Shown here in pieces: positions 1-64,000 of a DNA stretch of 64,000 bases. Within the stretch, counting starts at the first letter, position 1, and the number at the start of each line of letters is the position of its first letter. The notes below the pieces were generated by a model, which was not told the DNA's origin, did no database searches, and was given only the letters and a program-made list of their open reading frames with translations. A program made the translations under genes and the position numbers. Origin of the DNA: Gammaproteobacteria bacterium (GTDB lineage: Bacteria > Pseudomonadota > Gammaproteobacteria > SZUA-229); assembly GCA_016744065.1 (NCBI GenBank), contig JADGFA010000017.1, positions 1 to 64,000 on the forward strand. Direction: 5' to 3'.

Positions 1-150
1 GTCATGCACAAGTAGTCTATAAATATATTCGATTTTTTCATTAGCAGAATCAGTTGCTTCAAATTCAACAACACCCCGTGCTTCACCGTATTTCACCCCT
101 TCAATAATTGCTTTTTTTAACAGTTCTTTTTCATTTTTTATTTTTTTCAT
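1..150 (-). CDS. Partial hypothetical protein, N-terminal 50 residues
   Basis: An open frame on the minus strand starts with ATG at 150 and runs off the left edge, so only the N-terminus is visible. It begins with a Lys/Glu-rich stretch (MKKIKNEKELLKKAI) followed by EGVKYGEARGVVEFE, which looks like a helix leading into a strand. I recognise no family. The next minus-strand gene ends 32 bases upstream, so the two may be co-transcribed. Small size and lysine richness would suit many small regulatory proteins, but no function can be assigned. Confidence 0.5.
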   Translation of the reverse strand, partial: MKKIKNEKELLKKAIIEGVKYGEARGVVEFEATDSANEKIEYIYRLLVHD

Positions 151-182
151 ATCAATCTCTGTATATTATTAATTTATAATAT

Positions 183-461
183 TTATTCACGCGTATCCCA
201 ACCCTGTTTTATTGCTATATCCAGTAATAGTTCAGATGAAATTCCTTCTTTAGGGACAATATCAATTACCTTAATGGTGAATATTTTATCAATATTATCC
301 CAGACAATTCGTTCAATTTTACCTGAAAACCAGTCGCCTTCACCAATTTCAATGCCAATAACGGGAATGAAAGGTAGGGTGATTTTCTTTTCCAGTGTTC
401 TATATAGTCTTTTTGTATCTGAATCCTTCCAGAGATACTTTATAAACGTACATTTATACAT
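183..461 (-). CDS. Hypothetical protein, 92 aa
   Basis: A complete 92-residue frame on the minus strand starting with ATG at 461. It has alternating hydrophobic residues (ITLPFIPVIGIEI, IFTIKVIDIVP) that suggest a small beta-rich fold, with conserved-looking aromatic positions (GDWFSGKIERIVWDN). There is no signal peptide or membrane segment, and no obvious ribosome-binding site precedes the ATG. It lies just upstream of the partial gene at the window edge on the same strand and may form a two-gene unit with it. I do not recognise the family. An opposing frame at 274-492 is probably only its shadow. Confidence 0.5.
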   Translation of the reverse strand: MYKCTFIKYLWKDSDTKRLYRTLEKKITLPFIPVIGIEIGEGDWFSGKIERIVWDNIDKIFTIKVIDIVPKEGISSELLLDIAIKQGWDTRE

Positions 462-492
462 AATCGTTTCTATAGTTAAAGTAGTACATTAA

Positions 493-858
493 GTGATTAA
501 GTATTATTTGTACAGCTCATGTGGAGTAAGGATATCTGTGTTTAAGTCATGATTTTTAAAATTAAGTGAAAATAATGCAGTTTTCTATTTTATTAAGTCA
601 TTTTTGATAATCGAACAAGCCTGGTGTAATGATATATATTTTTATTGATCATTATTAATTGTATGTAAAACAAGACGGTACAGATGTTATTTTTAACCGA
701 TGAAGTTACAGAATTTTTCATCTTGACAGCCAGACTAATGAGATCTATAAAAGACTCTGCGAATACGATACATTGTCGCTCTATTTTGGTGCATTATAAA
801 TATGATAGTTTTAACTTAAGCCGTTTTATGTTTTTAACCAATTGTTGGAGGGGTTGTT
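493..858. other. 366-bp AT-rich intergenic region
   Basis: This stretch separates the minus-strand small genes from the CBS-domain gene and should hold both divergent promoters. It contains a 9-bp direct repeat TTAAGTCAT (542-550 and 593-601) and a one-mismatch FNR-like site at 645-658. A short frame at 684-872 runs into the CBS gene and has no coding character. Nothing else stands out. Confidence 0.5.
645..658. promoter_or_regulatory. FNR-like site, one mismatch
   Basis: TTGAT-CATT-ATTAA matches the FNR/ANR consensus TTGAT-N4-ATCAA at 9 of 10 defined positions. It lies about 200 bp upstream of the CBS-domain gene. In a genome this AT-rich such near matches arise by chance, so this is only a candidate; it gains some weight from the perfect site 760 bp further on. 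Confidence 0.3.
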
Positions 859-1308
859 ATGGAAGTGAATGAAATAATGAGTTCTGAGATATATAGCTGT
901 TCTGCTAATACTACACTGGATATAGTTGCCAGAATGATGTGGGAGAATAACTGCGGTGCAATACCTGTAGTGGATAATAGTAATAAGCCTGTAGGAATGG
1001 TGACTGATCGAGATATAGCAATGTGTTGTGCTATCAATCATAAAGCGCCCTGGGAGTTAACGGCATCTATCATTAATGGAAAGCGTAAGATCTATGCCTG
1101 TAATGCTCAGGATAATGTAGAAAATGTGCTTATTATTATGAAAAAACAAAAGGTACGTCGTTTGCCAGTTATTGATGAAGATGGTTGTCTACTGGCTATG
1201 TTATCAATTAGTAATATTATTTCCCATTCTCAAAAAAGTAAATCTAAAAAAAGCATAACGTTTGATCTAACTATGCCTATGCTAAAAGCAATGACCATAA
1301 CGCATTAG
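859..1308 (+). CDS. CBS-pair domain protein
   Basis: A 149-residue protein made almost entirely of two tandem CBS domains (about residues 5-60 and 75-130). The repeated signature is clear: IPVVDNSNKPVGMVTDRDIA in the first and LPVIDEDGCLLAML in the second. CBS pairs usually bind adenosine nucleotides or S-adenosylmethionine and act as energy sensors; free-standing ones have varied or unknown partners. The start is supported by a good ribosome-binding site (GGAGGGG) before ATG 859. The gene appears monocistronic, followed at once by a terminator, and has an FNR-like site about 200 bp upstream, as some stress-related CBS proteins do. Family assignment is firm; ligand and target are unknown. Confidence 0.85.
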   Translation: MEVNEIMSSEIYSCSANTTLDIVARMMWENNCGAIPVVDNSNKPVGMVTDRDIAMCCAINHKAPWELTASIINGKRKIYACNAQDNVENVLIIMKKQKVRRLPVIDEDGCLLAMLSISNIISHSQKSKSKKSITFDLTMPMLKAMTITH

Positions 1309-1346
1309 AAAAAGACTGTCCGTATGTTTATGCGGGCAGCCTTTTT
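1309..1346 (+). terminator. Rho-independent terminator after CBS gene
   Basis: Starting right after the stop codon, CTGTCCG (1316-1322) pairs with CGGGCAG (1333-1339) across a 10-nt loop, and the outer AAAAAG/CTTTTT extends the stem into a T-run. One G-T wobble and one A-C mismatch are present. It separates the CBS gene from the glycogen operon. Confidence 0.8.
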
Positions 1347-1403
1347 AATAAATTTATAATTCTATTTTCTGTATTTATGATGAAAATGGTATTGCCTGTA
1401 TAA

Positions 1404-1417
1404 TTGATATATATCAA
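1404..1417 (+). promoter_or_regulatory. Perfect FNR/ANR-type box upstream of glycogen operon
   Basis: TTGAT-ATAT-ATCAA is an exact match to the consensus bound by FNR/ANR/FnrP-type oxygen-responsive regulators. Its centre (1410.5) is 41.5 bp from a start point near 1452 predicted by the hexamer TAAAAT (1440-1445). That is the canonical class II spacing of FNR-activated promoters. The gene for the regulator itself is not in the window. Confidence 0.65.
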
Positions 1418-1439
1418 AAGACCTTTATATGTGCACTAA

Positions 1440-1445
1440 TAAAAT
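1440..1445 (+). promoter_or_regulatory. Candidate -10 hexamer of glycogen operon promoter
   Basis: TAAAAT matches TATAAT at 5 of 6 positions and would place the transcription start near 1452, giving a leader of about 65 nt before glucokinase. It is chosen because of its spacing to the FNR-type box; the region is AT-rich, so other hexamers are possible. Confidence 0.4.
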
Positions 1446-1472
1446 TAATGTCGATATCCATTTGTTTTTAAT

Positions 1473-1509
1473 TAACAGTTACCTGTTTTATCTGTGCGGT
1501 TAACTGTTA
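1473..1509 (+). promoter_or_regulatory. Inverted repeat in the glycogen-operon leader
   Basis: TAACAGTTA (1473-1481) and TAACTGTTA (1501-1509) are perfect 9-bp inverted arms around a 19-bp spacer, extendable by two G-C pairs with a one-base bulge. It ends 7 bases before the GTG start of glucokinase, where no Shine-Dalgarno sequence is visible. It could be a protein operator or an RNA hairpin affecting translation of the first gene. Confidence 0.4.
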
Positions 1510-1516
1510 TTGTATT

Positions 1517-2494
1517 GTGAATATTATTGCCGCAGACATTGGTGGTACCAAATCACACATGGTTCTGGCTAATACAGATAAACCACATTATATTATTTTT
1601 GAATTAAAGTATAAAAGTACGGATTTTGAAAATTTCGAATCCCTACTCAATACATTCATACGTGATACTGGTCTACAGGGAAAACTGCCAGCAGTTTTGT
1701 CACTGGCATTACCAGGGGTAGTTGATAGTGACCTTGTTCAGTTAACTAACTTACCCTGGGAAATAGACCGTTCTATACTGATCGAAATGTTTGGTTTTGA
1801 GCAGGTGTATTTTATGAATGATTTTCAGGCATCTGCATTGGGAACGCTTGAACTTGATGATGATGAATTAACTGTACTTAATAAAGGAAAGGAAAACAAT
1901 GTTGGGTTACGTGTAGTTGTTGGTGCAGGAACAGGTTTAGGTGTTTCATGGCTGTTAAATAAAAAGGAAAAGTCTGTTGCATATTCAACCGAGGGCGGGC
2001 ATATAGATTTTGCACCTGTAGATAAGCAACAAATGGATTTGTTGCATTTTCTTATGATACGTTACTCTCATGTTTCATATGAGCGTATATTATCAGGTAA
2101 AGGCCTGGTTAATCTTTATGCATTTTTTTTAACAGGAGCTACAGGTACTGATGATGAAATTACAGTTGATGCGAAGTGGATTAATCAACAGGCTAGTCAG
2201 GGAAATAAAGTGGCTATACAGGCGATGCGATTATTCATTCGAATTTATGCAGCCTATGTTGGTAACCTGGCATTAATTTTTAAACCTCAAGGTGGAATTT
2301 ATATCACTGGGGGAATTGCGTTAAAAATGATTAACTGGATGCAGTCGGAAGACTTTATTCAGGCGTATTTAAACAAAGGAAGAATGCAGCAGGTAGTTGA
2401 TCAGGTAGCTGTATTTTTAGTTAAAAATGAAAGCGTGGGTGTTTTCGGCGCCTTATCAGAAGCAGTTAAATTACTGCAGGATGAAACGAAATGA
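1517..2494 (+). CDS. glk: Glucokinase (Glk family)
   Basis: Catalyses ATP-dependent phosphorylation of glucose to glucose-6-phosphate in the cytoplasm. The N-terminal ADIGGTKSHMVLAN is the ATP-binding phosphate-1 motif of the ROK/hexokinase fold, NDFQASALG matches the conserved glucokinase segment, GAGTGLGVSWL the phosphate-2 region and EGGHIDFAP the sugar-binding loop. At 325 residues it fits the proteobacterial Glk family (about 320). The start is GTG at 1517 because the nucleotide-binding motif begins at once and no upstream start exists; no ribosome-binding site is visible. It is the first gene of the glycogen operon and its last bases overlap the glgC start (ATGA), implying translational coupling. 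It probably recovers free glucose released by MalQ and GH57 activity. Confidence 0.88.
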   Translation: MNIIAADIGGTKSHMVLANTDKPHYIIFELKYKSTDFENFESLLNTFIRDTGLQGKLPAVLSLALPGVVDSDLVQLTNLPWEIDRSILIEMFGFEQVYFMNDFQASALGTLELDDDELTVLNKGKENNVGLRVVVGAGTGLGVSWLLNKKEKSVAYSTEGGHIDFAPVDKQQMDLLHFLMIRYSHVSYERILSGKGLVNLYAFFLTGATGTDDEITVDAKWINQQASQGNKVAIQAMRLFIRIYAAYVGNLALIFKPQGGIYITGGIALKMINWMQSEDFIQAYLNKGRMQQVVDQVAVFLVKNESVGVFGALSEAVKLLQDETK

Positions 2495-3816
2495 CTATAA
2501 GCCACATAAAGCAGGAAAAGAACTATCGTTATTATACCGATTCTAAAAACACCTCTGAGTTAACTCGTAAAACACTTGTATTAGTTCTGGCGGGTGGGGC
2601 TGGTTCACGATTAAAAGGCCTGACCAAATGGCGTGCAAAACCTGCTGTTCCATTTGGTGGAAAATATCGCATTATAGATTTTGCCCTTTCAAATTGTGTT
2701 AATTCAGGCTTACGCCGAATTGGTGTACTGATCCAGTATAAATCACATTCACTGATTCGACATTTGCAACGTGCATGGGGTTTTATGCGAGCAGAGATAG
2801 GTGAATTTGTAGAAATCATTCCTGCACAGCAACGGATAGACAATGACTGGTATAGAGGAACAGCGGATGCTTTATATCAGAATATTGATATTATTCGACG
2901 TCATGCACCCGATAATGTCATGGTGCTTGGTGGTGATCATATTTACACAATGGATTATTCAAGGATGTTGATTGATCACGTAAGCTCAGGTGCAGATTTG
3001 ACAGTGGGTTGTATTGAAGTGCCGAGGGATGAAGCCTCTGAGTATGGTGTTATGTCGGTTGATGCAGATATGTGTATTACCCGTTTTACAGAAAAACCTG
3101 AAGACCCAGAAGCCATACCCGGCAAAGAAAATAGTTCATTGGCATCAACGGGCATTTATATCTTTTCAACTAAATATCTTTTTGAAAGTTTAATAGCCGA
3201 TGCAGAAAATCCAGAATCAGCACATGATTTTGGAAAAGATATTATTCCCCAGAGTCTTAGCCAGTGCTCTGCCCATGCTTATTCTTTTGTGAATGAACGA
3301 GGGCAGCCTGCTTACTGGCGGGATGTGGGTACAGTTGATTCATACTGGAAAGCTAATATGGAATTGTGTGCGGTCGAACCAGAATTGAATTTATATTCAC
3401 GTGACTGGCCAATCTGGACTTATCAGACACAGTACCCACCTGCCAAATTTGTATTTGATGATGATGGTGCTCGGGGTGAAGCCGTCGACTCTCTGGTGGC
3501 GGGTGGTTGCATTTTATCTGGCGCAAAGGTTAAACGTTCCGTTATTTTTTTTGCTACAGAAATAGAACGAGGTACAGTGATAAAAGACAGTGTGATATTG
3601 CCTAAGGTGAATATCGGTGAGAACTGCCGAATTACCCGTGCGGTCATAGATAAGGCCTGTATTATTCCAGATAATACGATTATTGGTGAGAATCAACAAA
3701 ATGATGCAGAGCGTTTTCATGTTACTGAAAATGGTGTGGTACTGGTAACCCCGGAGATGATGGATCAAAAATTACATGTTATAAATGAAGATAAATTATC
3801 TAATCTGATTGTATGA
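2491..3816 (+). CDS. glgC: Glucose-1-phosphate adenylyltransferase
   Basis: Makes ADP-glucose from glucose-1-phosphate and ATP, the committed step of bacterial glycogen synthesis. The N-terminal LVLAGGAGSRLKGLTKWRAK is the nucleotidyltransferase signature, with the PAVPFGGKYRIIDF substrate loop just after it. YRGTADALYQN and GGDHIYTMDY are the catalytic segments, and FTEKPEDP is the sugar-phosphate region. The C-terminal third shows hexapeptide-like left-handed helix repeats (GGCILSGAKVKRSVIF and following). Length 441 is normal (E. coli 431). The start overlaps glk by 4 bp and its stop overlaps the GH57 gene by 4 bp. Allosteric control by glycolytic intermediates is usual for the family but cannot be read here. 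Confidence 0.95.
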   Translation: MTISHIKQEKNYRYYTDSKNTSELTRKTLVLVLAGGAGSRLKGLTKWRAKPAVPFGGKYRIIDFALSNCVNSGLRRIGVLIQYKSHSLIRHLQRAWGFMRAEIGEFVEIIPAQQRIDNDWYRGTADALYQNIDIIRRHAPDNVMVLGGDHIYTMDYSRMLIDHVSSGADLTVGCIEVPRDEASEYGVMSVDADMCITRFTEKPEDPEAIPGKENSSLASTGIYIFSTKYLFESLIADAENPESAHDFGKDIIPQSLSQCSAHAYSFVNERGQPAYWRDVGTVDSYWKANMELCAVEPELNLYSRDWPIWTYQTQYPPAKFVFDDDGARGEAVDSLVAGGCILSGAKVKRSVIFFATEIERGTVIKDSVILPKVNIGENCRITRAVIDKACIIPDNTIIGENQQNDAERFHVTENGVVLVTPEMMDQKLHVINEDKLSNLIV

Positions 3817-5543
3817 AAAAAACCTCAAAAATTAATTTTGTACTTTGCTGGCATATGCATCAGCCATGGTATCAACAGGGTATAGATGGTGAATATAAAT
3901 TACCCTGGGTGTATCTTCATGCCATAAAGGATTATACCGATATGGCGTCTCATTTAGAGGCCCACCCTGAAATGAAATCGGTGGTTAATTTTGCACCAAT
4001 ATTATTGGAGCAGCTCGATGATTATGAGCAGCAATTAAAAGGCTGGCTTGAGTCCGCCCAGTCAATGAAGGATCCAATGTTAAACTTATTAGCTGGTGTC
4101 ACACAAATTCCTGAATCAACTGAGCAGCGATATCAATTGTTATGTAATTGTCGACGTGCAAATGCGGAAAAAATGATAAATCCTTATATCCCATTTAAGC
4201 GTCTTCTTGAGCCATTTGAAGCAATTTTTTCAGCGGATGATAACAGCCTGTTGAATGCAGTCGATTTGCAGTATTTAACACCGCAGTATTTTATGGATTT
4301 GCTGGTATGGTATCACCTGGCCTGGTTAGGTCATTCTTTAAAGCAAGACAGTGTATGTACTGAATTGATTAAAAAAGCGTCTTTATTTAATCAGAAAAAT
4401 TGCCGTGATTTGTTACAACTTATTCATGACAGTATTTCAGGTATTATTCCCCGTTATCGGAATCTTGCTCATAAAGGGCAGATTGAATTATCCATGACGC
4501 CTTATGCTCATCCTATTATTCCATTACTGAATGATTTTAAAAATATGCAATGTGCTCAACCTGAAGCACCTGCTCCTGTATGTGATAATTATCCGGGAGG
4601 TATTGAACGTTCACGTTGGCATATTCAAAAAGGTATTGATTGTTTCGAACATTATTTTGATTTACGCCCAGAAGGTATCTGGTTATCTGAAGGGGCAATT
4701 TCAGAGGATGCCATCGAGTTAGTAGAAGAATTTAACTTTAAGTGGAGTGCATCTGGCGAGGGTGTCAGGCGGAATAGTATGCATCTGTGTGATAAAGACC
4801 CTGAAAAAATTTATAGTGAACGGGCACAGTTTTATTCTTATCAGTTAAAAAATTGTTCATGCAGACTTTTTTTTCGAGATGATGGTCTGTCCGATCTTAT
4901 TGGTTTTGAGTATAGCAAGCTTAATTCGGTAGATGCAGCAGATGATCTGGTGCAACATCTGGTCAATATTGCGAATTATCTTGGGGAAGAGGCAGATCAA
5001 TATGTGGTATCGATTATTCTTGATGGTGAAAATGCCTGGGAATATTACCCTCATAATGGTCATTACTTTCTTGATCATCTGTATGATCAACTATCAAATC
5101 ACCCGCGCATTAAAACAGCCAAATTTTCCGAATTAACTGAATTGCCTAAAGTTCATAAGCTAGATCATTTATGTGCAGGAAGCTGGGTGTATGGTTCTTT
5201 TTCAACCTGGATTGGTGAAAAAGATAAGAATTTGGCATGGGAAAGACTGGTGGCAGTGAAGCAGGTTTTTGATCGTTTTATTGATAACCCGGAATTAAAT
5301 GATGAAGAAAAATACCGAGCAAGTCGTCAACTTGCAATTTGCGAAGGTTCTGACTGGTTCTGGTGGTTTGGTGAGACTAATTCATCTAATAGCGTAAGTG
5401 ATTTTGATAGTTTGTTTCGAGAGCAACTTGAAAACCTTTATATTTTATTAAAACAGTCACCACCAGATAATCTAAAACAGCCGATTTCAATAGGTACTAA
5501 TGGAAATACAGAAAATGCTGGTACGATGTTAAGAAATAACTAA
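3813..5543 (+). CDS. Glycoside hydrolase family 57 protein
   Basis: A 576-residue member of GH57, which holds alpha-amylases, amylopullulanases, 4-alpha-glucanotransferases and branching enzymes. The five GH57 regions are visible in order: HMHQP at residues 14-18, GQIELSMTPYAHPIIPLL, the nucleophile region PEGIWLSEGAIS around 286-296, the acid/base region LDGENAWEYY around 403, and GSWVYGSFSTWIG. It has no signal peptide, so it acts in the cytoplasm on glycogen or maltodextrins. It is translationally coupled to glgC upstream and malQ downstream (the final A of its stop is the first base of malQ's ATG). Since glgB is in the same operon, it is more likely a glucan-hydrolysing or glucan-transferring enzyme than the main branching enzyme; exact specificity is open. 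Confidence 0.87.
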   Translation: MKKTSKINFVLCWHMHQPWYQQGIDGEYKLPWVYLHAIKDYTDMASHLEAHPEMKSVVNFAPILLEQLDDYEQQLKGWLESAQSMKDPMLNLLAGVTQIPESTEQRYQLLCNCRRANAEKMINPYIPFKRLLEPFEAIFSADDNSLLNAVDLQYLTPQYFMDLLVWYHLAWLGHSLKQDSVCTELIKKASLFNQKNCRDLLQLIHDSISGIIPRYRNLAHKGQIELSMTPYAHPIIPLLNDFKNMQCAQPEAPAPVCDNYPGGIERSRWHIQKGIDCFEHYFDLRPEGIWLSEGAISEDAIELVEEFNFKWSASGEGVRRNSMHLCDKDPEKIYSERAQFYSYQLKNCSCRLFFRDDGLSDLIGFEYSKLNSVDAADDLVQHLVNIANYLGEEADQYVVSIILDGENAWEYYPHNGHYFLDHLYDQLSNHPRIKTAKFSELTELPKVHKLDHLCAGSWVYGSFSTWIGEKDKNLAWERLVAVKQVFDRFIDNPELNDEEKYRASRQLAICEGSDWFWWFGETNSSNSVSDFDSLFREQLENLYILLKQSPPDNLKQPISIGTNGNTENAGTMLRNN

Positions 5544-6919
5544 TGTCAGAAATAGATTTTTATAAACGACGTGCTGGCGTGTTGTTGCATCCGACATCAT
5601 TGCCTTCAGGGCTGCTTGATGATGATGTGGAGCACTGGTTACAGTGTCTTTCTGATAGTGGTTTTGGTGTATGGCAGGTGTTACCTTTAGGTGATCCACA
5701 AAATGGATTATCCCCCTATCAATGTAGTTCTGCTTTTGCTATTAACCCCAGTTTATTATTTAGATTATTGCCTGTAAATTCAGCGGATAAAGGTTTTGTT
5801 GCATTTTGTCAGAAACAGAAGTTCTGGCTAGATGATTATGCTTTGTTCAAGGTGTTGAGGCGTTATTTTAATGATGTTAGCTGGAATGAATGGCCGGAGG
5901 AATATAAATTTCGTCATATTAAAAAAATGCAACAGGTGCGCCTTCAATATGCTGAGACTATTACAGATTTAAAGTGGCAGCAATATCAGCTGCAATTACG
6001 TTGGTTAGAGATTAAACAACATGCGATAGAAAAAAATATTTTACTATTTGGAGATATACCTATTTTTGTTGCTTATGACAGTGCAGATGTATGGGCTCAC
6101 CCTGACTGGTTTATGTTGGATGGCGATGAAAATATGCTCCATGTTACCGGTGTACCTCCAGATTACTTTTCTACAACGGGACAACGCTGGGGCAATCCGC
6201 ACTATAACTGGGAAGCGATGCAAAGTAGTGATTATGCATGGTGGATACACCGAATTAAATATCATTTTGAGCTATTCGACTTATTACGAATAGATCATTT
6301 CAGAGGCCTGGAATCAGTTTGGGTGATTGATGCTGCGTGTGAAACTGCGATAGATGGTTATTGGCAACATGTACCCGGTGATGCACTCCTGGAAAAAATA
6401 AAAAATTTATATAAAAAGTTACCTTTGGTGGCGGAAGACCTTGGTGTTATTACACCTCAGGTTGTTGCGTTACGAAAGCGGTATAAGTTACCAGGAATGT
6501 CTATTTTACAATTTGGTTTTGATGAGTTTGAAGACAGTCCACATAAGCCGCAGAATATAGATGAAGATAAGGTGGCATACACTGGTACCCATGATAATGA
6601 TACAACCATTGGCTGGTTTAATAGCCTGGAAGATCATATTAAAAGCTATGTTCTAGAAAAACTTGATATAGAAAGTATAGAAGGTAAAGATATAAGTGAA
6701 CAGGTTTTACAGTCACTTGTTGTTCAGGCAATGGAGTCTCGTGCGAGTCTTTGCATAATACCCATGCAGGATTTTTTAAGCCTGGGTACAGAGGCGAGAA
6801 TGAATGTTCCAGGTACTATTGCCGGGAACTGGAAATGGAAGTTTCAATGGAGGCAGCTAGATAATGAAAGAATTAATGTGATGCGAGAAAAAATAAAAAA
6901 TTCTCATAGATTAATTTAA
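5543..6919 (+). CDS. malQ: 4-alpha-glucanotransferase
   Basis: Disproportionates alpha-1,4-glucans, moving maltosyl or longer units and releasing glucose (GH77). Diagnostic segments are RRAGVLLHPTSLPSG at the N-terminus, GDIPIFVAYDSADVWAHP, GVPPDYFSTTGQRWGNPHYNW, the nucleophile region LLRIDHFRGLESVW, the acid/base region VAEDLGVITPQV and YTGTHDNDTTIGWF. At 458 residues it is somewhat shorter than the compact Thermus-type enzyme (about 500) and much shorter than E. coli MalQ, but both ends look intact. Its ATG begins on the last base of the GH57 stop. In this operon it would process short glucans left by phosphorylase, with the freed glucose taken by glucokinase. Confidence 0.93.
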   Translation: MSEIDFYKRRAGVLLHPTSLPSGLLDDDVEHWLQCLSDSGFGVWQVLPLGDPQNGLSPYQCSSAFAINPSLLFRLLPVNSADKGFVAFCQKQKFWLDDYALFKVLRRYFNDVSWNEWPEEYKFRHIKKMQQVRLQYAETITDLKWQQYQLQLRWLEIKQHAIEKNILLFGDIPIFVAYDSADVWAHPDWFMLDGDENMLHVTGVPPDYFSTTGQRWGNPHYNWEAMQSSDYAWWIHRIKYHFELFDLLRIDHFRGLESVWVIDAACETAIDGYWQHVPGDALLEKIKNLYKKLPLVAEDLGVITPQVVALRKRYKLPGMSILQFGFDEFEDSPHKPQNIDEDKVAYTGTHDNDTTIGWFNSLEDHIKSYVLEKLDIESIEGKDISEQVLQSLVVQAMESRASLCIIPMQDFLSLGTEARMNVPGTIAGNWKWKFQWRQLDNERINVMREKIKNSHRLI

Positions 6920-7003
6920 TAAAAAATTAGTAATGCTTTTTATATTATTCAAGTAAAAATGACAGGTGATAGTTTTGTTTTGTTTTTTAACTCAGAGAAA
7001 TAA

Positions 7004-9175
7004 ATGACAGAAATATTGGCAAAGATACAGGCAGGAAAATATCATGACCCATTTGAGTGGCTAGGTTTACATGCTGTGGGTGATCGTTTTGTTGTGCGTG
7101 CTTTTATGCCCAGTGCTGAAACAGTCGAACTGCAAGGTGTTGGTGCCATGCAACGTATTGAGAGCACAGATGTATTTGAAATTTATATAACGTACAAAAT
7201 AAAAGAAAAATTAGCTGTTCATTATAGCTTAAACTGGATTGAAAAAAAATCACTTGAATCTCATAGTATTATTTCACCCTATAGTTTCCAGCCGTTGCTA
7301 AGTGAATTTGATCTGGATTTATTTTCAGGTGGTAGACATTTACATATATACAGGTTTCTTGGTGCGCGTTTAATGGCCGTTGATAATGTTGATGGTTGTC
7401 TGTTTGCCGTCTGGGCACCTAATGTAAAACGCATCAGTATTATTGGTGATTTTAATGGCTGGCATGGTCTGCGTCATCCTATGCGTAACCGGGGCTATTC
7501 CGGCGTATGGGAGTTATTTATACCTGGCTTAAATGCACATGATAATTATAAATATGAAATTGTAAGTCATACTGAGGCAATACTGCATAAGACTGATCCC
7601 TATGCTCGCTCCATGGGTTTGCGCCCGGATACGACCAGTAAGGTATCACCATTAGATACTTATGTCTGGAAAGATAGTGATTGGCTAGCCTTTAGAAAGA
7701 AACGTCAATGGTTACATCAACCCATGTCAATTTATGAAGTTCATGCGGGTTCATGGCGGCGCCATGAAGATGGAAGTTTTTTAAGTTATCGAGAACTAGC
7801 AGAGCAGCTTGTGCCTTATGTAAAAGATCTGGGTTATACGCATATTGAGTTTTTACCTTTTACTGAACATCCACTTGATGAGTCATGGGGGTACCAGGTG
7901 AGTGGTTATTTTTCACCTACATCCAGGCATGGTAGTGCGGAAGATTTACGTTATTTAATTGATACCGCACATTGTAATGGTATTGGTATTTTTCTTGACT
8001 GGGTACCCGCTCATTTTCCTCGAGATGATTTTGCCCTGGCGCAGTTCACCGGCGAACCCTGCTATGAATATAATGATCCTCAAAAGGGGACGCATCAGGA
8101 CTGGGGAACATTAATATTTAATTATGGACGCAATGAGGTACGCAATTTTTTAATTACTAATGCCGTATACTGGATTGAAGAATTTCATATTGACGGTTTA
8201 AGAGTTGATGCTGTCGCTTCCATGTTATACCTTGATTATTCTCGTGAGCATGGTCAATGGTCGCCTAATATTCATGGCGGTCGAGAACACCTGGAAGCGA
8301 TTGATTTTCTTAAAAACCTGAATGAAGTTGTGCATGCTGAATTTCCAGGTGTTTTGACACTTGCCGAAGAAAGTACTGACTGGCCTATGGTATCTCGGCC
8401 AACAGATGCTGGCGGCCTGGGCTTTTCTATGAAATGGAATATGGGCTGGATGCATGACACTTTAAGCTACGCACAAACTGATCCAGTGTATCGACGATTT
8501 CATCTGAATCAGTTAACGTTTAGTCAGCTCTATGCTTATAGTGAAAATTTTGTACTGCCTTTGTCCCATGATGAAGTGGTTCATATGAAGCGTAGTATGC
8601 TGGATAAAATGCCAGGAGATGTCTGGAAGAAATTTGCTAACTTGCGTCTTTTATATGCTTATCATTATGCTCATCCAGGTAAAAAATTACTATTTATGGG
8701 AGGCGAGTTTGGTCAGTGGGATGAATGGAATGAAAGTAAGCAACTGGACTGGATGGTTAGTGGTATGGATAAGCATGCGGGGCTGGTAAATTTGTGTAGA
8801 GATCTTAATAATATTTACTGTAAGTTCACGCCGATGCATTTTTATGATTTTGATCAACAGGGATTTCAATGGATTAGTTGTGATGATGTAGATAATTCAA
8901 CATTAGCATTTATACGTAGATCACAGGATGAGTTTGTGATTTGTATGTTTAATTTTACGCCTGTACCAAGGGAGGATTATACAATTGGCGTTCCTCAGGA
9001 AGGCCTGTATAGAGAAATATTTAATTCAGATGCCATTTGTTACGGAGGCAGTAATTTGGGTAATGGAGGAGAGGTGTTTAGTCAACACCAGTCCTTGCAC
9101 GGTTTTGAATACAGTATAACTCTGATATTGCCACCACTCAGTGCTGTCTTTTTTTCTAACAGAGTTGTTTTATGA
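7004..9175 (+). CDS. glgB: 1,4-alpha-glucan branching enzyme
   Basis: Introduces alpha-1,6 branches into glycogen (GH13, CBM48). The N-terminal ~110 residues form the extra N1 domain beginning ILAKIQAGKYHDPFEWLGLH, followed by the CBM48 region (FAVWAPNVKRISIIGDFNGW). The catalytic barrel shows GSWRRHEDGSFLSYREL, the nucleophile strand GLRVDAVASMLYLDY near residue 400, the acid LAEEST near residue 452 and SHDEVVHMKRSM. Length 723 matches E. coli GlgB (728). It starts 84 bases after malQ at ATG 7004, with a modest purine-rich site (AGAGA), and its last 4 bp overlap glgA. Assignment is secure. Confidence 0.96.
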   Translation: MTEILAKIQAGKYHDPFEWLGLHAVGDRFVVRAFMPSAETVELQGVGAMQRIESTDVFEIYITYKIKEKLAVHYSLNWIEKKSLESHSIISPYSFQPLLSEFDLDLFSGGRHLHIYRFLGARLMAVDNVDGCLFAVWAPNVKRISIIGDFNGWHGLRHPMRNRGYSGVWELFIPGLNAHDNYKYEIVSHTEAILHKTDPYARSMGLRPDTTSKVSPLDTYVWKDSDWLAFRKKRQWLHQPMSIYEVHAGSWRRHEDGSFLSYRELAEQLVPYVKDLGYTHIEFLPFTEHPLDESWGYQVSGYFSPTSRHGSAEDLRYLIDTAHCNGIGIFLDWVPAHFPRDDFALAQFTGEPCYEYNDPQKGTHQDWGTLIFNYGRNEVRNFLITNAVYWIEEFHIDGLRVDAVASMLYLDYSREHGQWSPNIHGGREHLEAIDFLKNLNEVVHAEFPGVLTLAEESTDWPMVSRPTDAGGLGFSMKWNMGWMHDTLSYAQTDPVYRRFHLNQLTFSQLYAYSENFVLPLSHDEVVHMKRSMLDKMPGDVWKKFANLRLLYAYHYAHPGKKLLFMGGEFGQWDEWNESKQLDWMVSGMDKHAGLVNLCRDLNNIYCKFTPMHFYDFDQQGFQWISCDDVDNSTLAFIRRSQDEFVICMFNFTPVPREDYTIGVPQEGLYREIFNSDAICYGGSNLGNGGEVFSQHQSLHGFEYSITLILPPLSAVFFSNRVVL

Positions 9176-10677
9176 ATATTTTATTTGCATGTAGTGAAGC
9201 GTTTCCATTTATTAAAACAGGTGGTCTTGGTGATGTTGCCTATGCGCTCCCCGAAGCACTGAAAAAACTGGGTGACGATGTTCGCTTGGTTTTACCCGCT
9301 TATAGAGGCGTTTTAGAAGCCAGTGATAAGATTGTTGAGCTGGGTGAGTTTATGGTTAAGGGGTTTTCTGTCAGTTATTCCTTTCGGTTATTGCAGGTGA
9401 CTAAAAAATCTTATGATACGGATGTTTATCTAATTGATATCCCTGAGTTATATGATCGAGCGGGAAGCCCTTATTGTGATGAAGCGGGCGAGCCCTGGAT
9501 GGATAATACAGAGCGTTTTGTGGTATTTAGTCAGGCTGTTAGCTTGTTAACACAATGTTTTACTGAACTTGAGTCAGGGAATAAATGGACTGTAGATGTT
9601 GTGCATTGCAATGACTGGCAAACAGGATTAGTCCCCGCTTTTTTAAAAGCTTCTGGTTCATCGGTAAAAAGTATATTTACTATTCATAATCTGGCTTATG
9701 ATGGTTTGTTTAATTACGAGAGCTTTATGCAACTGGATTTGCCAAAAGAATGGTGGTCAGGTGAATTCATAGAGTTTTACGGCTCTGCTTCAATGTTAAA
9801 ATCTGCAATGATTTTTTCTAATTCGGTTACAACAGTCAGCCCAAATTATGCACATGAAATCTGTACCGAAAAATTGGGTTTACGTTTTGACGGTGTGTTA
9901 CGTAGCCTGGGTGATAAGTTTAGTGGTATTTTAAATGGTATTGATTTAGATGAATGGAATCCACAAAATGATCCTTATATTCAACAAAATTATAGTACGG
10001 GTAAACAGGTGGCTTCGAGCAAACGTGCAAATAAGTTTGCCTTGTTAAAAGGTACAAAGCTACCCCAGGAAGATAAGCCGTTATTAGGTTTTATTGGGCG
10101 CCTGGTGGAACAAAAGGGGATAGCTCTTATATGTGAAATTTTACCTGAACTTTTTAAAGCAACTAACGTCTCTATTATAATACTGGGATCTGGACAGAGT
10201 AATTATGAAAATGAGTTGAAGAAACTGGCTAAAACCTGGCCCGAACGTTTACATTTACATATCGGTTACTCAGAGTCATTGGCTCATCGTATTGAAGCTG
10301 GAAGTGATATATTTTTAATGCCATCGAAGTTTGAACCCTGTGGTTTAAATCAGATGTACAGTCTTCGTTATGGAACCTTACCTGTGGTAAATAATACAGG
10401 AGGCCTGGCCGATACCGTGGTGAATGCGACTTTATCTACATTTAAAAATAATACAGCCAGTGGTTTTGTGATGAAAAATTCAGATGCCAACTCACTTCTG
10501 GTTTGTATAAATACCGCTTTAGAACTTTATACAGATAAAGCACGTTGGAAACAGTTGCAAAATACAGCAATGAAAAAAAATTCAGGCTGGATAAAAAGCG
10601 CTAAAGCTTATCGTAAGCTTTATGCAAAGAAACCGGCTAAAACAGGTAAAAATAGCCCTGAAAAAGTAAGCCAATAA
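9172..10677 (+). CDS. glgA: Glycogen synthase (ADP-glucose type)
   Basis: Transfers glucose from ADP-glucose to the non-reducing end of glycogen (GT5). The ADP-glucose-binding motif KTGGLGDVAYALPEAL is at residues 15-30. The GT-B C-terminal domain carries GFIGRLVEQKG and the catalytic segment SKFEPCGLNQMYSLRYGTLP, followed by NTGGLADTV. VVHCNDWQTGLVP is the conserved sugar-contact region. At 501 residues it is slightly longer than E. coli GlgA (477), the excess being a Lys-rich C-terminal tail (YAKKPAKTGKNSPEK). The ATG overlaps the end of glgB by 4 bp, so the two should be made together. Confidence 0.95.
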   Translation: MNILFACSEAFPFIKTGGLGDVAYALPEALKKLGDDVRLVLPAYRGVLEASDKIVELGEFMVKGFSVSYSFRLLQVTKKSYDTDVYLIDIPELYDRAGSPYCDEAGEPWMDNTERFVVFSQAVSLLTQCFTELESGNKWTVDVVHCNDWQTGLVPAFLKASGSSVKSIFTIHNLAYDGLFNYESFMQLDLPKEWWSGEFIEFYGSASMLKSAMIFSNSVTTVSPNYAHEICTEKLGLRFDGVLRSLGDKFSGILNGIDLDEWNPQNDPYIQQNYSTGKQVASSKRANKFALLKGTKLPQEDKPLLGFIGRLVEQKGIALICEILPELFKATNVSIIILGSGQSNYENELKKLAKTWPERLHLHIGYSESLAHRIEAGSDIFLMPSKFEPCGLNQMYSLRYGTLPVVNNTGGLADTVVNATLSTFKNNTASGFVMKNSDANSLLVCINTALELYTDKARWKQLQNTAMKKNSGWIKSAKAYRKLYAKKPAKTGKNSPEKVSQ

Positions 10678-10698
10678 AAATAAAACCAGGATTTCATC

Positions 10699-13173
10699 AT
10701 GAAAAATAAAAACTGGATTAAACAAAACAATATAACCGAGATTCAGCCCCTGCCTACTGACAGTTGTTCGATGGCGCAGGGCTTTAATCGCTATTTACGT
10801 AATCATCTTGGGCATTTTATGGGATTGGTGCCTTTTTATTTATATGAGGCCATGGCATTAACAGTGCGTGATCGTATTATGTATCAATGGCATAAAACCT
10901 GGCAACGTAATAATCAACCACAGGTTCGTAAAGCTTATTATATATCATTGGAGTTTCTAATTGGCCGTGCACTGGGGAACCATTTATTAAACCTGGATAT
11001 AGAAGAAGAAACACGGGAAGCATTACTTAACTATGCCGTACAACTTGAAGATGTTATTGAAGAAGAGCCAGATGCCGGATTAGGTAATGGCGGTCTTGGC
11101 AGGTTAGCAGCCTGTTTTATGGACAGTTGTGCAACGCTTGATTTGCCTGTAGTGGGTTATGGTATTCGATATGAATACGGAATGTTTCATCAGTTAATTG
11201 AAAAAGGTTATCAGGTAGAAGAACCCGATCACTGGTTACGTGATGGTAACCCCTGGGAGGTTGCAAGGCCAGAGTTTGAACAGACCATTCGGTTTGGTGG
11301 CCGAACTCAACATTATCATGATAAAAAAGGTGTACATCATGCACGTTGGATAGATACAGAAGATGTTATTGCCATTCCCTATGATTTACCTGTTTCTGGC
11401 TATCGTAATAAAACAGTTAATACACTGCGGCTATGGAAGGCGACATCGACTGAGCTTTTTTGTCTTGCTGATTTTAATGCAGGTAGTTATTCAGAGGCAG
11501 TTGAAGCGAAAAATGATGCTGAGCATATTACGATGGTACTCTACCCAAATGATAGCAGTGAATGTGGTAAAGAACTGCGTTTGAAGCAACAGTACTTTCT
11601 GGCGTCTGCGAGTATTCAGGATGTTATACGTCAGTGGGAGCAAACAAACGGTAACAGTTATGATCAGTTTGCGGATTACAATGTTTTTCAGATGAATGAT
11701 ACCCATCCAACTATTGCAGTGGCAGAATTAATGCGAATTTTAATGGATGTAAAACGTTTGAGCTGGAATGCTGCCTGGAAAATGACTAACAGAACTATGG
11801 CTTATACTAATCATACATTACTGCCAGAAGCATTAGAAAGCTGGCCGGTATCAATGATGCAACGATTATTGCCGCGTTTAATGGAAATTATTTTTCGTAT
11901 TAATGAATTGTTTTTGCATGATGTTTCATTGAAATGGCCAGGGGATATAGAAAGGCAAACACGAATGTCTTTAATAGAAGAAAATGGAGAAAAAAGTGTT
12001 CGTATGGCTTATCTCGCAATTGTCGGGAGCTTCTCTGTAAATGGGGTCGCCGCACTGCATTCAAAGTTGTTATGTGAGGGTTTGTTTAAGGATTTTTATG
12101 AATTATGGCCAGAAAAATTTAATAATAAAACCAATGGTGTGACACCACGGCGTTGGATTGCGCATGCTAATCCAGCACTAAGGAAACTATTATCAGAAGA
12201 AATTGGTGATGAATGGATATATGATTTAGATAAAATATCTACGCTTAAAAAATTTGTTGATTCAAATGATCGTGAATTTTTAAATAAATGGTATGAAGTT
12301 AAATTACATAACAAAAAAAGAATGGCGAAACTTGTAGAACAGACCTGTAATGTGGTTTTTGATACAGATGCTATGTTTGATGTTCAGGTTAAACGTTTAC
12401 ATGAATATAAACGTCAGCTATTAAACGTGCTACACGTAATTCACTGTTATTTACAGATTAAATCAGGAAGTAAGGTGTATTGCACGAATCGAGCAGTACT
12501 TATTGGAGGTAAAGCAGCGCCTGGTTACCATATGGCTAAATTAATTATTAAATTAATAAATAATGTAGCTGATGTAGTTAATAATGATCCACAAATTGGT
12601 AATCAGTTAAAGCTGGCTTTTTTAGCGGATTATAATGTGTCAAAAATGGAAATAATTTGTCCTGCTACAGATTTATCAGAGCAGATATCTACTGCCGGTA
12701 AAGAAGCATCAGGTACCGGTAATATGAAATTTATGATGAATGGTGCATTAACGATTGGCACCTATGATGGTGCTAATATTGAAATGTTAGAGGCTGTGGG
12801 AAAGGATAACTTTTTTCTATTTGGCTTAAATGCTGGTGAGGTTGAAGAGGCTCGTGATGATTATAACCCTCAGAGCATTATAGATAATGATATTGATTTA
12901 CAGGCGGTTATGCAGTTGTTAGAAAGTGGCCATTTCAACCTGTTTGAAGAAGGTATATTTGATGATGTTATTTCAGCATTAAAAGATCCCCATGATCCAT
13001 GGCTGACACTGGCTGATTTCAGGAGTTATATTGATGCACAAAATTTCGCTGCGACAGTTTATCGTGACAGGGACAGGTGGTTGAAAATGAGTATATTGAA
13101 TTCTGCAAGTAGTGGTTTTTTCTCCACTGACAGGACGATGCGTGAATATAATAATGATATCTGGAAATTATGA
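10699..13173 (+). CDS. glgP: Glycogen/maltodextrin phosphorylase
   Basis: Releases glucose-1-phosphate from alpha-1,4-glucan ends using phosphate and pyridoxal phosphate (GT35). Family hallmarks are YYISLEFLIGRALGNHL, EPDAGLGNGGLGRLAACFMDS, QMNDTHPTIAVAELMR, the cofactor contact segment GGKAAPGYHMAKLII, and EASGTGNMKFMMNGALTIGTYDGANIEM, in which the Lys of GTGNMKF forms the PLP Schiff base. Length 824 is standard (E. coli GlgP 815). It starts 21 bases after glgA, and is the last gene of the operon: the next 139 bases before gnd carry no clear terminator. Confidence 0.96.
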   Translation: MKNKNWIKQNNITEIQPLPTDSCSMAQGFNRYLRNHLGHFMGLVPFYLYEAMALTVRDRIMYQWHKTWQRNNQPQVRKAYYISLEFLIGRALGNHLLNLDIEEETREALLNYAVQLEDVIEEEPDAGLGNGGLGRLAACFMDSCATLDLPVVGYGIRYEYGMFHQLIEKGYQVEEPDHWLRDGNPWEVARPEFEQTIRFGGRTQHYHDKKGVHHARWIDTEDVIAIPYDLPVSGYRNKTVNTLRLWKATSTELFCLADFNAGSYSEAVEAKNDAEHITMVLYPNDSSECGKELRLKQQYFLASASIQDVIRQWEQTNGNSYDQFADYNVFQMNDTHPTIAVAELMRILMDVKRLSWNAAWKMTNRTMAYTNHTLLPEALESWPVSMMQRLLPRLMEIIFRINELFLHDVSLKWPGDIERQTRMSLIEENGEKSVRMAYLAIVGSFSVNGVAALHSKLLCEGLFKDFYELWPEKFNNKTNGVTPRRWIAHANPALRKLLSEEIGDEWIYDLDKISTLKKFVDSNDREFLNKWYEVKLHNKKRMAKLVEQTCNVVFDTDAMFDVQVKRLHEYKRQLLNVLHVIHCYLQIKSGSKVYCTNRAVLIGGKAAPGYHMAKLIIKLINNVADVVNNDPQIGNQLKLAFLADYNVSKMEIICPATDLSEQISTAGKEASGTGNMKFMMNGALTIGTYDGANIEMLEAVGKDNFFLFGLNAGEVEEARDDYNPQSIIDNDIDLQAVMQLLESGHFNLFEEGIFDDVISALKDPHDPWLTLADFRSYIDAQNFAATVYRDRDRWLKMSILNSASSGFFSTDRTMREYNNDIWKL

Positions 13174-13312
13174 AAATATTAACAGTCTTGTTTTTAGTCG
13201 AGAATTAACAAATTATTTAAATTAAATCTATTTTTACTTCTAGAGTATAGTAGTTTATATCAGATTTAAATTTTTTATTAATATTAAAAATATTTTTTAA
13301 AGTGAGTATAAA

Positions 13313-14224
13313 ATGAAACTTTCAATGATCGGTTTAGGGAAAATGGGTGCCAATATGGTACGTCGTCTGGCGTATGCTGGGCATGAAATAGTTATTTATG
13401 ATATTTCAAAAGATGTTTCAACTGATCTTGAAAATGAACTTAATGGTGTTGTAGCAGTAAATACACTTGATGAATTAATAAAAAAATTACCATCACCAAA
13501 AGTTGTATGGTTAATGGTGCCACATCAACATGTGGATAAAATGATTGAGGATATATTGAATGCTGGACTGAGCAGTGGCGATATTATTGTTGACGGTGGT
13601 AATTCTAATTATAAGCTCAGTCAGAAACGAGGAGAAATGCTCCAGCAACGTGGTGTGCACTTTGTTGATAGTGGTACATCTGGTGGTGTCTGGGGCTTAG
13701 AAAATGGCTATAGTCTAATGGTCGGTGGAAGTGATGAAGCCATTCAAATTATTAAACCGGCATTAAAAACACTTGCACCATCTGATGAATCTGGCTGGGG
13801 GCATGTGGGGCCAGTGGGGGCCGGTCACTATGTAAAAATGGTGCACAATGGTATCGAATACGGAATGATGCAGGCATATGCTGAAGGTTTTGAGTTAATG
13901 CATAGTAAGCATGAAATGGATCTGGATATGCATCAGATTTCACGTATCTGGCAACATGGCAGTGTGGTGCGATCCTGGTTACTGGATTTAATTGCTGACG
14001 CGTTAGAACAGGATATTGAAATGAGTGAGTTAAGTGATTTTGTCGATGACTCAGGAGAAGGGCGCTGGACAATACAGGATTCTATTGAAAATGCGGTACC
14101 GATACCTGTGTTAACGCTTGCATTACAGATGCGTTTTCGTAGTCGGCAGGATTCTTCTTATTCAGCCAGGGTATTAAATGCCATGCGTGCGGGTTTTGGT
14201 GGGCATACAATAAAGTCAAAGTAA
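13313..14224 (+). CDS. gnd: 6-phosphogluconate dehydrogenase, short (GndA) type
   Basis: Oxidatively decarboxylates 6-phosphogluconate to ribulose-5-phosphate. The Rossmann motif IGLGKMGANMVRRL, the substrate segments VDGGNSNYKLSQKR and GTSGGVWGLENGYSLMVGG, and HNGIEYGMMQAYAEGFE are all present. At 303 residues it belongs to the short class rather than the ~470-residue NADP-dependent enzyme of E. coli. The second beta strand ends in VIYDIS, an Asp where NADP enzymes have Asn-Arg-Ser, which argues for NAD preference (inference). A purine-rich site (AGTGAG) precedes ATG 13313, and a strong terminator follows, so it may be transcribed separately from zwf-pgl. Confidence 0.92.
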   Translation: MKLSMIGLGKMGANMVRRLAYAGHEIVIYDISKDVSTDLENELNGVVAVNTLDELIKKLPSPKVVWLMVPHQHVDKMIEDILNAGLSSGDIIVDGGNSNYKLSQKRGEMLQQRGVHFVDSGTSGGVWGLENGYSLMVGGSDEAIQIIKPALKTLAPSDESGWGHVGPVGAGHYVKMVHNGIEYGMMQAYAEGFELMHSKHEMDLDMHQISRIWQHGSVVRSWLLDLIADALEQDIEMSELSDFVDDSGEGRWTIQDSIENAVPIPVLTLALQMRFRSRQDSSYSARVLNAMRAGFGGHTIKSK

Positions 14225-14225
14225 T

Positions 14226-14265
14226 AGATGACGAAAATTAAATTAATGTTTTTCGTCATCTTTTA
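14226..14265 (+). terminator. Rho-independent terminator after gnd
   Basis: AGATGACGAAAA (14226-14237) pairs perfectly with TTTTCGTCATCT (14250-14261), a 12-bp stem with a 12-nt loop followed by a T-rich run. It begins inside the two bases after the gnd stop and separates gnd from zwf, which may therefore have its own promoter or depend on read-through. Confidence 0.85.
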
Positions 14266-14299
14266 TTTTTAGAAAACTTTAAAATTAAGGAAGTAATAA

Positions 14300-15796
14300 A
14301 TGAGTGCAGATGAACAGAAACTGGATACTGCAGACCCCACTAATATTGTTATCTTTGGAGCTACTGGTGATTTAACCCGGCGTAAGTTGATGCCTGCATT
14401 ATTGCGTATGTTGTCCTGTGGCTTGGTACACGAAGATAGTTGTATTCATGGTGTGGTACATAATCGCAGTGAAACAGAATGGTTACAAATGATTCGTGAT
14501 GGGTTTAATTTATTTTCTCCAAAACTGTCCGTAGATGATGGAGTATGGAATCAATTTTCATCACACCTTAAAATGATTGATGGTGATCTTGGGGATGAGC
14601 GTACTTATAAGAACATTGCTGAATCATTACAGCTTCTGGGTGGTAAAAAAAATGTTATGTTTTATTGTGCAATTCCACCGGACTGGTATGGAACGGTGGC
14701 AAAAGGCCTGTATCAGGCAGGTCTGGTAAATGAAGAGGAAGGTTATCGTCGACTGGTAATAGAAAAACCTTTTGGTAGTGATCTTGAAAGTGCCAGCGCA
14801 CTGGATAATGAATTACAGGCGGTTTTTGATGAAGAACAGATTTATCGTATTGATCATTATCTGGGGAAGGAAAGTGTACAGAATTTATTAGTTTACCGAT
14901 TTGCCAATAGTATTATGGAGCCGCTCTGGAATCGTAATTATATTGACCATATTCAAATTACGGCATCGGAAACTATTGGTATAGAGTACCGGGCAAAATA
15001 CTACGAAAATGCCGGTGCATTACGTGACATGATACAAAGTCACTTAATGCAGCTTATGACATTGGTTGCAATGGAACCACCTGTAGAGTTTACAGCAGAT
15101 GCCGTACGTGATGAAAAAATGAAAGTGTTGCGTGCCATTCGCCGTTTCGAACCTGAGCAGATTAAGCTGCATACTGTTTCAGCGCAGTATGCTTCAGGCT
15201 GTGTCGATGGTGAAGATATTGCGGCATATGTATCGGAAGAAAATGTCTCACCTGATTCAGCAACCGAAACCTTTGCAGGTGTAAAATTTTATATCGATAA
15301 CTGGCGTTGGCAGGGCGTTCCATTTATATTATGGACGGGTAAGCGTTTGAAATCCAGAGTGTCTGAAGTGATGATTCGGTTTCGTAAGCCGCCATTTAAT
15401 TTATTTGATAATCATGCATCTATTCCTGCTGCCAATGCACTAGCTTTTCGTTTGCAGCCTGAAGGCGGTGTGGTAATACGTTTGAATGCTAAAAAACCGG
15501 GTCTTACTACAGACAATGAAGAGCTGGTGATGCGTGCACCTTATGCGGACGATGTGGAAAAAGTTTCAGATGCATATGAAATTTTAATGCATGATGTGCT
15601 TGTTGGTGATAGCACTTTGTTTTCCAGAGGTGATGAGGTAGAGGAATCGTGGTCTATTGTTGAACCTATATTGAAAGCCTGGGAAGGTCGTTTTTCAATT
15701 GAGCGTTATCGTGCTGGTACCTGGGATATACCTGCTATGGATGAACTGACAAAAGATTGTGTTGGTGGTTGGCACAAGCCAACGGTTTATGAATAA
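14300..15796 (+). CDS. zwf: Glucose-6-phosphate 1-dehydrogenase
   Basis: Oxidises glucose-6-phosphate to 6-phosphogluconolactone, generating NADPH. The cofactor motif IFGATGDLTRRKLMPALLRM lies near residue 18, EKPFGSDLESA in the middle, and the active-site signature YRIDHYLGKESVQNLLVYRF near residue 190, with the catalytic His in RIDHYLGK. Length 498 is normal. It starts at ATG 14300 behind AAGGAAG, a good ribosome-binding site. Its 3' end overlaps the start of pgl by 8 bases, indicating translational coupling of consecutive pathway steps. Confidence 0.95.
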   Translation: MSADEQKLDTADPTNIVIFGATGDLTRRKLMPALLRMLSCGLVHEDSCIHGVVHNRSETEWLQMIRDGFNLFSPKLSVDDGVWNQFSSHLKMIDGDLGDERTYKNIAESLQLLGGKKNVMFYCAIPPDWYGTVAKGLYQAGLVNEEEGYRRLVIEKPFGSDLESASALDNELQAVFDEEQIYRIDHYLGKESVQNLLVYRFANSIMEPLWNRNYIDHIQITASETIGIEYRAKYYENAGALRDMIQSHLMQLMTLVAMEPPVEFTADAVRDEKMKVLRAIRRFEPEQIKLHTVSAQYASGCVDGEDIAAYVSEENVSPDSATETFAGVKFYIDNWRWQGVPFILWTGKRLKSRVSEVMIRFRKPPFNLFDNHASIPAANALAFRLQPEGGVVIRLNAKKPGLTTDNEELVMRAPYADDVEKVSDAYEILMHDVLVGDSTLFSRGDEVEESWSIVEPILKAWEGRFSIERYRAGTWDIPAMDELTKDCVGGWHKPTVYE

Positions 15797-16457
15797 TTTT
15801 AAAATCTATAAAGATCCTCAGGCAGTGGCGGAGGCAGCAGCAGATTATCTTTGTCAACAAATTAAAGCTTGTATAGCAAAAAATAATCGGTGCCATATTG
15901 TTCTGCCAGGTGGTAGTACGCCCGCACTTTGTCTTGAGTTGTTATCACAAAAATTATTACCATGGGAAAGTGTTCACTGGTATCCGGGGGATGAGCGCTG
16001 TTTACCTGTTGGTCATTCACAGCGTAATGACACTATGATCAAACTGACGTTGTTTGCTCAACAGCCACAGGCAATTAAAAATTTTCATTCGATACCTGGG
16101 GAGCTGGGTCCGCAAAAAGGTGCAAAAAATTATATAAAAGTACTAGAGCCTATTGATAAATTTGATATTGTTGTACTTGGTATGGGGGAGGATGGTCATA
16201 CAGCCAGTCTTTTCCCTGGAAATGCAGCGCTTAATGATGGCGCAAGTGTGGTGCCGGTATTTAATGCGCCTAAACCACCAGCAGAGCGTATCAGTATTGG
16301 TTTAACATGGCTTGCAAATGCAACAGAATGTATTGTGCTTGCAACCGGAAGCTCTAAATGTAAAGCATTGCAACGTATACAGCAGGGCGTTGAATTACCT
16401 GTTGTTCAGGCCAGGCCAAATGTCTGGTTTGTTGATGAGCCGGCAATGAAGGGTTAA
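15789..16457 (+). CDS. pgl: 6-phosphogluconolactonase
   Basis: Hydrolyses 6-phosphogluconolactone to 6-phosphogluconate (glucosamine-6-phosphate isomerase-like fold). Signatures are IVLPGGSTPALCLELL, WYPGDERCLPVGHSQRNDTM and VLGMGEDGHTASLFPGN. I place the start at ATG 15789 (222 residues, MNNFKIYKD) inside the end of zwf, because an upstream in-frame start adds only a 10-residue extension without family support. The position after zwf and the 8-base overlap support the assignment. No plus-strand terminator is obvious downstream; the hairpin at 16485-16524 is oriented for the porin gene. Confidence 0.93.
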   Translation: MNNFKIYKDPQAVAEAAADYLCQQIKACIAKNNRCHIVLPGGSTPALCLELLSQKLLPWESVHWYPGDERCLPVGHSQRNDTMIKLTLFAQQPQAIKNFHSIPGELGPQKGAKNYIKVLEPIDKFDIVVLGMGEDGHTASLFPGNAALNDGASVVPVFNAPKPPAERISIGLTWLANATECIVLATGSSKCKALQRIQQGVELPVVQARPNVWFVDEPAMKG

Positions 16458-16478
16458 CGTTTTTTAGTTAGAAAATAT

Positions 16479-16524
16479 ATAAAAGCCTCATTCTAAACCC
16501 GATAAATTAAGTTTAGAACGAGGC
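16479..16524 (-). terminator. Terminator of the porin gene
   Basis: GCCTCATTCTAAAC (16485-16498) pairs with GTTTAGAACGAGGC (16511-16524) with one mismatch and a 12-nt loop. Read on the minus strand the stem is followed by TTTTATAT, so it terminates the porin transcript; it may also limit read-through from pgl. Confidence 0.75.
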
Positions 16525-16560
16525 ACTGCTATCGCTATGACAAAGCAGGTTTATAGCTCT

Positions 16561-17697
16561 TTAAAACACATATTGTGTCTGTAGGAAGAGTTCATTTTCA
16601 TCATTGTCTGTTGTGCCTTTCATATTTTCATTGATACGATAAGTCATCTGTACCTTTATTTTATGTTTCTGGATGTACCAGTTTGCACCAAAAGAGCTTC
16701 TGTTCCATGCATCTGCATAGTTATCAGCATCCTGTGTCTGGTAGCCCAGTACCAGTTCAAGTGTTTTTGGTGAAACCATATATCCAGCTTCTAATGCGGC
16801 ATTTGTTAATTTGGTTGAACCGTTTTCATAAAGTCCACCCGTGTAAGATGATGAAACGGTATCAGCATCAAAGCTATTGAGTTGAGCGTCGACTGAAAAA
16901 CCATTACCACGATATGAGCCCGATAATTCAAGTCCTGTTACGGAATCAACGTCGGGCTTACCACCTGCTTCGTCTGCGGTGTTATTGTCCTCGTCGTTAC
17001 TCCATGTGTAGGCAGCAAAGCCAATGCTAGTTCCGCTTTTACCGCTAAAATCGCCCTGACTGAATTTAACTTTATTACCAAAACTCATTTCAACACGACC
17101 CCCTACCATGAAGCCTTCATTGAAATCACCGTTTGCGTTTGCAGGTGAATCAAAGTCAAGCTTGTCGTCATCAGGGTCAATATTTGATTGTGTAATTGCG
17201 GCGCCCCAGGTCAACATTTTATCTGATGATGTGCCATTAAAGTGAACACCCATATTACGATCGGGTGTGCCATAATTATGGTCACCTACAAATGTTCTTT
17301 CGACGAGTTGTTGTTTTTTAGATGATGTTAGTTGCTCACGTGAAAAGGGGAACATTTTATTACCCACAGATACTTTTGTTCCACCTTCTGTTTTGTATTG
17401 CATATAGGCATCTTTGATAGCAATTTCATTTTCACCGGATGCTTTTCCCATATCCCACTGGATTTTTCCTTTCCAGTTTTTATACAGACTACCTTCTATA
17501 TATGGGCGTAAACGTCTAAAGAAAAGTTCATCTGTTTTTTCACCTCCATCAGGATCGGTCATATGGTATTGCATCTGAATACGACCTCCAATTTTTACAT
17601 ATTTATCACCATCTTTAAATGTTACTCCGGCCACACTTATGCTCGGAACTACTAGTGCTGTTAGTAATAAGCCAGAAAATATACTTGAATTTTGCAT
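16561..17697 (-). CDS. OprO/OprP-type outer-membrane porin
   Basis: A 378-residue outer-membrane beta-barrel of the phosphate-selective porin O/P family. It opens with a signal peptide (hydrophobic core FSGLLLTALVVPSIS, probable cleavage after SVAG). Family features are FKDGDKYVKIGGRIQMQYH near the N-terminus, ELFFRRLRPYIEGSLYKNWKGKIQWD and the LVERTFVGDHNYGTPDRNMGV segment. It ends in aromatic residues (FLQTQYVF), the usual beta-barrel assembly signal. Family members carry phosphate, polyphosphate or other anions, so the substrate cannot be stated; the pst locus is 7 kb away. It is monocistronic, with its own terminator, and a 12-bp palindrome lies upstream. Confidence 0.85.
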   Translation of the reverse strand: MQNSSIFSGLLLTALVVPSISVAGVTFKDGDKYVKIGGRIQMQYHMTDPDGGEKTDELFFRRLRPYIEGSLYKNWKGKIQWDMGKASGENEIAIKDAYMQYKTEGGTKVSVGNKMFPFSREQLTSSKKQQLVERTFVGDHNYGTPDRNMGVHFNGTSSDKMLTWGAAITQSNIDPDDDKLDFDSPANANGDFNEGFMVGGRVEMSFGNKVKFSQGDFSGKSGTSIGFAAYTWSNDEDNNTADEAGGKPDVDSVTGLELSGSYRGNGFSVDAQLNSFDADTVSSSYTGGLYENGSTKLTNAALEAGYMVSPKTLELVLGYQTQDADNYADAWNRSSFGANWYIQKHKIKVQMTYRINENMKGTTDNDENELFLQTQYVF

Positions 17698-17772
17698 TAA
17701 TTATTTACTCCAGATTTAGGATTTTATAAAATCAGAGCGAATTATATGGATGCAATGTTTCGGTCTTATGTC

Positions 17773-17784
17773 TGTAATATTACA
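17773..17784. promoter_or_regulatory. 12-bp palindrome upstream of the porin gene
   Basis: TGTAAT-ATTACA is a perfect palindrome 75 bp upstream of the porin start. Part of it (CTGTAATAT) recurs at 17807-17815. It is a candidate operator; I could not fit it convincingly to a PhoB box or another named consensus. Confidence 0.35.
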
Positions 17785-17905
17785 TTTTTATTAACCAGTA
17801 ATTCTGCTGTAATATGTTTAGTGATACGTTGGAATTTTTATCTCAGGTGTTATGCCTCAGTGATATAGGTATGATTGACAGTGAAGCTATAAAATAATTT
17901 CACTG

Positions 17906-19627
17906 CTATTTAATTTTTACATTGATCAGTTCATTTCCATCAGGGTCGGTTAAATGTACAGCGCAGGCCAGACAAGGATCAAAGCTGTGTATAGTGCGTA
18001 ATATCTCTACCGGTTGTTTGGGGTCATGTAAAGTATGGTTGTCAGCAAGAGCAGCTTCATAAGCGCCTGGTTGCCCTTCAGCATCTCGTGGCCCCGCATT
18101 CCATGTGCTGGGTACAACAGCCTGGTAATTTTTTATAATTTCATCCTCTATTATAATCCAGTGAGCTAAGCCTCCACGAGGAGCCTCCATAAACCCAACG
18201 CCCTGTGCCTGTTTTGGCCAGGAAGAAGGTTCCCATAGTTTTTCATTAAATGTTTTTGTTTTACCTGCTTTAATATTGCTAATCAGGTCATTAAACCAGC
18301 CCTGCATGGCATCAGCAAATATTTGTGTTTCTAATGCTCGAGCAGCAGTGCGACCGAGTGTTGAAAAGAGTGCGTCTATGGGAAGATCGAGTTTATTCAG
18401 TGTCATATTGACCAGCTCTTTTGTTTGCGCATGGCCAGTTGCATATAACATAAGGACCCGCGCCAAAGGCCCCACTTCCATAGCATGTCCTTTCCAGCGA
18501 GGTGATTTCAACCATGAGTAGGACTGTTCAACATCCAGGTGTTTGTAGGGTGGCTTAGGCCCTGTGTAATTTAAATTTGTTTCGCCATCGTAAGGATGAA
18601 GTCCCGCGTCTTTACCATTTTCGTAGTCATACCATGAATGTGATACGTATTCTTTTATTTCGTCTGCTGCATTCATATCCACATCATGAATTGTGTTTAA
18701 ATCTCGATTTAAAATTGCACCAGGTGGAATCATGAAGCCAGAAATGTTTTCCATCCCACTAGAAGGAAAATCACCGTAGGTCAGGAAATTCCCCAAACCT
18801 TCTCCACGATTGCCCCAGTCTTTATAAAAACTCGCTATTGCCAGAGTATCAGGTAAATAAACCTGTTCTACAAAACGACTCATCTGGTTAATAATATCTT
18901 GTACCTGAGAGAGTTTTTTCATATTCAGGGCAGAGTCAGAATTTAAATCAATCGGGCAGGGTACACCCCCTACAACAAAATTAGGATGCGGGCTTTTGCC
19001 ACCAAAAATAGTATGTAACCGTGCTACATCACGTTGCCATGAAAGTGCTTCTAAATAATGAGATACCGCCATTAAATTTGCTTCAGGAGGTAACTTGTAT
19101 GCAGGGTGCCCCCAATAGGCTTTGGCAAAAATTCCCAGTTGACCGGAGTCAACAAAACCTTTCAGCTTTTTCTGCATATCTGAGAAGTAACCAGGGGATG
19201 ATTTTGGATAGTTGCTTAATGACTGGGCCAGCTCAGAGGTTGCTTTAGGATTTGCACTTAATGCAGATATGACATCAACCCAGTCAAGTGCATGCAAATG
19301 ATAAAAGTGCATAACATGGTCGTGAATAAACTGGGCACCACTCATTAAGTTACGAATTAAATCAGCATTTTCAGGCACACTATAATTGAGTGCATTCTCC
19401 ACTGAACGTATCGATGCCAGGCCATGTACCAGTGTACATACACCACATATACGTTGTGCAAATGCCCAGGCATCACGCGGGTCTCGACCTTTGAGTATAT
19501 TTTCAATTCCCCGTACCATGGTGCCAGATGAGTAGGCACTTGCAATTTTATTATCATCCATTTTAACTTCAATTCGAAGATGACCTTCAATTCGGGTAAT
19601 GGGGTCTATTACTATACGCTCACTCAT
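17906..19627 (-). CDS. hynL: [NiFe]-hydrogenase large subunit (Isp-type, group 1)
   Basis: Catalytic subunit that oxidises H2 at the Ni-Fe(CN)2CO centre on the periplasmic side. The four nickel cysteines are visible: the L1 motif RICGVC (C61, C64) and the L2 motif DPCLACAVH (C552, C555, with H558). Fifteen residues follow H558, the peptide removed by the maturation protease encoded at the start of the operon. Length 573 is normal. It is the last gene of the order small subunit-isp1-isp2-large subunit, the arrangement known from Thiocapsa HynS-Isp1-Isp2-HynL and Aquifex. It starts 12 bases after isp2. Having no Tat signal of its own, it should be exported with the small subunit. Confidence 0.95.
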   Translation of the reverse strand: MSERIVIDPITRIEGHLRIEVKMDDNKIASAYSSGTMVRGIENILKGRDPRDAWAFAQRICGVCTLVHGLASIRSVENALNYSVPENADLIRNLMSGAQFIHDHVMHFYHLHALDWVDVISALSANPKATSELAQSLSNYPKSSPGYFSDMQKKLKGFVDSGQLGIFAKAYWGHPAYKLPPEANLMAVSHYLEALSWQRDVARLHTIFGGKSPHPNFVVGGVPCPIDLNSDSALNMKKLSQVQDIINQMSRFVEQVYLPDTLAIASFYKDWGNRGEGLGNFLTYGDFPSSGMENISGFMIPPGAILNRDLNTIHDVDMNAADEIKEYVSHSWYDYENGKDAGLHPYDGETNLNYTGPKPPYKHLDVEQSYSWLKSPRWKGHAMEVGPLARVLMLYATGHAQTKELVNMTLNKLDLPIDALFSTLGRTAARALETQIFADAMQGWFNDLISNIKAGKTKTFNEKLWEPSSWPKQAQGVGFMEAPRGGLAHWIIIEDEIIKNYQAVVPSTWNAGPRDAEGQPGAYEAALADNHTLHDPKQPVEILRTIHSFDPCLACAVHLTDPDGNELINVKIK

Positions 19628-19639
19628 TATTTTTCCTTG

Positions 19640-20896
19640 TTAGTCTTCAAGATATTCAGCTAATGTTTCTGTCAAACTCATTAGAGGAATATCCATATTG
19701 TATTCTTCAAGTCCATCCTCAAGATGGATTCGGCAGTTTGAGCAGGCGCTGATAATGGCATCGGGTTTAACTTTATCAAGTTGATCTTTTTTTCGTTGAA
19801 AGACTTTCAGGCGAAGGTCATCTGCACGTTCATTTGCACTTACACCACCACCTGCACCACAGCACCAGTTCATTTTTCCCGCGTCGGGCATTTCTACAAA
19901 ATTTTCTGCAAATAGATTTATCAGGTGACGAGGTTGATCAATTACACCACCACGACGTGATATCTGGCAGGGGTCGTGATAAGTTAACCTTCGGCTGTCT
20001 TTTTTGTTTATTTTTAATTGGCCTTTTAAGCGTAGTTCATCCAGTACTTCCAGAATATGTCGAACTTTAAAATTAAAAGGTTTACCTGTCAGGTTGGGGC
20101 CATCCCAGCGTATAGCCATATACGCATGACCGCATTCAGGGCTGATAACAGTTTTAACCTGTAACTTTTCCGCAGCATCAACAATACGTTGAACCAGTTC
20201 GGCTGCAATATCAGAAACACCAATTTGTATGCCGCTATTAGTTGCTTCATAAGATTCAGTTGAAATAGTCCAGCTTAGTTTTGCCTTATTAAATATTTTT
20301 GCAATGGCTTCAATAAATTCAGGGAAGTTTATGATCTCCATGGAGGAGAGTAACAACATATAATCGGCGTTAACAACATCAAGAGGAATTTTTAACCCGG
20401 TATCTTTTTCTACATGCCTGATCTGAGCAAGCAGGGCAGGTAGCTTTACCCCCATTGGTCCCCCTGTTTCAACTGATCGCCTTGTGGCATCAATTAAACC
20501 CTGGGGTGCATGCCCTGCTGCTGCCAGTCCCTCTCGTGTTTTATGAATTAATAAAGCAATATCAATACCAGCTGGACAAACCATTGAACAGCGGCCACAT
20601 AATGTGCAACTGTCATATACCATTTTTTCCCATCTTGAAAAGCAGGCTTCATCTACCGGTTTAGTTAAACCCAATAATTTTCCAATGCGCCCCATTAGAG
20701 TGAACTCTGATTTCCATATTCGTCTCAATGGTTCTGCTTTATATATGGGGGTTCTAGTAGGGCAACCAGTTTCAGTATAAAACAGGCAGGCATCTGCACA
20801 CATACCGCAATGTACACAGCTACTAAAAAATGTGGCAACCGTTGAATCTATCTGGCCTTTTAAAGCATTAATGCCTTTTTCAACTGAGGCGCTCAT
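19640..20896 (-). CDS. isp2: Isp2, HdrD-like iron-sulfur protein of hydrogenase complex
   Basis: A 418-residue cytoplasmic iron-sulfur protein related to heterodisulfide reductase HdrD and the GlpC/LldE family. Two 4Fe-4S motifs are present, CVHCGMCADAC (C27, C30, C33, C37) and CTLCGRCSMVCP (C97, C100, C103, C107). Two CCG-type segments follow, around HDPCQISRRGG and NWCCGAGGGVSANE. In Thiocapsa roseopersicina, Isp2 with Isp1 carries electrons between the HynSL hydrogenase and the quinone or cytoplasmic pool. Its start overlaps the isp1 stop by 4 bp. Whether it reduces a thiol, quinone or sulfur compound here is not known. Confidence 0.92.
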   Translation of the reverse strand: MSASVEKGINALKGQIDSTVATFFSSCVHCGMCADACLFYTETGCPTRTPIYKAEPLRRIWKSEFTLMGRIGKLLGLTKPVDEACFSRWEKMVYDSCTLCGRCSMVCPAGIDIALLIHKTREGLAAAGHAPQGLIDATRRSVETGGPMGVKLPALLAQIRHVEKDTGLKIPLDVVNADYMLLLSSMEIINFPEFIEAIAKIFNKAKLSWTISTESYEATNSGIQIGVSDIAAELVQRIVDAAEKLQVKTVISPECGHAYMAIRWDGPNLTGKPFNFKVRHILEVLDELRLKGQLKINKKDSRRLTYHDPCQISRRGGVIDQPRHLINLFAENFVEMPDAGKMNWCCGAGGGVSANERADDLRLKVFQRKKDQLDKVKPDAIISACSNCRIHLEDGLEEYNMDIPLMSLTETLAEYLED

Positions 20897-21552
20897 GACT
20901 CAACGCCTCTAAACCCGGAAATAGCACCGTTATACCAACGAGAAAGAAAAATAGTAAAAGTGTGCATCAATTTTGTGAATGGGAACACTACCAGTAATAT
21001 TTCAACACTGAGTATGTGTAATGCAATTAACCCTGGTGCGCTTGAACCAATACGATGAAATGCGATGTAACCGGTAACTAGAGGTAACAGGGTTACTATC
21101 CATACCAGTATATCTTCTGTGTTAGTGAGAAACTTTAAAACACAGTTTTGATAGCGGTGAAGCATAATAGAGCCAAGAGAAATAATTGTTACCACGGTTA
21201 CAGCATCGACAACAGGAGTGGGTAAAGATGGCCAGCTTAAACCTGTGATATCTTTAAATACAAGAATATGTGGTGCAAATAGAAAGATGCAGATGAAAAG
21301 GCCAATGTGAAAAATATAGCCTGAGACAATGGTAAAAGAAGAACGCTGAAAAGTGCTTTTATCAGGAATCATTCTGCTTATAATTGTGCGTAGTCCACTG
21401 CGCATTTCTGAACCTCCGGGTTCAGCCAGGTTAGCTTTACGACCTAACATTACAATCTCTACCAGGCGAATAATAACACCAGCAATGAAGATAACAGTTG
21501 CTAGCTGAAAACCTGTTCCTCGTACCCAGCCTAAAAATTCTATCTCTGTCAT
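20893..21552 (-). CDS. isp1: Isp1, cytochrome b-type membrane subunit of hydrogenase
   Basis: A 219-residue membrane protein with about five hydrophobic segments (FQLATVIFIAGVIIRLVEIV near the N-terminus, then YIFHIGLFICIFLFAP, AVTVVTIISLGSIML, DILVWIVTLLPLVTGYIAF and IALHILSVEILLVVFPFTKLMH). Paired histidines in FHIGLF, LHRYQ, ALHILS and KLMHTF are plausible haem b ligands, as in NarI-like cytochromes. It sits between the hydrogenase small subunit and isp2 and overlaps isp2 by 4 bp. It would pass electrons from periplasmic H2 oxidation to quinone or to Isp2. A short hairpin (AAGCTT repeats, 21578-21594) lies in the 73-bp gap to the small-subunit gene. Confidence 0.9.
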   Translation of the reverse strand: MTEIEFLGWVRGTGFQLATVIFIAGVIIRLVEIVMLGRKANLAEPGGSEMRSGLRTIISRMIPDKSTFQRSSFTIVSGYIFHIGLFICIFLFAPHILVFKDITGLSWPSLPTPVVDAVTVVTIISLGSIMLHRYQNCVLKFLTNTEDILVWIVTLLPLVTGYIAFHRIGSSAPGLIALHILSVEILLVVFPFTKLMHTFTIFLSRWYNGAISGFRGVES

Positions 21553-21625
21553 TTTAACTCGCCCTGATTATTCAGTTAAGCTTGTTGTAAGCTTTTCAAT
21601 TTAACGTGCTGAAATTAGATATCAG

Positions 21626-22726
21626 TTATTTCTCCAGATCACTTACGGTTGTTTTACTGTGTGAATCATGAGCTTTATTTTTTTTGTTTTGATTCATTGT
21701 GCCAAGCGCAACACCTGCAGCGAGTGCACCGGTTGCGGTATAAACTGCGGTTTTAGATATATTTTCTGTTGGCATGGAAAGCGCTTTGTAAAATCCACCG
21801 CCATCCCAGAAATCAGGTTCTGAACAACCCAGGCAGGGATGACCTGCTTCAATTGGAAAGCTGGTTCCATCATTCCACTTTGTGGTGGCGCAGGCATTGT
21901 AAGTCGTCGGGCCTTTGCAACCTAACTTGTATAAGCACCAGCCTTTTTTAGCTCCCTCATCATCAAATGTTTCTGCAAATAAACCCTTATCGTAATACGG
22001 CCTACGGTAACAGCGGTCATGAATGCTATTACCATAAAATGCTCTGGGGCGGCCAAGATGATCTAAGTCCGGGATACTGCCGAAGGTGAGGTAATGTGCT
22101 AAAACGCCCGTGATGACAACAGGGATAGGCGGGCAGCCGGGTACATTAATGACAGGTTTATCTTTTATTACTTCATTTAACGAGACGGCACCCGTTGGGT
22201 TAGGGTTGGCATGGGGTAATCCGCCATACGTTGCACAGGTACCTACAGCGATTATAGCAGCAGCACCCTTAGCGGTTTCCATTAACATATCGTAATTGCT
22301 AATGCCGGCGATGGTTGAATAACCCGGATTGCCAAGAGGAATTGAACCATCAACAACAAGTAAATATTTTCCATCGTTTTCCCGCATTGCGGCTTCGCGT
22401 GCGGCTTCTGCAGCATGCCCTGAAGCTGCCTGTAAGGTATGGTGATAATCCAGTGAAATACTGTCAAAGATCAGGCTTTCAATTGTTGTTGTATGAGCGC
22501 GTGTTAATGATTCGGTACAACCGGTGCATTCCTGAAAGGATAACCAGATCACCGATGGTCTACGTGCATTTTCTAATGCATGGGCTATTTTCGGTATTAA
22601 GGCGGGTGATATAGACATCATCGAGGCGGTAGCAGCACAGAACTTGAGAAAGCTACGCCGTGATATGCCCTGGCTTCTTAGTATTTCACCCAGTGTTTTA
22701 TCTTTACCATTTCGCAAGTCCGTCAT
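21626..22726 (-). CDS. hynS: [NiFe]-hydrogenase small subunit, Tat-exported
   Basis: Electron-transfer subunit with three iron-sulfur clusters. The N-terminus carries a twin-arginine signal (SRRSFLKF, residues 22-29). The proximal cluster motif is ECTGCTES (residues 66-73). Oxygen-tolerant membrane hydrogenases have an extra cysteine at the Gly of this motif (CTCCES), and here that position is Gly69, so a standard 4Fe-4S cluster and ordinary oxygen sensitivity are expected. The distal region (HDRCYRRPYYDKG, GWCLYKLGCKGP) and CLGCSEPDFWD are present. A weak C-terminal hydrophobic segment (VYTATGALAAGVALG) may anchor it. The gene overlaps the HupH-like gene by 4 bp. Confidence 0.95.
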   Translation of the reverse strand: MTDLRNGKDKTLGEILRSQGISRRSFLKFCAATASMMSISPALIPKIAHALENARRPSVIWLSFQECTGCTESLTRAHTTTIESLIFDSISLDYHHTLQAASGHAAEAAREAAMRENDGKYLLVVDGSIPLGNPGYSTIAGISNYDMLMETAKGAAAIIAVGTCATYGGLPHANPNPTGAVSLNEVIKDKPVINVPGCPPIPVVITGVLAHYLTFGSIPDLDHLGRPRAFYGNSIHDRCYRRPYYDKGLFAETFDDEGAKKGWCLYKLGCKGPTTYNACATTKWNDGTSFPIEAGHPCLGCSEPDFWDGGGFYKALSMPTENISKTAVYTATGALAAGVALGTMNQNKKNKAHDSHSKTTVSDLEK

Positions 22727-23172
22727 GACTGCTTCTCCGTCGACGATGGTTTTACTGGCAGGTTTTCAGAGACTGTTGTAGTAAGTGCTTCAAGTGAATC
22801 CGGTATATCCTGTTTCTGTGAAAATAGAATATCAGGCATCGTTGTGATCTCAATAAATCGGCTGATAATCTCCTTATCCGGATTGTAATGAGTGATAATC
22901 CACACGCCGGAATACTGGCTTTCAATGATTTGGCTTGGACCTAATGTATTAAGTTGGGCATGCACTTCACCTTGCCCTAATATATTTAGAATATTATCTT
23001 CTTCACCGGATGCAAGTGGAATGCTGCGTAGGTCAATAACGGTTGTATCATTATTCTCAATGAGATTATTTAAAGCATGTTTAACCTCATGTAGCAGCGG
23101 TATTACATTAAAGGTGAGTTGATCTGTATTTTGTATATTGAAAATGGCAGTGTCAGGGTTTGTGTTTATCAC
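22723..23172 (-). CDS. HupH-like hydrogenase maturation protein
   Basis: A 149-residue protein resembling the C-terminal domain of HupH/HyaF hydrogenase expression proteins. The recognisable run is LGQGEVHAQLNTLGPSQIIE followed by SQYSGVWIITHYNPDKE and FIEITTMPDIL, close to the family pattern GEV-x-A...E-T-x-x-P-G-V-W. Known HupH proteins are about twice as long, so this is a single-domain version. It lies between the maturation protease and the small-subunit gene, overlapping the latter by 4 bp, which suits a role in small-subunit maturation or its coordination. The C-terminal tail (SENLPVKPSSTEKQS) looks disordered. Confidence 0.75.
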   Translation of the reverse strand: MINTNPDTAIFNIQNTDQLTFNVIPLLHEVKHALNNLIENNDTTVIDLRSIPLASGEEDNILNILGQGEVHAQLNTLGPSQIIESQYSGVWIITHYNPDKEIISRFIEITTMPDILFSQKQDIPDSLEALTTTVSENLPVKPSSTEKQS

Positions 23173-23237
23173 TTATACCTACGCCTCAGTTATTTCGCTG
23201 AATCTGGTTTACTAGATAGATCTTTATAGTTGTAAGG

Positions 23238-23747
23238 CTAATCCTTTATCAAAATTTTCTGTTGATTTACATTAATATTATTCCATAATTTAATAAGTTT
23301 AGACGCTTCATTAACGGCGCTTTCAAGTGATTGTTGAACTACATCAGTGGGTTGCATACCCCAGGCAATTTTTTCAGGTTGAATACCGATTAAAGCGCGT
23401 TTTTCAGGCAGGTGATCAGTGATACGTGAGATATCCATTAAATCAAGTAAACCGACTTCATGGGCGCTGCGTTTTGTATGGCCTAAAAAATGATCCATCT
23501 CTTTATTAACAAAAGTCTTTATTGTACCGGCAGGGGAGTGTAGCTGTGCAGAGTCAAGAACAATAAGGTTGTTACAGTCTTCTATCCAGGCTGCCAGAGT
23601 AAAGCTCAGGGTGCCACCATCAAGAAAAGTTAATTTAGAAATATTAGAATATTTTGATTCAAGAATGTTAAGCGCATGAATACCTGCACCTTCATCCGAA
23701 AGTAATGTATTGCCGATGCCTAGTATAAGCGTTTCATTGTGGAGCAT
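23238..23747 (-). CDS. Hydrogenase maturation protease (HyaD/HupD family)
   Basis: Endopeptidase that removes the C-terminal peptide of the large subunit after nickel insertion. LGIGNTLLSDEGAGIHAL at residues 9-26 is the family signature and contains the acidic nickel-binding residue. LDGGTLSF and LIVLDSAQLHSPAGTI carry the second acidic ligand. The segment SAHEVGLLDLMDIS supplies the conserved His, and LIGIQPEKIAWGMQPT is also typical. Length 169 is normal (HybD 164). It is the first gene of the minus-strand hydrogenase operon, with the substrate encoded as the last gene. Confidence 0.92.
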   Translation of the reverse strand: MLHNETLILGIGNTLLSDEGAGIHALNILESKYSNISKLTFLDGGTLSFTLAAWIEDCNNLIVLDSAQLHSPAGTIKTFVNKEMDHFLGHTKRSAHEVGLLDLMDISRITDHLPEKRALIGIQPEKIAWGMQPTDVVQQSLESAVNEASKLIKLWNNINVNQQKILIKD

Positions 23748-23783
23748 TTAATTTGTCCGAAGTGCCTGTACATATTTTTATCA

Positions 23784-23798
23784 AGTATCATAGATACT
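23784..23798. promoter_or_regulatory. Palindrome between hydrogenase operon and hypC
   Basis: AGTATC-ATA-GATACT is a perfect 15-bp dyad. The flanks CA and (C)TTG extend it with one bulged base. It lies 37 bp upstream of the protease start, where it could be an operator or an RNA hairpin in the leader of the hydrogenase transcript. Confidence 0.4.
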
Positions 23799-23802
23799 CT
23801 TG

Positions 23803-23816
23803 TTGTTCTATATCAA
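23803..23816. promoter_or_regulatory. FNR-like site in divergent hydrogenase/hypC promoter
   Basis: TTGTT-CTAT-ATCAA matches TTGAT-N4-ATCAA at 9 of 10 positions. It lies 56 bp upstream of the hydrogenase maturation protease gene and 98 bp upstream of hypC. On the minus strand a weak hexamer TAAAAA (23780-23775) would give a start point near -41.5 from its centre. FNR-type control of uptake hydrogenases is known in several proteobacteria, including Thiocapsa hynSL; here it is inferred. Confidence 0.45.
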
Positions 23817-23913
23817 TTTGTCGAACTATTATTTAAAAGTTATGTATTCCTGCAATATTTAAGTGTGGATTAATGATGTACCATGAAGTTATGAAATATA
23901 TTCGAGTGCCTGT

Positions 23914-24141
23914 ATGTGTTTAGGTATACCTATGAAAATAAAATCCATTGATGGATTTACTGCTCTTTGTAAAGCGAAGGGAGTGGAGCGAGATGTGAGT
24001 TTATTTATGATGCAGGAAGATAAGCTTGAAGCAGGTGATTTTATTGTGGTTCATACGGGTTACGCGATTCAAAAAATAACGGCTCAGGAGGCTAAGGTAG
24101 CATGGGATTTATATGATCTCATGTTAAAAGATGATGTGTAA
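23914..24141 (+). CDS. hypC: HypC/HupF-family hydrogenase maturation chaperone
   Basis: A 75-residue protein starting with MCLGIPMKI, in which the N-terminal Cys2 of MCLGIP carries the Fe(CN)2CO unit and interacts with HypD and the hydrogenase large subunit. The rest (GVERDVSLFMM, GDFIVVHTGYAIQKI) is the usual small beta-barrel. It is transcribed away from the hydrogenase operon, sharing a 166-bp divergent promoter region. hypA, hypB, hypD, hypE and hypF are not in the window and must be elsewhere. HypC and HupF cannot be told apart with certainty; the short C-terminus without a His-rich tail suits HypC. Confidence 0.92.
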   Translation: MCLGIPMKIKSIDGFTALCKAKGVERDVSLFMMQEDKLEAGDFIVVHTGYAIQKITAQEAKVAWDLYDLMLKDDV

Positions 24142-24192
24142 TATTTTTCTGGCTTTTATAGAATAGCAATATAATAATTTTCTGTATTAATA

Positions 24193-24909
24193 TTAAAGAG
24201 CTACTGTTCTATTGCGCCCTTTTTCTTTAGCCTGATAAAGCGCTCTATCTAATTGCTTACAAAGTGTAGCTGCGTCAGTTTTTTTCTTTAATTCAGATAC
24301 CCCTAATGAAACCGTTACACTTATGTTTTTTCCATCTGATGTTGTTACTGAGGTTGAGGATATAATGTTCCTAATTCGTTCGGCAGTGATTTTTCCATTT
24401 TTTTCATCACATCCTGCCAGTAAAACAGCAAATTCTTCACCACCGACTCGAGCCAGTACTTCATGTTTTCTTAATGCACTGGATGCTGCCTGTGTAATGG
24501 CAATTAACACTTCATCACCTGCTGGATGACCATATGTATCGTTTACCTGCTTAAAATGATCAATATCAAATGATATAAGCGTCAGTGAGGTATTAAAACG
24601 GTTTGCTGCCTGCACCTCTTCCTTTAAGCGCTCTTGAAAGTATCGAAAATTAAATACTCCGGTTAATGCATCGCGTAAAGAAAGTTGCGTTAGATGTTGC
24701 TCTTTATTACCCACATAGTAGCCAAATAGAGAGAATGATGTCATGGTTCCAAATAGCATGTAGAGGTACAGACCAGGGTTTGTATGAATTTCAATAAATG
24801 GTTCTGCGCCATTAAAGAAACGAATGCCTAACCAGCCTAATGGGGCGCCAAAAGCAGCAATGGCACCCTGAATAGCACGAATAGATGGTTTATCAATTTT
24901 TTTTATCAT
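24193..24909 (-). CDS. Diguanylate cyclase (GGDEF domain) with membrane anchor
   Basis: A 238-residue protein predicted to make c-di-GMP. Two hydrophobic segments near residues 14-32 and 46-66 form a short membrane module; the GGDEF domain fills residues 75-238. The active-site motif is GGEEF (156-160), with DALTGVFNFRYF and FDIDHFKQVNDTYGH as typical flanks. The inhibitory I-site RxxD, five residues before the motif, reads RKHE (147-150), so product inhibition may be weakened (inference). There is no recognisable sensor domain. It is divergent from pstC with 145 bp between the start codons, so the PhoB-box-like repeats there could also touch its promoter. Confidence 0.9.
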   Translation of the reverse strand: MIKKIDKPSIRAIQGAIAAFGAPLGWLGIRFFNGAEPFIEIHTNPGLYLYMLFGTMTSFSLFGYYVGNKEQHLTQLSLRDALTGVFNFRYFQERLKEEVQAANRFNTSLTLISFDIDHFKQVNDTYGHPAGDEVLIAITQAASSALRKHEVLARVGGEEFAVLLAGCDEKNGKITAERIRNIISSTSVTTSDGKNISVTVSLGVSELKKKTDAATLCKQLDRALYQAKEKGRNRTVAL

Positions 24910-25003
24910 AGAGGAATATTAGTATATTAAGACTGGTTTTACCTGATTTAGCCAAATAATCACTTTTTATGCACTTTCAATATTTCTAAAATATGCAATA
25001 AAA

Positions 25004-25031
25004 TTGTCACACTCTGTCATATTCTCGTAAT
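25004..25031 (+). promoter_or_regulatory. Pho-box-like repeats upstream of pstC
   Basis: CTGTCAT (25014-25020), an exact half-site, is followed 11 bases on by TCGTAAT (25025-25031) and preceded 10 bases back by TTGTCAC (25004-25010). PhoB binds CTGTCAT-type repeats spaced by 11 bp. The array ends only 23 bp before the pstC ATG, so the leader is very short or the true start is slightly further in. Confidence 0.65.
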
Positions 25032-25054
25032 ATTCTCCGGGTAACCTAGCCGGC

Positions 25055-27253
25055 ATGAAAAATCAGATATTGCAGCAGAAATATAATCAACGAGCTTTAA
25101 AAGATCGCATGGCGCGTTATTTTGTTGCAGTTGGTGGTGTTAGCGTCATTGTAGCCATCCTGTTAATTTTCTTTTATTTACTACAGGTTGTTATCCCCAT
25201 GTTTGAGTCGGCAGAAATGTCGGAGGAGCATTCATACAGGGTTACAGGCGAAGCCAGAGTAATGCATCTTGGGCTTGAAGAGCAGGGCACCATGGGTGTC
25301 AGGTTTATGGATAATGGAAATGTTGTCTTTTTTAAATCTGGCTCGGGTGAAATTGTAAAAGATGTAAATCTGAATTTATCAGCAAAAATTTCCAGTATTT
25401 CATTTAACCTTGATCGAGTAATACTGGGTTTAGATAATGGTTATGTAAAAATTGTTCGTTACGGCTTTGATTTAAGTTATCCGAATGATATACGCACGAT
25501 CACCCCTGTACTTGAGTTTCCTCTGGGGGAAGAGCTGATATTACTTGATGAATCAAAAAAAGCGTTAATTCAGATAGATATCCAGATTAACGAAGAAGGC
25601 TTAGGTATTGTTGCAAGGACACTGGACAACAGGCTGGTATATGCTCGTTATCAGCAGGAAGAGTCCTTTATAAGCGAAGAAGTGACTATTGAGCTTGAAT
25701 CAAGATCAGAGCGCTCTTTTGAAGAGACGATTAGTTCAATTGTATTAACGCCCGCATTAGATCATTTATATGCTGCAATTGATGGTGGTGTTCTTCGTGA
25801 TTACTCACTGGATGAAGAGGGTTTTAATGATAACCATACTGATTATAAAATTAGAAAAAACATTACTGAGCTTAAATTATTATTGGGTGGTACATCCCTT
25901 TTAATCGGTCTTGAAAATGGTGAAGTACAGCAATGGATGTCTGTTCGACACGAACATGGCAGGGTGTTTACTTTTATACGTAACTTTCATGAAACACAGT
26001 ATCCAGTTACGGAAATAGCAATTGAACAGCAACGTAAAGGCTTTGCTGTAGCAGATGAAAAAGGTGAGATTACGCTTTATTATGCGACCTCACAACGCAC
26101 TCTAACCAGTATCAATACAGCTGGGAAAATAATTACACACCTGGCCTGGTCTGCACGGGCTCAAAATTTACTGGCTGTAGATGATCAGGGGAAAATCTAT
26201 CTGTATGAAGTAGATAATGAATATCCGGAAATTTCATGGGATGTTTTGTGGGGAAAAATCTGGTACGAAGGATATGATGAGTCTGATTATATCTGGCAGT
26301 CTTCTGCTTCAACTAATGAATTTGAACCTAAGTTTAGTCTGATGCCATTAACATTTGGTACTGTAAAAGCTGCTTTTTATGCCATGTTATTTGCCGTGCC
26401 CGTTGCTATTTTGGGTGCCATGTTTACGGCACAGTTTATGGCGCCTCGTATGCGTCAGGTTGTTAAGCCATCAATTGAAATAATGGAAGCTTTACCCACG
26501 GTTATTTTAGGTTTTCTTGCTGGCTTGTGGTTAGCGCCTTACGTTGAAACGCATCTCGCAGGTATATTTACTTTACTTCTTATTTTGCCATTTGGTTTTA
26601 TTTTAAGTGCATGGATTTTTAGTTTGTTACCGAATAAATCAATTATTGATGGTTGGGAAGCCGCTTTATTAATACCTGTTGTTTTATTGTTGATCTGGTT
26701 ATCAATGATGTTAAGTGGGCCTGTTGAAAACCTGTTTTTTAATGGTGATATGCGTACTTATATGAGTGATGAGTGGGGCTTTAATTATGATCAGAGAAAT
26801 GCATTAGTTGTCGGTTTGATTATGGGGTTTGCTGTTATTCCGACTATCTTTTCAATAGCAGAAGATGCTATTTTTAGTGTGCCGCAACATTTGATTCGAG
26901 GATCACTGGCATTAGGTGCAAGTCGTTGGCAAACGATGTTAAGTGTTGTTATGCCTGCGGCAAGTCCAGCCATTTTCTCAGCCGTAATGATGGGATTTGG
27001 TCGCGCAGTCGGTGAGACTATGATTGTATTAATGGCGACAGGAAATACACCCTTAATGGATATGAGCATTTTTCAGGGTATGCGTACACTGGCTGCAAAT
27101 ATTGCAGTTGAGGTGCCAGAAGCTGAGGTCGCCAGTACGCATTATAGAATTCTGTTCCTGGCAGCATTTATTCTTTTTATGTTTACTTTTGTATTTAATA
27201 CCTTTGCAGAAATGATTCGTCATCGTCTGCGTAAAAAGTATAGTGGATTATAG
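25055..27253 (+). CDS. pstC: Phosphate ABC transporter permease PstC, long form
   Basis: Inner-membrane permease subunit of the high-affinity phosphate importer. At 732 residues it is more than twice E. coli PstC (319). After a first membrane helix (about residues 24-48) comes a ~375-residue extracytoplasmic insertion with repeated strand-turn patterns like a beta-propeller (GLDNGYVKIVRYG, GLENGEVQQWMS, VDDQGKIYLYEV). The permease proper starts near residue 428 (GTVKAAFYAMLFAVPVAILGAMF) and has the ABC coupling loop RGSLALGASRWQTMLSVVMPAASP. Such long PstC forms are usual in many gammaproteobacteria and are a single frame here. No ribosome-binding site is seen before ATG 25055; ATG 25109 is an alternative. 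Confidence 0.9.
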   Translation: MKNQILQQKYNQRALKDRMARYFVAVGGVSVIVAILLIFFYLLQVVIPMFESAEMSEEHSYRVTGEARVMHLGLEEQGTMGVRFMDNGNVVFFKSGSGEIVKDVNLNLSAKISSISFNLDRVILGLDNGYVKIVRYGFDLSYPNDIRTITPVLEFPLGEELILLDESKKALIQIDIQINEEGLGIVARTLDNRLVYARYQQEESFISEEVTIELESRSERSFEETISSIVLTPALDHLYAAIDGGVLRDYSLDEEGFNDNHTDYKIRKNITELKLLLGGTSLLIGLENGEVQQWMSVRHEHGRVFTFIRNFHETQYPVTEIAIEQQRKGFAVADEKGEITLYYATSQRTLTSINTAGKIITHLAWSARAQNLLAVDDQGKIYLYEVDNEYPEISWDVLWGKIWYEGYDESDYIWQSSASTNEFEPKFSLMPLTFGTVKAAFYAMLFAVPVAILGAMFTAQFMAPRMRQVVKPSIEIMEALPTVILGFLAGLWLAPYVETHLAGIFTLLLILPFGFILSAWIFSLLPNKSIIDGWEAALLIPVVLLLIWLSMMLSGPVENLFFNGDMRTYMSDEWGFNYDQRNALVVGLIMGFAVIPTIFSIAEDAIFSVPQHLIRGSLALGASRWQTMLSVVMPAASPAIFSAVMMGFGRAVGETMIVLMATGNTPLMDMSIFQGMRTLAANIAVEVPEAEVASTHYRILFLAAFILFMFTFVFNTFAEMIRHRLRKKYSGL

Positions 27254-27262
27254 GTTTCCTGA

Positions 27263-28900
27263 ATGAAAAACTGGTTTAATAGTGGAACGCCATGGATATG
27301 GCTAAATGCAGGTGCAATTTCAATTGCGTTGGTAGCTGTGTTTGGTTTATTGTTCCTGATACTTATTCGTGGTATGAGTCATTTCTGGCCAGCTAATGTA
27401 GAAGCATTTTATTACCAGAATGCAGAAAACTCATTAACTGTTATTGCTGAAATTATTGAATCAGAAACAGTGCCTGCAGATACTGTTCGTGATATTGATA
27501 TAAAAGAAGGAAACATTACCCGTTATTTAGTTAAAACGGGTAATCGTGATCTTCTTGGTAGTGATTTCAGGTGGTTATACGATATTGATCTTGTAAGATA
27601 TGAACAACCTGACAATGTTATGGTTTTAGAGCGTATCGAATGGGGTAATTTTTACGGCTATTTAAATTCAGTTTATGAATATGATACAAAGGTATCGAAT
27701 GAAGGTAATTTATGGTCAGAGTTTGAAAGCCGTTTAAAGCGCTCAGCAGATATTCGGCAACAGATATTAGATTTAGAGCAGGGTGAAATTGGTGCTATTA
27801 ACTATCAACTCGAACGTTTGCGTTTGAAGGAAAGACGTTTAATAATAGATAATGAATTATCAGATTCAGCATTAAATAAAATAACTGAGAAGCGCAAGGC
27901 TTTAAAAGTTGAATATGCCGGTTTATTAAAACAGACACAGGTGCTGTACCGGGATATTAATAGAGATTCAATACGTGCAACCGTTATGGACGGAAAAGTT
28001 GTTAGTATCCCACTGGAAAAAATTGTTAAGGCATGGCAGCCAAATAAATTTACTCTCATTGAAAAACTGAATTTTTATGTTAGTTCTTTATGGAGCTTTA
28101 TTGTAGAAAATCCTCGGGAAGCCAATACAGAAGGCGGTATATTTCCAGCTATATTTGGCACCGTTATGATGGTTATTCTAATGGCTATTTTAGTCACCCC
28201 ATTTGGCGTAATAGCAGCGGTTTATTTGCGTGAATATGCCAGGCAAGGTGTTGTTATAAGGCTTATTCGTATTGCCGTTAATAACCTGGCAGGTGTGCCA
28301 TCTATTGTATATGGTGTTTTTGGTTTAGGTTTTTTTGTGTACTTTCTTGGCGGTAATATTGATAGCCTGTTTTATCCTGAAGCTCAGCCCGCACCAACAT
28401 TTGGTACGCCGGGGTTGTTATGGTCATCGTTAACGCTTGCTCTATTAACGTTGCCAGTTGTAATTGTAGCTACTGAAGAGGGTTTATCACGTATTCCTGT
28501 CAGCTTACGTGAAGGTAGCCTTGGCTTAGGTGCAACAAAAGTAGAAACGTTATGGCTGGTCGTGTTACCTATGGCCAGTCCGGCAATTATGACGGGGTTA
28601 ATATTGGCTGTTGCACGTGCAGCAGGTGAAGTTGCTCCGTTAATGCTGGTCGGTGTGGTTAAGCTTGCTCCTGACTTACCTCTGGATGGAAATTTTCCGT
28701 TTTTACATCTTGATCGTAAGTTTATGCATTTAGGGTTTCATATTTATGATGTGGGATTTCAAAGCCCTAATGTTGAGGCAGCCAGACCGTTGGTTTATGC
28801 AACTTCATTTTTACTGGTTGTCGTTATAGTTGGATTGAATTTAACGGCAATAAATTTAAGAAATAAATTACGAGAAAAATATCGTGCATTGGATAATTAG
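27263..28900 (+). CDS. pstA: Phosphate ABC transporter permease PstA, long form
   Basis: Second permease subunit, 545 residues against 296 in E. coli. The first membrane helix (about residues 13-38) is followed by a ~250-residue extracytoplasmic region with a charged coiled-coil segment (SRLKRSADIRQQILDLEQGE onward, about residues 150-235). The permease core starts near residue 292 (IFGTVMMVILMAILVTPFG) and has the coupling motif REGSLGLGATKVETLWLVVLPMASP. It begins 9 bases after pstC. Both subunits having large periplasmic additions suggests that they pack together near PstS; this is inference from matching architecture. Confidence 0.9.
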   Translation: MKNWFNSGTPWIWLNAGAISIALVAVFGLLFLILIRGMSHFWPANVEAFYYQNAENSLTVIAEIIESETVPADTVRDIDIKEGNITRYLVKTGNRDLLGSDFRWLYDIDLVRYEQPDNVMVLERIEWGNFYGYLNSVYEYDTKVSNEGNLWSEFESRLKRSADIRQQILDLEQGEIGAINYQLERLRLKERRLIIDNELSDSALNKITEKRKALKVEYAGLLKQTQVLYRDINRDSIRATVMDGKVVSIPLEKIVKAWQPNKFTLIEKLNFYVSSLWSFIVENPREANTEGGIFPAIFGTVMMVILMAILVTPFGVIAAVYLREYARQGVVIRLIRIAVNNLAGVPSIVYGVFGLGFFVYFLGGNIDSLFYPEAQPAPTFGTPGLLWSSLTLALLTLPVVIVATEEGLSRIPVSLREGSLGLGATKVETLWLVVLPMASPAIMTGLILAVARAAGEVAPLMLVGVVKLAPDLPLDGNFPFLHLDRKFMHLGFHIYDVGFQSPNVEAARPLVYATSFLLVVVIVGLNLTAINLRNKLREKYRALDN

Positions 28901-28954
28901 GATTCCTGGTAGTTTGATTAACTATCAAATAGTAAATCAGTTGGAAATAAAGAT

Positions 28955-29776
28955 ATGAGTGAAGCTATAACAACTAAAATTGACAGTGCATTATTTACTG
29001 CTAATGAATCAGAAGAAGATACTGAAATATGCATGGATGTAAATAATTTGAGTCTGTATTATGGCGAAGCACAGGCATTAAAAGATATTAATTTTAAGCT
29101 AAAAAAGAATAAGGTGACTGCTTTTATTGGGCCAAGTGGCTGTGGTAAATCAACGCTTTTACGCTGTTTTAATCGAATGAATGATCTGGTTGATAGCGTA
29201 AAGGTAGAAGGTGAGATTATCCTTGATAATGAAAACATCTATGCGCCTGGTGTTGATGTAACGTCGTTGCGCCAACGCGTTGGTATGGTGTTTCAAAAGC
29301 CTAATCCATTTCCTATGAGTATTTTTGAAAATGTAGCTTACGGTTTACGGCTGCAGGGTTTTAAAAAACGACGGCTATTAGAAGAGAAAGTAGAGTGGGC
29401 GCTTAAAGGGGCTGCTCTATGGGATGAAGTAAAAGATCGGCTGGATGAAAGTGCATTGGGCATGTCTGGTGGACAGCAGCAACGACTTGTTATTGCTCGA
29501 GCTATTGCGATTGAGCCAGAAATAATATTACTTGATGAGCCTGCATCAGCACTGGATCCAATATCAACTTTAAAAATTGAAGAGCTTATTTACGAATTAA
29601 AATCTAATTATACCATTCTTATTGTCACTCATAATATGCAACAGGCAGCCCGTGTATCAGATGAGACTGCATTTATGTATATGGGCGAGATGATTGAGTT
29701 TGGTAATACTAATACCATATTCACCAATCCCGCTAAAAAGCAAACAGAAGATTATATAACTGGCCGTTACGGTTAG
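28955..29776 (+). CDS. pstB: Phosphate ABC transporter ATP-binding protein
   Basis: ATPase subunit that powers phosphate import. Walker A is GPSGCGKST, the ABC signature is MSGGQQQR and Walker B is [12 protein letters not shown], followed by the switch His in [13 protein letters not shown]. Phosphate-specific sequences [10 protein letters not shown] and [21 protein letters not shown] identify PstB rather than another ABC ATPase. The 273-residue protein has a ~35-residue N-terminal extension before [10 protein letters not shown], compared with 257 in E. coli. It is the third gene of the pst cluster and is followed 10 bases on by phoU. Confidence 0.96.
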
Positions 29777-29786
29777 AGGTTAAATT

Positions 29787-30509
29787 ATGGATAACACAAA
29801 TAATAGTCAGCATATTTCACATAAATTTGACCAGGAAATGGAAGACCTTCGAAATAAGGTCTTAAAAATGGGGGGGCTGGTTGAACAACAAATAGGTGGT
29901 GCAATAGAAGCCTTGCAAAGCGTTAATGCGATTGGTGCAGAAGAGATTATTCTGCGTGATCATAAAGTGAATGCACTCGAGGTGATAATAGATGAAGCGT
30001 GTACTCAAATATTAGCCAGACGTCAACCTGCAGCATCGGATTTAAGGATGGTTGTTGCCGTTATTAAAACGATTACCGATTTGGAGCGTATTGGTGATGA
30101 AGCTGAAAAAATTGCTAAAATGGCACTAAATATTGCGGAAGAAGATGCCGGTTTTAATAGTCGTTATTCGGGTATCAGTCATCTTGGAAATCATGTTCAC
30201 AAAATGGTGCATGATGTGCTGGATGCTTATGCCAGACAGGATGTAGATGCGGCAATAAAAGTAGTGCGTGCCGATGATAAAGCGGATGTAGAATATCAGG
30301 ACTTAATACGCTTGCTCATCACATTTATGATGGAAGACCCTCGGCGAATTTCTGAAGTGCTAGATGTTATATGGGCTGCCCGTGCATTAGAAAGAATTGG
30401 TGATCATGCTAAAAATATTGGTGAATATGTAATATATCTTGTTAAAGGAAAGGATGTTCGCCATTTAGATCTTGATGAAGTTGAAAAAATATTTTCTCTT
30501 GATAATTAA
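29787..30509 (+). CDS. phoU: Phosphate transport regulator PhoU
   Basis: A 240-residue, all-helical protein with two PhoU repeats (about residues 20-110 and 120-220). The metal-binding signature acidic motifs appear as KTITDLERIGDEAEKIA in the first and ARALERIGDHAKNIGEYV in the second. PhoU links the Pst transporter with the PhoR kinase and represses the Pho response when phosphate is plentiful. It lies between pstB and phoB with short gaps, a usual position. A GAGG-type site precedes the ATG. Confidence 0.95.
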   Translation: MDNTNNSQHISHKFDQEMEDLRNKVLKMGGLVEQQIGGAIEALQSVNAIGAEEIILRDHKVNALEVIIDEACTQILARRQPAASDLRMVVAVIKTITDLERIGDEAEKIAKMALNIAEEDAGFNSRYSGISHLGNHVHKMVHDVLDAYARQDVDAAIKVVRADDKADVEYQDLIRLLITFMMEDPRRISEVLDVIWAARALERIGDHAKNIGEYVIYLVKGKDVRHLDLDEVEKIFSLDN

Positions 30510-30588
30510 AATTAAAGTTTAAAGTGTCACTTCTGATATATGTATTTTGAGTGATGAGACTATTAATACTAATGATATACTGGATATT

Positions 30589-31269
30589 ATGAAACATGCA
30601 TCGCTATTAATCGTAGAAGACGATATAGGCATTCAGGAAATGCTTCATTTTTCTTTAACTCAGGAAGGTTATACTATTCATTCAGCTTATTCTGTAAAAG
30701 AGGGTTGGGAGCTTATTGAGAATAAAGCAATTGATCTGGTTTTACTTGACTGGATGTTGCCTGATAATAGTGGTATTGATTTATTGCATCGTATTCGTAA
30801 GTATCATTCCAAATTGCCTGTCATTATGGTTACAGCTAAAACTGAAGAAGAAGATCGTGTTTTAGGTCTGGATGTGGGGGCGGATGATTATGTAACCAAG
30901 CCTTTTTCAGTGCGTGAGCTTAATTCAAGAATTCAGGCGATTTTACGACGCTCAATGCCTGATGAGCAACCTATACAAATTGGAGACCTGTTTCTTGATC
31001 CGGTTAGTCACCGTGTCAAGGTGGGGGAAACGCAGATTGATCTTTCGCCTACAGAGTTTCGTTTATTACATTATTTTATGGGGCATACGGATAGAGTGTT
31101 TTCTCGAGCGCAATTACTGGATCAGGTATGGGGGGAACAGGTATATGTAGAAGAGCGTACAGTTGATGTACATATTCGTCGCTTACGTAAACAGTTACAG
31201 CCATTTCAAATGGATACCTTATTACAAACTGTACATGGTAGTGGTTATCGGTTTTCTAAGCAGTTTTAA
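30589..31269 (+). CDS. phoB: Phosphate response regulator PhoB
   Basis: OmpR-type response regulator that binds Pho boxes. The receiver domain (about residues 1-120) has the acidic pocket VEDD, the phosphoacceptor Asp54 in LLDWMLPD, TAKTEEED and the KPF Lys. The C-terminal winged helix (about 130-226) contains LSPTEFRLLHYFM and ERTVDVHIRRLRKQL, typical of PhoB. I choose ATG 30589 (226 residues, MKHASLLIVEDD) because it gives the normal N-terminus; a TTG at 30547 would add 14 residues without family support. phoR follows directly. Confidence 0.94.
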   Translation: MKHASLLIVEDDIGIQEMLHFSLTQEGYTIHSAYSVKEGWELIENKAIDLVLLDWMLPDNSGIDLLHRIRKYHSKLPVIMVTAKTEEEDRVLGLDVGADDYVTKPFSVRELNSRIQAILRRSMPDEQPIQIGDLFLDPVSHRVKVGETQIDLSPTEFRLLHYFMGHTDRVFSRAQLLDQVWGEQVYVEERTVDVHIRRLRKQLQPFQMDTLLQTVHGSGYRFSKQF

Positions 31270-31271
31270 TA

Positions 31272-32531
31272 ATGATGCTATCTGCCAGTTTACACCGTGA
31301 GGTTACTTTTTTAGTAGTATGGATGTTATTCATGCTGGTGTTCGGTGTTATTTTCGATATGCTTATGTTTACCTTGTTCACAGGTTTATCAAGTTATGTT
31401 GTATGGCATTTGTATAATCTAAATCGGCTCGTTAACTGGTTAAATAAACCCTCTAAAAATACACCTGAAGCAATGGGTGTCTGGGATGAAGCGTTTTTTC
31501 AATTACATAATCAGTACAAGCGGCAAAGAAAATCACGTAAAAAATTAACTAAAATTCTTAAGCAATTTCAAAAGTCTACTCAAGCGTTGCCTTATGCGAC
31601 GATTGTTTTAAATTCAAATAATGAAATTGAGTGGTTTAATCCCGCGTCTAAAAAGTTATTTGGTCTTCGGGCTGGCCTTGATGTTGGCCAGCGTGTTGAC
31701 AATTTGATTAGGCAGCCTGAATTTAACATATATTTAAATAATAAAAAATTTTCCAAACCACTTGAATTTGATAACCAGAATAAAAAAATATTATTGAATA
31801 TTACTGGTTATGGGAAAGGCCAGCATTTGTTAAGTGCCAGGGATATTACGCAGCGTACGCAACTTGACGAAATGCGTCGAGATTTTATTTCTAATGCATC
31901 TCATGAGTTGCGGACACCGATTACTGTTATGTCTGGCTATATTGAAATACTACAAAACAGTGTTAATGAAGAAAATAAATACCCTGTTGAAAAAATATAT
32001 CAACAAACCGTTCGTATGGAAAAAATAATTTCTGAATTAATAGAGTTGGCTAAGCTTGAAACTTCAATGTTTATTGATATGGATGAAAAAATTGATATAA
32101 CTGTATTATTAAATGAAGTTTATAATGAAGCTTTGGCCCTTGATCAGGGAGAGCATGAAATAATACTGGATATAGGGGTTATTAATATTCATGGCAGTTA
32201 TGAGGAAATACGTACTGCCATTTCAAATTTATTAACGAATGCTATTCGTTACACACCTGAGAAAGGAGTAATAAAATTAACCAGCTCATCAGATGTAACA
32301 GGATCTTATATACATGTAGAAGATAATGGCTCGGGTATAGGTTATGAGCATATACTACGGTTAACAGAGCGTTTTTACAGGGTTGATGAAGGTCGATCAA
32401 GAGAAAAAGGCGGTACAGGTTTGGGTTTGGCTATTGTTAAACAGATACTTGATCGTCATGGAGCTGTATTGCATATTAAAAGTGAATTAGGTGAAGGCAG
32501 TTTATTTAGTTGTTTCTTTCCGTCTGTATAA
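31272..32531 (+). CDS. phoR: Phosphate sensor histidine kinase PhoR
   Basis: Inner-membrane kinase partner of PhoB. Two hydrophobic segments lie within residues 10-48, with almost no periplasmic loop, as in E. coli PhoR. A PAS domain (about residues 105-195, LPYATIVLNSNNEIEWFNPA) is followed by the dimerisation helix with the phosphorylated His211 in SNASHELRTPITVM. The ATPase domain shows the N box AISNLLTNAIRYTP, G1 VEDNGSGIG and G2 GGTGLGLAIVKQI. At 419 residues it is close to E. coli (431). It starts 2 bases after phoB; the next gene, pstS, has its own promoter. Confidence 0.94.
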   Translation: MMLSASLHREVTFLVVWMLFMLVFGVIFDMLMFTLFTGLSSYVVWHLYNLNRLVNWLNKPSKNTPEAMGVWDEAFFQLHNQYKRQRKSRKKLTKILKQFQKSTQALPYATIVLNSNNEIEWFNPASKKLFGLRAGLDVGQRVDNLIRQPEFNIYLNNKKFSKPLEFDNQNKKILLNITGYGKGQHLLSARDITQRTQLDEMRRDFISNASHELRTPITVMSGYIEILQNSVNEENKYPVEKIYQQTVRMEKIISELIELAKLETSMFIDMDEKIDITVLLNEVYNEALALDQGEHEIILDIGVINIHGSYEEIRTAISNLLTNAIRYTPEKGVIKLTSSSDVTGSYIHVEDNGSGIGYEHILRLTERFYRVDEGRSREKGGTGLGLAIVKQILDRHGAVLHIKSELGEGSLFSCFFPSV

Positions 32532-32585
32532 GTTTTAATTTTATGATTACAGGCATTAGATGTTATGTTCGTAACGTTAACAAAA

Positions 32586-32614
32586 TTGTAATAACTTTGT
32601 CATTTTACATTCAT
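32586..32614 (+). promoter_or_regulatory. Pho box of three 11-bp-phased repeats upstream of pstS
   Basis: TTGTAAT (32586-32592), TTGTCAT (32597-32603) and CATTCAT (32608-32614) start exactly 11 bp apart. This is the spacing of PhoB-binding direct repeats of the CTGTCAT type. The array lies 46 bp upstream of the pstS ATG, a typical place over the -35 region. Confidence 0.8.
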
Positions 32615-32660
32615 ATTTTTCCAACAATATGCTCATACTTTAAAATTGGAGTCTTAAATA

Positions 32661-33638
32661 ATGAAAAAAAATAAAATTATAACGGCATTGGCTACAACTG
32701 TAGTTTGTGTTGGCATGATGATAACAGGTGCTGCTTTAGCTGTAACTGTAGATAAAAATGTACCCGAATATAAATCAGTTAGTGGTATATCGGGTAACTT
32801 ATCCAGTGTTGGTTCTGATACATTAGCTAATTTAATGACGTTATGGGCAGAGTCATTTAAACGTGCTTATCCCAATGTAAATATTCAGATACAGGCAGCG
32901 GGTTCTTCTACTGCGCCCCCGGCTTTGACCGAAGCAACTTCAAACTTTGGTCCAATGAGTCGTAAAATGAAATCTAAAGAGATTGCCGCATTTGAAGATC
33001 GCTATGGTTATAAGCCATTGGCTATTCCTGTTGCGATTGATGCCTTAGCTGTATATGTAAATAAAGATAATCCAGTAAAAGGCATGAGTATTGCTGATGT
33101 TGATGCGATATTTTCATCTACAAGAAAATGCGGTGCTGAAGATAATATTACTAAATGGGGTGGTCTGGGCATGACAGGTGCCTGGAAGAGTCGTGATATT
33201 CAAATGTATGGCCGTAATTCTGTTTCTGGCACATATGGCTATTTTAAGAAAAAAGCACTTTGTAAAGGTGATTATAAAAACAACGTTAATGAGCAGCCCG
33301 GTTCGGCCTCAGTTGTGCAGTCTGTGAGTAGCTCTGTTAATGGTATTGGTTATTCTGGTATTGGCTATAAAACATCAGGTGTGAGAGCTGTGCCATTACG
33401 TAAGAAAGCATCGGGTAAGTTTATTGATGCCTCTCCTGAAAATGCAGTAGCGGGTACTTATCCATTATCACGCTTCCTGTATGTTTATGTGAACAAGCAT
33501 CCAAATAAAGACCTGGCTCCATTACAAAAGGAATTTATGAAGTTGATTTTATCTAAACAGGGGCAGGAAGTTGTTATAAAAGATGGTTATATTCCATTGC
33601 CCGCCAAGGCTGTTGAAAAGTACCTGAAGCAGTTGTAA
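32661..33638 (+). CDS. pstS: Periplasmic phosphate-binding protein PstS
   Basis: Periplasmic receptor that delivers phosphate to PstCAB. A signal peptide occupies about the first 27 residues (Lys-rich start, hydrophobic core, cleavage after GAALA). Phosphate-contact segments [34 protein letters not shown] and [13 protein letters not shown] are present. Length 325 fits the PstS type common in marine gammaproteobacteria. It is unusual relative to E. coli in being the last gene of the locus, behind phoB-phoR, with its own Pho box and a strong terminator, which would permit higher expression than the membrane subunits. Confidence 0.95.
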
Positions 33639-33688
33639 GTTTATATTTATGGGTCGCTAACAGAAGGGACTCATATTTTAAACCTTGA

Positions 33689-33717
33689 AAAGGGTGGCAC
33701 TAGTGCCACCCTTTTTT
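33689..33717 (+). terminator. Strong terminator after pstS
   Basis: AAAGGGTGGCACT (33689-33701) and AGTGCCACCCTTT (33702-33714) form a perfect 26-bp palindrome followed by a T-run. It closes the pst-pho locus 50 bp after pstS. Confidence 0.92.
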
Positions 33718-33857
33718 GTTCTGGATTTTTAATAAAGTATATTTTTTATATTTAGATATAGGTGCTGACACTTAAGAGTGTATTGTAATAAGCCATATCC
33801 GCTTATGTTAAATTCTTATATAATCATGGGCTAATTATTATTTAGTAGCGGATTTTT

Positions 33858-35171
33858 ATGTCTCAAATCGATTATATCGTAAAACCCGGTGGTCAACTTT
33901 CAGGCGAGTTTCGTGTGCCAGGTGATAAATCAATATCTCATCGTTCTATTATGTTTGGTGCAATAGCGGATGGAACTACTCATGTTACTGGCTTTTTGCA
34001 GGGGGAGGATAGCTTAAATACCCTGAGAGCTTTTCGCGCGATGGGGGTAAAAATTGAGGGGCCAGATGATAATGGTGAAGTCACTATACACGGCGTGGGT
34101 ATTGATGGCTTAAAAGAGCCTGAAGGTGAAATTGATCTGGGTAACTCTGGTACTTCAATTCGTTTAATGTCAGGTTTACTTTCTGCTCAGTCATTTGACG
34201 TTGTATTGAGTGGAGATAGTTCATTGTCCAGGCGCCCAATGAAAAGAGTAACTGAGCCACTTGCGTTAATGGGGGTGCAGGTTGATACCGGTGAGGGTGG
34301 GCGACCGCCATTAAAAATTAGTGGTGGTAGTGTAATTAACGGTATTGATTACACTATGCCCATGGCCAGTGCTCAGGTTAAAAGCTGCGTGTTACTGGCG
34401 GGTATGTATGCTAAAGGCCAAACCTGTGTAACCGAGCCGGCAACTACCCGTGACCATACTGAGCGAATGTTAAATGCATTTGGGTATGCTGTGGAAACAA
34501 ATGCTAATCAGATGTGTATTCAGGGTGGGGGGCGTTTAACTGCCTGTGATATCGATGTGCCAGCAGATATTTCTTCGGCTGCTTTTTATATGGTAGGTGC
34601 CAGTATAGCTGAAAACTCAGATATCACGCTGCAACATGTAGGTGTTAACCCAACTCGAACCGGTGTTATTGATATCCTGAAACTCATGGGAGCTAATATT
34701 GAATTGCTTAATGAGCGAATAGTCGGTGGCGAGCCTGTGGCTGATATACGCATTCGTAGCGCTCAGTTAAAAGGAATTAATGTGCCTGAAGCGCTTGTGC
34801 CACTGGCAATTGATGAGTTTCCTGTGTTATTTGTAGCGGCTGCCTACGCTGAAGGTAAAACAGTGATTACCGGTGCTGAGGAGCTTAGAGTTAAAGAGTC
34901 TGATCGTATCCAGGTTATGGCAGATGGTTTACAGGCAATTGGTGTGAATGCTGAAGCAACATCTGACGGTATGATTATTAATGGTGGCCCAGTTATGGGT
35001 GGTAAGGTGCATAGCCGGGATGATCATCGTATAGCAATGGCGTTTACCATGGCGGGCTTATGTGCGAAATCAGATATTATTATTGAAGATTGTGAGAACG
35101 TGAATACCTCATTTCCTGATTTTATCGGTATTGCAAATAGAGCTGGGATTAGTGTTTCAATATTGAAATAA
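33858..35171 (+). CDS. aroA: 3-phosphoshikimate 1-carboxyvinyltransferase (EPSP synthase)
   Basis: Condenses shikimate-3-phosphate with phosphoenolpyruvate in aromatic amino acid synthesis. Signatures are VPGDKSISHRSIMFGAIADG near the N-terminus, LGNSGTSIRLMSGLLS and the second family motif RVKESDRIQVMADGL, then SRDDHRIAMAF. Length 437 is normal. The stretch DLGNSGTSIRLMSGLL reads as the class II type (NSGTS with Ala/Ser differences) rather than the E. coli class I pattern NAGTAMR. It heads an aroA-cmk-rpsA arrangement that is conserved in gammaproteobacteria, although a GC-rich structured element now lies between aroA and cmk. Confidence 0.95.
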   Translation: MSQIDYIVKPGGQLSGEFRVPGDKSISHRSIMFGAIADGTTHVTGFLQGEDSLNTLRAFRAMGVKIEGPDDNGEVTIHGVGIDGLKEPEGEIDLGNSGTSIRLMSGLLSAQSFDVVLSGDSSLSRRPMKRVTEPLALMGVQVDTGEGGRPPLKISGGSVINGIDYTMPMASAQVKSCVLLAGMYAKGQTCVTEPATTRDHTERMLNAFGYAVETNANQMCIQGGGRLTACDIDVPADISSAAFYMVGASIAENSDITLQHVGVNPTRTGVIDILKLMGANIELLNERIVGGEPVADIRIRSAQLKGINVPEALVPLAIDEFPVLFVAAAYAEGKTVITGAEELRVKESDRIQVMADGLQAIGVNAEATSDGMIINGGPVMGGKVHSRDDHRIAMAFTMAGLCAKSDIIIEDCENVNTSFPDFIGIANRAGISVSILK

Positions 35172-35196
35172 TTCTAGTTATGATGCATAACTCCTC

Positions 35197-35336
35197 GGGG
35201 ACAGAGCGCTGTTTTTTAGCACTCTGTCCCCTTAAGTGCATACCACCAGAAGTTTTACGGAGTCGGTACACTGCACTGCGTATTCTTGATGGTATCAAAG
35301 CAGGGTCAGGGCGGAAAGGCGGCGAGTCTGACCCTG
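35197..35336. repeat. Structured GC-rich REP/MITE-like element between aroA and cmk
   Basis: Three nested or adjacent dyads occur in 140 bp. GGGGACAGAGCGCT (35197-35210) pairs with AGCACTCTGTCCCC (35218-35231), 13 of 14 pairs. ATACCACCA (35240-35248) pairs with TGATGGTAT (35287-35295), 8 of 9. CAGGGTCAG (35301-35309) pairs perfectly with CTGACCCTG (35328-35336). The block is visibly richer in G+C than its surroundings. No transposase is encoded. It resembles the palindromic elements mobilised by REP-associated (IS200/IS605-like) transposases, but that is inference. Confidence 0.5.
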
Positions 35337-35363
35337 ACTAAATCTAACTGATGGAAATATGAT

Positions 35364-36041
35364 ATGGCTTCTAATATTATTCCGGTAATCACAATAGACG
35401 GCCCAAGTGGCGCAGGTAAGGGGACTATTGCCCAGAACGTAGCATCAGAGCTGGGTTTTCATATTCTGGATAGTGGCTCGCTCTACCGGTTAACTGCGCT
35501 TGCTTCTCAGGATGATGGAATCGCTTTATCAGATGAGTCAAAAATTGCTGAATTAGCCCTGAATTTACCTGTTGAGTTCTTAGCAGTTGATTCGGGCCTG
35601 AAAATTATTCTAAGAGATGAAGATGTTAGCGAGGCGATTCGCAAAGAAGAAATTGGTATGCTGGCTTCTAAAGTTGCCGCATTACCAAAAGTGCGAGAAG
35701 CTCTCTTAGAGCGCCAGCGCAGCTTTTCAGAGCAGCCGGGGCTGATTGCCGATGGTCGAGATATGGGCACTACTGTGTTTCCAGATTCTGCGCTTAAAAT
35801 ATTTATGACAGCTTCCGCAGAAGAGCGCGCCGAAAGGCGTTATAAGCAGTTGAAAGCTAAGGGGATAAATGCTAATATCGCCGCCCTCGTAAAAGACTTA
35901 AAGTTACGAGATGAGCAAGATGCAAATCGTGCTGTATCGCCATTAAAACCGGCTGATGATGCGGTCTTACTGGATACGACAGAAATGAGTATTGAGGAAG
36001 TTACCATCAGGGTAGTGGAACTGGCGAAACAACGATTTTAA
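35364..36041 (+). CDS. cmk: Cytidylate kinase
   Basis: Phosphorylates CMP and dCMP to the diphosphates. The P-loop ITIDGPSGAGKGTIAQNVA lies at residues 9-27. LDSGSLYRLTAL is the nucleotide-binding segment, followed by LIADGRDMGTTVFPDS and the lid region SAEERAERRYKQL. Length 225 is normal (E. coli 227). It sits between aroA and rpsA, its standard place. A GGAAAT-type site precedes the ATG. Secure assignment. Confidence 0.95.
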   Translation: MASNIIPVITIDGPSGAGKGTIAQNVASELGFHILDSGSLYRLTALASQDDGIALSDESKIAELALNLPVEFLAVDSGLKIILRDEDVSEAIRKEEIGMLASKVAALPKVREALLERQRSFSEQPGLIADGRDMGTTVFPDSALKIFMTASAEERAERRYKQLKAKGINANIAALVKDLKLRDEQDANRAVSPLKPADDAVLLDTTEMSIEEVTIRVVELAKQRF

Positions 36042-36057
36042 ATCGGCTCAAACTGGT

Positions 36058-36099
36058 GCTTAATATTCGTTCAATGAAAATTATCATAGAATATTAAGC
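36058..36099 (+). promoter_or_regulatory. Inverted repeat in cmk-rpsA intergenic region
   Basis: GCTTAATATTC (36058-36068) and GAATATTAAGC (36089-36099) are perfect 11-bp inverted arms with a 20-bp spacer, starting 17 bp after the cmk stop. There is no strong T-run after it. It could be an attenuating hairpin, an mRNA processing site or part of the rpsA leader, where S1 is known to regulate itself in E. coli. Confidence 0.45.
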
Positions 36100-36204
36100 T
36101 TATTTAAACTCTAACCCTGTAATCTGCGCCCACGCGACTACGTGCTTAACGTCAGTCATGTTGAAAGGGCAATCCACCAGTTTACAGTTATATTGGAAAG
36201 TATT

Positions 36205-37887
36205 ATGTCTGAATCATTTGCAGAACTATTTGAACAAAGCTTGCAAGAAACCGAAATGAATGCAGGTACCATCGTTACGGGTACTATTGTTGATATTTCT
36301 AGCGGTTATGTAACCGTAGCAGCGGGCCTTAAATCTGAAGGCGTTATCCCTGAATCACAATTTTTTAGCAACGGCGAACTCGAAGTTAAAGTTGGCGACG
36401 AAGTCGAAGTTGTGCTCGAAGCTGTTGAAGACGGCTGGGGCGAAACACGTTTATCTCGCGATAAAGCGAAACGTGCTAAAGCATGGATTGTTCTTGAAGC
36501 GGCACATGATGCAGAAGAAATCATCACTGGTATTATCACTGGTAAGGTTAAAGGTGGTTTCACCGTTGAGCTGGGTGATATCCGTGCTTTCTTACCGGGT
36601 TCATTAGTAGATGTTCGTCCAGTACGTGATACATCTTACCTGGAAGGTAAAGAGTTAGAATTTAAAGTTATCAAGCTTGATCAGAAGCGCAATAACGTTG
36701 TTGTTTCTCGTCGTGCAGTTGTTGAGTCTGAGTACTCGGCAGAACGTGAAGAGCTGCTAAACAGTCTGGAAGAAGGCAAGTCTGTTAAGGGTATAGTTAA
36801 GAACCTGACTGATTACGGCGCATTCCTTGATCTTGGTGGCATCGACGGTCTTCTACATATCACGGATATGGCCTGGAAGCGTGTTAAGCACCCATCTGAA
36901 GTGGTTGAAGTGGGTTCTGAGATTGAAGTTGTGGTACTTAAGTTTGATAAAGAGCGTAATCGTGTATCTCTTGGTCTTAAGCAACTGGGTGAAGATCCAT
37001 GGGCAGCTATTGCAAATCGTTACCCTGAAGGTTCACGTCTTATGGGTAAGGTTAGCAACATTACAGATTACGGTTGCTTCGTTGAAGTTGAAGATGGTGT
37101 TGAAGGTCTGGTACACGTATCTGAAATGGACTGGACTAACAAGAACGTTAATCCAGCTAAGGTTGTAACACTGGGTGACGAGTGTGAAGTTATGATTCTG
37201 GATATTGACGAAGAACGTCGTCGTATCTCTTTAGGTATGAAACAGTGTATTGCTAATCCATGGGATGAGTTTGGTGCAACACGTAACAAGGGTGATAAAG
37301 TTAGCGGTAAGATCAAATCTATTACTGATTTCGGTATCTTCGTTGGCCTTGATGGTGGCATTGATGGCCTGGTTCACCTGTCTGACCTGTCATGGGATTC
37401 AACGGGTGAAGATCTGGTTCAGAACTACAGCAAAGGCGATGAGCTGGAAGCAGTTGTACTGTCTATTGATCCTGAGCGTGAACGTATCTCTCTAGGCGTT
37501 AAGCAAATGGAGCAGGACCCGTTCTCTAACTTCGTAGCAGCTAACAGTAAAGGTGCTCTTGTTAAGGGTACAATCACTGAAGTTGATGCTAAAGCAGCTA
37601 TTGTTGATCTGGGTGAAGGTATTGAAGGTACTTTACGTGCTTCTGAGCTTTCTCGTGACCGTGTTGAAGATGCACGCACCATTCTTAAGGCTGGCGAAGA
37701 AATAGAAGCCAAGTTCCTGGGTGTGGATCGTAAGACACGTACTATCACTTTATCAATTAAAGCGATGGATGCGGATGAAGAAGCAGCAGCAATTAAAGAG
37801 TACTCTTCAGACTCTGATTCTACTGCAGCTTCCACATCAACTACACTAGGTGACTTGCTGAAAGAGCAAATGGATGCTAACAAATAA
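36205..37887 (+). CDS. rpsA: 30S ribosomal protein S1
   Basis: Binds mRNA leaders and helps the 30S subunit to initiate translation. At 560 residues from ATG 36205 ([13 protein letters not shown]) it matches E. coli S1 (557) and shows six S1 domains, each ending in a pattern such as [34 protein letters not shown] or [17 protein letters not shown]. The chosen start follows GGAAAG; an in-frame ATG 63 bases upstream would add 21 residues that are not part of the family. Codon use is more regular than in the neighbours, as expected for a highly expressed gene. Confidence 0.96.
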
Positions 37888-37902
37888 CAAGAAATATGTT
37901 AA

Positions 37903-37966
37903 AACCTGTTAAAAAGTCTAGCAAAATCAGTTGGATGCACTATACTCCAATAAAATTTAACAGGTT
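37903..37966 (+). promoter_or_regulatory. Nested inverted repeats around the ihfB promoter
   Basis: AACCTGTTAAA (37903-37913) and TTTAACAGGTT (37956-37966) are perfect 11-bp inverted arms. Inside them TTGGA and TCCAA form a second dyad around the sequence TGCACTATAC, which contains a candidate -10 hexamer TATACT. The promoter thus appears to be embedded within a dyad, either as an operator pair or as a foldable transcript between rpsA and ihfB. Confidence 0.45.
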
Positions 37967-38027
37967 ATAGCAATAAATAGCAGTAGGGTCAGGGATGACC
38001 ACTATTGTTTTATACGGGGAAATTCCT

Positions 38028-38348
38028 ATGTCAGGCGAAGTTGTATCAAGATCAATGATGAAATCTGAGCTAATTGAGTTGATGGCGCGTAAGCAAAATC
38101 ATCTGGCTTATAAAGATGTAGAATTAGCAGTAAAAAGTCTACTGGAGCAGATGTCGGAAGCTCTGGCTACGGGTGATCGAATTGAAATTCGTGGTTTTGG
38201 TAGTTTTAGTTTGCATTTCAGGCCACCAAGGGCAGGGCGTAACCCTAAAACGGGTGATGCTGTTTCGTTACCTGGAAAATACGTGCCTCATTTCAAACCG
38301 GGTAAAGAACTTCGTGAACGTGTTAATGAAACGCTGAAAAACACCTAA
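38028..38348 (+). CDS. ihfB: Integration host factor subunit beta
   Basis: DNA-bending architectural protein that pairs with IHF-alpha. [40 protein letters not shown] and [30 protein letters not shown] are the IHF-beta hallmarks, including the Pro of the intercalating arm. The start is ATG 38028, preceded by GGGGAA, giving 106 residues with a ~9-residue extension (MSGEVVSRS) before the usual MMKSEL. ATG 37995 has no such site. Position downstream of rpsA is standard. An inverted-repeat promoter region lies in front. Confidence 0.94.
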
Positions 38349-38417
38349 ATTAGAATATTTGAATAACTAATTGAATAAACCTTAAAAAATAAAATTAACC
38401 TACAGCCGATTTAAAAA

Positions 38418-38699
38418 ATGATACGATTTATAAGTCTGCTTATTTTCATACCTCTTGTTCTTCTAATTGCGGCATTTGCCTATAAAAATGCACAACTGGT
38501 TTCCATTGATCTGTTTGTATTACAAATTAATTTACCTATGGCAGTGATCTTACTAATTACACTATTAGTTGGTTTTGTTCTGGGTTTTATATTTAATTTA
38601 ATGAGCCTTCTTAGTCAGAAGAAAAAATATTTACGGCTTAAGTACAAAAAAGAAACTTTAAATGGACTATCAGAGGTTTTAAAACAATCAGAAAAATGA
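38418..38699 (+). CDS. lapA: Lipopolysaccharide assembly protein A (LapA/YciS)
   Basis: A 93-residue inner-membrane protein with two hydrophobic segments (LLIFIPLVLLIAAFAYKNAQ and AVILLITLLVGFVLGFIF), then a basic cytoplasmic tail rich in lysine. LapA works with LapB (YciM) in setting LpxC levels and lipopolysaccharide assembly. The gene order ihfB-lapA-lapB-pyrF is the standard gammaproteobacterial one and supports the call more than the sequence itself. lapB begins 4 bases after its stop. Confidence 0.85.
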   Translation: MIRFISLLIFIPLVLLIAAFAYKNAQLVSIDLFVLQINLPMAVILLITLLVGFVLGFIFNLMSLLSQKKKYLRLKYKKETLNGLSEVLKQSEK

Positions 38700-38703
38700 A
38701 CAA

Positions 38704-39870
38704 ATGATTGAATCCCTGGAACATATTGTTTTATCGCAGTGGGCTATTTACCTGTTGCCTCTATTAGGTTTTCTGCTGGGTATTTTTCTGGCACGTCGCC
38801 GTTTTAGAAAACAGAAAAGGCAATTACGTTTTTCTAATGATTATTTTCAGGGACTTAATTATTTATTAAATGATGAGCAGGATAAAGCGCTTGATATTTT
38901 TGTTCAACTGGTTGAAACAGATTGGGAAACAATTGATACCAGTTTAGCTTTAGGTGCAATATTTCGCCGTAAAGGTGAAATTGATAAAGCCATAAAACTA
39001 CATCAAAATTTATTAGCAAGACCCTCACTTCCCCAGGAATACAAAGGGACGGTTTTATTATCACTTGCAAAAGATTATTTGCAGGCAGGTTGGTTAGACA
39101 GGGCTGAAAGTCTGTTTAATGAGGTTGTTGGTGATGGGGAGTTTATTCAGGAAGCACAACGTTGCCTGATGAGTATTTATGAGCAGGAGCAGGAATGGGA
39201 AAACGCAATTAATATTGCCAGGCGTTTTCAGAATAAAAATGATAATGAATTAGCGGCGACAACAGCACAATACTATTGTGAATTAAGTCAGAAAGTTTTG
39301 GCGCAAAATGATTTAAAAGAAGCAGAGGCGCTTGCTACCCAGGCTTTAACTGCTGATAAAAACTGTGTACGGGCATCATTGCTATTAGCTGATTTGGCAA
39401 TTAAAAGAGGGCGATATCAAAAAGCGATTCGATTTTTACATCAGGTAGAGATACAGAATATACAGTTGTTCCCACTTATCGTTGAAAAGCTCATTTTATG
39501 TTACCGAAATACATCTAATTTAAATAAAGCCTTAAGTTACTTACGAACACTGGATAAAAAATATCAGGAAGTTTCTTTAGTTCCGGTGCTGACTAAACTG
39601 ATAGAAGAGATATTCGGTGAGGAAGATGCTTTGCAGTATCTATCTGAAGCAGTGCTTCGAAAACCCTCCCTGACGACATTAAGTGCCTTATTGCAATTAC
39701 AAAGCCCGGATATTGTTCGTCAGGAAAATTTAATACCTATAGTGGTTGATGCTATCACTGAAAAACAACATGATTTCCAGTGTAAACGTTGTGGTTATAC
39801 GGCTAATACTCATGTATGGTTATGTCCTTCCTGCCATAGCTGGAGTAGCATGATTCCCAAAATGGATTAA
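38704..39870 (+). CDS. lapB: Lipopolysaccharide assembly protein B (LapB/YciM)
   Basis: A membrane-anchored TPR protein that regulates LpxC proteolysis through FtsH in E. coli. Residues 13-29 form the N-terminal membrane helix, several TPR-like repeats follow ([20 protein letters not shown] and others), and the C-terminus carries the rubredoxin-like zinc site [21 protein letters not shown]. Length 388 is essentially that of E. coli LapB (389). It is immediately downstream of lapA and 25 bases upstream of pyrF. Confidence 0.93.
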
Positions 39871-39895
39871 TTTCGGTAGATTAAACAGGTTAATA

Positions 39896-40588
39896 ATGTC
39901 TGATCCAAAAATAATAGTAGCACTTGATTATCCGTCAGAATTGCGGGCATTTGAATTAATAAATAAATTAGATGCTGATTTGTGTCGATTAAAAGTGGGT
40001 AAAGAAATGTTTACGCATCTGGGCCCTGTTTTTGTAGAAAAAATACAGAATAAAGGTTTTGATGTTTTTCTCGATTTAAAGTATCACGATATTCCCAATA
40101 CGGTTGCTAAAGCTTGTGAAGCGGCAGCAAGTCTGGGTGTCTGGATGCTAAATGTGCATGCCAGTGGTGGGAGTCGAATGATGGAAGCGGCAGCAAATGC
40201 GCTTGCGAACCACCAGAATAAACCTTTTTTAATTGCAGTGACAGTACTAACAAGTATGTCACAACAGGATTTATCTGAATTAGGCATTAACGATACTCCA
40301 GCAGAACAGGCGCTTAAGCTAGCAAAATTAACCTGTTCTTCAGGGTTAGATGGAATTGTCTGTTCAGCACAGGAGGCAGCAATAATGCGTCAGAATTTCA
40401 AACATGATTTTTTACTGGTGTCACCGGGCATTAGGCCTGCGGGTAGTCAACCTGATGATCAACGCCGTACTATGACGCCTTCTGACGCACTAAACGCAGG
40501 ATCTGATTACCTTGTGATAGGTCGCCCCATTACTCAGTCTGACAACCCCCTGAGTGTTTTACGTACAATTCATTCAGAAATTTCCTAG
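39896..40588 (+). CDS. pyrF: Orotidine 5'-phosphate decarboxylase
   Basis: Last step of UMP synthesis. The catalytic signature [18 protein letters not shown] contains the Lys-Asp-x-x-x-x-Asp array, with [16 protein letters not shown] at the N-terminus and [17 protein letters not shown] plus [14 protein letters not shown] closing the phosphate-binding loop. Length 230 is normal. It follows lapB, its usual place in gammaproteobacteria. Confidence 0.95.
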
Positions 40589-40662
40589 TTGCCTTTTATT
40601 ATCGCTATGGATTACTGTGTGCGCTCCTATCCAATAATGGATAACAACAAGGAGTCAGCGTA

Positions 40663-40935
40663 ATGAAAATAATGAAAGCAGTTGTTTTAAGCGTGATGAT
40701 GTTTTGTGTGGTACCGCTCTATTCAGGCATAGTATGGGCGGGACAGGTTAATATTAACAGTGCAGATGCATCGACCCTGGCGTCTGAGTTAAAAGGCATA
40801 GGTGATAAAAAAGCACAGGCGATAGTGGAATATCGTAAACAAAATGGCCCTTTTTCTTTAGTCAATGATTTAGAAAATGTAAAAGGCATCAGTGCAAAAA
40901 TAGTTGAAAAAAACAAAGAAAATATAAGTTTGTAA
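40663..40935 (+). CDS. ComEA-like helix-hairpin-helix protein
   Basis: A 90-residue secreted or periplasmic protein with an N-terminal signal peptide (about residues 1-26, cleavage near VWAG) and one ComEA-type double helix-hairpin-helix domain: VNINSADASTLASELKGIGDKKAQAIV and FSLVNDLENVKGISAKIVEKNK. ComEA binds incoming DNA during natural transformation; many short proteobacterial homologues (YbaV-like) have no proven role. AAGGAG precedes the ATG. The gene stands alone with a clear terminator after it. Confidence 0.88.
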   Translation: MKIMKAVVLSVMMFCVVPLYSGIVWAGQVNINSADASTLASELKGIGDKKAQAIVEYRKQNGPFSLVNDLENVKGISAKIVEKNKENISL

Positions 40936-40954
40936 GTTATCGCTTTTCTGTATG

Positions 40955-40988
40955 AATACCCCGTGATTATTATCTCGGGGTATTTTTA
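40955..40988 (+). terminator. Terminator after the ComEA-like gene
   Basis: AATACCCCG (40955-40963) pairs with CGGGGTATT (40976-40984), a perfect 9-bp stem with a 12-nt loop followed by a T-run. Confidence 0.88.
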
Positions 40989-41085
40989 TGCACGCAATAT
41001 CATATTTAAAATATTTTATTTTTCTGGTAGTTCTGTGTCCTCTGCGGTTTAATGGCTATTTATAAATAATATTAAAAGGTGTTTT

Positions 41086-41736
41086 ATGGATTTAGATTTC
41101 TGGGAGCAACGCTGGAATCAAAATCAGATAGCATTTCATCTACCAGAGGTGAACCCTTATCTTGGTGAGTATTGGCATAATTTTAATGTTCCAGAAAACT
41201 CACAGATCTTTATACCTCTTTGTGGGAAAAGCCTGGATCTAGCCTGGTTTGCATCACAGGCATATTCAGTGTTGGGTGTTGAATGTAGTGAAAAAGCAAT
41301 TAGAGAATTTTTTTTAGAACAAAATCTGGAAATACAAACGGGACAACTAAAAAAATTTAAAGCTTATAATAGTGTTAATATCAAATTATTACAGGGTGAT
41401 TTTTTTAAACTGGACAGGCAGATTCTTAAAGATGTTTCTATTGTATATGACCGTGCGTCATTGATTGCTTTACCTGATAAGATGCGACAAAAATATGTAG
41501 AACTATTAAGCCAGACTTTACCCGATACAGCAGAAATATTTTTAATAACCCTCGATTATAATCAGGATCATATGCCAGGCCCTCCATTTTCAGTTAATCA
41601 TGATGAGGTTATTCGACTATATCAGTCGCATTATAAGATTGAACTGATTCATGAGGATGATGTAATAAATAACCATCAAAAATTTAAAGAGAGGGGCTTA
41701 AACAGGTTGGTGGAGCGTGTATATAGAATCTCATGA
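41086..41736 (+). CDS. tpm: Thiopurine S-methyltransferase family protein
   Basis: SAM-dependent methyltransferase of the TPMT family, which in bacteria is linked to methylation of thiopurines and of selenium or tellurium oxyanions. FWEQRWNQNQIAFHLPEVNPYL is the N-terminal family signature, followed by IFIPLCGKSLDLAWFASQAYSVLGVECSEKAI (SAM-binding motif I) and VYDRASLIALPDKMRQKYVEL. Length 216 matches (E. coli-type 218). AAAGG precedes the ATG. The native substrate is unknown. Confidence 0.92.
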   Translation: MDLDFWEQRWNQNQIAFHLPEVNPYLGEYWHNFNVPENSQIFIPLCGKSLDLAWFASQAYSVLGVECSEKAIREFFLEQNLEIQTGQLKKFKAYNSVNIKLLQGDFFKLDRQILKDVSIVYDRASLIALPDKMRQKYVELLSQTLPDTAEIFLITLDYNQDHMPGPPFSVNHDEVIRLYQSHYKIELIHEDDVINNHQKFKERGLNRLVERVYRIS

Positions 41737-42057
41737 TATACTTAAAACCTGTATTTGATATATAAAGGTTGCGTGGTTGAGGTGCAAGCATCAGCTATAT
41801 TGCAGTGTACATACAACTCTATTTCGTAAGGTTTTTATGTGTTTATTAAATATCTATTAATTACAGTACTAGTCTGGTTGGTGTTAGATGCGTGGAAAAA
41901 TATGAAGGTAATTCTGCTAAATGTGTTCCTGCTGCCCACTATGAACTAATAAGTTTTTTGAGTACATTAGATAAATCTAAAATAATTCAAGTCTGTTGAA
42001 AAATTATCATTTTTGGTTGCATTACCTGATTTGTAGAGCTATTTTAAAGTCACTCCT
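41737..42057. other. 321-bp intergenic region with possible small gene
   Basis: Between tpm and the next gene. A 36-codon frame with a membrane segment lies at 41839-41949 (separate entry). A second frame overlapping it continues as EKYEGNSAKCVPAAHYELISF in another register, which could mean a frameshifted small gene. No terminator is clear. Confidence 0.35.
41839..41949 (+). CDS. Possible 36-aa single-span membrane peptide
   Basis: GTG at 41839, preceded by TAAGG with suitable spacing, opens a 36-codon frame beginning FIKYLLITVLVWLVLDAWKN, a plausible membrane helix followed by a basic/hydrophobic tail. The arrangement of a short N-terminal helix ending in Trp/Arg/Lys resembles the start of several small proteobacterial proteins. 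It may be an intact small protein or the 5' part of a broken one. Evidence is limited to one frame and one ribosome-binding site. Confidence 0.25.
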   Translation: MFIKYLLITVLVWLVLDAWKNMKVILLNVFLLPTMN

Positions 42058-42381
42058 ATGAGAAATAAGTTTAATCTCACACTGAATAAAAAGATAATTT
42101 ATACCTATGTGGAGAAACCTGTTCCCGCCAGGCTTAGACGTTATCTGGATGAGATAGATAGTGATATGGATCAGGGTATAAGCTTTGGGGGAGTGTTAGT
42201 TAATAAACCAACTGAATTTCAAAAACTACAATATATAGCAATGACATTATTTCATGCTTTAGATCGTCATGATTTAAATTTAGTTGAAATTATGTCTGCA
42301 TATTTATTGAGTAGAAAAAATGAATTAAAAGAAGTGTATATCACCCAGTCCAATGAGATAGTTAATTTAAAATTATTATGA
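42058..42381 (+). CDS. Hypothetical protein, 107 aa
   Basis: A soluble 107-residue protein with no signal peptide. It has a basic N-terminus (MRNKFNLTLNKKIIYTYVEKP), a charged central segment (RLRRYLDEIDSDMDQGISFGG) and a mostly helical C-terminal half (EFQKLQYIAMTLFHALDRHD). I do not recognise it. It ends 9 bases before an FMN-reductase gene, which is followed by a metallo-hydrolase gene 3 bases on, so the three are probably co-transcribed. Confidence 0.6.
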   Translation: MRNKFNLTLNKKIIYTYVEKPVPARLRRYLDEIDSDMDQGISFGGVLVNKPTEFQKLQYIAMTLFHALDRHDLNLVEIMSAYLLSRKNELKEVYITQSNEIVNLKLL

Positions 42382-42390
42382 GTATTAAAT

Positions 42391-43002
42391 ATGAAAATAA
42401 CGATTATAAGTGGAAGTCATAGAGAGAATTCACAAAGTATAAAAATAGCCAGATATTATCAAAAGGTAATGCTTAATGGTATTTGTGATGAAGCGCCTGT
42501 TATCGATCTTGCCGGCAATCCATTGCCTCTTTGGGATCAGGGAATATGGGATGGTGAAGAAAAATGGCTGACATTACTCGCACCTTACCGGGAAATGTTA
42601 TCTGGAAGTGATGGTTTTGTCGTTATTACTCCTGAGTGGCACGGACAGGTTCCAGCGGGATTAAAGAACTTTTTTTTAATATTTGGAAAAAATGAACTGG
42701 GTAATAAGCCGGCAAAAATTGTATCTATTTCATCAGCAGATGGTGGAGCGTACCCAGTAGCAGAGCTGCGTATGAGTAGTTATAAAAATAGTCGATTATG
42801 CTATATCCCTGAACAGATAATTATTCGTAACGTGGAAAAAGTACTGAATGAGAAAGCAGAAGAAAATGATGAATCCGCTGATAAGTATTTTAGAGAAAGA
42901 ATTGAGTGGTCATTAAATATTCTTAAGCAGTATGTTATTGCATTAAAACAGGTAAGAGATAGTGGTGTAACTGATACAGATAAGTTTGGAAATGGAATGT
43001 AA
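42391..43002 (+). CDS. NADPH-dependent FMN reductase family protein
   Basis: A 203-residue flavodoxin-fold oxidoreductase. The N-terminal phosphate-binding loop IISGSHRENSQSIKIARY (residues 4-21) and the mid segment DGFVVITPEWHGQVPAGLKNFF are typical of the FMN_red/ChrR-like family (SxRxxS and PEYNxSxPAxLKN patterns). Here Glu-Trp-His replaces the usual Glu-Tyr-Asn, which may alter the flavin contact. Substrates in the family include quinones, azo dyes and metals. It lies in a compact cluster with a hypothetical gene and a metallo-beta-lactamase-fold gene. Confidence 0.8.
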   Translation: MKITIISGSHRENSQSIKIARYYQKVMLNGICDEAPVIDLAGNPLPLWDQGIWDGEEKWLTLLAPYREMLSGSDGFVVITPEWHGQVPAGLKNFFLIFGKNELGNKPAKIVSISSADGGAYPVAELRMSSYKNSRLCYIPEQIIIRNVEKVLNEKAEENDESADKYFRERIEWSLNILKQYVIALKQVRDSGVTDTDKFGNGM

Positions 43003-43005
43003 ATT

Positions 43006-43638
43006 ATGTTGCAATACCAGATAGTTCCTGTAACCAGTTTTCAACAAAATTGCTCCTTACTTTGGTGTGATAAAACTAATGATGCTGTTTTAGTTGACCC
43101 GGGTGGAAATATTGAGTTACTGCTTAAGGCTGTTGATAAAAATAAAGTAAAATTAACAGCTATCTGGTTAACTCATGGACATCTTGATCATGTAGGTGCA
43201 ACGGGTGAATTAAAAAAACAGTTAAAACTACCTGTTATTGGGCCACAAAAAAATGATGCTTTTTTAATTAATGCGTTACCTGAGCAATGTGAAATGTTTG
43301 GTTTTCCATCGGTTGAAAATTTTATACCTGATAAGTGGTTAGAAGAGGGTGAAATATTGAAACTTGGAAATGAAGAGTTTTCGGTTATTTTTTCACCAGG
43401 GCATACACCAGGGCATATTATTTTAAAGCATGAAAAACAAAAATTACTCTGGGTGGGCGATGTATTATTTAAACATGCAATAGGGCGTACTGATTTTCCC
43501 AGGGGTGATCATCAACAGTTATTAGCATCAATTAAAAATAAGCTGCTTATATTGAATGATGATTTTCGTTTCATACCTGGCCATGGGCCAGAGTCAACAA
43601 TTGGTGAAGAAAGAAAATATAATCCTTTTTTAACATAA
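43006..43638 (+). CDS. MBL-fold metallo-hydrolase (YcbL/glyoxalase II-like)
   Basis: A 210-residue metallo-beta-lactamase-fold hydrolase. The metal motif HGHLDH (residues 57-62, HxHxDH) is intact, followed by SPGHTPGHIIL, WVGDVLFKHAIGRTDFP (Asp ligand) and FIPGHGPESTIGEE (final His). The pattern and length fit the YcbL class related to glyoxalase II, which lacks the long C-terminal domain of GloB. It starts 3 bases after the FMN-reductase gene. The substrate is likely a thioester or related small molecule, but that is family inference. Confidence 0.88.
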   Translation: MLQYQIVPVTSFQQNCSLLWCDKTNDAVLVDPGGNIELLLKAVDKNKVKLTAIWLTHGHLDHVGATGELKKQLKLPVIGPQKNDAFLINALPEQCEMFGFPSVENFIPDKWLEEGEILKLGNEEFSVIFSPGHTPGHIILKHEKQKLLWVGDVLFKHAIGRTDFPRGDHQQLLASIKNKLLILNDDFRFIPGHGPESTIGEERKYNPFLT

Positions 43639-43825
43639 AACATATTGTCTGGCATGGATGGAAATATCTAGCTGTAACTTACTGATAGCAACAGGCCTGA
43701 TGCTATAAAATAGTAAGCTAAATGATGTGTAGAGGTGTATCTGCTCAATGTAGCAGCAGTAAAATGATATATGTTATAGGGATATTAAAAAAACTGAATA
43801 CGAGCATGTTTTTTAGCATGATATA

Positions 43826-43839
43826 TTGATGTTTATTAA
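43826..43839. promoter_or_regulatory. Weak FNR-like site before 386-aa hypothetical gene
   Basis: TTGAT-GTTT-ATTAA has one mismatch to the FNR consensus and lies 17 bp before the start codon. At that distance it could only act as a repressor site; chance occurrence is likely in AT-rich DNA. Confidence 0.15.
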
Positions 43840-43856
43840 TATACTCAGGAATTCAT

Positions 43857-45017
43857 ATGTCAGTTGGTCCGCGCCAAATTGTTACGCCATTTCGACCTAT
43901 ACCACTGGATGTACCAGAAGGTATGGCTGCAAATGAATTTTTTAATAGTACAGAAAATCTTGATGATTTAACAAATAATAATGGTTTATTAGAAAACCCT
44001 GAAGGCCTGTTGCTTTATAGAAAAGCATTGGGGCACTCTAATATATTTGATACCTCCATTATATATAACACATCGAAATCTGTTTTAAATCCTTTAGGGC
44101 GGCCTGTACGGAGAACGCAGGTTCCTGATCATGTAAAACATGACTGGAACAGAATGAATCAGATTCTTATTGAGTATATGCTGGAAAAATTTCCTGACCC
44201 AGATGATTATCTAGTTTTAGCCGGTGAAGCAAGTCTTGATGCAACCTGGCCATTAACCTCGCCAGGTGTTCCCAGTATTCGAATGTTACATAATCACTTT
44301 ATTGTTTTTAATAATCAACAGTTAAGAGATGCAGAGGTTGCCGATCCAGCAAATCCAAACTTAACAGATGGTGGGCAACATAGTTTATTCCAGTCATACA
44401 TGCAAGATGTCTATCGTCATTTTTTGTCAGAACTTAACCTTGAAATATTAAAACCAGTTAGTAGCAGTGAATCAACATTAGGGTTAACAGGTTACCCTCA
44501 AGGCTTACCCAGTTGGAAAATACAGGGTGGTGTAAGTGCATTGAAAGATATTCGTTTCTGGAAAGAATATGATGAAGTTCTAAAAGGCTTTATAGATTTT
44601 TACAGAGCCTTTTTTTCCCAGGTATCATCGCGTAACTCCCCCGTGCCAAAAGATGCTTATTATCCTGATCAGATTGAATCTATATTATTGTTTAATAATG
44701 ATTTTTTAGGAGCTGCAAAAAAAGTAAGAGAGCAATGTATCCTTGATCCCAAATATGCTAATTCTATTCGTTGGCAGCCAGCATTTAAACAGCTTATTTA
44801 CCGTAATGATCAAGGTGATTTAATTGTAACCATAAGTCAAAACTCTATTGGTAATGCTATTACGGAATTATTAGGTGTTGTTGTAAAGCGAGTTCCTGAT
44901 GTAGATGCTTATGAAAAAGATGAATCTGCATTGATTGAAAAATTGCTTGATGTAAGAAGTCGATTAATTGAAGCCGATTTAGGGCAGGGGATTGACACAG
45001 CTCATTGGAACAGGTAA
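43857..45017 (+). CDS. Conserved-looking hypothetical protein, 386 aa
   Basis: A soluble 386-residue protein with no signal peptide that I cannot place in a named family. The most motif-like parts are PDDYLVLAGEASLDATWPLT and VPSIRMLHNHFIVFNNQQL (H145-N-H147 inside a hydrophobic strand, distantly like the His motif of HIT-type phosphorylases, unproven), DGGQHSLFQSYMQDVYRHF and GLTGYPQGLPSWKIQGG. A C-terminal acidic-helical segment closes it. It is monocistronic between a metallo-hydrolase gene and the convergent DUF1631 gene. Aromatic and Asp/His richness would suit an enzyme. No function is claimed. Confidence 0.6.
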   Translation: MSVGPRQIVTPFRPIPLDVPEGMAANEFFNSTENLDDLTNNNGLLENPEGLLLYRKALGHSNIFDTSIIYNTSKSVLNPLGRPVRRTQVPDHVKHDWNRMNQILIEYMLEKFPDPDDYLVLAGEASLDATWPLTSPGVPSIRMLHNHFIVFNNQQLRDAEVADPANPNLTDGGQHSLFQSYMQDVYRHFLSELNLEILKPVSSSESTLGLTGYPQGLPSWKIQGGVSALKDIRFWKEYDEVLKGFIDFYRAFFSQVSSRNSPVPKDAYYPDQIESILLFNNDFLGAAKKVREQCILDPKYANSIRWQPAFKQLIYRNDQGDLIVTISQNSIGNAITELLGVVVKRVPDVDAYEKDESALIEKLLDVRSRLIEADLGQGIDTAHWNR

Positions 45018-45040
45018 TTAAATAAATTAAATTTAATGTT

Positions 45041-45069
45041 GGGGTATTAAAAATGTATCCCCGTTTTTT
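45041..45069 (+). terminator. Probable terminator after 386-aa gene
   Basis: GGGG (45041-45044) and CCCC (45059-45062) flank a 14-nt AT-rich loop with partial TA/TA pairing, followed by GTTTTTT. The stem is short, but position and T-run fit a terminator between convergent genes. Confidence 0.5.
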
Positions 45070-45087
45070 AATTGATTATTATTAAAT

Positions 45088-46545
45088 CTATCTACTATTC
45101 TGGGAAATATGTGAAATAACCTGGCTTAATGCATGGTCAAATACTGAATGATCTTCTAATAAATGTGATTTTTCATTTAGCAGTTCGATACTAAATTTCG
45201 ACGCATCTTTTTCAATAACCATTGTTCCTTTTCGGTCAACAAAAATTATACGTGCATTTTCTGAAGTAATAATAGAAAGTTTAAGCCTGCGTGGTGGTGT
45301 GTCATCGCCTGTGTATATTTTAAACCAGGCACCTGGTTTAACGTATTCTGGTAGCTCTGACATAATATTTTTTGAGCTCTGTTCTTTCTCTTCAGTAGGG
45401 CTAGGCTGATCATTCGTCTTATCTGCATACACAGAGTTTTTTAATGGAGCATTATTTTCTTTAGCTAATGCTTTTTCCTCAAAATATTTTGAATTATCTA
45501 TGGTTTTTTTGTAGTGCCTTTTAAGGTTTTCCGTCGCCATAAAAGATTTTTCTTTATTTTGTTTAGTGCTAGCAAGTTTAGATTTTACGGTAGATATAAT
45601 TTCTTCATAATTGTTTTTTAATGAAATCCATTCATCCTGAGTGTTTATTGGGGAAAGTGATTTAGTTACAATTTTGAGAATGTCTATGGATTCCTGCCAC
45701 TCATAACTACTTTTCCCAAATTTTAAATAGCTGCTAAACATGTAAGTCGACCAGTTATTCAAAAGAAGAGGTTGTATTGGTTTTGGCAGCTTTACATTCA
45801 TTGTATGGTACTGTAATTCTGATAATACAATCTGTCTGGCATGTTCTTTTACTATTTGGCTACGAGTAACATCTTCATTTTGCTTTAGCTTTTTCTTTTC
45901 AATTGTTTTTAAACGTTGTAATGAGGTTAATGCAGTGCGGAAGCTAACGACATTTTTGTCAAAGCTACGTAGCAGTTGATCAAGTATTAAATTAATTGTC
46001 TGGTAGACGGTATTGTTGTCTTCTTCTATACCCAGGCCAAGGTGGGCAATAGTATCAAGTAATGTTCTTGCAGGGTGTTTGTTATCATAGAAAAAGTTAT
46101 GATCAATAAGTGAAGTCTTAATTACAGGTATTTGAAGTCTTAATAAAAGACTTTTAATTACACTGGAAATATTTTGATCACGTAAAAACGCACCAAATAT
46201 CATTTCAACAAAATCAATGGTACGCCCATCAATCTGATTCATGGTTTTGGGGATAGCGACATTACTCATTTTGGCCATGCTATTGAGTAATGCAGTCTGG
46301 AATCTGTCTGTATTGATATTGACCTGTTGGCCAGCGATGTATTGCGTTTTATAAGTAAGCTGAATATTTGTCAGGGCTTTTAATACGTCATCGCGATTAA
46401 AGAAGTTTTTGCCCGAAGCGGAACTACGTAATGCAACATTGTTATTTGCATTGTCTTTTACATAGTCATTGATGATTTTAGAGAGATACTCTTTATCATC
46501 AAGATTTATAGTAGCAATTTTAACCGTATTATCAAAGGCGCTCAT
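45088..46545 (-). CDS. DUF1631 family protein
   Basis: A 485-residue cytoplasmic protein of the DUF1631 family. The diagnostic part is the C-terminus: YVKPGAWFKIYTG, PRRLKLSIITSENARIIFVDRKG and a closing helical segment (VFDHALSQVISHIS). The rest is helical with charged linkers. Family members are often longer (about 700 residues), and the small C-terminal barrel resembles PilZ-like c-di-GMP binding folds, so a signalling role is conceivable but unproven. I choose ATG 46545, preceded by AGGAAGC; a longer in-frame start at 46596 adds 17 residues without support. A CRP-like site lies about 220 bp upstream. Confidence 0.8.
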   Translation of the reverse strand: MSAFDNTVKIATINLDDKEYLSKIINDYVKDNANNNVALRSSASGKNFFNRDDVLKALTNIQLTYKTQYIAGQQVNINTDRFQTALLNSMAKMSNVAIPKTMNQIDGRTIDFVEMIFGAFLRDQNISSVIKSLLLRLQIPVIKTSLIDHNFFYDNKHPARTLLDTIAHLGLGIEEDNNTVYQTINLILDQLLRSFDKNVVSFRTALTSLQRLKTIEKKKLKQNEDVTRSQIVKEHARQIVLSELQYHTMNVKLPKPIQPLLLNNWSTYMFSSYLKFGKSSYEWQESIDILKIVTKSLSPINTQDEWISLKNNYEEIISTVKSKLASTKQNKEKSFMATENLKRHYKKTIDNSKYFEEKALAKENNAPLKNSVYADKTNDQPSPTEEKEQSSKNIMSELPEYVKPGAWFKIYTGDDTPPRRLKLSIITSENARIIFVDRKGTMVIEKDASKFSIELLNEKSHLLEDHSVFDHALSQVISHISQNSR

Positions 46546-46930
46546 ATATGCTTCCTGTAGGCGTACTAATTCAAAGCACTGTACACATAACATCACATAT
46601 GAGGATTGGTCGAATCCACCACACCTGGGATACAGATGCTGTTAGTGCACATTCTTTTACGCAGGACATAAAATCCCGCAGGTGCTTTTAACATTTGATG
46701 GATCGCATTTAGATAAAGCCGCAAAACCACGCTTATTATATTAATCCTCTGAAGAGGGTAATATTGTGATCAAGTTCACGAAGTTTGGTAATTACGCTGA
46801 ATCAACTATAGAAGATTTGTGCAATATAACAATCAAAAATTGATTATAACGGTTGAATAACTTAATTTTCCGATTAATGGTAGATTGTGATTTTTGTTGA
46901 AATCAGTCTAACTTATTGATATTTATATAT
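46546..46930. other. 385-bp intergenic region with CRP-like site
   Basis: Upstream of the DUF1631 gene and downstream of the DUF3025 gene, both on the minus strand. It holds a CRP-like site (46765-46780), a small CCTCT-GA-AGAGG hairpin just before it, and no convincing gene. A TTCGA-containing segment near 46600 was examined and does not fold as a tRNA. Confidence 0.5.
46765..46780. promoter_or_regulatory. CRP/Vfr-like site upstream of DUF1631 gene
   Basis: TGTGA-TCAAGT-TCACG matches the CRP consensus TGTGA-N6-TCACA at 9 of 10 positions. It lies about 220 bp upstream of the DUF1631 start. The matching regulator gene is not in the window. Confidence 0.45.
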
Positions 46931-47707
46931 TTATCTAAAATACTGGGTGTTTGAGTAAAAATCCATATCTTGCTTTGACCAGTATCCGGGTATACCCAGC
47001 AGTGGCAGTGCCTTAAGTCGGTCCGGTGTTGCAAAGATCTGTTTTTCCCATATATTAGCAAGTTCTTCATCAAACTCTTTATAATTACCCTTTTTAGTTT
47101 GATCCAATAAGGTTTGGCTATTTAATAAAATACAGTGACAGGTCATACCTATGTAAGGGTTAAGGGCTTTTTCAAAGGTAGCATGACCGAATATAATACA
47201 ATTTATATTTTTTTCAAATTCTTTTTTCTGGTTTATAAATAATTCTTGCCATTGATGCTTGCTAATAAGATCCAGTAATTTTTTGTTATTACTGATAATA
47301 ATGGCACCACACTCATCAAACTGTGTAACTCTATTTTCCAGAGTTGAACGATTGCTTCCTTTTTCACGCTTTATTGCCTGATGATAATGAATTTTATTTA
47401 ACATTTTTTTTGTTTGAGGAAACTTTAACCAGATCAGGGCATTAAAAAAATCATGCCAGTTACATGTCCGTGTTTGTAGTTCTTTTTTTAAATAAACACG
47501 AGGTTCGTACTGGTCTTCAAAATGAGTCGTTATACTGGATTGTTCTACGGGTTTAATATCTAGATTATATTGTTTAAAAAGTTGAAGATAGTTGATGATT
47601 GTGGGCCAGTCGGTATATTGATTAAAATGTTCAGTAAAAGGTTTTAATTGTTGGATAACAGGTGAGTTGTTGAATATTGATGTATCCCACTGGTCTTTAT
47701 TTGACAT
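46931..47707 (-). CDS. DUF3025 family protein
   Basis: A 258-residue soluble protein with the DUF3025 hallmark TCNWHDFFNALIWLKFPQTKKMLN near residue 80, followed by FDECGAIIIS and FGHATFEKAL and the C-terminal LPLLGIPGYW. The conserved Trp-His-Asp and Asn-Ala-Leu-x-W segments suggest an active or binding site, but the family has no established function. It lies two bases downstream of the DsbA-like gene and appears to be the last gene of a three-gene unit (rluA, DsbA-like, DUF3025). Confidence 0.85.
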   Translation of the reverse strand: MSNKDQWDTSIFNNSPVIQQLKPFTEHFNQYTDWPTIINYLQLFKQYNLDIKPVEQSSITTHFEDQYEPRVYLKKELQTRTCNWHDFFNALIWLKFPQTKKMLNKIHYHQAIKREKGSNRSTLENRVTQFDECGAIIISNNKKLLDLISKHQWQELFINQKKEFEKNINCIIFGHATFEKALNPYIGMTCHCILLNSQTLLDQTKKGNYKEFDEELANIWEKQIFATPDRLKALPLLGIPGYWSKQDMDFYSNTQYFR

Positions 47708-47709
47708 AA

Positions 47710-48333
47710 TTAAAAGAAATCTTTTATGTGTTCAAGAATAATATCTGCATTATTGTAATCTAATACGATGGGGTGATAGGTTTCATTTTTTATAATATAT
47801 AATGATGGAAAGCTATCAGCTCCAATTTTTCTACAAAGTGATATTTGTTGTAGTAATTCGTTATTGATTTTATCAGAGTGAAGGTCAAATTCAAATTGAT
47901 TTATATCCAGCTTTATTTCTTTTGCAAGTGTATTAAGTACCTGGTAGCTTGAAGGGTCCTGTGCTGTTAAATAGTATGCATTTTGTATCGCATCAATCAT
48001 CAGGCTTTCGTTGTAAATGGATTGTTTTTTTGCAGCAATAACGGCTCTACATGAAGGGTAGGTCGATCTTTTGGGTGTATTCTGATCCCAGAAATCGTAA
48101 TTAAATTGGGTTCCAGGAATAGATTGTTCTATTCTGCTCCAGTTCATCTTAATCTGTTTTTGCATATCGATTGACATTGGCTTATCTGTATCGGCAGCTA
48201 AGCCACCTAGCAGGTATTTAATTTTTAACTTATCTTTGAGTCTTTCCGTTAATAAATTTAAAACAGGCTTGAATCCATAACACCAGCTACACATTGGGTC
48301 ATGTACATATAGCAGAGTGCTATTAGCGTTCAT
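47710..48333 (-). CDS. DsbA-family thioredoxin-fold protein (FrnE-like)
   Basis: A 207-residue protein of the DsbA/FrnE thioredoxin superfamily. The active-site motif is CSWC in YVHDPMCSWCYGFKPVL (about residues 16-19), followed by the inserted helical domain and a C-terminal IGADSFPSLYII with the conserved cis-proline. It has no signal peptide, so it should be cytoplasmic, unlike DsbA itself. Cytoplasmic FrnE-type proteins act in thiol redox or detoxification. It overlaps the end of rluA by 4 bp and is followed at once by the DUF3025 gene. Confidence 0.87.
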   Translation of the reverse strand: MNANSTLLYVHDPMCSWCYGFKPVLNLLTERLKDKLKIKYLLGGLAADTDKPMSIDMQKQIKMNWSRIEQSIPGTQFNYDFWDQNTPKRSTYPSCRAVIAAKKQSIYNESLMIDAIQNAYYLTAQDPSSYQVLNTLAKEIKLDINQFEFDLHSDKINNELLQQISLCRKIGADSFPSLYIIKNETYHPIVLDYNNADIILEHIKDFF

Positions 48334-48995
48334 AAAAAATCTACAGTACAGTTAATATGTGTTTGTTTATCTGTTAATGGATGTATGAAATTTATTTTTT
48401 CTGCATGTAATAACAGGCGATTACTGGCATTTTGAGTTTGTTGAGTTCCATAAAGTTTATCGCCTAGAATAGCATGTCCGAGGGAAGACATATGTACGCG
48501 CAATTGATGACTGCGCCCGGTAACAGGTTCTAATTTTACAATACTATTATTTTCTTTATCTGAGCTTATCAGAGTATATTTTGTTTTAGAGTGTTTGCCT
48601 GTTCTATAATCAATTTTTTGCTTTGGACGGTTTATCCAGTCTGTTATAAGAGGTTGATCAATAATACCCGAGCTTTCTTTTGGTATACCATGTACTTTAG
48701 CAATGTATTGTTTATGTATCCGTTTTTTTTCAAATAATATGCTCATATATTTTTGCATTTCTTTATTAAGAGCAAATAGAAGTAAACCTGATGTTGACAT
48801 ATCAAGTCTATGTATAACTAAAGCCTGAGGGTGCTCCAACTGTAAACGTGAAAGCATGCAATCTTGTTTATCATCGCCACGTCCTGGGACAGAAAGCAGC
48901 CCGCTGGGTTTATTTAGTGCTATCAGGTCATTATCCTGATAGAGAATATCCAGTTTTAAATGAAGTGGGGGATTATAAGTTATAGGTTGTAACAT
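48330..48995 (-). CDS. rluA: RluA-family pseudouridine synthase
   Basis: Isomerises uridine to pseudouridine in structured RNA. Catalytic Asp lies in LVIHRLDMSTSGLLLFA (HRLD motif), with DNDLIALNKPSGLLSVPGR at the N-terminus and LEPVTGRSHQLRVHMSSLGHAILGD near the C-terminus. Without an S4 domain and at 221 residues it matches RluA (E. coli 219, which acts on 23S rRNA U746 and tRNA U32) better than RluC or RluD. It heads the rluA-DsbA-DUF3025 unit. Confidence 0.88.
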   Translation of the reverse strand: MLQPITYNPPLHLKLDILYQDNDLIALNKPSGLLSVPGRGDDKQDCMLSRLQLEHPQALVIHRLDMSTSGLLLFALNKEMQKYMSILFEKKRIHKQYIAKVHGIPKESSGIIDQPLITDWINRPKQKIDYRTGKHSKTKYTLISSDKENNSIVKLEPVTGRSHQLRVHMSSLGHAILGDKLYGTQQTQNASNRLLLHAEKINFIHPLTDKQTHINCTVDFL

Positions 48996-49027
48996 CGTAT
49001 TTGTCGTTATTAGTTTTCTTCAGGCAG

Positions 49028-49043
49028 GCTATTAATTAATAGC
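49028..49043. promoter_or_regulatory. 16-bp perfect palindrome upstream of rluA
   Basis: GCTATTAA-TTAATAGC lies 33 bp upstream of the rluA start and 75 bp after the DUF3820 gene. It lacks a T-run on the minus strand, so an operator is more likely than a terminator. Confidence 0.35.
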
Positions 49044-49052
49044 TTTGTTACC

Positions 49053-49064
49053 GTGTGTGTGTGT
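49053..49064. repeat. (GT)6 dinucleotide repeat
   Basis: Six tandem GT units upstream of rluA. The tract is short, and slippage could alter promoter spacing, but no sign of phase variation is visible. Confidence 0.5.
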
Positions 49065-49118
49065 TTATCGTATACTAAGTCATTAAATTTGTATTGTGTT
49101 ATAAATATGGTACTGAGG

Positions 49119-49373
49119 TTATAGTCTGCTTTTAGGGATATCCCTGAGTAGAGATTCAAGGCCATTAGCTTTAATTTCATAGGTAATACCTAACATGCGG
49201 CCCAACTCTCCTTCAGGGAAGCCTTTGCTATGAAACCAGACGACATAGGGTTCGGGCAGGTCGATAAGTAATTGTCCTGCATATTTACCAAATGGCATAC
49301 GATATGAGGCCAGTTTAAGAATATCTTTATGGGCCAGTGCTGTATCAAATGCAGAGGAGAAATCGGTTGTCAT
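49119..49373 (-). CDS. DUF3820 family protein
   Basis: An 84-residue protein with the DUF3820 signature RMPFGKYAGQLLIDLPEPYVVWFHSKGFPEGELGRML. The family is a small cytoplasmic fold related to a domain seen beside some exonucleases, with no firm function. It is monocistronic on the minus strand, divergent from the DUF4442 gene with 109 bp between start codons. Confidence 0.88.
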   Translation of the reverse strand: MTTDFSSAFDTALAHKDILKLASYRMPFGKYAGQLLIDLPEPYVVWFHSKGFPEGELGRMLGITYEIKANGLESLLRDIPKSRL

Positions 49374-49482
49374 ATATTCCGTGTGTTTTTAATAAATTAT
49401 AATTATTTTAGCATAGGTGCTTTATAGGGTGCTTAATATTGATATTTTTTTTGATTTAATGCTAATAAACAGGAGGCATTTT

Positions 49483-49944
49483 ATGCAAATTACAGATATA
49501 TATAAGTATTGGAAAAAATGGGGCAATACGGCTACAGGGCGTTGGTTATTTAATCGATTGATTCCCTTTATAAATCCATATACGGGGGCATTAAAAGCGA
49601 AAGTAATGGATATAAGAAAAGGCTACGCAAGAATGGAGTTAAAGGATCGTAGGGGAATTCGTAATCATTTAAACTCTATACATGCTATTGCTTTAACTAA
49701 TCTCGGAGAGTTTACCAGTGGTCTGGCATTAATTTCATTGTTTACAGGAAATATGCGAGGCATCCCCATAGAAATTAAAATTAATTTTGTAAAAAAAGCC
49801 CGGGGAAGGTTGATAGCAGAGTGTACAACTGAGCTTCCATATTTTGAAAAAGAAGTTAAGCATACCGTAACGGCTATTATTAGAGATGAAGAAAATGATG
49901 AAGTGGCGAATGTTCAGGTGCTCTGGAAGCTTGGTTATATTTGA
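49483..49944 (+). CDS. DUF4442 (hotdog-fold, thioesterase-like) protein
   Basis: A 153-residue hotdog-fold protein. [45 protein letters not shown] is in outline the DUF4442 core (quoted piecewise: [18 protein letters not shown] and TSGLALIS), the region that holds the active site in related acyl-CoA thioesterases such as PaaI. I choose ATG 49483 because AGGAGG precedes it with ideal spacing; an upstream in-frame start would add 22 residues. It is followed 47 bases on by a nitronate monooxygenase-like gene. Confidence 0.87.
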   Translation: [153 protein letters not shown]

Positions 49945-49991
49945 TTGATTAAGTATATTTAACTATATTATTTTCAAGTGGAGAGATGTGC

Positions 49992-50957
49992 ATGTCGGAA
50001 GATAATTTATTTCTTAAACAGGCTGGAGTCCAGTACCCAATTATTTGTGGTCCTATGTACCCCTGCAGTAACCCTGAATTGGTTGCAGCCGCTTCAGATG
50101 CGGGTGGTATTGGTATTATTCAGCCGATTTCCCTAACTTATGTACATGGTTATAAGTTTTCTGAAGGGATTAGTTATATGCAGTCATTAACAGATAAACC
50201 ACTCGGTATGAATTTATTAATAGAAAAGGGATCTAAAAAGTACCATCAGCGAATGGAGTACTGGTTGGAGACGGCGCTCGAAATGAATGTTAAGTTTTTT
50301 ATAACCTCTTTGGGTAAGCCAGACTGGGTTGTAGAAAAAGCACATGAAGCAGGTGCTTATGTATATCATGATGTAACAGAAGCTAAATGGGCGGAAAAAG
50401 CAGTTGATACAGGTGTAGATGGTTTAATTGCCGTAAATAACAGGGCAGGAGGCCATGCGGGCTCAAAACGTTCTGATGAGTTATTAGAGCAGTTAAAAAC
50501 ATTTAATCTCCCCATTGTTTGTGCCGGTGGTATTGGTGATGCTGAGTTATATCATCAGGCTCTAAATAAGGGTTACCATGCAGTGCAAATGGGTACACGA
50601 TTTATTGCATCCAAAGAGTGTAATGCTAATATTACTTACAAGCAGGCAATAATAAACTCAAAAGAAAAAGACATTGTTTTGAGTGAGCGTATAACGGGTG
50701 TTCCAGTATCTGTTATTAATACGCCTTATATACAGAGTAAAGGCTTAAAGCCAAATGTGTTAGAACGCTGGATGTTAAGTCATGCAAAATTTAAATATAT
50801 TATGCGTACTATCCTTGCTCTGAAGTCACTGCGTTCATTGAAAAAATCTCTATTACATAAGTCGGGTGATATTGATTATTGGCAGGCAGGTAAAAGCGTT
50901 GAAACAATAGACTCTATATTGTCAGTTAGAAAAATTATTCAGAAGTTTGTATCTTAG
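49992..50957 (+). CDS. Nitronate monooxygenase-family flavoenzyme
   Basis: A 321-residue FMN-dependent TIM-barrel enzyme of the nitronate monooxygenase/2-nitropropane dioxygenase family. The N-terminal GVQYPIICGPMYPCSNPELVAAASDAGGIGII is the family start, DGLIAVNNRAGGHAG carries the conserved His-Ala-Gly, and PIVCAGGIGD plus HAVQMGTRFIASKEC form the phosphate-binding loop. Catalytic His in NRAGGHAG is present. Members detoxify nitronates, or act as enoyl reductases (FabK-like); the sequence does not separate these. I prefer ATG 49992 (after GGAGAG) to ATG 49986. Its 3' end overlaps the end of the convergent glutamine amidohydrolase gene by 23 bp. Confidence 0.88.
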   Translation: MSEDNLFLKQAGVQYPIICGPMYPCSNPELVAAASDAGGIGIIQPISLTYVHGYKFSEGISYMQSLTDKPLGMNLLIEKGSKKYHQRMEYWLETALEMNVKFFITSLGKPDWVVEKAHEAGAYVYHDVTEAKWAEKAVDTGVDGLIAVNNRAGGHAGSKRSDELLEQLKTFNLPIVCAGGIGDAELYHQALNKGYHAVQMGTRFIASKECNANITYKQAIINSKEKDIVLSERITGVPVSVINTPYIQSKGLKPNVLERWMLSHAKFKYIMRTILALKSLRSLKKSLLHKSGDIDYWQAGKSVETIDSILSVRKIIQKFVS

Positions 50958-51519
50958 AGGTGTATATTTTATTTAGGTAATCACCGGGTAGCTGAATTTT
51001 GCTGCCAGGTATACAGGCCTGTAAATCTCTACAGGTTTCAAGTGTTAACTTTTTATTGTTTTTTTTGGGTTTGATAATATCGTAACAGGGAAATTCTGTA
51101 TTATCAATTACACCTGTCATATGCTGGCGATTAGAATAAAAATATTTAAGATAATATCTGGGGTTTATCGTTTTTATCAACGGTTGGTATATGTCTGATA
51201 AATGAATATAATCTGGAAATGTTGTATTGAAATAGTCTGTTAGTGTTGCCGGAAAGTTACACTGACTATCAAAATCAAATATAACTATTTTTTTATCCTT
51301 GTTTGCTGTCAGAATAACATGATAATCCCATATCAGGGGGCTATGAAGGTCTGAGTTGTTTTGTCCAAAAAGTGCAATTGTACGGGTTTGATTCAATATG
51401 AATAATACATCTATGGGTTTTGCGTATTGATTCATATATAATGAATTTATTAGCTTCCATATGTTCTCTTCACAGAACAGGGGGGTATAAATATAATCGT
51501 TTTTATCAAGTTGTTGCAT
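50935..51519 (-). CDS. N-terminal glutamine amidohydrolase homologue (WDYHV/NTAQ1 family)
   Basis: Predicted to convert an N-terminal glutamine of proteins to glutamate, as eukaryotic NTAQ1 does in the Arg/N-degron pathway. From ATG 51519 the protein has 194 residues (human about 205). The triad region is intact: catalytic Cys16 in YTPLFCEENIWKL, His67 in LIWDYHVIL (the WDYHV motif that names the family) and an Asp in IFDFDS (Asp82 or Asp84). YLKYFYSNRQHM and EFPCYDII match further NTAQ1 landmarks. A TTG at 51612 would add 31 residues and overlap the divergent DUF3301 gene, so I reject it. No ATE1-, Bpt- or Aat-like transferase is nearby. Family call firm; role in a bacterium unknown. Confidence 0.88.
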   Translation of the reverse strand: MQQLDKNDYIYTPLFCEENIWKLINSLYMNQYAKPIDVLFILNQTRTIALFGQNNSDLHSPLIWDYHVILTANKDKKIVIFDFDSQCNFPATLTDYFNTTFPDYIHLSDIYQPLIKTINPRYYLKYFYSNRQHMTGVIDNTEFPCYDIIKPKKNNKKLTLETCRDLQACIPGSKIQLPGDYLNKIYTSKIQTSE

Positions 51520-51535
51520 ACAGGTTTCGTGTAAT

Positions 51536-51871
51536 ATGAATTTATCTGACTTATTAGTTATTATAAGTTTAGTATTGCTTATCTGGTTCTGGCTTAATTC
51601 AATGAAAATCAATGAAGCAGCTCGAACTATAGGAGCTAAAATTTGTCAGAGAAATAATGTACAGTTTTTAGATGACTCTGTCCATCTGTCTTCAATGCGT
51701 TTTGGTAAAAATAGTTATGGACAAATAAAGCTTTTACGTAAATATAAATTTGAATTTACCAATAGCAAGTATCATCGTTACGGTGGAGAGTTGATATTTT
51801 CTGGTCGAGTTTTGCAGAGTTCGCATATGGATGTGTATCGATTTGATGATGTTAAAGATATAGAGTTTTAG
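51536..51871 (+). CDS. DUF3301 family membrane-anchored protein
   Basis: A 111-residue protein with one N-terminal hydrophobic helix (LLVIISLVLLIWFWLNSMKI) and a soluble domain with the DUF3301 pattern AARTIGAKICQRNNVQFLDDSVHLSSM and the closing YRYGGELIFSGRVLQS-like segment (here HRYGGELIFSGRVLQ). The family is limited mostly to gammaproteobacteria and has no known function. It is divergent from the glutamine amidohydrolase homologue with only 16 bp between start codons, so their promoters must overlap each other's coding regions. Confidence 0.88.
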   Translation: MNLSDLLVIISLVLLIWFWLNSMKINEAARTIGAKICQRNNVQFLDDSVHLSSMRFGKNSYGQIKLLRKYKFEFTNSKYHRYGGELIFSGRVLQSSHMDVYRFDDVKDIEF

Positions 51872-51928
51872 TTTTTATAATTGGGTATGAAAGCCCCCAT
51901 CAATTGATTATCAGAGGTGTTTTTTTAT

Positions 51929-52390
51929 ATGTTAAGTTTAGTCAGTTTGTTACATGTCATTACTGTTGTTGTCTGGGTGGGCGGAATGATTTTTGCTCAC
52001 ACGTTTCTGCGTCCAGCTATTGTTGAGACTTTAGAGCCGCCGGCGCGATTAACGCTCTGGGTTAATGTGTTTAAACGTTTTTTTGTAATTGTATGGTTGT
52101 GTGTAATCTTATTACCTGTAACAGGTTATACAATGATATTTAATATATGGGGGGCTATGGATGTAACGCCTGTATATGTTCACATTATGAATGGTATAGG
52201 CTTGCTTATGATAGCTGTGTACTTATATGTATTCTTTTTGCCTTATAGAAATTTAAGGCTCGCCGTAAAAAGTCAGCAATGGCCAGATGGTGCGCAGGCA
52301 CTATCAAAAATACGGTTTTTTGTTGGGCTTAATATAATTTTGGGATTGTTGGCTATAATTGTTGCAGCAGGTGGGCGATTTTTATCTTAA
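51929..52390 (+). CDS. CopD-family integral membrane protein
   Basis: A 153-residue protein with four hydrophobic segments: SLVSLLHVITVVVWVGGMIFA, FFVIVWLCVILLPVTGYTMI, IMNGIGLLMIAVYLYVFFLP and FFVGLNIILGLLAIIVAAGG. The first helix contains the LLHVITVVVWVGGMIF pattern with His and Trp found in CopD-like and related putative copper or haem membrane proteins. ATG 51929 is preceded by AGAGG about 11 bases off; a GTG at 51917 is the alternative. Function is unproven. Confidence 0.78.
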   Translation: MLSLVSLLHVITVVVWVGGMIFAHTFLRPAIVETLEPPARLTLWVNVFKRFFVIVWLCVILLPVTGYTMIFNIWGAMDVTPVYVHIMNGIGLLMIAVYLYVFFLPYRNLRLAVKSQQWPDGAQALSKIRFFVGLNIILGLLAIIVAAGGRFLS

Positions 52391-52478
52391 TTGTATGAAG
52401 TATGTCGATAATGCTGAGTAATAGAATGATCGCAGTTTTTATATATAGTTGTTTGAATTTTATCTGCTTTGTCATTTG

Positions 52479-52997
52479 ATGAAGTCATTTACACTCACTC
52501 CCGAAGAAAAAAATCAGGTAATTAATCGGACCGATTATTATATTGATCTAGCAAATAAACAGTATCAGTTAAAGTTGGCGAGTATCCAGATTAAGTTTGA
52601 TCTGAAAGGCTCTACATCGGGCATGTTTGTAGTGCGCGGTGATCAAGTTTTCATTCGTTATAATGAAGTTATTTTTTCGCAATATTATGATGATTCATTA
52701 TTTAATACTGTTGCTCATGAGGTGGCACACTATGTTGTGTATAAAATGTGGGGAGCAAGAAAAGTAAAGCCACATGGTAAAAAATGGAAGCAGGTTATGA
52801 CCGAGTTTGGTGTTAAGCCTGATGTCAAAGGGAGTTATGATATAAGTGCTTTACCATTACATCGTCAGGCGCAGCATGATTATACATGTGGTTGTATGAT
52901 GCATCAGTTATCTACAACGCGACATAATAAAGTGCAGAGGAAGAAAGCGGTGTATAAATGTAGAAAATGTCAGCAATCATTAAGTTATATAGTTTGA
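52479..52997 (+). CDS. sprT: SprT-like zinc metalloprotein
   Basis: A 172-residue SprT-family protein related to the protease domain of eukaryotic Spartan. The zinc motif HEVAH (residues 80-84) sits in FNTVAHEVAHYVVYKMWG, with HGKKWKQVM supplying a third His. The C-terminal zinc ribbon has YTCGC and YKCRKC. E. coli SprT is 165 residues. The ATG at 52479 gives a normal N-terminus; a TTG 30 bases upstream is less likely. Bacterial SprT proteins have not been shown to degrade DNA-protein crosslinks, so the role is by family analogy only. Confidence 0.9.
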   Translation: MKSFTLTPEEKNQVINRTDYYIDLANKQYQLKLASIQIKFDLKGSTSGMFVVRGDQVFIRYNEVIFSQYYDDSLFNTVAHEVAHYVVYKMWGARKVKPHGKKWKQVMTEFGVKPDVKGSYDISALPLHRQAQHDYTCGCMMHQLSTTRHNKVQRKKAVYKCRKCQQSLSYIV

Positions 52998-53032
52998 ATA
53001 ATATATTATTTTATTATGTGTATTTATTTAAT

Positions 53033-53062
53033 AAACAGAACTTTAAGCATAAAGCTCTGTTT
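53033..53062. terminator. Bidirectional terminator between sprT and rapA
   Basis: AAACAGA-CTTTA (53033-53045, with one unpaired A) pairs with TAAAG-TCTGTTT (53050-53062) around an AGCA loop, a 12-bp stem with one mismatch between convergent genes. T-runs are weak on both sides. Confidence 0.6.
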
Positions 53063-53105
53063 GATATAACGATCTATCTAGCTATTTTCAGGTTGATCAT
53101 GTTAA

Positions 53106-55943
53106 TTAAGTTGTAATAATGAGTCTGATTGAGTCCAGCCTGCTTACTGGGTGTTTTAATGCCTGAGTGAAGCCGCTTAGTTGAGATCTAAAAAAATCTA
53201 TTTCTTCTTCTCTTACCTGTGGGTTAACGGTTTTTAGTGCTGTTAATCTATCAATTTCATTTTCAAGTATTAATAAATTAGTAGAATAGTGAGATTGTAA
53301 ATATTCAGATGCATGTTCAGATATATCGTCAGAAATATAGGATAAGGTGTTTTTAACACTGCTTTCTTTGAGTTGAATAATTTGTTTGGCAATTTCTTTA
53401 GCAACCGATTTAAACTGGTAAGTCTTAAATTGCAGGCTAATATCTTCATTGTTTTCAGTGAATGTGCTTAATATAGGAAGTGCCTGTAATTGTTCACTGG
53501 TAATATCTAATTGATATTCGTGGGGAATTTCTATATTTAAGATATGTACAGTTTGAATAAGTAACTGCCCTGGTTGAAAATCATTTGACTGTATGCGGCA
53601 TACCGATGTGTTACCCATTTCGTTACTCAGTAACATGTCGATACCATTGAGTACCATTGGGTGATCCCAGCTCAGGAAATGCATATCGTCATGGCTTAGT
53701 GCTACATTACGATTGAACGTAATCGTCATACCATCATCATGTAGTCCTGGAAACTGGCCAATCATGTGCTCGGCAGGGCTGATTATGTAACTTCCGGATT
53801 TATGCTCTTCAATGTTTACGCCGTAGCAGTCGAATAAAGTATTCATGTATATTTTTAATGATGAATTTTTTTCAAAATTTTCAATTTTTAGTTGTATTTT
53901 TTGGGCTATATCTTTACGGCATGAGCTGTATTCGAGTAAACGGTCTCGTCCATCGTGCATGGTCTGGTTGAGGTTGATATGATCCTGCTTGCATAATGTG
54001 ACAAAATTATCATATTCATCATCTGAGTATTGTGATGAATCTAATGCCTGAATGAGTTGGTCTTTATATTGGCTGAAAATTTCTGCACCAGCAGGGCAGG
54101 TGCAGTTGAATGCATTTAAAGCTTTGTGGTACCAGTTATATAACCTTTCCTGGGCAGAGTCCTTAAAATAAGGAGTGTGAATATTAATTGTCTGTGTTTG
54201 CCCTATGCGGTCAAGTCGGCCAATACGTTGCTCTAACAGATCGGGGTTGAGGGGAAGATCGAACAGTACAAGATGATGTGAGAATTGAAAATTTCGTCCT
54301 TCACTGCCTATTTCTGAGCACAGTAAAATTTGTACACCGGTTTCATTATCTGCAAAATCAGCAGCACGTTTATCTCTGTCAACGATACTTAATTGTTCAT
54401 GGAATACAGATGAAGCTATGCCAAATTGTGTTTTTAAAGCGCCTGATAAATTAATTGCTGTTTCAGCGTAATGAGTAATTAGCAGTATTTTTTCAGTTTT
54501 ATATTTATTAAGTAATTCAACTAGCCAGTTGACCCTGGGATCAATTAGAGTCCAGTCAGCAGAGTTACTTTTAATTTTTTCTGGATGTAGCTGATGCTTG
54601 TTTTTTGTTTTAAGTGTTGTTTTATATTCATCAGGTAATGTTAAAGGGTATGCTATAACCTGTCTTTCTGGAAATCCCTGAATAGCAGCTCGCGTGTTTC
54701 TAAATAGCACTCGACCTGTCCCATGACAGTCGAGTAGGTGATTGATTATGTCGTGTTTTTGTTTCTCGCTTAAGTTTCCATTTTTAACTGCATCCAGGTC
54801 AATATTACTTTCCAGTGACATCAGATGACTGATTAGAGTGCTGGATAGTTCTTCATCAGCCGTTATTTTTTCTATTAGATCAGCAATGATCTGGTATTGA
54901 TTTTCCTGTTGTATGAAGCTCTCATAATCATTAAAACGATCAGGGTCTAATAGGCGTAATCTGGCAAAATGGCTTTCTTTACCAAATTGTTCAGGTGTTG
55001 CGGTCAGCAATAATAGGCCTTTGGTAACAGTGGCTAACTTTTCTACTAATTCATATTCCTCACTGACATGTGTTTTGCTCCATGCCAGATGATGCGCTTC
55101 ATCAATAATTAATAAATCCCATTCGGTTTTTAGTACCTGCTCAAATCGTTCGGCATTTTCTGTAAATAAATCAAGGCTGCAAAGTATCTGTTGTTCAGCA
55201 TTAAATGGGTTATCAAAGTCAGTGCTTTCGGTAATAGCCTGGCAACGTTCTTCATCAAATATACTGAAATATAAATTAAAACGACGTAATAGCTCTACTA
55301 GCCATTGATGAATAAGTGCATCGGGTACGATAATAAGCACTCGATTTGCACGGCCTCTGCTTATTTGTTGATGTAATATTAAGCAGGCTTCAATGGTTTT
55401 ACCTAAACCGACTTCATCGGCCAGTAAAACGCGCGGTGCATAACGGTTAGCGACTTCATTGGCTATATAAAGCTGGTGTGGAATTAAGCTGGTGCGGGCA
55501 CCTGTTAATCCACTAACATCACTGTTATAGTTTTTTTGCAGGTTTTGCCATGTTTGATATCGCAGTTCGAACCATTTGTTTTTGTCTACCTGACCGCTAA
55601 TTAATCGCTCTAATGGCTTATTTAATTGAATAGATGTATCTAGATCACGTTCTTCAAGCAATTCTAAAGCTGCGTCTTCTGTTTTTACCTGATACAGAAG
55701 TAGAGCATCTTCTTCAAATACATCTACAACAATCAGTTTCCGTTTATGTATATCGGTAATCTCATCGCCTGTATTAAAGCGAATTCGAGTGAGTGGTGCT
55801 GACTCTTTGGCATATGTGCGCGTTTCACCAGTTGCGTGAAATATAATACTAACAGTACGGTGTTCGACAGATAAAACTGTACCCAGCCCCATCATTAATT
55901 CAGCGTCATTTATCCAGCGTTGGTCTACTACAAATTCAGGCAC
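53106..55943 (-). CDS. rapA: RNA polymerase-associated ATPase RapA
   Basis: A 945-residue SWI2/SNF2-family ATPase that recycles stalled RNA polymerase. Two N-terminal Tudor-like segments (about residues 2-110, RWINDAELMMGLGTVLSVEHRTV) precede the helicase core: Walker A in LADEVGLGKTIEA (175-187), the DEAH box in LLIIDEAHHLAWS, motif III LLTATPEQ and the C-terminal motifs SEIGSEGRNFQFSHHLV and QRIGRLDRIGQTQTI. Length is near E. coli RapA (968). It is divergent from efpL with 65 bp between the start codons. Confidence 0.95.
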   Translation of the reverse strand: MPEFVVDQRWINDAELMMGLGTVLSVEHRTVSIIFHATGETRTYAKESAPLTRIRFNTGDEITDIHKRKLIVVDVFEEDALLLYQVKTEDAALELLEERDLDTSIQLNKPLERLISGQVDKNKWFELRYQTWQNLQKNYNSDVSGLTGARTSLIPHQLYIANEVANRYAPRVLLADEVGLGKTIEACLILHQQISRGRANRVLIIVPDALIHQWLVELLRRFNLYFSIFDEERCQAITESTDFDNPFNAEQQILCSLDLFTENAERFEQVLKTEWDLLIIDEAHHLAWSKTHVSEEYELVEKLATVTKGLLLLTATPEQFGKESHFARLRLLDPDRFNDYESFIQQENQYQIIADLIEKITADEELSSTLISHLMSLESNIDLDAVKNGNLSEKQKHDIINHLLDCHGTGRVLFRNTRAAIQGFPERQVIAYPLTLPDEYKTTLKTKNKHQLHPEKIKSNSADWTLIDPRVNWLVELLNKYKTEKILLITHYAETAINLSGALKTQFGIASSVFHEQLSIVDRDKRAADFADNETGVQILLCSEIGSEGRNFQFSHHLVLFDLPLNPDLLEQRIGRLDRIGQTQTINIHTPYFKDSAQERLYNWYHKALNAFNCTCPAGAEIFSQYKDQLIQALDSSQYSDDEYDNFVTLCKQDHINLNQTMHDGRDRLLEYSSCRKDIAQKIQLKIENFEKNSSLKIYMNTLFDCYGVNIEEHKSGSYIISPAEHMIGQFPGLHDDGMTITFNRNVALSHDDMHFLSWDHPMVLNGIDMLLSNEMGNTSVCRIQSNDFQPGQLLIQTVHILNIEIPHEYQLDITSEQLQALPILSTFTENNEDISLQFKTYQFKSVAKEIAKQIIQLKESSVKNTLSYISDDISEHASEYLQSHYSTNLLILENEIDRLTALKTVNPQVREEEIDFFRSQLSGFTQALKHPVSRLDSIRLIITT

Positions 55944-56008
55944 AGATACATCCAGTTAAAAAAGCGCTATTATACGTGACAATTAGAATTAATTATTAGA
56001 AATATATT

Positions 56009-56572
56009 ATGAAAGCAAATGAAATTAAACGTGGTTCCTTCATTCATTATGAGGGTCAGAATATTGTAATTAAGAGTGTTTTTTGTCAAACAGCTTCGTC
56101 TCGTAGTGGAAATACTATCTATAAGATGAAAGGGCAGGTGCTCGTTACAAAGAAAAAATTTGAGCATGGTTTTCTGGGTGATGAAAATGTTGAAATTATT
56201 GATGTTAATCGTTCTCTGGTACAACCGCTTTATCGAGAAGGTGATGCCTGGGTCTTTATGGATAATGATACATATGAGCAATATACGCTTATAGATGAAG
56301 ATATTCAGGATGAACTGCCCTTCTTAATTGAGGGTCTGGAGGGCATTAATGCACTGGTAGTAGATGATCAGATAATGGGCATAGAATTACCTTCATCCGT
56401 TGTTCTTATTATTGAGGAAACTGCACCAGGTATTAAAGGTGCATCATCTTCAGCCAGAACTAAGCCTGCTACGATGTCTACAGGTCTTGTTGTGCAGGTA
56501 CCAGAATATTTGGCTTCGGGACAGGCAATTAAAATTAATACAGAAACTCAGGAATATGTATCCCGCGCTTAG
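56009..56572 (+). CDS. efpL: Elongation factor P-like protein EfpL/YeiP
   Basis: A 187-residue translation factor of the EF-P family, which helps ribosomes through proline-containing stalls. The tip loop of domain I reads TASSRSGNTIYKMKGQV: Arg32 stands where EF-P carries its modified Lys, which marks the EfpL (YeiP) class. Domains II and III are recognisable from LVTKKKFEHGFLGDENV, DNDTYEQYTL and the C-terminal GLVVQVPEYLASGQAIKINTETQEYVSRA-type end (EYLASGQAIKINT). It has its own start 65 bp from rapA and is followed 10 bases on by a GIY-YIG gene. Confidence 0.93.
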   Translation: MKANEIKRGSFIHYEGQNIVIKSVFCQTASSRSGNTIYKMKGQVLVTKKKFEHGFLGDENVEIIDVNRSLVQPLYREGDAWVFMDNDTYEQYTLIDEDIQDELPFLIEGLEGINALVVDDQIMGIELPSSVVLIIEETAPGIKGASSSARTKPATMSTGLVVQVPEYLASGQAIKINTETQEYVSRA

Positions 56573-56582
56573 GAAGGCAAAT

Positions 56583-56855
56583 ATGAGTTGGTATGTATAT
56601 TTATTAAAGTGCTCTGATAATAGTCTTTACACAGGTATTACGACAGACCTTAAACGGCGTTTATCTGAGCACAACAATGATAATAGAAAAGCAGCCAAAT
56701 ATACGCGTGCCAGAAGGCCAGTCAAGATGGTGTATTTTGAGTTGTGTGAATCCAGATCTGATGCTGGTATTCGGGAGTATGAAATACGTAAATCTAATAG
56801 GCAGAAGAAGTTGGAGCTGATTGCATCTATGCCAATAGTGATTTCAGAGAATTAA
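56583..56855 (+). CDS. GIY-YIG nuclease-superfamily protein (YhbQ-like)
   Basis: A 90-residue single-domain GIY-YIG protein: YVYLLKCSDNSLYTGIT gives the GIY..YIG-equivalent (VYLL and YTGI), then TDLKRRLSEHN with the conserved Arg, and a C-terminal YEIRKSNRQKKLELI with the conserved Lys. The family (YhbQ/UPF0213) is small and poorly characterised; nuclease activity is known for few members. The ATG at 56583 has AGGAAGG in front. An in-frame continuation further upstream lies in efpL and is not coding. Confidence 0.92.
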   Translation: MSWYVYLLKCSDNSLYTGITTDLKRRLSEHNNDNRKAAKYTRARRPVKMVYFELCESRSDAGIREYEIRKSNRQKKLELIASMPIVISEN

Positions 56856-57081
56856 ATAATGTTTTATCTAAAAAAATAGTAAATCTGTGGCTAAGGTGGG
56901 GGAGTAAAAAGAGGCTAATTTAAATAAATATAAGTCCATACATAATTCAATTTATGATGCAATAAATGAAACCACACCGAGATTTATTTAAAATTGGTGT
57001 ATTATGCCCAACAGAAATTAAGGCATCTGATGGTTAGTATTCATCAGGTCAGGCAAACAACACCTATATAGGGGAATATGC

Positions 57082-57729
57082 ATGAAATTAATTCTGTTAG
57101 GCGCACCTGGCGCAGGTAAAGGCACGGTCGCTAAATTGCTGACTAAAATGGATGGTTCTGTTCAAATCTCAACGGGCGATATTTTGCGTGCTGCCGTTGC
57201 TGCGGGTACGGAGTTGGGTAAGCAGGCTGAAGCGGCTATGAAAGCAGGTGATTTAGTCTCTGATGATTTAATCATGGGTATTATGGGCGAGCGTTTAAAA
57301 GAAGATGATTGTAAAGCGGGTTATCTGTTAGATGGTTTTCCACGTACGATTCCTCAGGCAGAGGCACTTAAAGTTTTATTGTCTGATATGGGTGAAGAGC
57401 TGGATATGGTCGTAGATATCCAGGTTGCACGAGACGTTATTCTTGATCGTTTAACAACGCGCCGTACCTGCACTGATTGTGGTGAGATTTATAATGTTAA
57501 ATCTAATCCCCCTAAAGAAGAAGGTAAGTGCGATAAATGTGGTGGCCCGGTTGTTCAGCGTGATGACGAAACTGAGGAAGCAATTAGTAATCGTTTAGAT
57601 GTATTCAATGAACAAACAGCACCTTTAGTTGGATTCTATGAAAAAGAGGGTAATCTGGTATCGGTGGATGCGACTACAAGTCAGTCTGTTATTGATGCAA
57701 TTACCGCTCGTTTAGGCGCTAACAAGTAA
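57082..57729 (+). CDS. adk: Adenylate kinase with zinc-finger LID
   Basis: Interconverts ATP + AMP and 2 ADP. The P-loop GAPGAGKGTVA (residues 8-18), the AMP site STGDILRAAVAAGTELG and DGFPRTIPQAEAL are standard. The LID carries four cysteines, C130, C133, C150 and C153 (TCTDCGEIY and CDKCGG), the zinc-binding form common in Gram-positive bacteria and some proteobacteria, whereas E. coli Adk has none of them. Length 215 is normal. The ATG follows GGGGAAT. A strong terminator follows the gene. Confidence 0.96.
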   Translation: MKLILLGAPGAGKGTVAKLLTKMDGSVQISTGDILRAAVAAGTELGKQAEAAMKAGDLVSDDLIMGIMGERLKEDDCKAGYLLDGFPRTIPQAEALKVLLSDMGEELDMVVDIQVARDVILDRLTTRRTCTDCGEIYNVKSNPPKEEGKCDKCGGPVVQRDDETEEAISNRLDVFNEQTAPLVGFYEKEGNLVSVDATTSQSVIDAITARLGANK

Positions 57730-57777
57730 GAAATATCGTTTTTCTTTTAGTTTTAACTGTTTAAGAAAAGAAAATTG

Positions 57778-57814
57778 AAAGCTGAATTTCATATTAGTGG
57801 AATTCAGCTTTTTT
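57778..57814 (+). terminator. Terminator after adk
   Basis: AAAGCTGAATT (57778-57788) pairs perfectly with AATTCAGCTTT (57801-57811), an 11-bp stem followed by TTTTT. Confidence 0.9.
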
Positions 57815-57926
57815 ATTATCGGGTTATCTGATACCCGTGACTTATTGAGCCATATCAACAAACCTTCAATTCTGCTACAATTCGCGCCCTTCAAAGTTCG
57901 TAAATCATTTAAAAAGAGTCAAGCCT

Positions 57927-59453
57927 ATGTTCCGCCTGGGATGTGAAAATCGTGTATGTGTTCAAAATGAAGTTCTTTCTGGTTTGACCGTTGCTTTAGC
58001 TCTGGTGCCTGAGGCTATTGCTTTTGCTTTTATTGCAGGTGTTGAGCCTCTTGTTGGGTTATATGCAGCGTTTATGGTGGGCCTGTTAGCGGCCATTTTT
58101 GGAGGGCGCCCCGGAATGATTTCAGGTGCAACGGGTGCTATGGCTGTTGTTATGGTTGCCCTGGTTGCTGATAATGGGGTGGAGTATCTTTTTGCCACCG
58201 TAGTGCTTACCGGTTTATTTCAAATACTGGCTGGTGTGTTCAAGTTAGGCAAGTTTATTCGCATCGTCCCTCACCCTGTTATGCTTGGCTTTGTAAATGG
58301 TTTGGCCATTGTTATCTTTTTAGCTCAGATGAAGAGTTTTCAGATAGATGTAAATGGTGCAACTGAGTGGATGTCAGGTCAGCCACTAATGATTTTTGGT
58401 GGGCTTATTGTACTCACGATGGTGATCATTCACTTTTTGCCAAAATTAACAAAGGTTATTCCATCATCATTGGCGGCCATTGTAGTTGTATCGTTATTGG
58501 TTATTGGTTTGAACATAGAGACAAATACAGTGGGAGACCTCGCTTCAATTGAAGGTGGTTTGCCACAGTTTCACATTCCTGCGGTTCCTTTTAATCTGGA
58601 AACATTAAAAATTATATTTCCTTATGCCATTGTTCTTGCTGGCATAGGTTTAATAGAGTCCTTATTAACGCTGACATTAATTGATGAGCTAACCAATACA
58701 AGAGGGCGTGGTAATCGTGAATGTATTGGTCAGGGTATTGCAAATACAGCAACCGGGTTCTTTGGCGGTATGGGAGGCTGTGCCATGATTGGTCAGAGTA
58801 TGATTAATGTTAACTCTGGTGGACATCAAAGGTTATCTGGGGTATCTGCGGCATTATTTTTACTGGCATTTATTCTGTTTGCTTCAAGTTTAATTGAGCA
58901 GATTCCAATGGCAGCCCTGGTCGGTGTTATGTTTATTGTTGTTATTGGAACATTTGAATGGTCTAGTGTGCGTATTTTCAGTAAAATTCCCCGGCATGAT
59001 GCATTTGTTCTGGTACTGGTTTCTGGTGTTACTGTGGTAAGTGATCTGGCTGTTGCTGTTGTTGTCGGTGTTATCGTGTCAGCTCTGGTTTTTGCCTGGG
59101 AGCATGCAAAGCATATTAATGTTACAGATTATATTGATGATAAAGGTTCAAAAATATATGAATTAAATGGTCCTTTATTTTTTGGCTCAGTTAAAAATTT
59201 TCGTGAACTATTTAATCCTGAAAATGACCCTGAAGATGTGATTATTGAGTTTAAAAATTCTCGGGTATCTGATCATTCTGCAATAGAAGCAATTGATAAT
59301 TTGGCAGAACGGTATATAAAGGCGGGGAAAAAGCTTCACTTGCGTCATTTGTCCGAAGAGTGCAAGCAGCTACTTGATAAAGCTGGGGATTTAGTTGAAG
59401 TCAATCGACTGGAAGATCCAAGTTATCATGTTGCAGATGATAAGCTTTCCTGA
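57927..59453 (+). CDS. SulP-family anion transporter with STAS domain
   Basis: A 508-residue inner-membrane transporter of the SulP/SLC26 family. The membrane domain (about residues 10-390, 10-14 helices) begins [34 protein letters not shown], seen piecewise as [17 protein letters not shown], and contains [17 protein letters not shown]. The C-terminal STAS domain (about 405-490) includes [17 protein letters not shown] and [13 protein letters not shown]. Substrates of SulP proteins include sulfate, bicarbonate and other anions; the sequence does not decide. There is no partner gene, although many autotrophs use such proteins for bicarbonate. Confidence 0.9.
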
Positions 59454-59472
59454 AAAATTAGCAGCTATAAGT

Positions 59473-59505
59473 AAAAAAGTGGCTTCTATTGAAAGCCACT
59501 TTTTT
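59473..59505. terminator. Bidirectional terminator after SulP gene
   Basis: AAAAAAGTGGCTT (59473-59485) pairs with AAGCCACTTTTTT (59493-59505), 13 bp, with T-runs in both directions. It serves the SulP gene and the convergent host-attachment-like gene. Confidence 0.88.
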
Positions 59506-59512
59506 AATTTTT

Positions 59513-59941
59513 TTAATACCTTGTTGGCATGTGATCCTGAATGTCTTTCAGCGGATGTCGAACCAGATTCTTATCGATTTCTGAGATAACATATTTATTA
59601 GTTTCATGCCCCAGATTTTTTCTAAGATCACCTAAAAATTTTGGCGGTGACATTAATATCAATTTACTAAACTGGCCTTTGTTGCGTGCTGAATTTAAAT
59701 GTTCACTAATGGTTCGGGCAAATTCTGTACGTTCGTGACTTTTATGTGTGTCAAGTGAACCCGATAGCTGGGAGTGACGGCTTTCTTTTTGTCGGTTACC
59801 TGAGAGATGCTGGTAATGGCTTCGATTAATTGAATGGGTAAAGCCGGTTATTTCTTTAAGCGATTTTTTTGATTCAGTTTTTTCAACTTCGTATATTTTT
59901 GCACGGCTGCTTTCAGCAACCACAACCCAGATTTTAGACAT
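59513..59941 (-). CDS. Host attachment protein-family (AtsE-like) protein
   Basis: A 142-residue soluble protein of the family annotated as required for attachment to host cells. It starts KIWVVVAESSRAKIYEVEK, the family signature of WVVVA-x-x-x-RARI, and ends with the LILMSPPKFLGDLRKNL segment typical of the fold, which resembles the archaeal release factor eRF1 domain 3-like core. A His/Arg-rich mid-section (about residues 34-75) is predicted to be disordered. The name comes from an Agrobacterium mutant; no such role should be assumed here. Confidence 0.85.
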   Translation of the reverse strand: MSKIWVVVAESSRAKIYEVEKTESKKSLKEITGFTHSINRSHYQHLSGNRQKESRHSQLSGSLDTHKSHERTEFARTISEHLNSARNKGQFSKLILMSPPKFLGDLRKNLGHETNKYVISEIDKNLVRHPLKDIQDHMPTRY

Positions 59942-60318
59942 AGATTAACTCCGTTATACTGACTATGGCCGAAATACTGCTATAGATGAAACGTTATAAC
60001 AGTAAGGCGGGGGAACATAAATTTGTTATTTATCACCTTTATATTAAAATTCACACTGTAATATATAAAGGCTGCATTGTTGGTTTGATAATTGAAAATA
60101 TTTATAGAAATGACTCCATTAATTAATTAACTATTTTCAGATTTGTAATTAAATTTTCTTATGGATGTAAATGAAAGTATATTGTTTTTCTAAGTCCATG
60201 AATTTATAAATATTTTTTTTAGACTTGAGAAGTAATGAGTGAATTGCTATTAGGCAATATCATGTTTAACTGTTATATTAGTGTTTTATAATTTAGACGA
60301 ACGGTACCTGGGAATCTG
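59942..60318. other. 377-bp AT-rich intergenic region
   Basis: Separates the divergent host-attachment-like gene and the nitrate reductase gene. I looked for a sigma-54 promoter, an FNR box and an NsrR/NarL-like palindrome and found no convincing one. No coding frame of interest is present. Confidence 0.5.
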
Positions 60319-62994
60319 ATGTCCATTAATGTTAAGAGTGATGCTGAGCAGACAAAAACAATCTGTCCATATTGTGGTGTTGGTTGTGGCGTTATAGTGA
60401 GTCAGGAGCAAGGGAAATATAAGGTTAGAGGAAACCCCGAACATCCGGCTAATTTAGGGCGTATATGTTCAAAAGGCGCAGCCCTTGCTGATACTCTGGA
60501 TGATGAAGGGCGTATGTTGTATCCACAGATAAATGGAATACAGGTGCCATGGGATGATGCGCTTAACCTTGTAGCGAAACGTTTTCAGGCTAGCATAGAT
60601 GAATATGGCCATGATTCTGTTGCCATGTATGTATCAGGGCAGTTATTAACTGAAGACTATTATGTCGCTAATAAACTAATGAAAGGATTTATTGGTAATG
60701 CAAATATAGATACTAATTCACGCCTCTGTATGTCGTCAGTTGTTGCGGCTCAAAAAAGAGCGTATGGCTCCGACAGTGTTCCCTGTAGTTATGAGGACCT
60801 GGAACGTACAAATTTAATTGTTATTGTTGGTTCAAATACGGCCTGGTGCCACCCGGTTATATTTCAGCGTATACGTCAGGCTAAAAAAGATAATCCTGGT
60901 TTACAGGTTATTATTATTGATCCTCGTAAAACAGCAAGCTGTGATATTGCCGATATTCATCTTGCCATAAATTCCGGTAAGGACTCTGTTTTGTTTAATG
61001 GCTTACTCGCCTATTTAAATGACCAGGGTGAAATTAATAAGTTATTTTTAGATAGCTGTGTTGAAGGTTTGCAGCAAGCCCTCGATGCGGCTTATGAATC
61101 TTCCTCTGACATAGAAAAAGTTGCACAGATTTGTGGCCTGAGCAAAAAACAGCTTAAAACATTTTATGAGCTATTTGCTCGAAAAGAAAAAGTGATTACT
61201 CTGTTCTCTCAGGGTATTAATCAGAGCAGTTCTGGAACCGATAAGGTTAATGCAATTATCAACTGTCATTTATTATCAGGTCGTATTGGTCGTCCTGGTA
61301 TGGGTGCTTTTTCATTAACCGGACAACCAAATGCAATGGGAGGGCGTGAAGTAGGCGGTCTCTCAAATCAGTTAACAGCACATATGGATCTGGAGAACCC
61401 TGCACATCGAAAGCTGGTGCAGCAACATTGGCAGTCTCCTTATATCGCTGATGAAGCAGGTTATAAAGCGATTGATTTATTTGAAGCAATTTTAGATGAT
61501 AAAATTAAGGCATTGTGGGTCATTGGTACTAATCCAGCTGTCAGCATGCCTGATAATAGTCGGGTGCGTAAAGCTTTGTCTTATTGTGATTTTCTGGTCG
61601 TGCAGGATTGTATGCAAAATACAGATACCACTGATTTAGGCCATGTATTACTACCTGCCAGTACCTGGGGCGAGCGGGATGGTATGGTTACCAATTCAGA
61701 AAGGCGTATATCTCGTCAGCGCTCATTTAAAAATGCACCAGGTGAAGCACAGCCCGACTGGAAAATAATTTCACAGCTTGCAGATAAAATGGGTTTTAAG
61801 TCGGCATTTAATTATCAAACACCTTTGCAAATATTCACTGAGTTTGCTGCCTTGAGTGGTAAAGAAAATAATGGATCACGTGATTTTGATATTTCATTAT
61901 TTTCAGACCTGGATGAAAAAGGCTATGAGCAGTTTATGCCAGTACAGTGGCCAGTAACATTTAATCAGCTATCAGGTACAAAGCGTTTATTTGAAAATGG
62001 AAAATTTTTTACGCCATCAGGTAAAGCGCAAATGATTCCTGTTACGCCACGGGGACCAGCAAATCCAGTTACAGAGCTACATCCATTGATTTTAAATACG
62101 GGCAGAATTCGTGATCAGTGGCATACGATGACTCGTACCGGGAAATCCTCAAAACTATCTATGCATATCTCAGAAGCATATATACAGATCCATCCTGACG
62201 ATGCAAAAAATTATAATATCGTTATGGAAAATTTAGTCCATGTTTCCAGTGAGTGGGGTGCGGTAACTGTCAGGTCCTGTATTAGTGAAGATGTGCCCAG
62301 GGGTATGGTGTTTATGCCAATGCACTGGAATGATCAATATGCATCTGATGCGGCTGTTGGAAAGCTGGTTAACCCAGATCGAGACCCATACTCAGGCCAG
62401 CCTGAGTTTAAGCATACTCCCGTTTCAATTAGACCTGCTAAAAAATCCTGGTATGGTTTTTTATTAAGCAGAAGGCAACTGGATTTGTCATCACAGGATT
62501 ACTGGAACTTAAATAAAGGCTGTCATTTATGGCGCTATGAAATAGCTGGAAATGATACGCCAGATAACTGGGCAGAAAATGCACGAAATTTATTATGTGC
62601 TCATGAAGAAAAAGTATCCTGGATGGAATATTTTGACCAATCGGCTAAACGATACCGTGCTGCTCGCCTGGTTGGTGAGTCGCTGGAAAGTTGTATTTTT
62701 ATAAGCCCTGATCAGCATTTACCTAACCGTGACTGGTTAATGGCTTTATTTGATAAAGTGAGTTTAAGTGATAAAGACAAGGCGTTTTTATTATCGGGGC
62801 GCCCTGGTGAAGCGAGTGATGATGCAGGGGCCAGTGTCTGTGCCTGTTTTGGCGTGGGTCGCAATACTATTTTAAAAGCGATAAAAGAAAATCACCTGGA
62901 TTCAGTTGAGGCTATTGGAAAAGCCTTGCAGGCCGGTACTAACTGTGGCTCCTGTATTCCAGAGCTGACAGCACTCCTGTCGGAAAAACAATAA
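60319..62994 (+). CDS. nasA: Assimilatory nitrate reductase catalytic subunit with C-terminal BFD domain
   Basis: A cytoplasmic molybdopterin enzyme that reduces nitrate to nitrite. The N-terminal 4Fe-4S motif has C16, C19, C23 and C50 (ICPYCGVGCGVIV, RICSKG). The Mo-bis-MGD cofactor segments and the NTDLGHVLLPASTWGERDG region identify the NasA class. After the molybdopterin-dinucleotide-binding domain comes a BFD-like [2Fe-2S] domain, CACFGVGRNTI and GTNCGSCIPELTALL, as in Klebsiella NasA. At 891 residues it is complete and has no Tat signal. No nasB/nirBD or nitrate transporter lies next to it; its partners must be elsewhere. Confidence 0.93.
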   Translation: MSINVKSDAEQTKTICPYCGVGCGVIVSQEQGKYKVRGNPEHPANLGRICSKGAALADTLDDEGRMLYPQINGIQVPWDDALNLVAKRFQASIDEYGHDSVAMYVSGQLLTEDYYVANKLMKGFIGNANIDTNSRLCMSSVVAAQKRAYGSDSVPCSYEDLERTNLIVIVGSNTAWCHPVIFQRIRQAKKDNPGLQVIIIDPRKTASCDIADIHLAINSGKDSVLFNGLLAYLNDQGEINKLFLDSCVEGLQQALDAAYESSSDIEKVAQICGLSKKQLKTFYELFARKEKVITLFSQGINQSSSGTDKVNAIINCHLLSGRIGRPGMGAFSLTGQPNAMGGREVGGLSNQLTAHMDLENPAHRKLVQQHWQSPYIADEAGYKAIDLFEAILDDKIKALWVIGTNPAVSMPDNSRVRKALSYCDFLVVQDCMQNTDTTDLGHVLLPASTWGERDGMVTNSERRISRQRSFKNAPGEAQPDWKIISQLADKMGFKSAFNYQTPLQIFTEFAALSGKENNGSRDFDISLFSDLDEKGYEQFMPVQWPVTFNQLSGTKRLFENGKFFTPSGKAQMIPVTPRGPANPVTELHPLILNTGRIRDQWHTMTRTGKSSKLSMHISEAYIQIHPDDAKNYNIVMENLVHVSSEWGAVTVRSCISEDVPRGMVFMPMHWNDQYASDAAVGKLVNPDRDPYSGQPEFKHTPVSIRPAKKSWYGFLLSRRQLDLSSQDYWNLNKGCHLWRYEIAGNDTPDNWAENARNLLCAHEEKVSWMEYFDQSAKRYRAARLVGESLESCIFISPDQHLPNRDWLMALFDKVSLSDKDKAFLLSGRPGEASDDAGASVCACFGVGRNTILKAIKENHLDSVEAIGKALQAGTNCGSCIPELTALLSEKQ

Positions 62995-63139
62995 TACATG
63001 AAATAAAGTCGTTACCTGCAATGCAGTGAATATATTATTGAGGGCAGGTGTTTATATTCAAGTGTTAAAAATATGTAATTACTTCATTATTATATTAAGC
63101 GATATCTAACGAGTTTAATTTTCAGCTTTGGAGTGCACT

Positions 63140-63631
63140 ATGAAAACAATTTTTTTTGCCAGGCATGCGAAATCCAACTGGGGAGAAGAGGGAGTCAGTG
63201 ATTTTGACAGGCCAATAAACAGCAGGGGTGAAAGAGATGCACCTGCTATGGCATCTTATTTAGAGCAATGTGGTTATGCTGTTAACCAGATTATAAGCAG
63301 TGATGCTGCCCGTGCCATGACTACGGCAATAGAGTATAAAAAATATTTAACACCAGATAATGATGTTCTCAGTGAGCATGCGCTTTACCTGGCTTCCTGT
63401 TCGGATATAACGGATATAATAGAAAATGTATCATCGGAGCATTCTATTGTAATGATGGTTGGTCATAATCCAGGAATGGCTGAGGCTGTTAATTATTATA
63501 CTGATGGAAGTTTATATGACATGCCAACATGCAGTGTTGCAATAGTTCAGTTTAAGGTTGAAAGCTGGAAAAGTATAACAATAGGAAGTGGCGATTTACT
63601 GACTTTTGAATATCCGGAAAAATCTATTTAG
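63140..63631 (+). CDS. sixA: SixA-type phosphohistidine phosphatase
   Basis: A 163-residue histidine phosphatase. The N-terminal motif FFARHAKSNWGEEG holds the catalytic RHG-like Arg-His (RHAKS in SixA), ISSDAARAMTTA the phosphate-binding Arg, and MMVGHNPGMAEAVNY the second catalytic His. SixA removes phosphate from His residues such as those of ArcB or the NPr phosphotransferase. ATG 63140 is preceded by GGAG; a TTG 12 bases upstream was rejected. It is downstream of the nitrate reductase gene by 145 bp and may be independently transcribed. Confidence 0.9.
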   Translation: MKTIFFARHAKSNWGEEGVSDFDRPINSRGERDAPAMASYLEQCGYAVNQIISSDAARAMTTAIEYKKYLTPDNDVLSEHALYLASCSDITDIIENVSSEHSIVMMVGHNPGMAEAVNYYTDGSLYDMPTCSVAIVQFKVESWKSITIGSGDLLTFEYPEKSI

Positions 63632-63789
63632 GATTATTTTTAATTGCACAGGATCGGGTGTAATTGTAGTTGCTGTTATTCAGTCATCCGAAGCTTTAGT
63701 GAAGGGTCTGGCATCATTAAACAACAGGGCTTAGTTGAGTGTAAGGTTCATAATTAGTATTCAGGGTCGCCATTATTTAATTTGTAGCG

Positions 63790-63981
63790 TTAATCTTTAT
63801 TTTCATATACTGACATAATTGATTTAAGTTCGTTTTTTAATTCGTTGATTTCAGCGTCTGAGAAATCTCTGGTTTCTTTAATGGGCTTGCCAGATTCCAG
63901 TATCTGAATAATGTTGCTAACAGATGTGCAGCCTGTATTACATATGCTTTCAATCGCCTGAATGACTCTTGCATGACTCAT
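63790..63981 (-). CDS. Small hypothetical protein, 63 aa
   Basis: A complete 63-residue frame on the minus strand beginning MSHARVIQAIESICNTGCTSV. It has two cysteines close together (CNTGC), an N-terminal helix, a short ESGKPIKETRDFS linker and a charged helix (DAEINELKNELKSIMSVYENK), a small mostly helical protein without a signal peptide. An AAGAGC-type site precedes the ATG. I do not recognise a family. Its promoter and any upstream partner lie at or beyond the right edge. Confidence 0.6.
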   Translation of the reverse strand: MSHARVIQAIESICNTGCTSVSNIIQILESGKPIKETRDFSDAEINELKNELKSIMSVYENKD

Positions 63982-64000
63982 TTCTTATTGCTCTTCATAT

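Follow-up and report, generated by a model that had tools for sequence, protein, structure and literature searches.

Here, we report that positions 1404 to 1445 of a 64,000-nucleotide stretch of gammaproteobacterial DNA (hereafter the window) are probably a class II FNR-activated promoter, which would turn on a glycogen operon at low oxygen. The reading rests on an exact FNR-type box, its spacing to a -10 hexamer, the missing -35 element, an FNR gene in the same genome and the conservation of box plus -10 across genera. The operon, glk-glgC-GH57-malQ-glgB-glgA-glgP-gnd-zwf-pgl, spans 1517–16457, all on the plus strand (genes named by Pfam), and combines the genes of glycogen synthesis and breakdown. 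It begins with glk, a glucokinase gene (1517–2494; PF02685, 1.6e-87), followed by glgC, ADP-glucose pyrophosphorylase (2491–3816; PF00483; 74–88% identity in relatives), a GH57 family glycoside hydrolase (3813–5543; PF03065), malQ, 4-alpha-glucanotransferase (5543–6919; PF02446), glgB, branching enzyme (7004–9175; PF22019, PF02922, PF02806), glgA, glycogen synthase (9172–10677; PF08323), glgP, glycogen phosphorylase (10699–13173; PF00343), a gnd-type 6-phosphogluconate dehydrogenase (13313–14224; PF03446, PF00393), zwf, glucose-6-phosphate dehydrogenase (14300–15796; PF02781, PF00479), and pgl, 6-phosphogluconolactonase (15759–16457; PF01182). A 16-pair hairpin past the last gene (16485–16524), listed as terminator-like on the minus strand, possibly marks the operon end. 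Upstream of the promoter lies a plus-strand gene for a protein with two CBS domains (859–1308; two stretches of PF00571), which fills the slot taken by an FNR-like regulator gene in nine relatives; it is split from the glycogen promoter by a plus-strand terminator-like intrinsic hairpin (1316–1339; 10 pairs, then CCTTTTTAAT). On the minus strand past the operon are a phosphate-selective porin O/P family gene (16561–17697) and, shortly beyond it, a NiFe hydrogenase large subunit gene (17906–19627); one-mismatch FNR-type sites stand at 23262, 23803 and 24556, a few kb from the hydrogenase gene.

The box TTGATATATATCAA at 1404–1417 on the plus strand matches TTGAT-N4-ATCAA exactly and forms the perfect dyad TTGAT-ATAT-ATCAA, as the preliminary description had noted. 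The class II spacing claimed there also holds: the predicted -10 hexamer TAAAAT (1440–1445, plus strand) agrees with the consensus at 5 of 6 positions, the start predicted at 1452 on the same strand (the first transcribed base, 7 nt past the hexamer) puts the box centre (1410.5) at -41.5, and the box-to--10 offset is 23. When a -35 element was sought before TAAAAT, TTGACA was matched at 3, 0 and 2 of 6 positions at spacers of 16, 17 and 18, and a promoter scan listed no sigma-70 type promoter in the 1404–1445 region. This is the layout of FNR-activated class II promoters, in which TTGAT-N4-ATCAA centred at -41.5 lies over the -35 region and activates. Other modes of control were considered at the same place. 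In the window, the 450 bp ahead of glk contain no CRP-type TGTGA-N6-TCACA site (up to 2 mismatches), and CRP control of the operon was rejected; a CsrA-type leader was rejected, GGA being absent from the 65-nt leader; and an Rfam search of 1250–1700 matched no element. A leader hairpin just 5' of the glk GTG start (1473–1509, plus strand; 9-bp perfect arms TAACAGTTA/TAACTGTTA) was discarded as a riboregulator, its folding z of -1.41 not being significant. The GTG start itself has no evident Shine-Dalgarno sequence (window 1473–1517), and several relatives have AGGA or GGGA shortly before an ATG.

The box is the single exact TTGAT-N4-ATCAA match in the window, where sites at up to one mismatch number 16 against 6.5 expected, a count reached in 0 of 100 shuffles. 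The whole genome (3.88 Mb, 94 contigs) holds 29 exact sites, whereas reading the pattern backwards finds 4, and the box is therefore not a chance occurrence; at the control's rate of 4 per 3.88 Mb, the chance that a given 200 bp contains an exact site is about 2 in 10,000. Around these 29 sites, read in both orientations, the count of -10-like hexamers at offsets 21 to 24 is 14, where their frequency at other offsets predicts about 10; the excess is slight, so the spacing argument rests on the relatives described below and not on the window genome alone. Sites in the genome adjoin ccoN of a cbb3 oxidase, a molybdopterin reductase, an NapF-like ferredoxin, a siroheme-decarboxylase-like protein and a DNR-like gene, names for which most NCBIfam matches fall below curated cut-offs and 2 of 10 proteins have none. 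Genes for ccoN, molybdopterin oxidoreductases, NapF-like and siroheme-decarboxylase-like proteins belong to the usual FNR/DNR set. Other box-adjoining genes of this putative regulon are presumably norC, a SCO1-like gene and DNR. One of the genomic sites (L010) resembles a terminator hairpin, and some others appear intragenic.

The spacing was then evaluated among relatives, for which 54 genomes of the same GTDB family were searched. Linked glk-glgC occurs in 22 relatives, with an identical gene order through glgP wherever the contig is long enough. We counted 44 glk-glgC loci, 23 from the family and 21 from outside, after dropping six duplicate records (L102-L107) and one locus that was too short (L120); family genomes enter this count where glk is linked to this glgC. 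Boxes that deviate at no more than 2 positions and have their -10 at offset 22 or 23 are present at 11 of the 44, all of them in the family, against 0–3 for 19 permuted half-sites; at up to 1 mismatch the figures are 6 of 44 against 0–1. When the 23 family regions were dinucleotide-shuffled 300 times, the count averaged 0.58 and never exceeded 3, against the 11 observed. One of the 11 (L070, TTGATTTAACTAAA/TAAATT) is regarded as spurious, which leaves 10. Counted by operon front, a class II FNR-type promoter stands at 12 of 23 readable family fronts, 10 before glk and 2 before pgi, and a 13th box (G019) is perfect and has no good -10. The offsets were fixed after the family sequences had been viewed, and the pgi fronts are the only fresh test: all three pgi-headed operons with a readable front (G025, G023, G019) have the box before pgi, and in two of these the -10 is TAGACT at offset 23. 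All 12 class II promoters share TTGA and TCA without exception, and pairwise identity of the flanks averages 0.32 on the left and 0.30 on the right; these rows were picked by box and -10, and the flank figures show only how far the rest has diverged.

Outside the family, a box at up to 1 mismatch with a -10 was found at 0 of 74 named glgC loci (80 returned minus 6 that duplicate family genomes); one outside locus (L129) has a perfect box but no -10 at class II spacing. Within the family the box is missing in G050, G052 and G053, which share the genus of the window genome by taxonomy label and keep the operon, and also in G005, G003, G013, G032 and G034, where the operon is present; the fronts of G024 and G020 are too incomplete to read. 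At L052 (G050), only the start of the CBS-domain gene is left before glk, as if a deletion had taken the rest together with the FNR-box promoter. Parsimony needs 6 changes for the box on a tree of 21 family rows (G012 and G024 omitted; G019 scored as box, G020 as no box though its front is partly unreadable). The box looks old in the family but often lost or rewired. The preliminary description suggested a search for the same site in related genomes and took its loss from close relatives with conserved operons as counting against the promoter; the outcome is mixed, in that three such close relatives, G050, G052 and G053, have no box and members of other genera have kept it.

A regulator that could read the box is encoded in the same genome. 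It has six HTH_Crp_2 proteins, one of which (C9:27288-28049) carries CxxCx5C as CQSCSLHDLC, a fourth cysteine in SLCE and the recognition helix TIETISR, and aligns to solved FNR structures at 1.7e-78; the roles of the cluster cysteines and of the E-x-x-S-R recognition helix are established for FNR. Judged by these residues, the C9 protein is a genuine four-cysteine FNR. A second candidate, encoded at C40:15142-15813, is a protein that we take to resemble DNR. Such a regulator is expected to read the same sequence as FNR, and it might be the NO-sensing DNR-like protein that acts at the box, making the glycogen operon part of a denitrification or NO response. We regard this as unlikely. The C40 gene has its own perfect box upstream and adjoins a probable norC, and 9 of 13 box genomes encode a DNR-like regulator, among them the window genome and G022, whose draft has no close FNR. 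However, a search at E <= 1e-40 finds nothing DNR-like in 4 of the 13 (G007, G015, G017, G021), 11 of the 13 encode a four-cysteine FNR or the paralog, and the regulator that adjoins the operon in nine relatives belongs with the four-cysteine FNRs and not with DNR. The two box genomes without a close FNR, G021 and G022, are drafts 69% and 77% complete and have good boxes. The distribution of FNR and DNR over the 13 genomes mildly favours FNR, and oxygen, not NO, is the likely signal as far as such gene content can indicate.

A regulator could also bind the box and repress, or tune several promoters, so that the glycogen genes fall under anoxia. FNR-type regulators can repress, and the start at 1452 is a predicted one; a centre at -41.5 without a -35 hexamer is, however, the activating layout, and all 12 family promoters have their -10 at offset 22 or 23 from the box (the offset being a selection criterion), and we consider repression very improbable. 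We give least credence of all to the box being a chance or relic AT-rich palindrome without function in the window genome, for which the low-complexity TATATATA core and the boxless nearest relatives (G050, G052, G053) speak, against the exact box at exact spacing, the 29 versus 4 genome sites, and a box kept in other genera and present at the new operon front with pgi.

A second FNR-like regulator is found in part of the family. Its gene lies directly upstream of glk in 9 of the 54 family genomes (G004, G005, G007, G011, G012, G015, G017, G052, G053), split over two contigs in G004. All eight full-length copies have CxxCx5C plus a fourth cysteine and the helix AIETVSR; seven of them are 66–83% identical to the G017 copy, which shares about 39% identity with the main FNR. 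FixK, an Fnr-family protein without the N-terminal cysteine cluster, was considered as an identity for this paralog and rejected, since 8 of 8 full-length copies keep the cluster. In the eight genomes with the flank in view the paralog is divergent from a FixL-like kinase, and a receiver-LuxR response regulator follows beyond the kinase wherever the contig reaches. The kinase of G017 has PAS, HisKA_3 and HATPase domains; the best PDB matches of its PAS are FixL heme PAS domains (3.5e-25), and a histidine aligns at what we take to be the heme-ligand position. The cluster is seen upstream of glk-glgC at L060 (G017), L061, L063, L065, L068, L069, L070 and L043. Between kinase and paralog stands a 19-bp palindrome, TATCAGGGAATCCCTGATA, in 8 of 9 genomes at up to 2 mismatches; elsewhere in the 54 genomes it turns up 3 times, against 0 for the reversed control. 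The window genome has neither the palindrome nor a close copy of the glk-linked paralog (the best match, at 39%, is the main FNR) or of the FixL-like kinase (best match 29% identity). The latter match lies about 3.4 kb from one of two RuBisCO large-subunit matches of this genome (G000:C89:10792-11718; the other is C38:7766-8659). FNR-family proteins with 29–31% identity to the FNR of the window genome lie about 2–2.5 kb upstream of glgC at L108 (Sedimenticola) and L112 (Thiolapillus).

Six of the nine paralog genomes have the class II box, in each case with TCAT as its end and a -10 at offset 22. In the remaining six class II promoters the box ends in TCAA, and the offset is 23 in five. Box ending and offset would pair with the presence of the paralog, a pairing that is no more than suggestive, since the six genomes are close kin. 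The adjacent four-cysteine FNR-like regulator and its kinase speak independently for low oxygen as a signal to this operon within the family. More tentatively, and with somewhat less than even confidence, we propose that in part of the family a FixL-like heme kinase and a LuxR-type regulator act through TATCAGGGAATCCCTGATA to drive the dedicated FNR paralog, which in turn activates the neighbouring glk-glg operon via a co-evolved TTGA[TC]N4[AG]TCAT box with the -10 at offset 22; the window genome would then represent the module-less state, with a full-consensus box that is read by the general FNR.

For the window genome, the proposed sequence of events is as follows. When oxygen falls, the cell's own [4Fe-4S] FNR (the four-cysteine C9 protein) would dimerise; the dimer would occupy TTGATATATATCAA at -41.5, stand in for the missing -35 element and bring RNA polymerase to TAAAAT. 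Expression of glk-glgC-GH57-malQ-glgB-glgA-glgP would be raised together, probably with gnd-zwf-pgl, which would adjust to anoxia both glycogen turnover and the feeding of hexose into glycolysis and the oxidative pentose phosphate path. In this model, FNR binding, the start at 1452, activation as the outcome, oxygen as the signal and the length of the transcript are all predictions. The joint activation of synthesis and mobilisation at low oxygen, put forward in the preliminary description, is supported by the box, the spacing, the presence of both gene sets, the four-cysteine FNR and the relatives; the choice of oxygen over NO is only likely. If the model is true, a low-oxygen switch shared across genera, joined in some members by a dedicated cluster of oxygen-sensing regulators, would let glycogen serve as a buffer of energy and redox state in organisms that pass between oxic and anoxic water. 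Two RuBisCO large-subunit matches, the NiFe hydrogenase and ccoN are traits of the window genome that we cite alongside. Several of the relatives are MAGs, and isolate names suggest hydrothermal sites. The C9 FNR and the box at 1404–1417 offer a concrete, predicted regulator-operator pair.

Bacterial glycogen is usually seen as a store for surplus carbon under cAMP-CRP, CsrA and (p)ppGpp control. Class II FNR-activated promoters of E. coli (FNR/CRP family) have the same box, the -41.5 position and the overlap with -35; there they serve respiration and here carbon storage, with a start that is predicted. The FixLJ-FixK cascade of rhizobia is well known, and the relatives resemble it in having a FixL-like PAS kinase, a receiver-LuxR regulator and an Fnr-family gene in one cluster; unlike FixK, the paralog keeps its four cysteines, the cluster adjoins a glycogen operon, and the window genome has no such cluster. 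A literature search, in which this exact cluster was not a target, found no glk-linked FNR paralog or FixL-like cluster beside a glycogen operon.

Oxygen control of glycogen genes is not as unusual as the preliminary description supposed. Fnr sites were predicted in 2007 before glgBXCAP in Yersinia and malQ-glgBXCAP in Pasteurellaceae (PMC1805755), and in Salmonella grown without oxygen ArcA is described as activating the genes of glycogen synthesis as well as those of breakdown (PMC3075218). The Yersinia and Pasteurellaceae cases resemble the window in having a computed Fnr-type site before a whole glycogen operon, and resemble the family in that a change of the first gene leaves the site at the front of the operon; they differ in belonging to other families, in the order glgBXCAP and in the additional NarP sites of Pasteurellaceae, and the account of them that was consulted mentions no dedicated regulator next to the operon. 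Salmonella is alike in low-oxygen activation of glycogen genes, through ArcA there and, as proposed, FNR here. Control of PHB/PHA storage by Anr/Fnr in Pseudomonas and Herbaspirillum (PMC7204398) is likewise FNR-type oxygen control of a carbon-storage polymer, with a different polymer and different genes. The idea of FNR control of glycogen genes is already known, and the window box alone adds one more case; what is new is the lineage, the family-wide conservation through a change of the first gene, and the dedicated oxygen-sensing cluster.

Follow-up and report, generated by a model that had tools for sequence, protein, structure and literature searches.

The window, the whole 64,000-nucleotide stretch of gammaproteobacterial DNA analysed here, encodes a homolog of the human N-terminal glutamine amidohydrolase NTAQ1. 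The assignment to the NTAQ1 family, with an intact catalytic triad, is strongly supported by sequence, structural model, and conservation, and the protein most probably has N-terminal glutamine amidase activity. Taken as a whole, the observations are best explained by a cytoplasmic Gln amidase that would feed the transferase Bpt and then ClpS-ClpAP, a reading that we consider fairly probable.

The NTAQ1 coding sequence occupies positions 50935-51519 on the minus strand and comprises 194 amino acids plus a stop codon, with ATG at 51519 and the stop at 50935. The open reading frame can be extended to a TTG at 51612; the start was set at the ATG because the N-termini of the homologs agree with it. 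The gene is present in a single copy in its own genome. As in human NTAQ1, the product is a single-domain protein of approximately 200 amino acids. Two homologs (L059:5482-6540 and L070:5374-6552) carry N-terminal extensions of approximately 175-220 residues. No Pfam family matched these extensions, which may reflect misassigned start sites or the fusion of extra domains.

An earlier note on this DNA had recognized a bacterial NTAQ1 homolog and had assigned WDYHV, the Cys of FCEEN, and an Asp of IFDFDS to the catalytic triad. The Pfam search confirmed the family. The Nt_Gln_amidase profile (PF09764) was matched over positions 1-157 of 184 with 120.1 bits (E = 1.1e-34; cut-off, 27), far beyond chance. 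No NCBIfam model named the protein. Human NTAQ1 (WDYHV1, C8orf32; PDB 4w79, 3c9q, and 8jjf) was the sole solved family matched significantly by sequence, with 4w79 as the best match (E = 1.7e-14). The AlphaFold model (mean pLDDT, 95.4; pTM, 0.91) displayed the alpha-beta-alpha fold of NTAQ1, and all 17 significant top matches in the PDB were human NTAQ1 chains, with a TM-score of approximately 0.8.

The triad was likewise borne out by alignment to the human residues. According to the structural report on human NTAQ1, the triad consists of Cys28, His81, and Asp97, with a hydrogen bond between Asp97 and Tyr111. A strand bearing Trp78-Asp79-Tyr80 holds the backbone and N-terminus of the substrate (PMC4214742). 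In the sequence alignment, C16, H67, and D82 correspond to Cys28, His81, and Asp97, Y96 to Tyr111, and W64-D65-Y66 to Trp78-Asp79-Tyr80. On the minus strand, the codons of the predicted nucleophile Cys16 (FCEEN), the predicted catalytic base His67 (WDYHV), and the predicted third triad residue Asp82 (the first Asp of IFDFDS) are located at 51472-51474, 51319-51321, and 51274-51276, respectively, and those of Trp64-Asp65-Tyr66 at 51322-51330. Five of these positions (C16, H67, D82, W64, and Y66) are invariant among 65 aligned bacterial proteins from approximately ten phyla, and the other two (D65 and Y96) are nearly so.

The identity to human NTAQ1 is only 21-24% across the structural alignment, and a structurally related enzyme, protein-glutaminase, deamidates Gln residues of proteins (PMC4214742). 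Both points would fit an enzyme that has kept the fold and acts as a glutaminase on internal Gln or on a small metabolite that contains Gln. Against this stands the conservation of the strand that holds the substrate in the human enzyme (no variation at W64 and Y66, almost none at D65), and a different substrate is considered improbable. By analogy with the human enzyme, conversion of N-terminal Gln to Glu is very probably the reaction catalyzed.

The earlier note had also suggested a search of the genome for bpt, aat, and clpS. All three are present, as is clpA; the genome thus encodes each bacterial component known that could make a degradation signal of the change from Gln to Glu. The putative Bpt (C9:29024-29389; 233 amino acids) contains the ATE_N and ATE_C domains, Aat is encoded on another contig (C89), and clpS and clpA are adjacent on a third (C69). 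The NCBIfam name of the C9 transferase is 'arginyltransferase'. The name Bpt is used here after the enzyme of Vibrio vulnificus, which leucylates N-terminal Asp and Glu, thereby feeding ClpS (PMC3692480); the amino acid transferred is thus taken by analogy with V. vulnificus. The product of NTAQ1 would be a Bpt substrate in this organism; hence, the simplest pathway would be Gln to Glu to Leu-Glu to ClpS-ClpAP. In the proposed mechanism, Cys16 of the cytoplasmic enzyme, activated by His67-Asp82, would attack the side-chain amide of a Gln that is the very first residue of a protein or protein fragment, releasing ammonia and leaving an N-terminal Glu. Bpt would then leucylate the new N-terminal Glu, and ClpS would hand the N-terminal Leu to ClpAP for degradation. 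Gln would accordingly rank as a tertiary destabilizing residue in a bacterial N-degron hierarchy.

The downstream genes are those of the two-tier N-end rule of V. vulnificus (Aat, Bpt, and ClpS/ClpAP). The scheme of that species comprises primary and secondary residues only (PMC3692480), whereas here NTAQ1, as a Gln amidase, would extend the scheme by a tertiary tier; descriptions of the bacterial N-end rule name only primary and secondary destabilizing residues (PMC3692480; PMC6274719). The protein shares the fold, the Cys-His-Asp triad, and the substrate-strand residues with human NTAQ1; its bacterial host differs in lacking a ubiquitin-proteasome system, and the genome contains Bpt and ClpS/ClpA instead of ATE1 and UBR ligases. 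It is an even question whether some bacteria run a three-tier N-degron hierarchy of NTAQ1, Bpt, and ClpS-ClpAP that parallels the eukaryotic Arg/N-degron pathway. Such a hierarchy would differ from the eukaryotic one in that its transferase specificity is bacterial and that it ends in a bacterial protease. If the Gln amidase does act with Bpt and ClpS/ClpA in one cell, Gln would become a tertiary residue there, and some bacteria may have an extra step in selecting proteins for degradation. N-terminal asparagine amidohydrolase (NTAN1, PF14736) performs the analogous reaction on N-terminal Asn and belongs to a different family. It gave no match in 45 NTAQ1-positive genomes, a search from which no conclusion follows, as the control was also silent.

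In the open-access literature, eukaryotes or the classification of folds are the subject of the papers on NTAQ1, PF09764, or WDYHV that were found (including PMC10318531 and PMC4214742), and no paper describing a bacterial NTAQ1 was found. Subscription work lies mostly outside this literature, so novelty is unproven.

Among bacteria, the NTAQ1 gene is rare and has a patchy distribution. PF09764 was detected in 13 of the 37 genomes searched from the bacterial family of the window (its own genome counted) and in 0 of 21 others of the class. It exceeded the cut-off in 8 of 369 gammaproteobacterial genomes sampled; no further genome was found in a 398-genome sample of the phylum, and 14 of 14 well-known controls lacked it. 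A motif-led scan of approximately 85,000 species, with one genome per species, confirmed 173 relatives. This number is a lower bound because the scan demands exact motifs. According to their records, the 80 relatives listed of these 173 belong to Gammaproteobacteria, Alphaproteobacteria, SAR324, Bacteroidota (mainly Cyclobacteriaceae), Myxococcota, Lentisphaerota, Planctomycetota, Acidobacteriota, Melainabacteria, Spirochaetota, and Thermodesulfobacteriota. Phages, plasmids, and viral contigs gave no match, and an origin from these sets was rejected. Three loci from two genomes of the class (L020, L021, and L022) showed sub-threshold matches to PF09764 that covered no more than a portion of the C-terminal half of its profile; these are possibly remote papain-like relatives.

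A maximum-likelihood tree of NTAQ1, with human NTAQ1 as the only eukaryotic sequence and no outgroup, splits at a branch of support 100/99 into clade A (36 rows) and clade B (30 rows). The NTAQ1 of the window falls in clade A, which is mostly gammaproteobacterial. Human NTAQ1 falls in clade B among diverse bacteria, where local support is not strong. The earlier note had asked whether the gene was acquired directly from a eukaryote, which the tree does not support. Since the gene lies in a strongly supported bacterial clade apart from the single human sequence, a recent origin from an animal is unlikely, within the limits of this unrooted tree and its sole eukaryotic member. The two deeply separate clades are both represented in the bacterial family of the window (L069 and L094 versus L013), where genus g9 carries clade B, and this suggests more than one acquisition within the family. 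The existence of bacterial NTAQ1 bears on the source of the eukaryotic amidase.

The earlier note had proposed that NTAQ1 feeds the Bpt/ClpS route. The proposal is compatible with the gene content described above and with the enrichment of Bpt in clade A. Bpt was present in all 8 NTAQ1-positive genomes of the class versus 215 of 361 NTAQ1-negative genomes (Fisher p = 0.017, shared ancestry ignored). It was also found in 30 of 33 clade-A genomes, a few of which are not Gammaproteobacteria, compared with 60% of the class. ClpS was present in 43 of 45 NTAQ1 carriers tested. The association between NTAQ1 and Bpt is suggestive only, because shared ancestry is ignored, the base rate is gammaproteobacterial, and many genomes are incomplete. 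Nor is the coupling universal. Bpt was absent from all 16 Bacteroidota carriers of NTAQ1; outside Bacteroidota, 13 of 19 clade-B genomes contained it and 6 did not. On co-occurrence, coupling of NTAQ1 to Bpt and ClpS is somewhat favored.

NTAQ1 persists without Bpt in the Bacteroidota carriers; hence, bacteria can retain the enzyme for a different purpose. N-terminal Gln cyclizes to pyroglutamate, and pyroglutamate would block aminopeptidases, so prevention of its formation would help peptide recycling. The main rival explanation is therefore a housekeeping Gln amidase that converts the N-terminal Gln of peptides and fragments to Glu before pyroglutamate forms. The Bacteroidota fit it, as they keep NTAQ1 without Bpt and, in the four tested, without Aat (0 of 4), and so does the lack of an operon link between NTAQ1 and the N-degron genes. 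Such a role does not predict the enrichment of Bpt in clade A, however, and most bacteria do without NTAQ1. We regard it as a possible but minority account, and a Gln amidase that feeds Bpt and ClpS-ClpAP is preferred.

No obvious partner gene adjoins NTAQ1 in the window, as had been noted before; Pfam assigned the neighbors to DUF3301, nitronate monooxygenase-like, CopD-like, DUF4442, and QSregVF_b genes. The DUF3301 gene (51536-51871, plus strand) is divergent, and the two starts are 16 bases apart (51519-51536); hence, the promoter of either gene must be located within the other. L023 and L024 have approximately the same spacing. The monooxygenase-like gene (49986-50957, plus strand) is convergent, and its 3' end overlaps that of NTAQ1. 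By locus comparison, both are conserved neighbors rather than pathway partners. The order DUF3301, NTAQ1, monooxygenase-like gene is kept within the genus (L013, L007, L009, L023, and L024) and in one further genus, g6 (L026), where one more reading frame precedes the monooxygenase-like gene. Within the genus, the identity of NTAQ1 is 49-63% versus 76-84% for the monooxygenase-like neighbor. The locus in G002, the one genome of the genus without NTAQ1, was rejected as an empty site, because it ends approximately 150 bases past the DUF3301 start and the absence is uninformative.

Several homologs come from invertebrate symbionts (L028, L035, and L047, according to their record titles, and L058 Parendozoicomonas), which would suit an exported effector of eukaryotic type with N-termini in a host cell as its target. 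The NTAQ1 sequence has no hydrophobic N-terminal signal, however, and its immediate locus contains housekeeping neighbors and no secretion genes. Moreover, the chromosomal context is conserved in the genus, and many carriers have no host named in their records. An effector role is thus very unlikely, and a cytoplasmic enzyme is preferred.

In other lineages, NTAQ1 lies beside differing housekeeping genes, including heme genes, topA and ycaO, and a polysaccharide deacetylase gene. Because the neighbors vary by lineage, operon and neighbor logic gave no partner. A homolog search of all retrieved loci revealed no linkage to bpt, aat, or clpS beyond chance, which counts against the proposed pathway. 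In L093, NTAQ1 and an aat are separated by approximately 3 kb, about what would be expected by chance over 80 loci (one of the two Aat queries was a wrong open reading frame). In one genus (L025:4706-7682, L027, and L044), the genes for coproporphyrinogen oxidase and a HopJ-family protein (PF08888) directly precede NTAQ1 on the same strand, and an ALAD gene lies downstream. In this genus, NTAQ1 may thus be co-transcribed with the heme genes.
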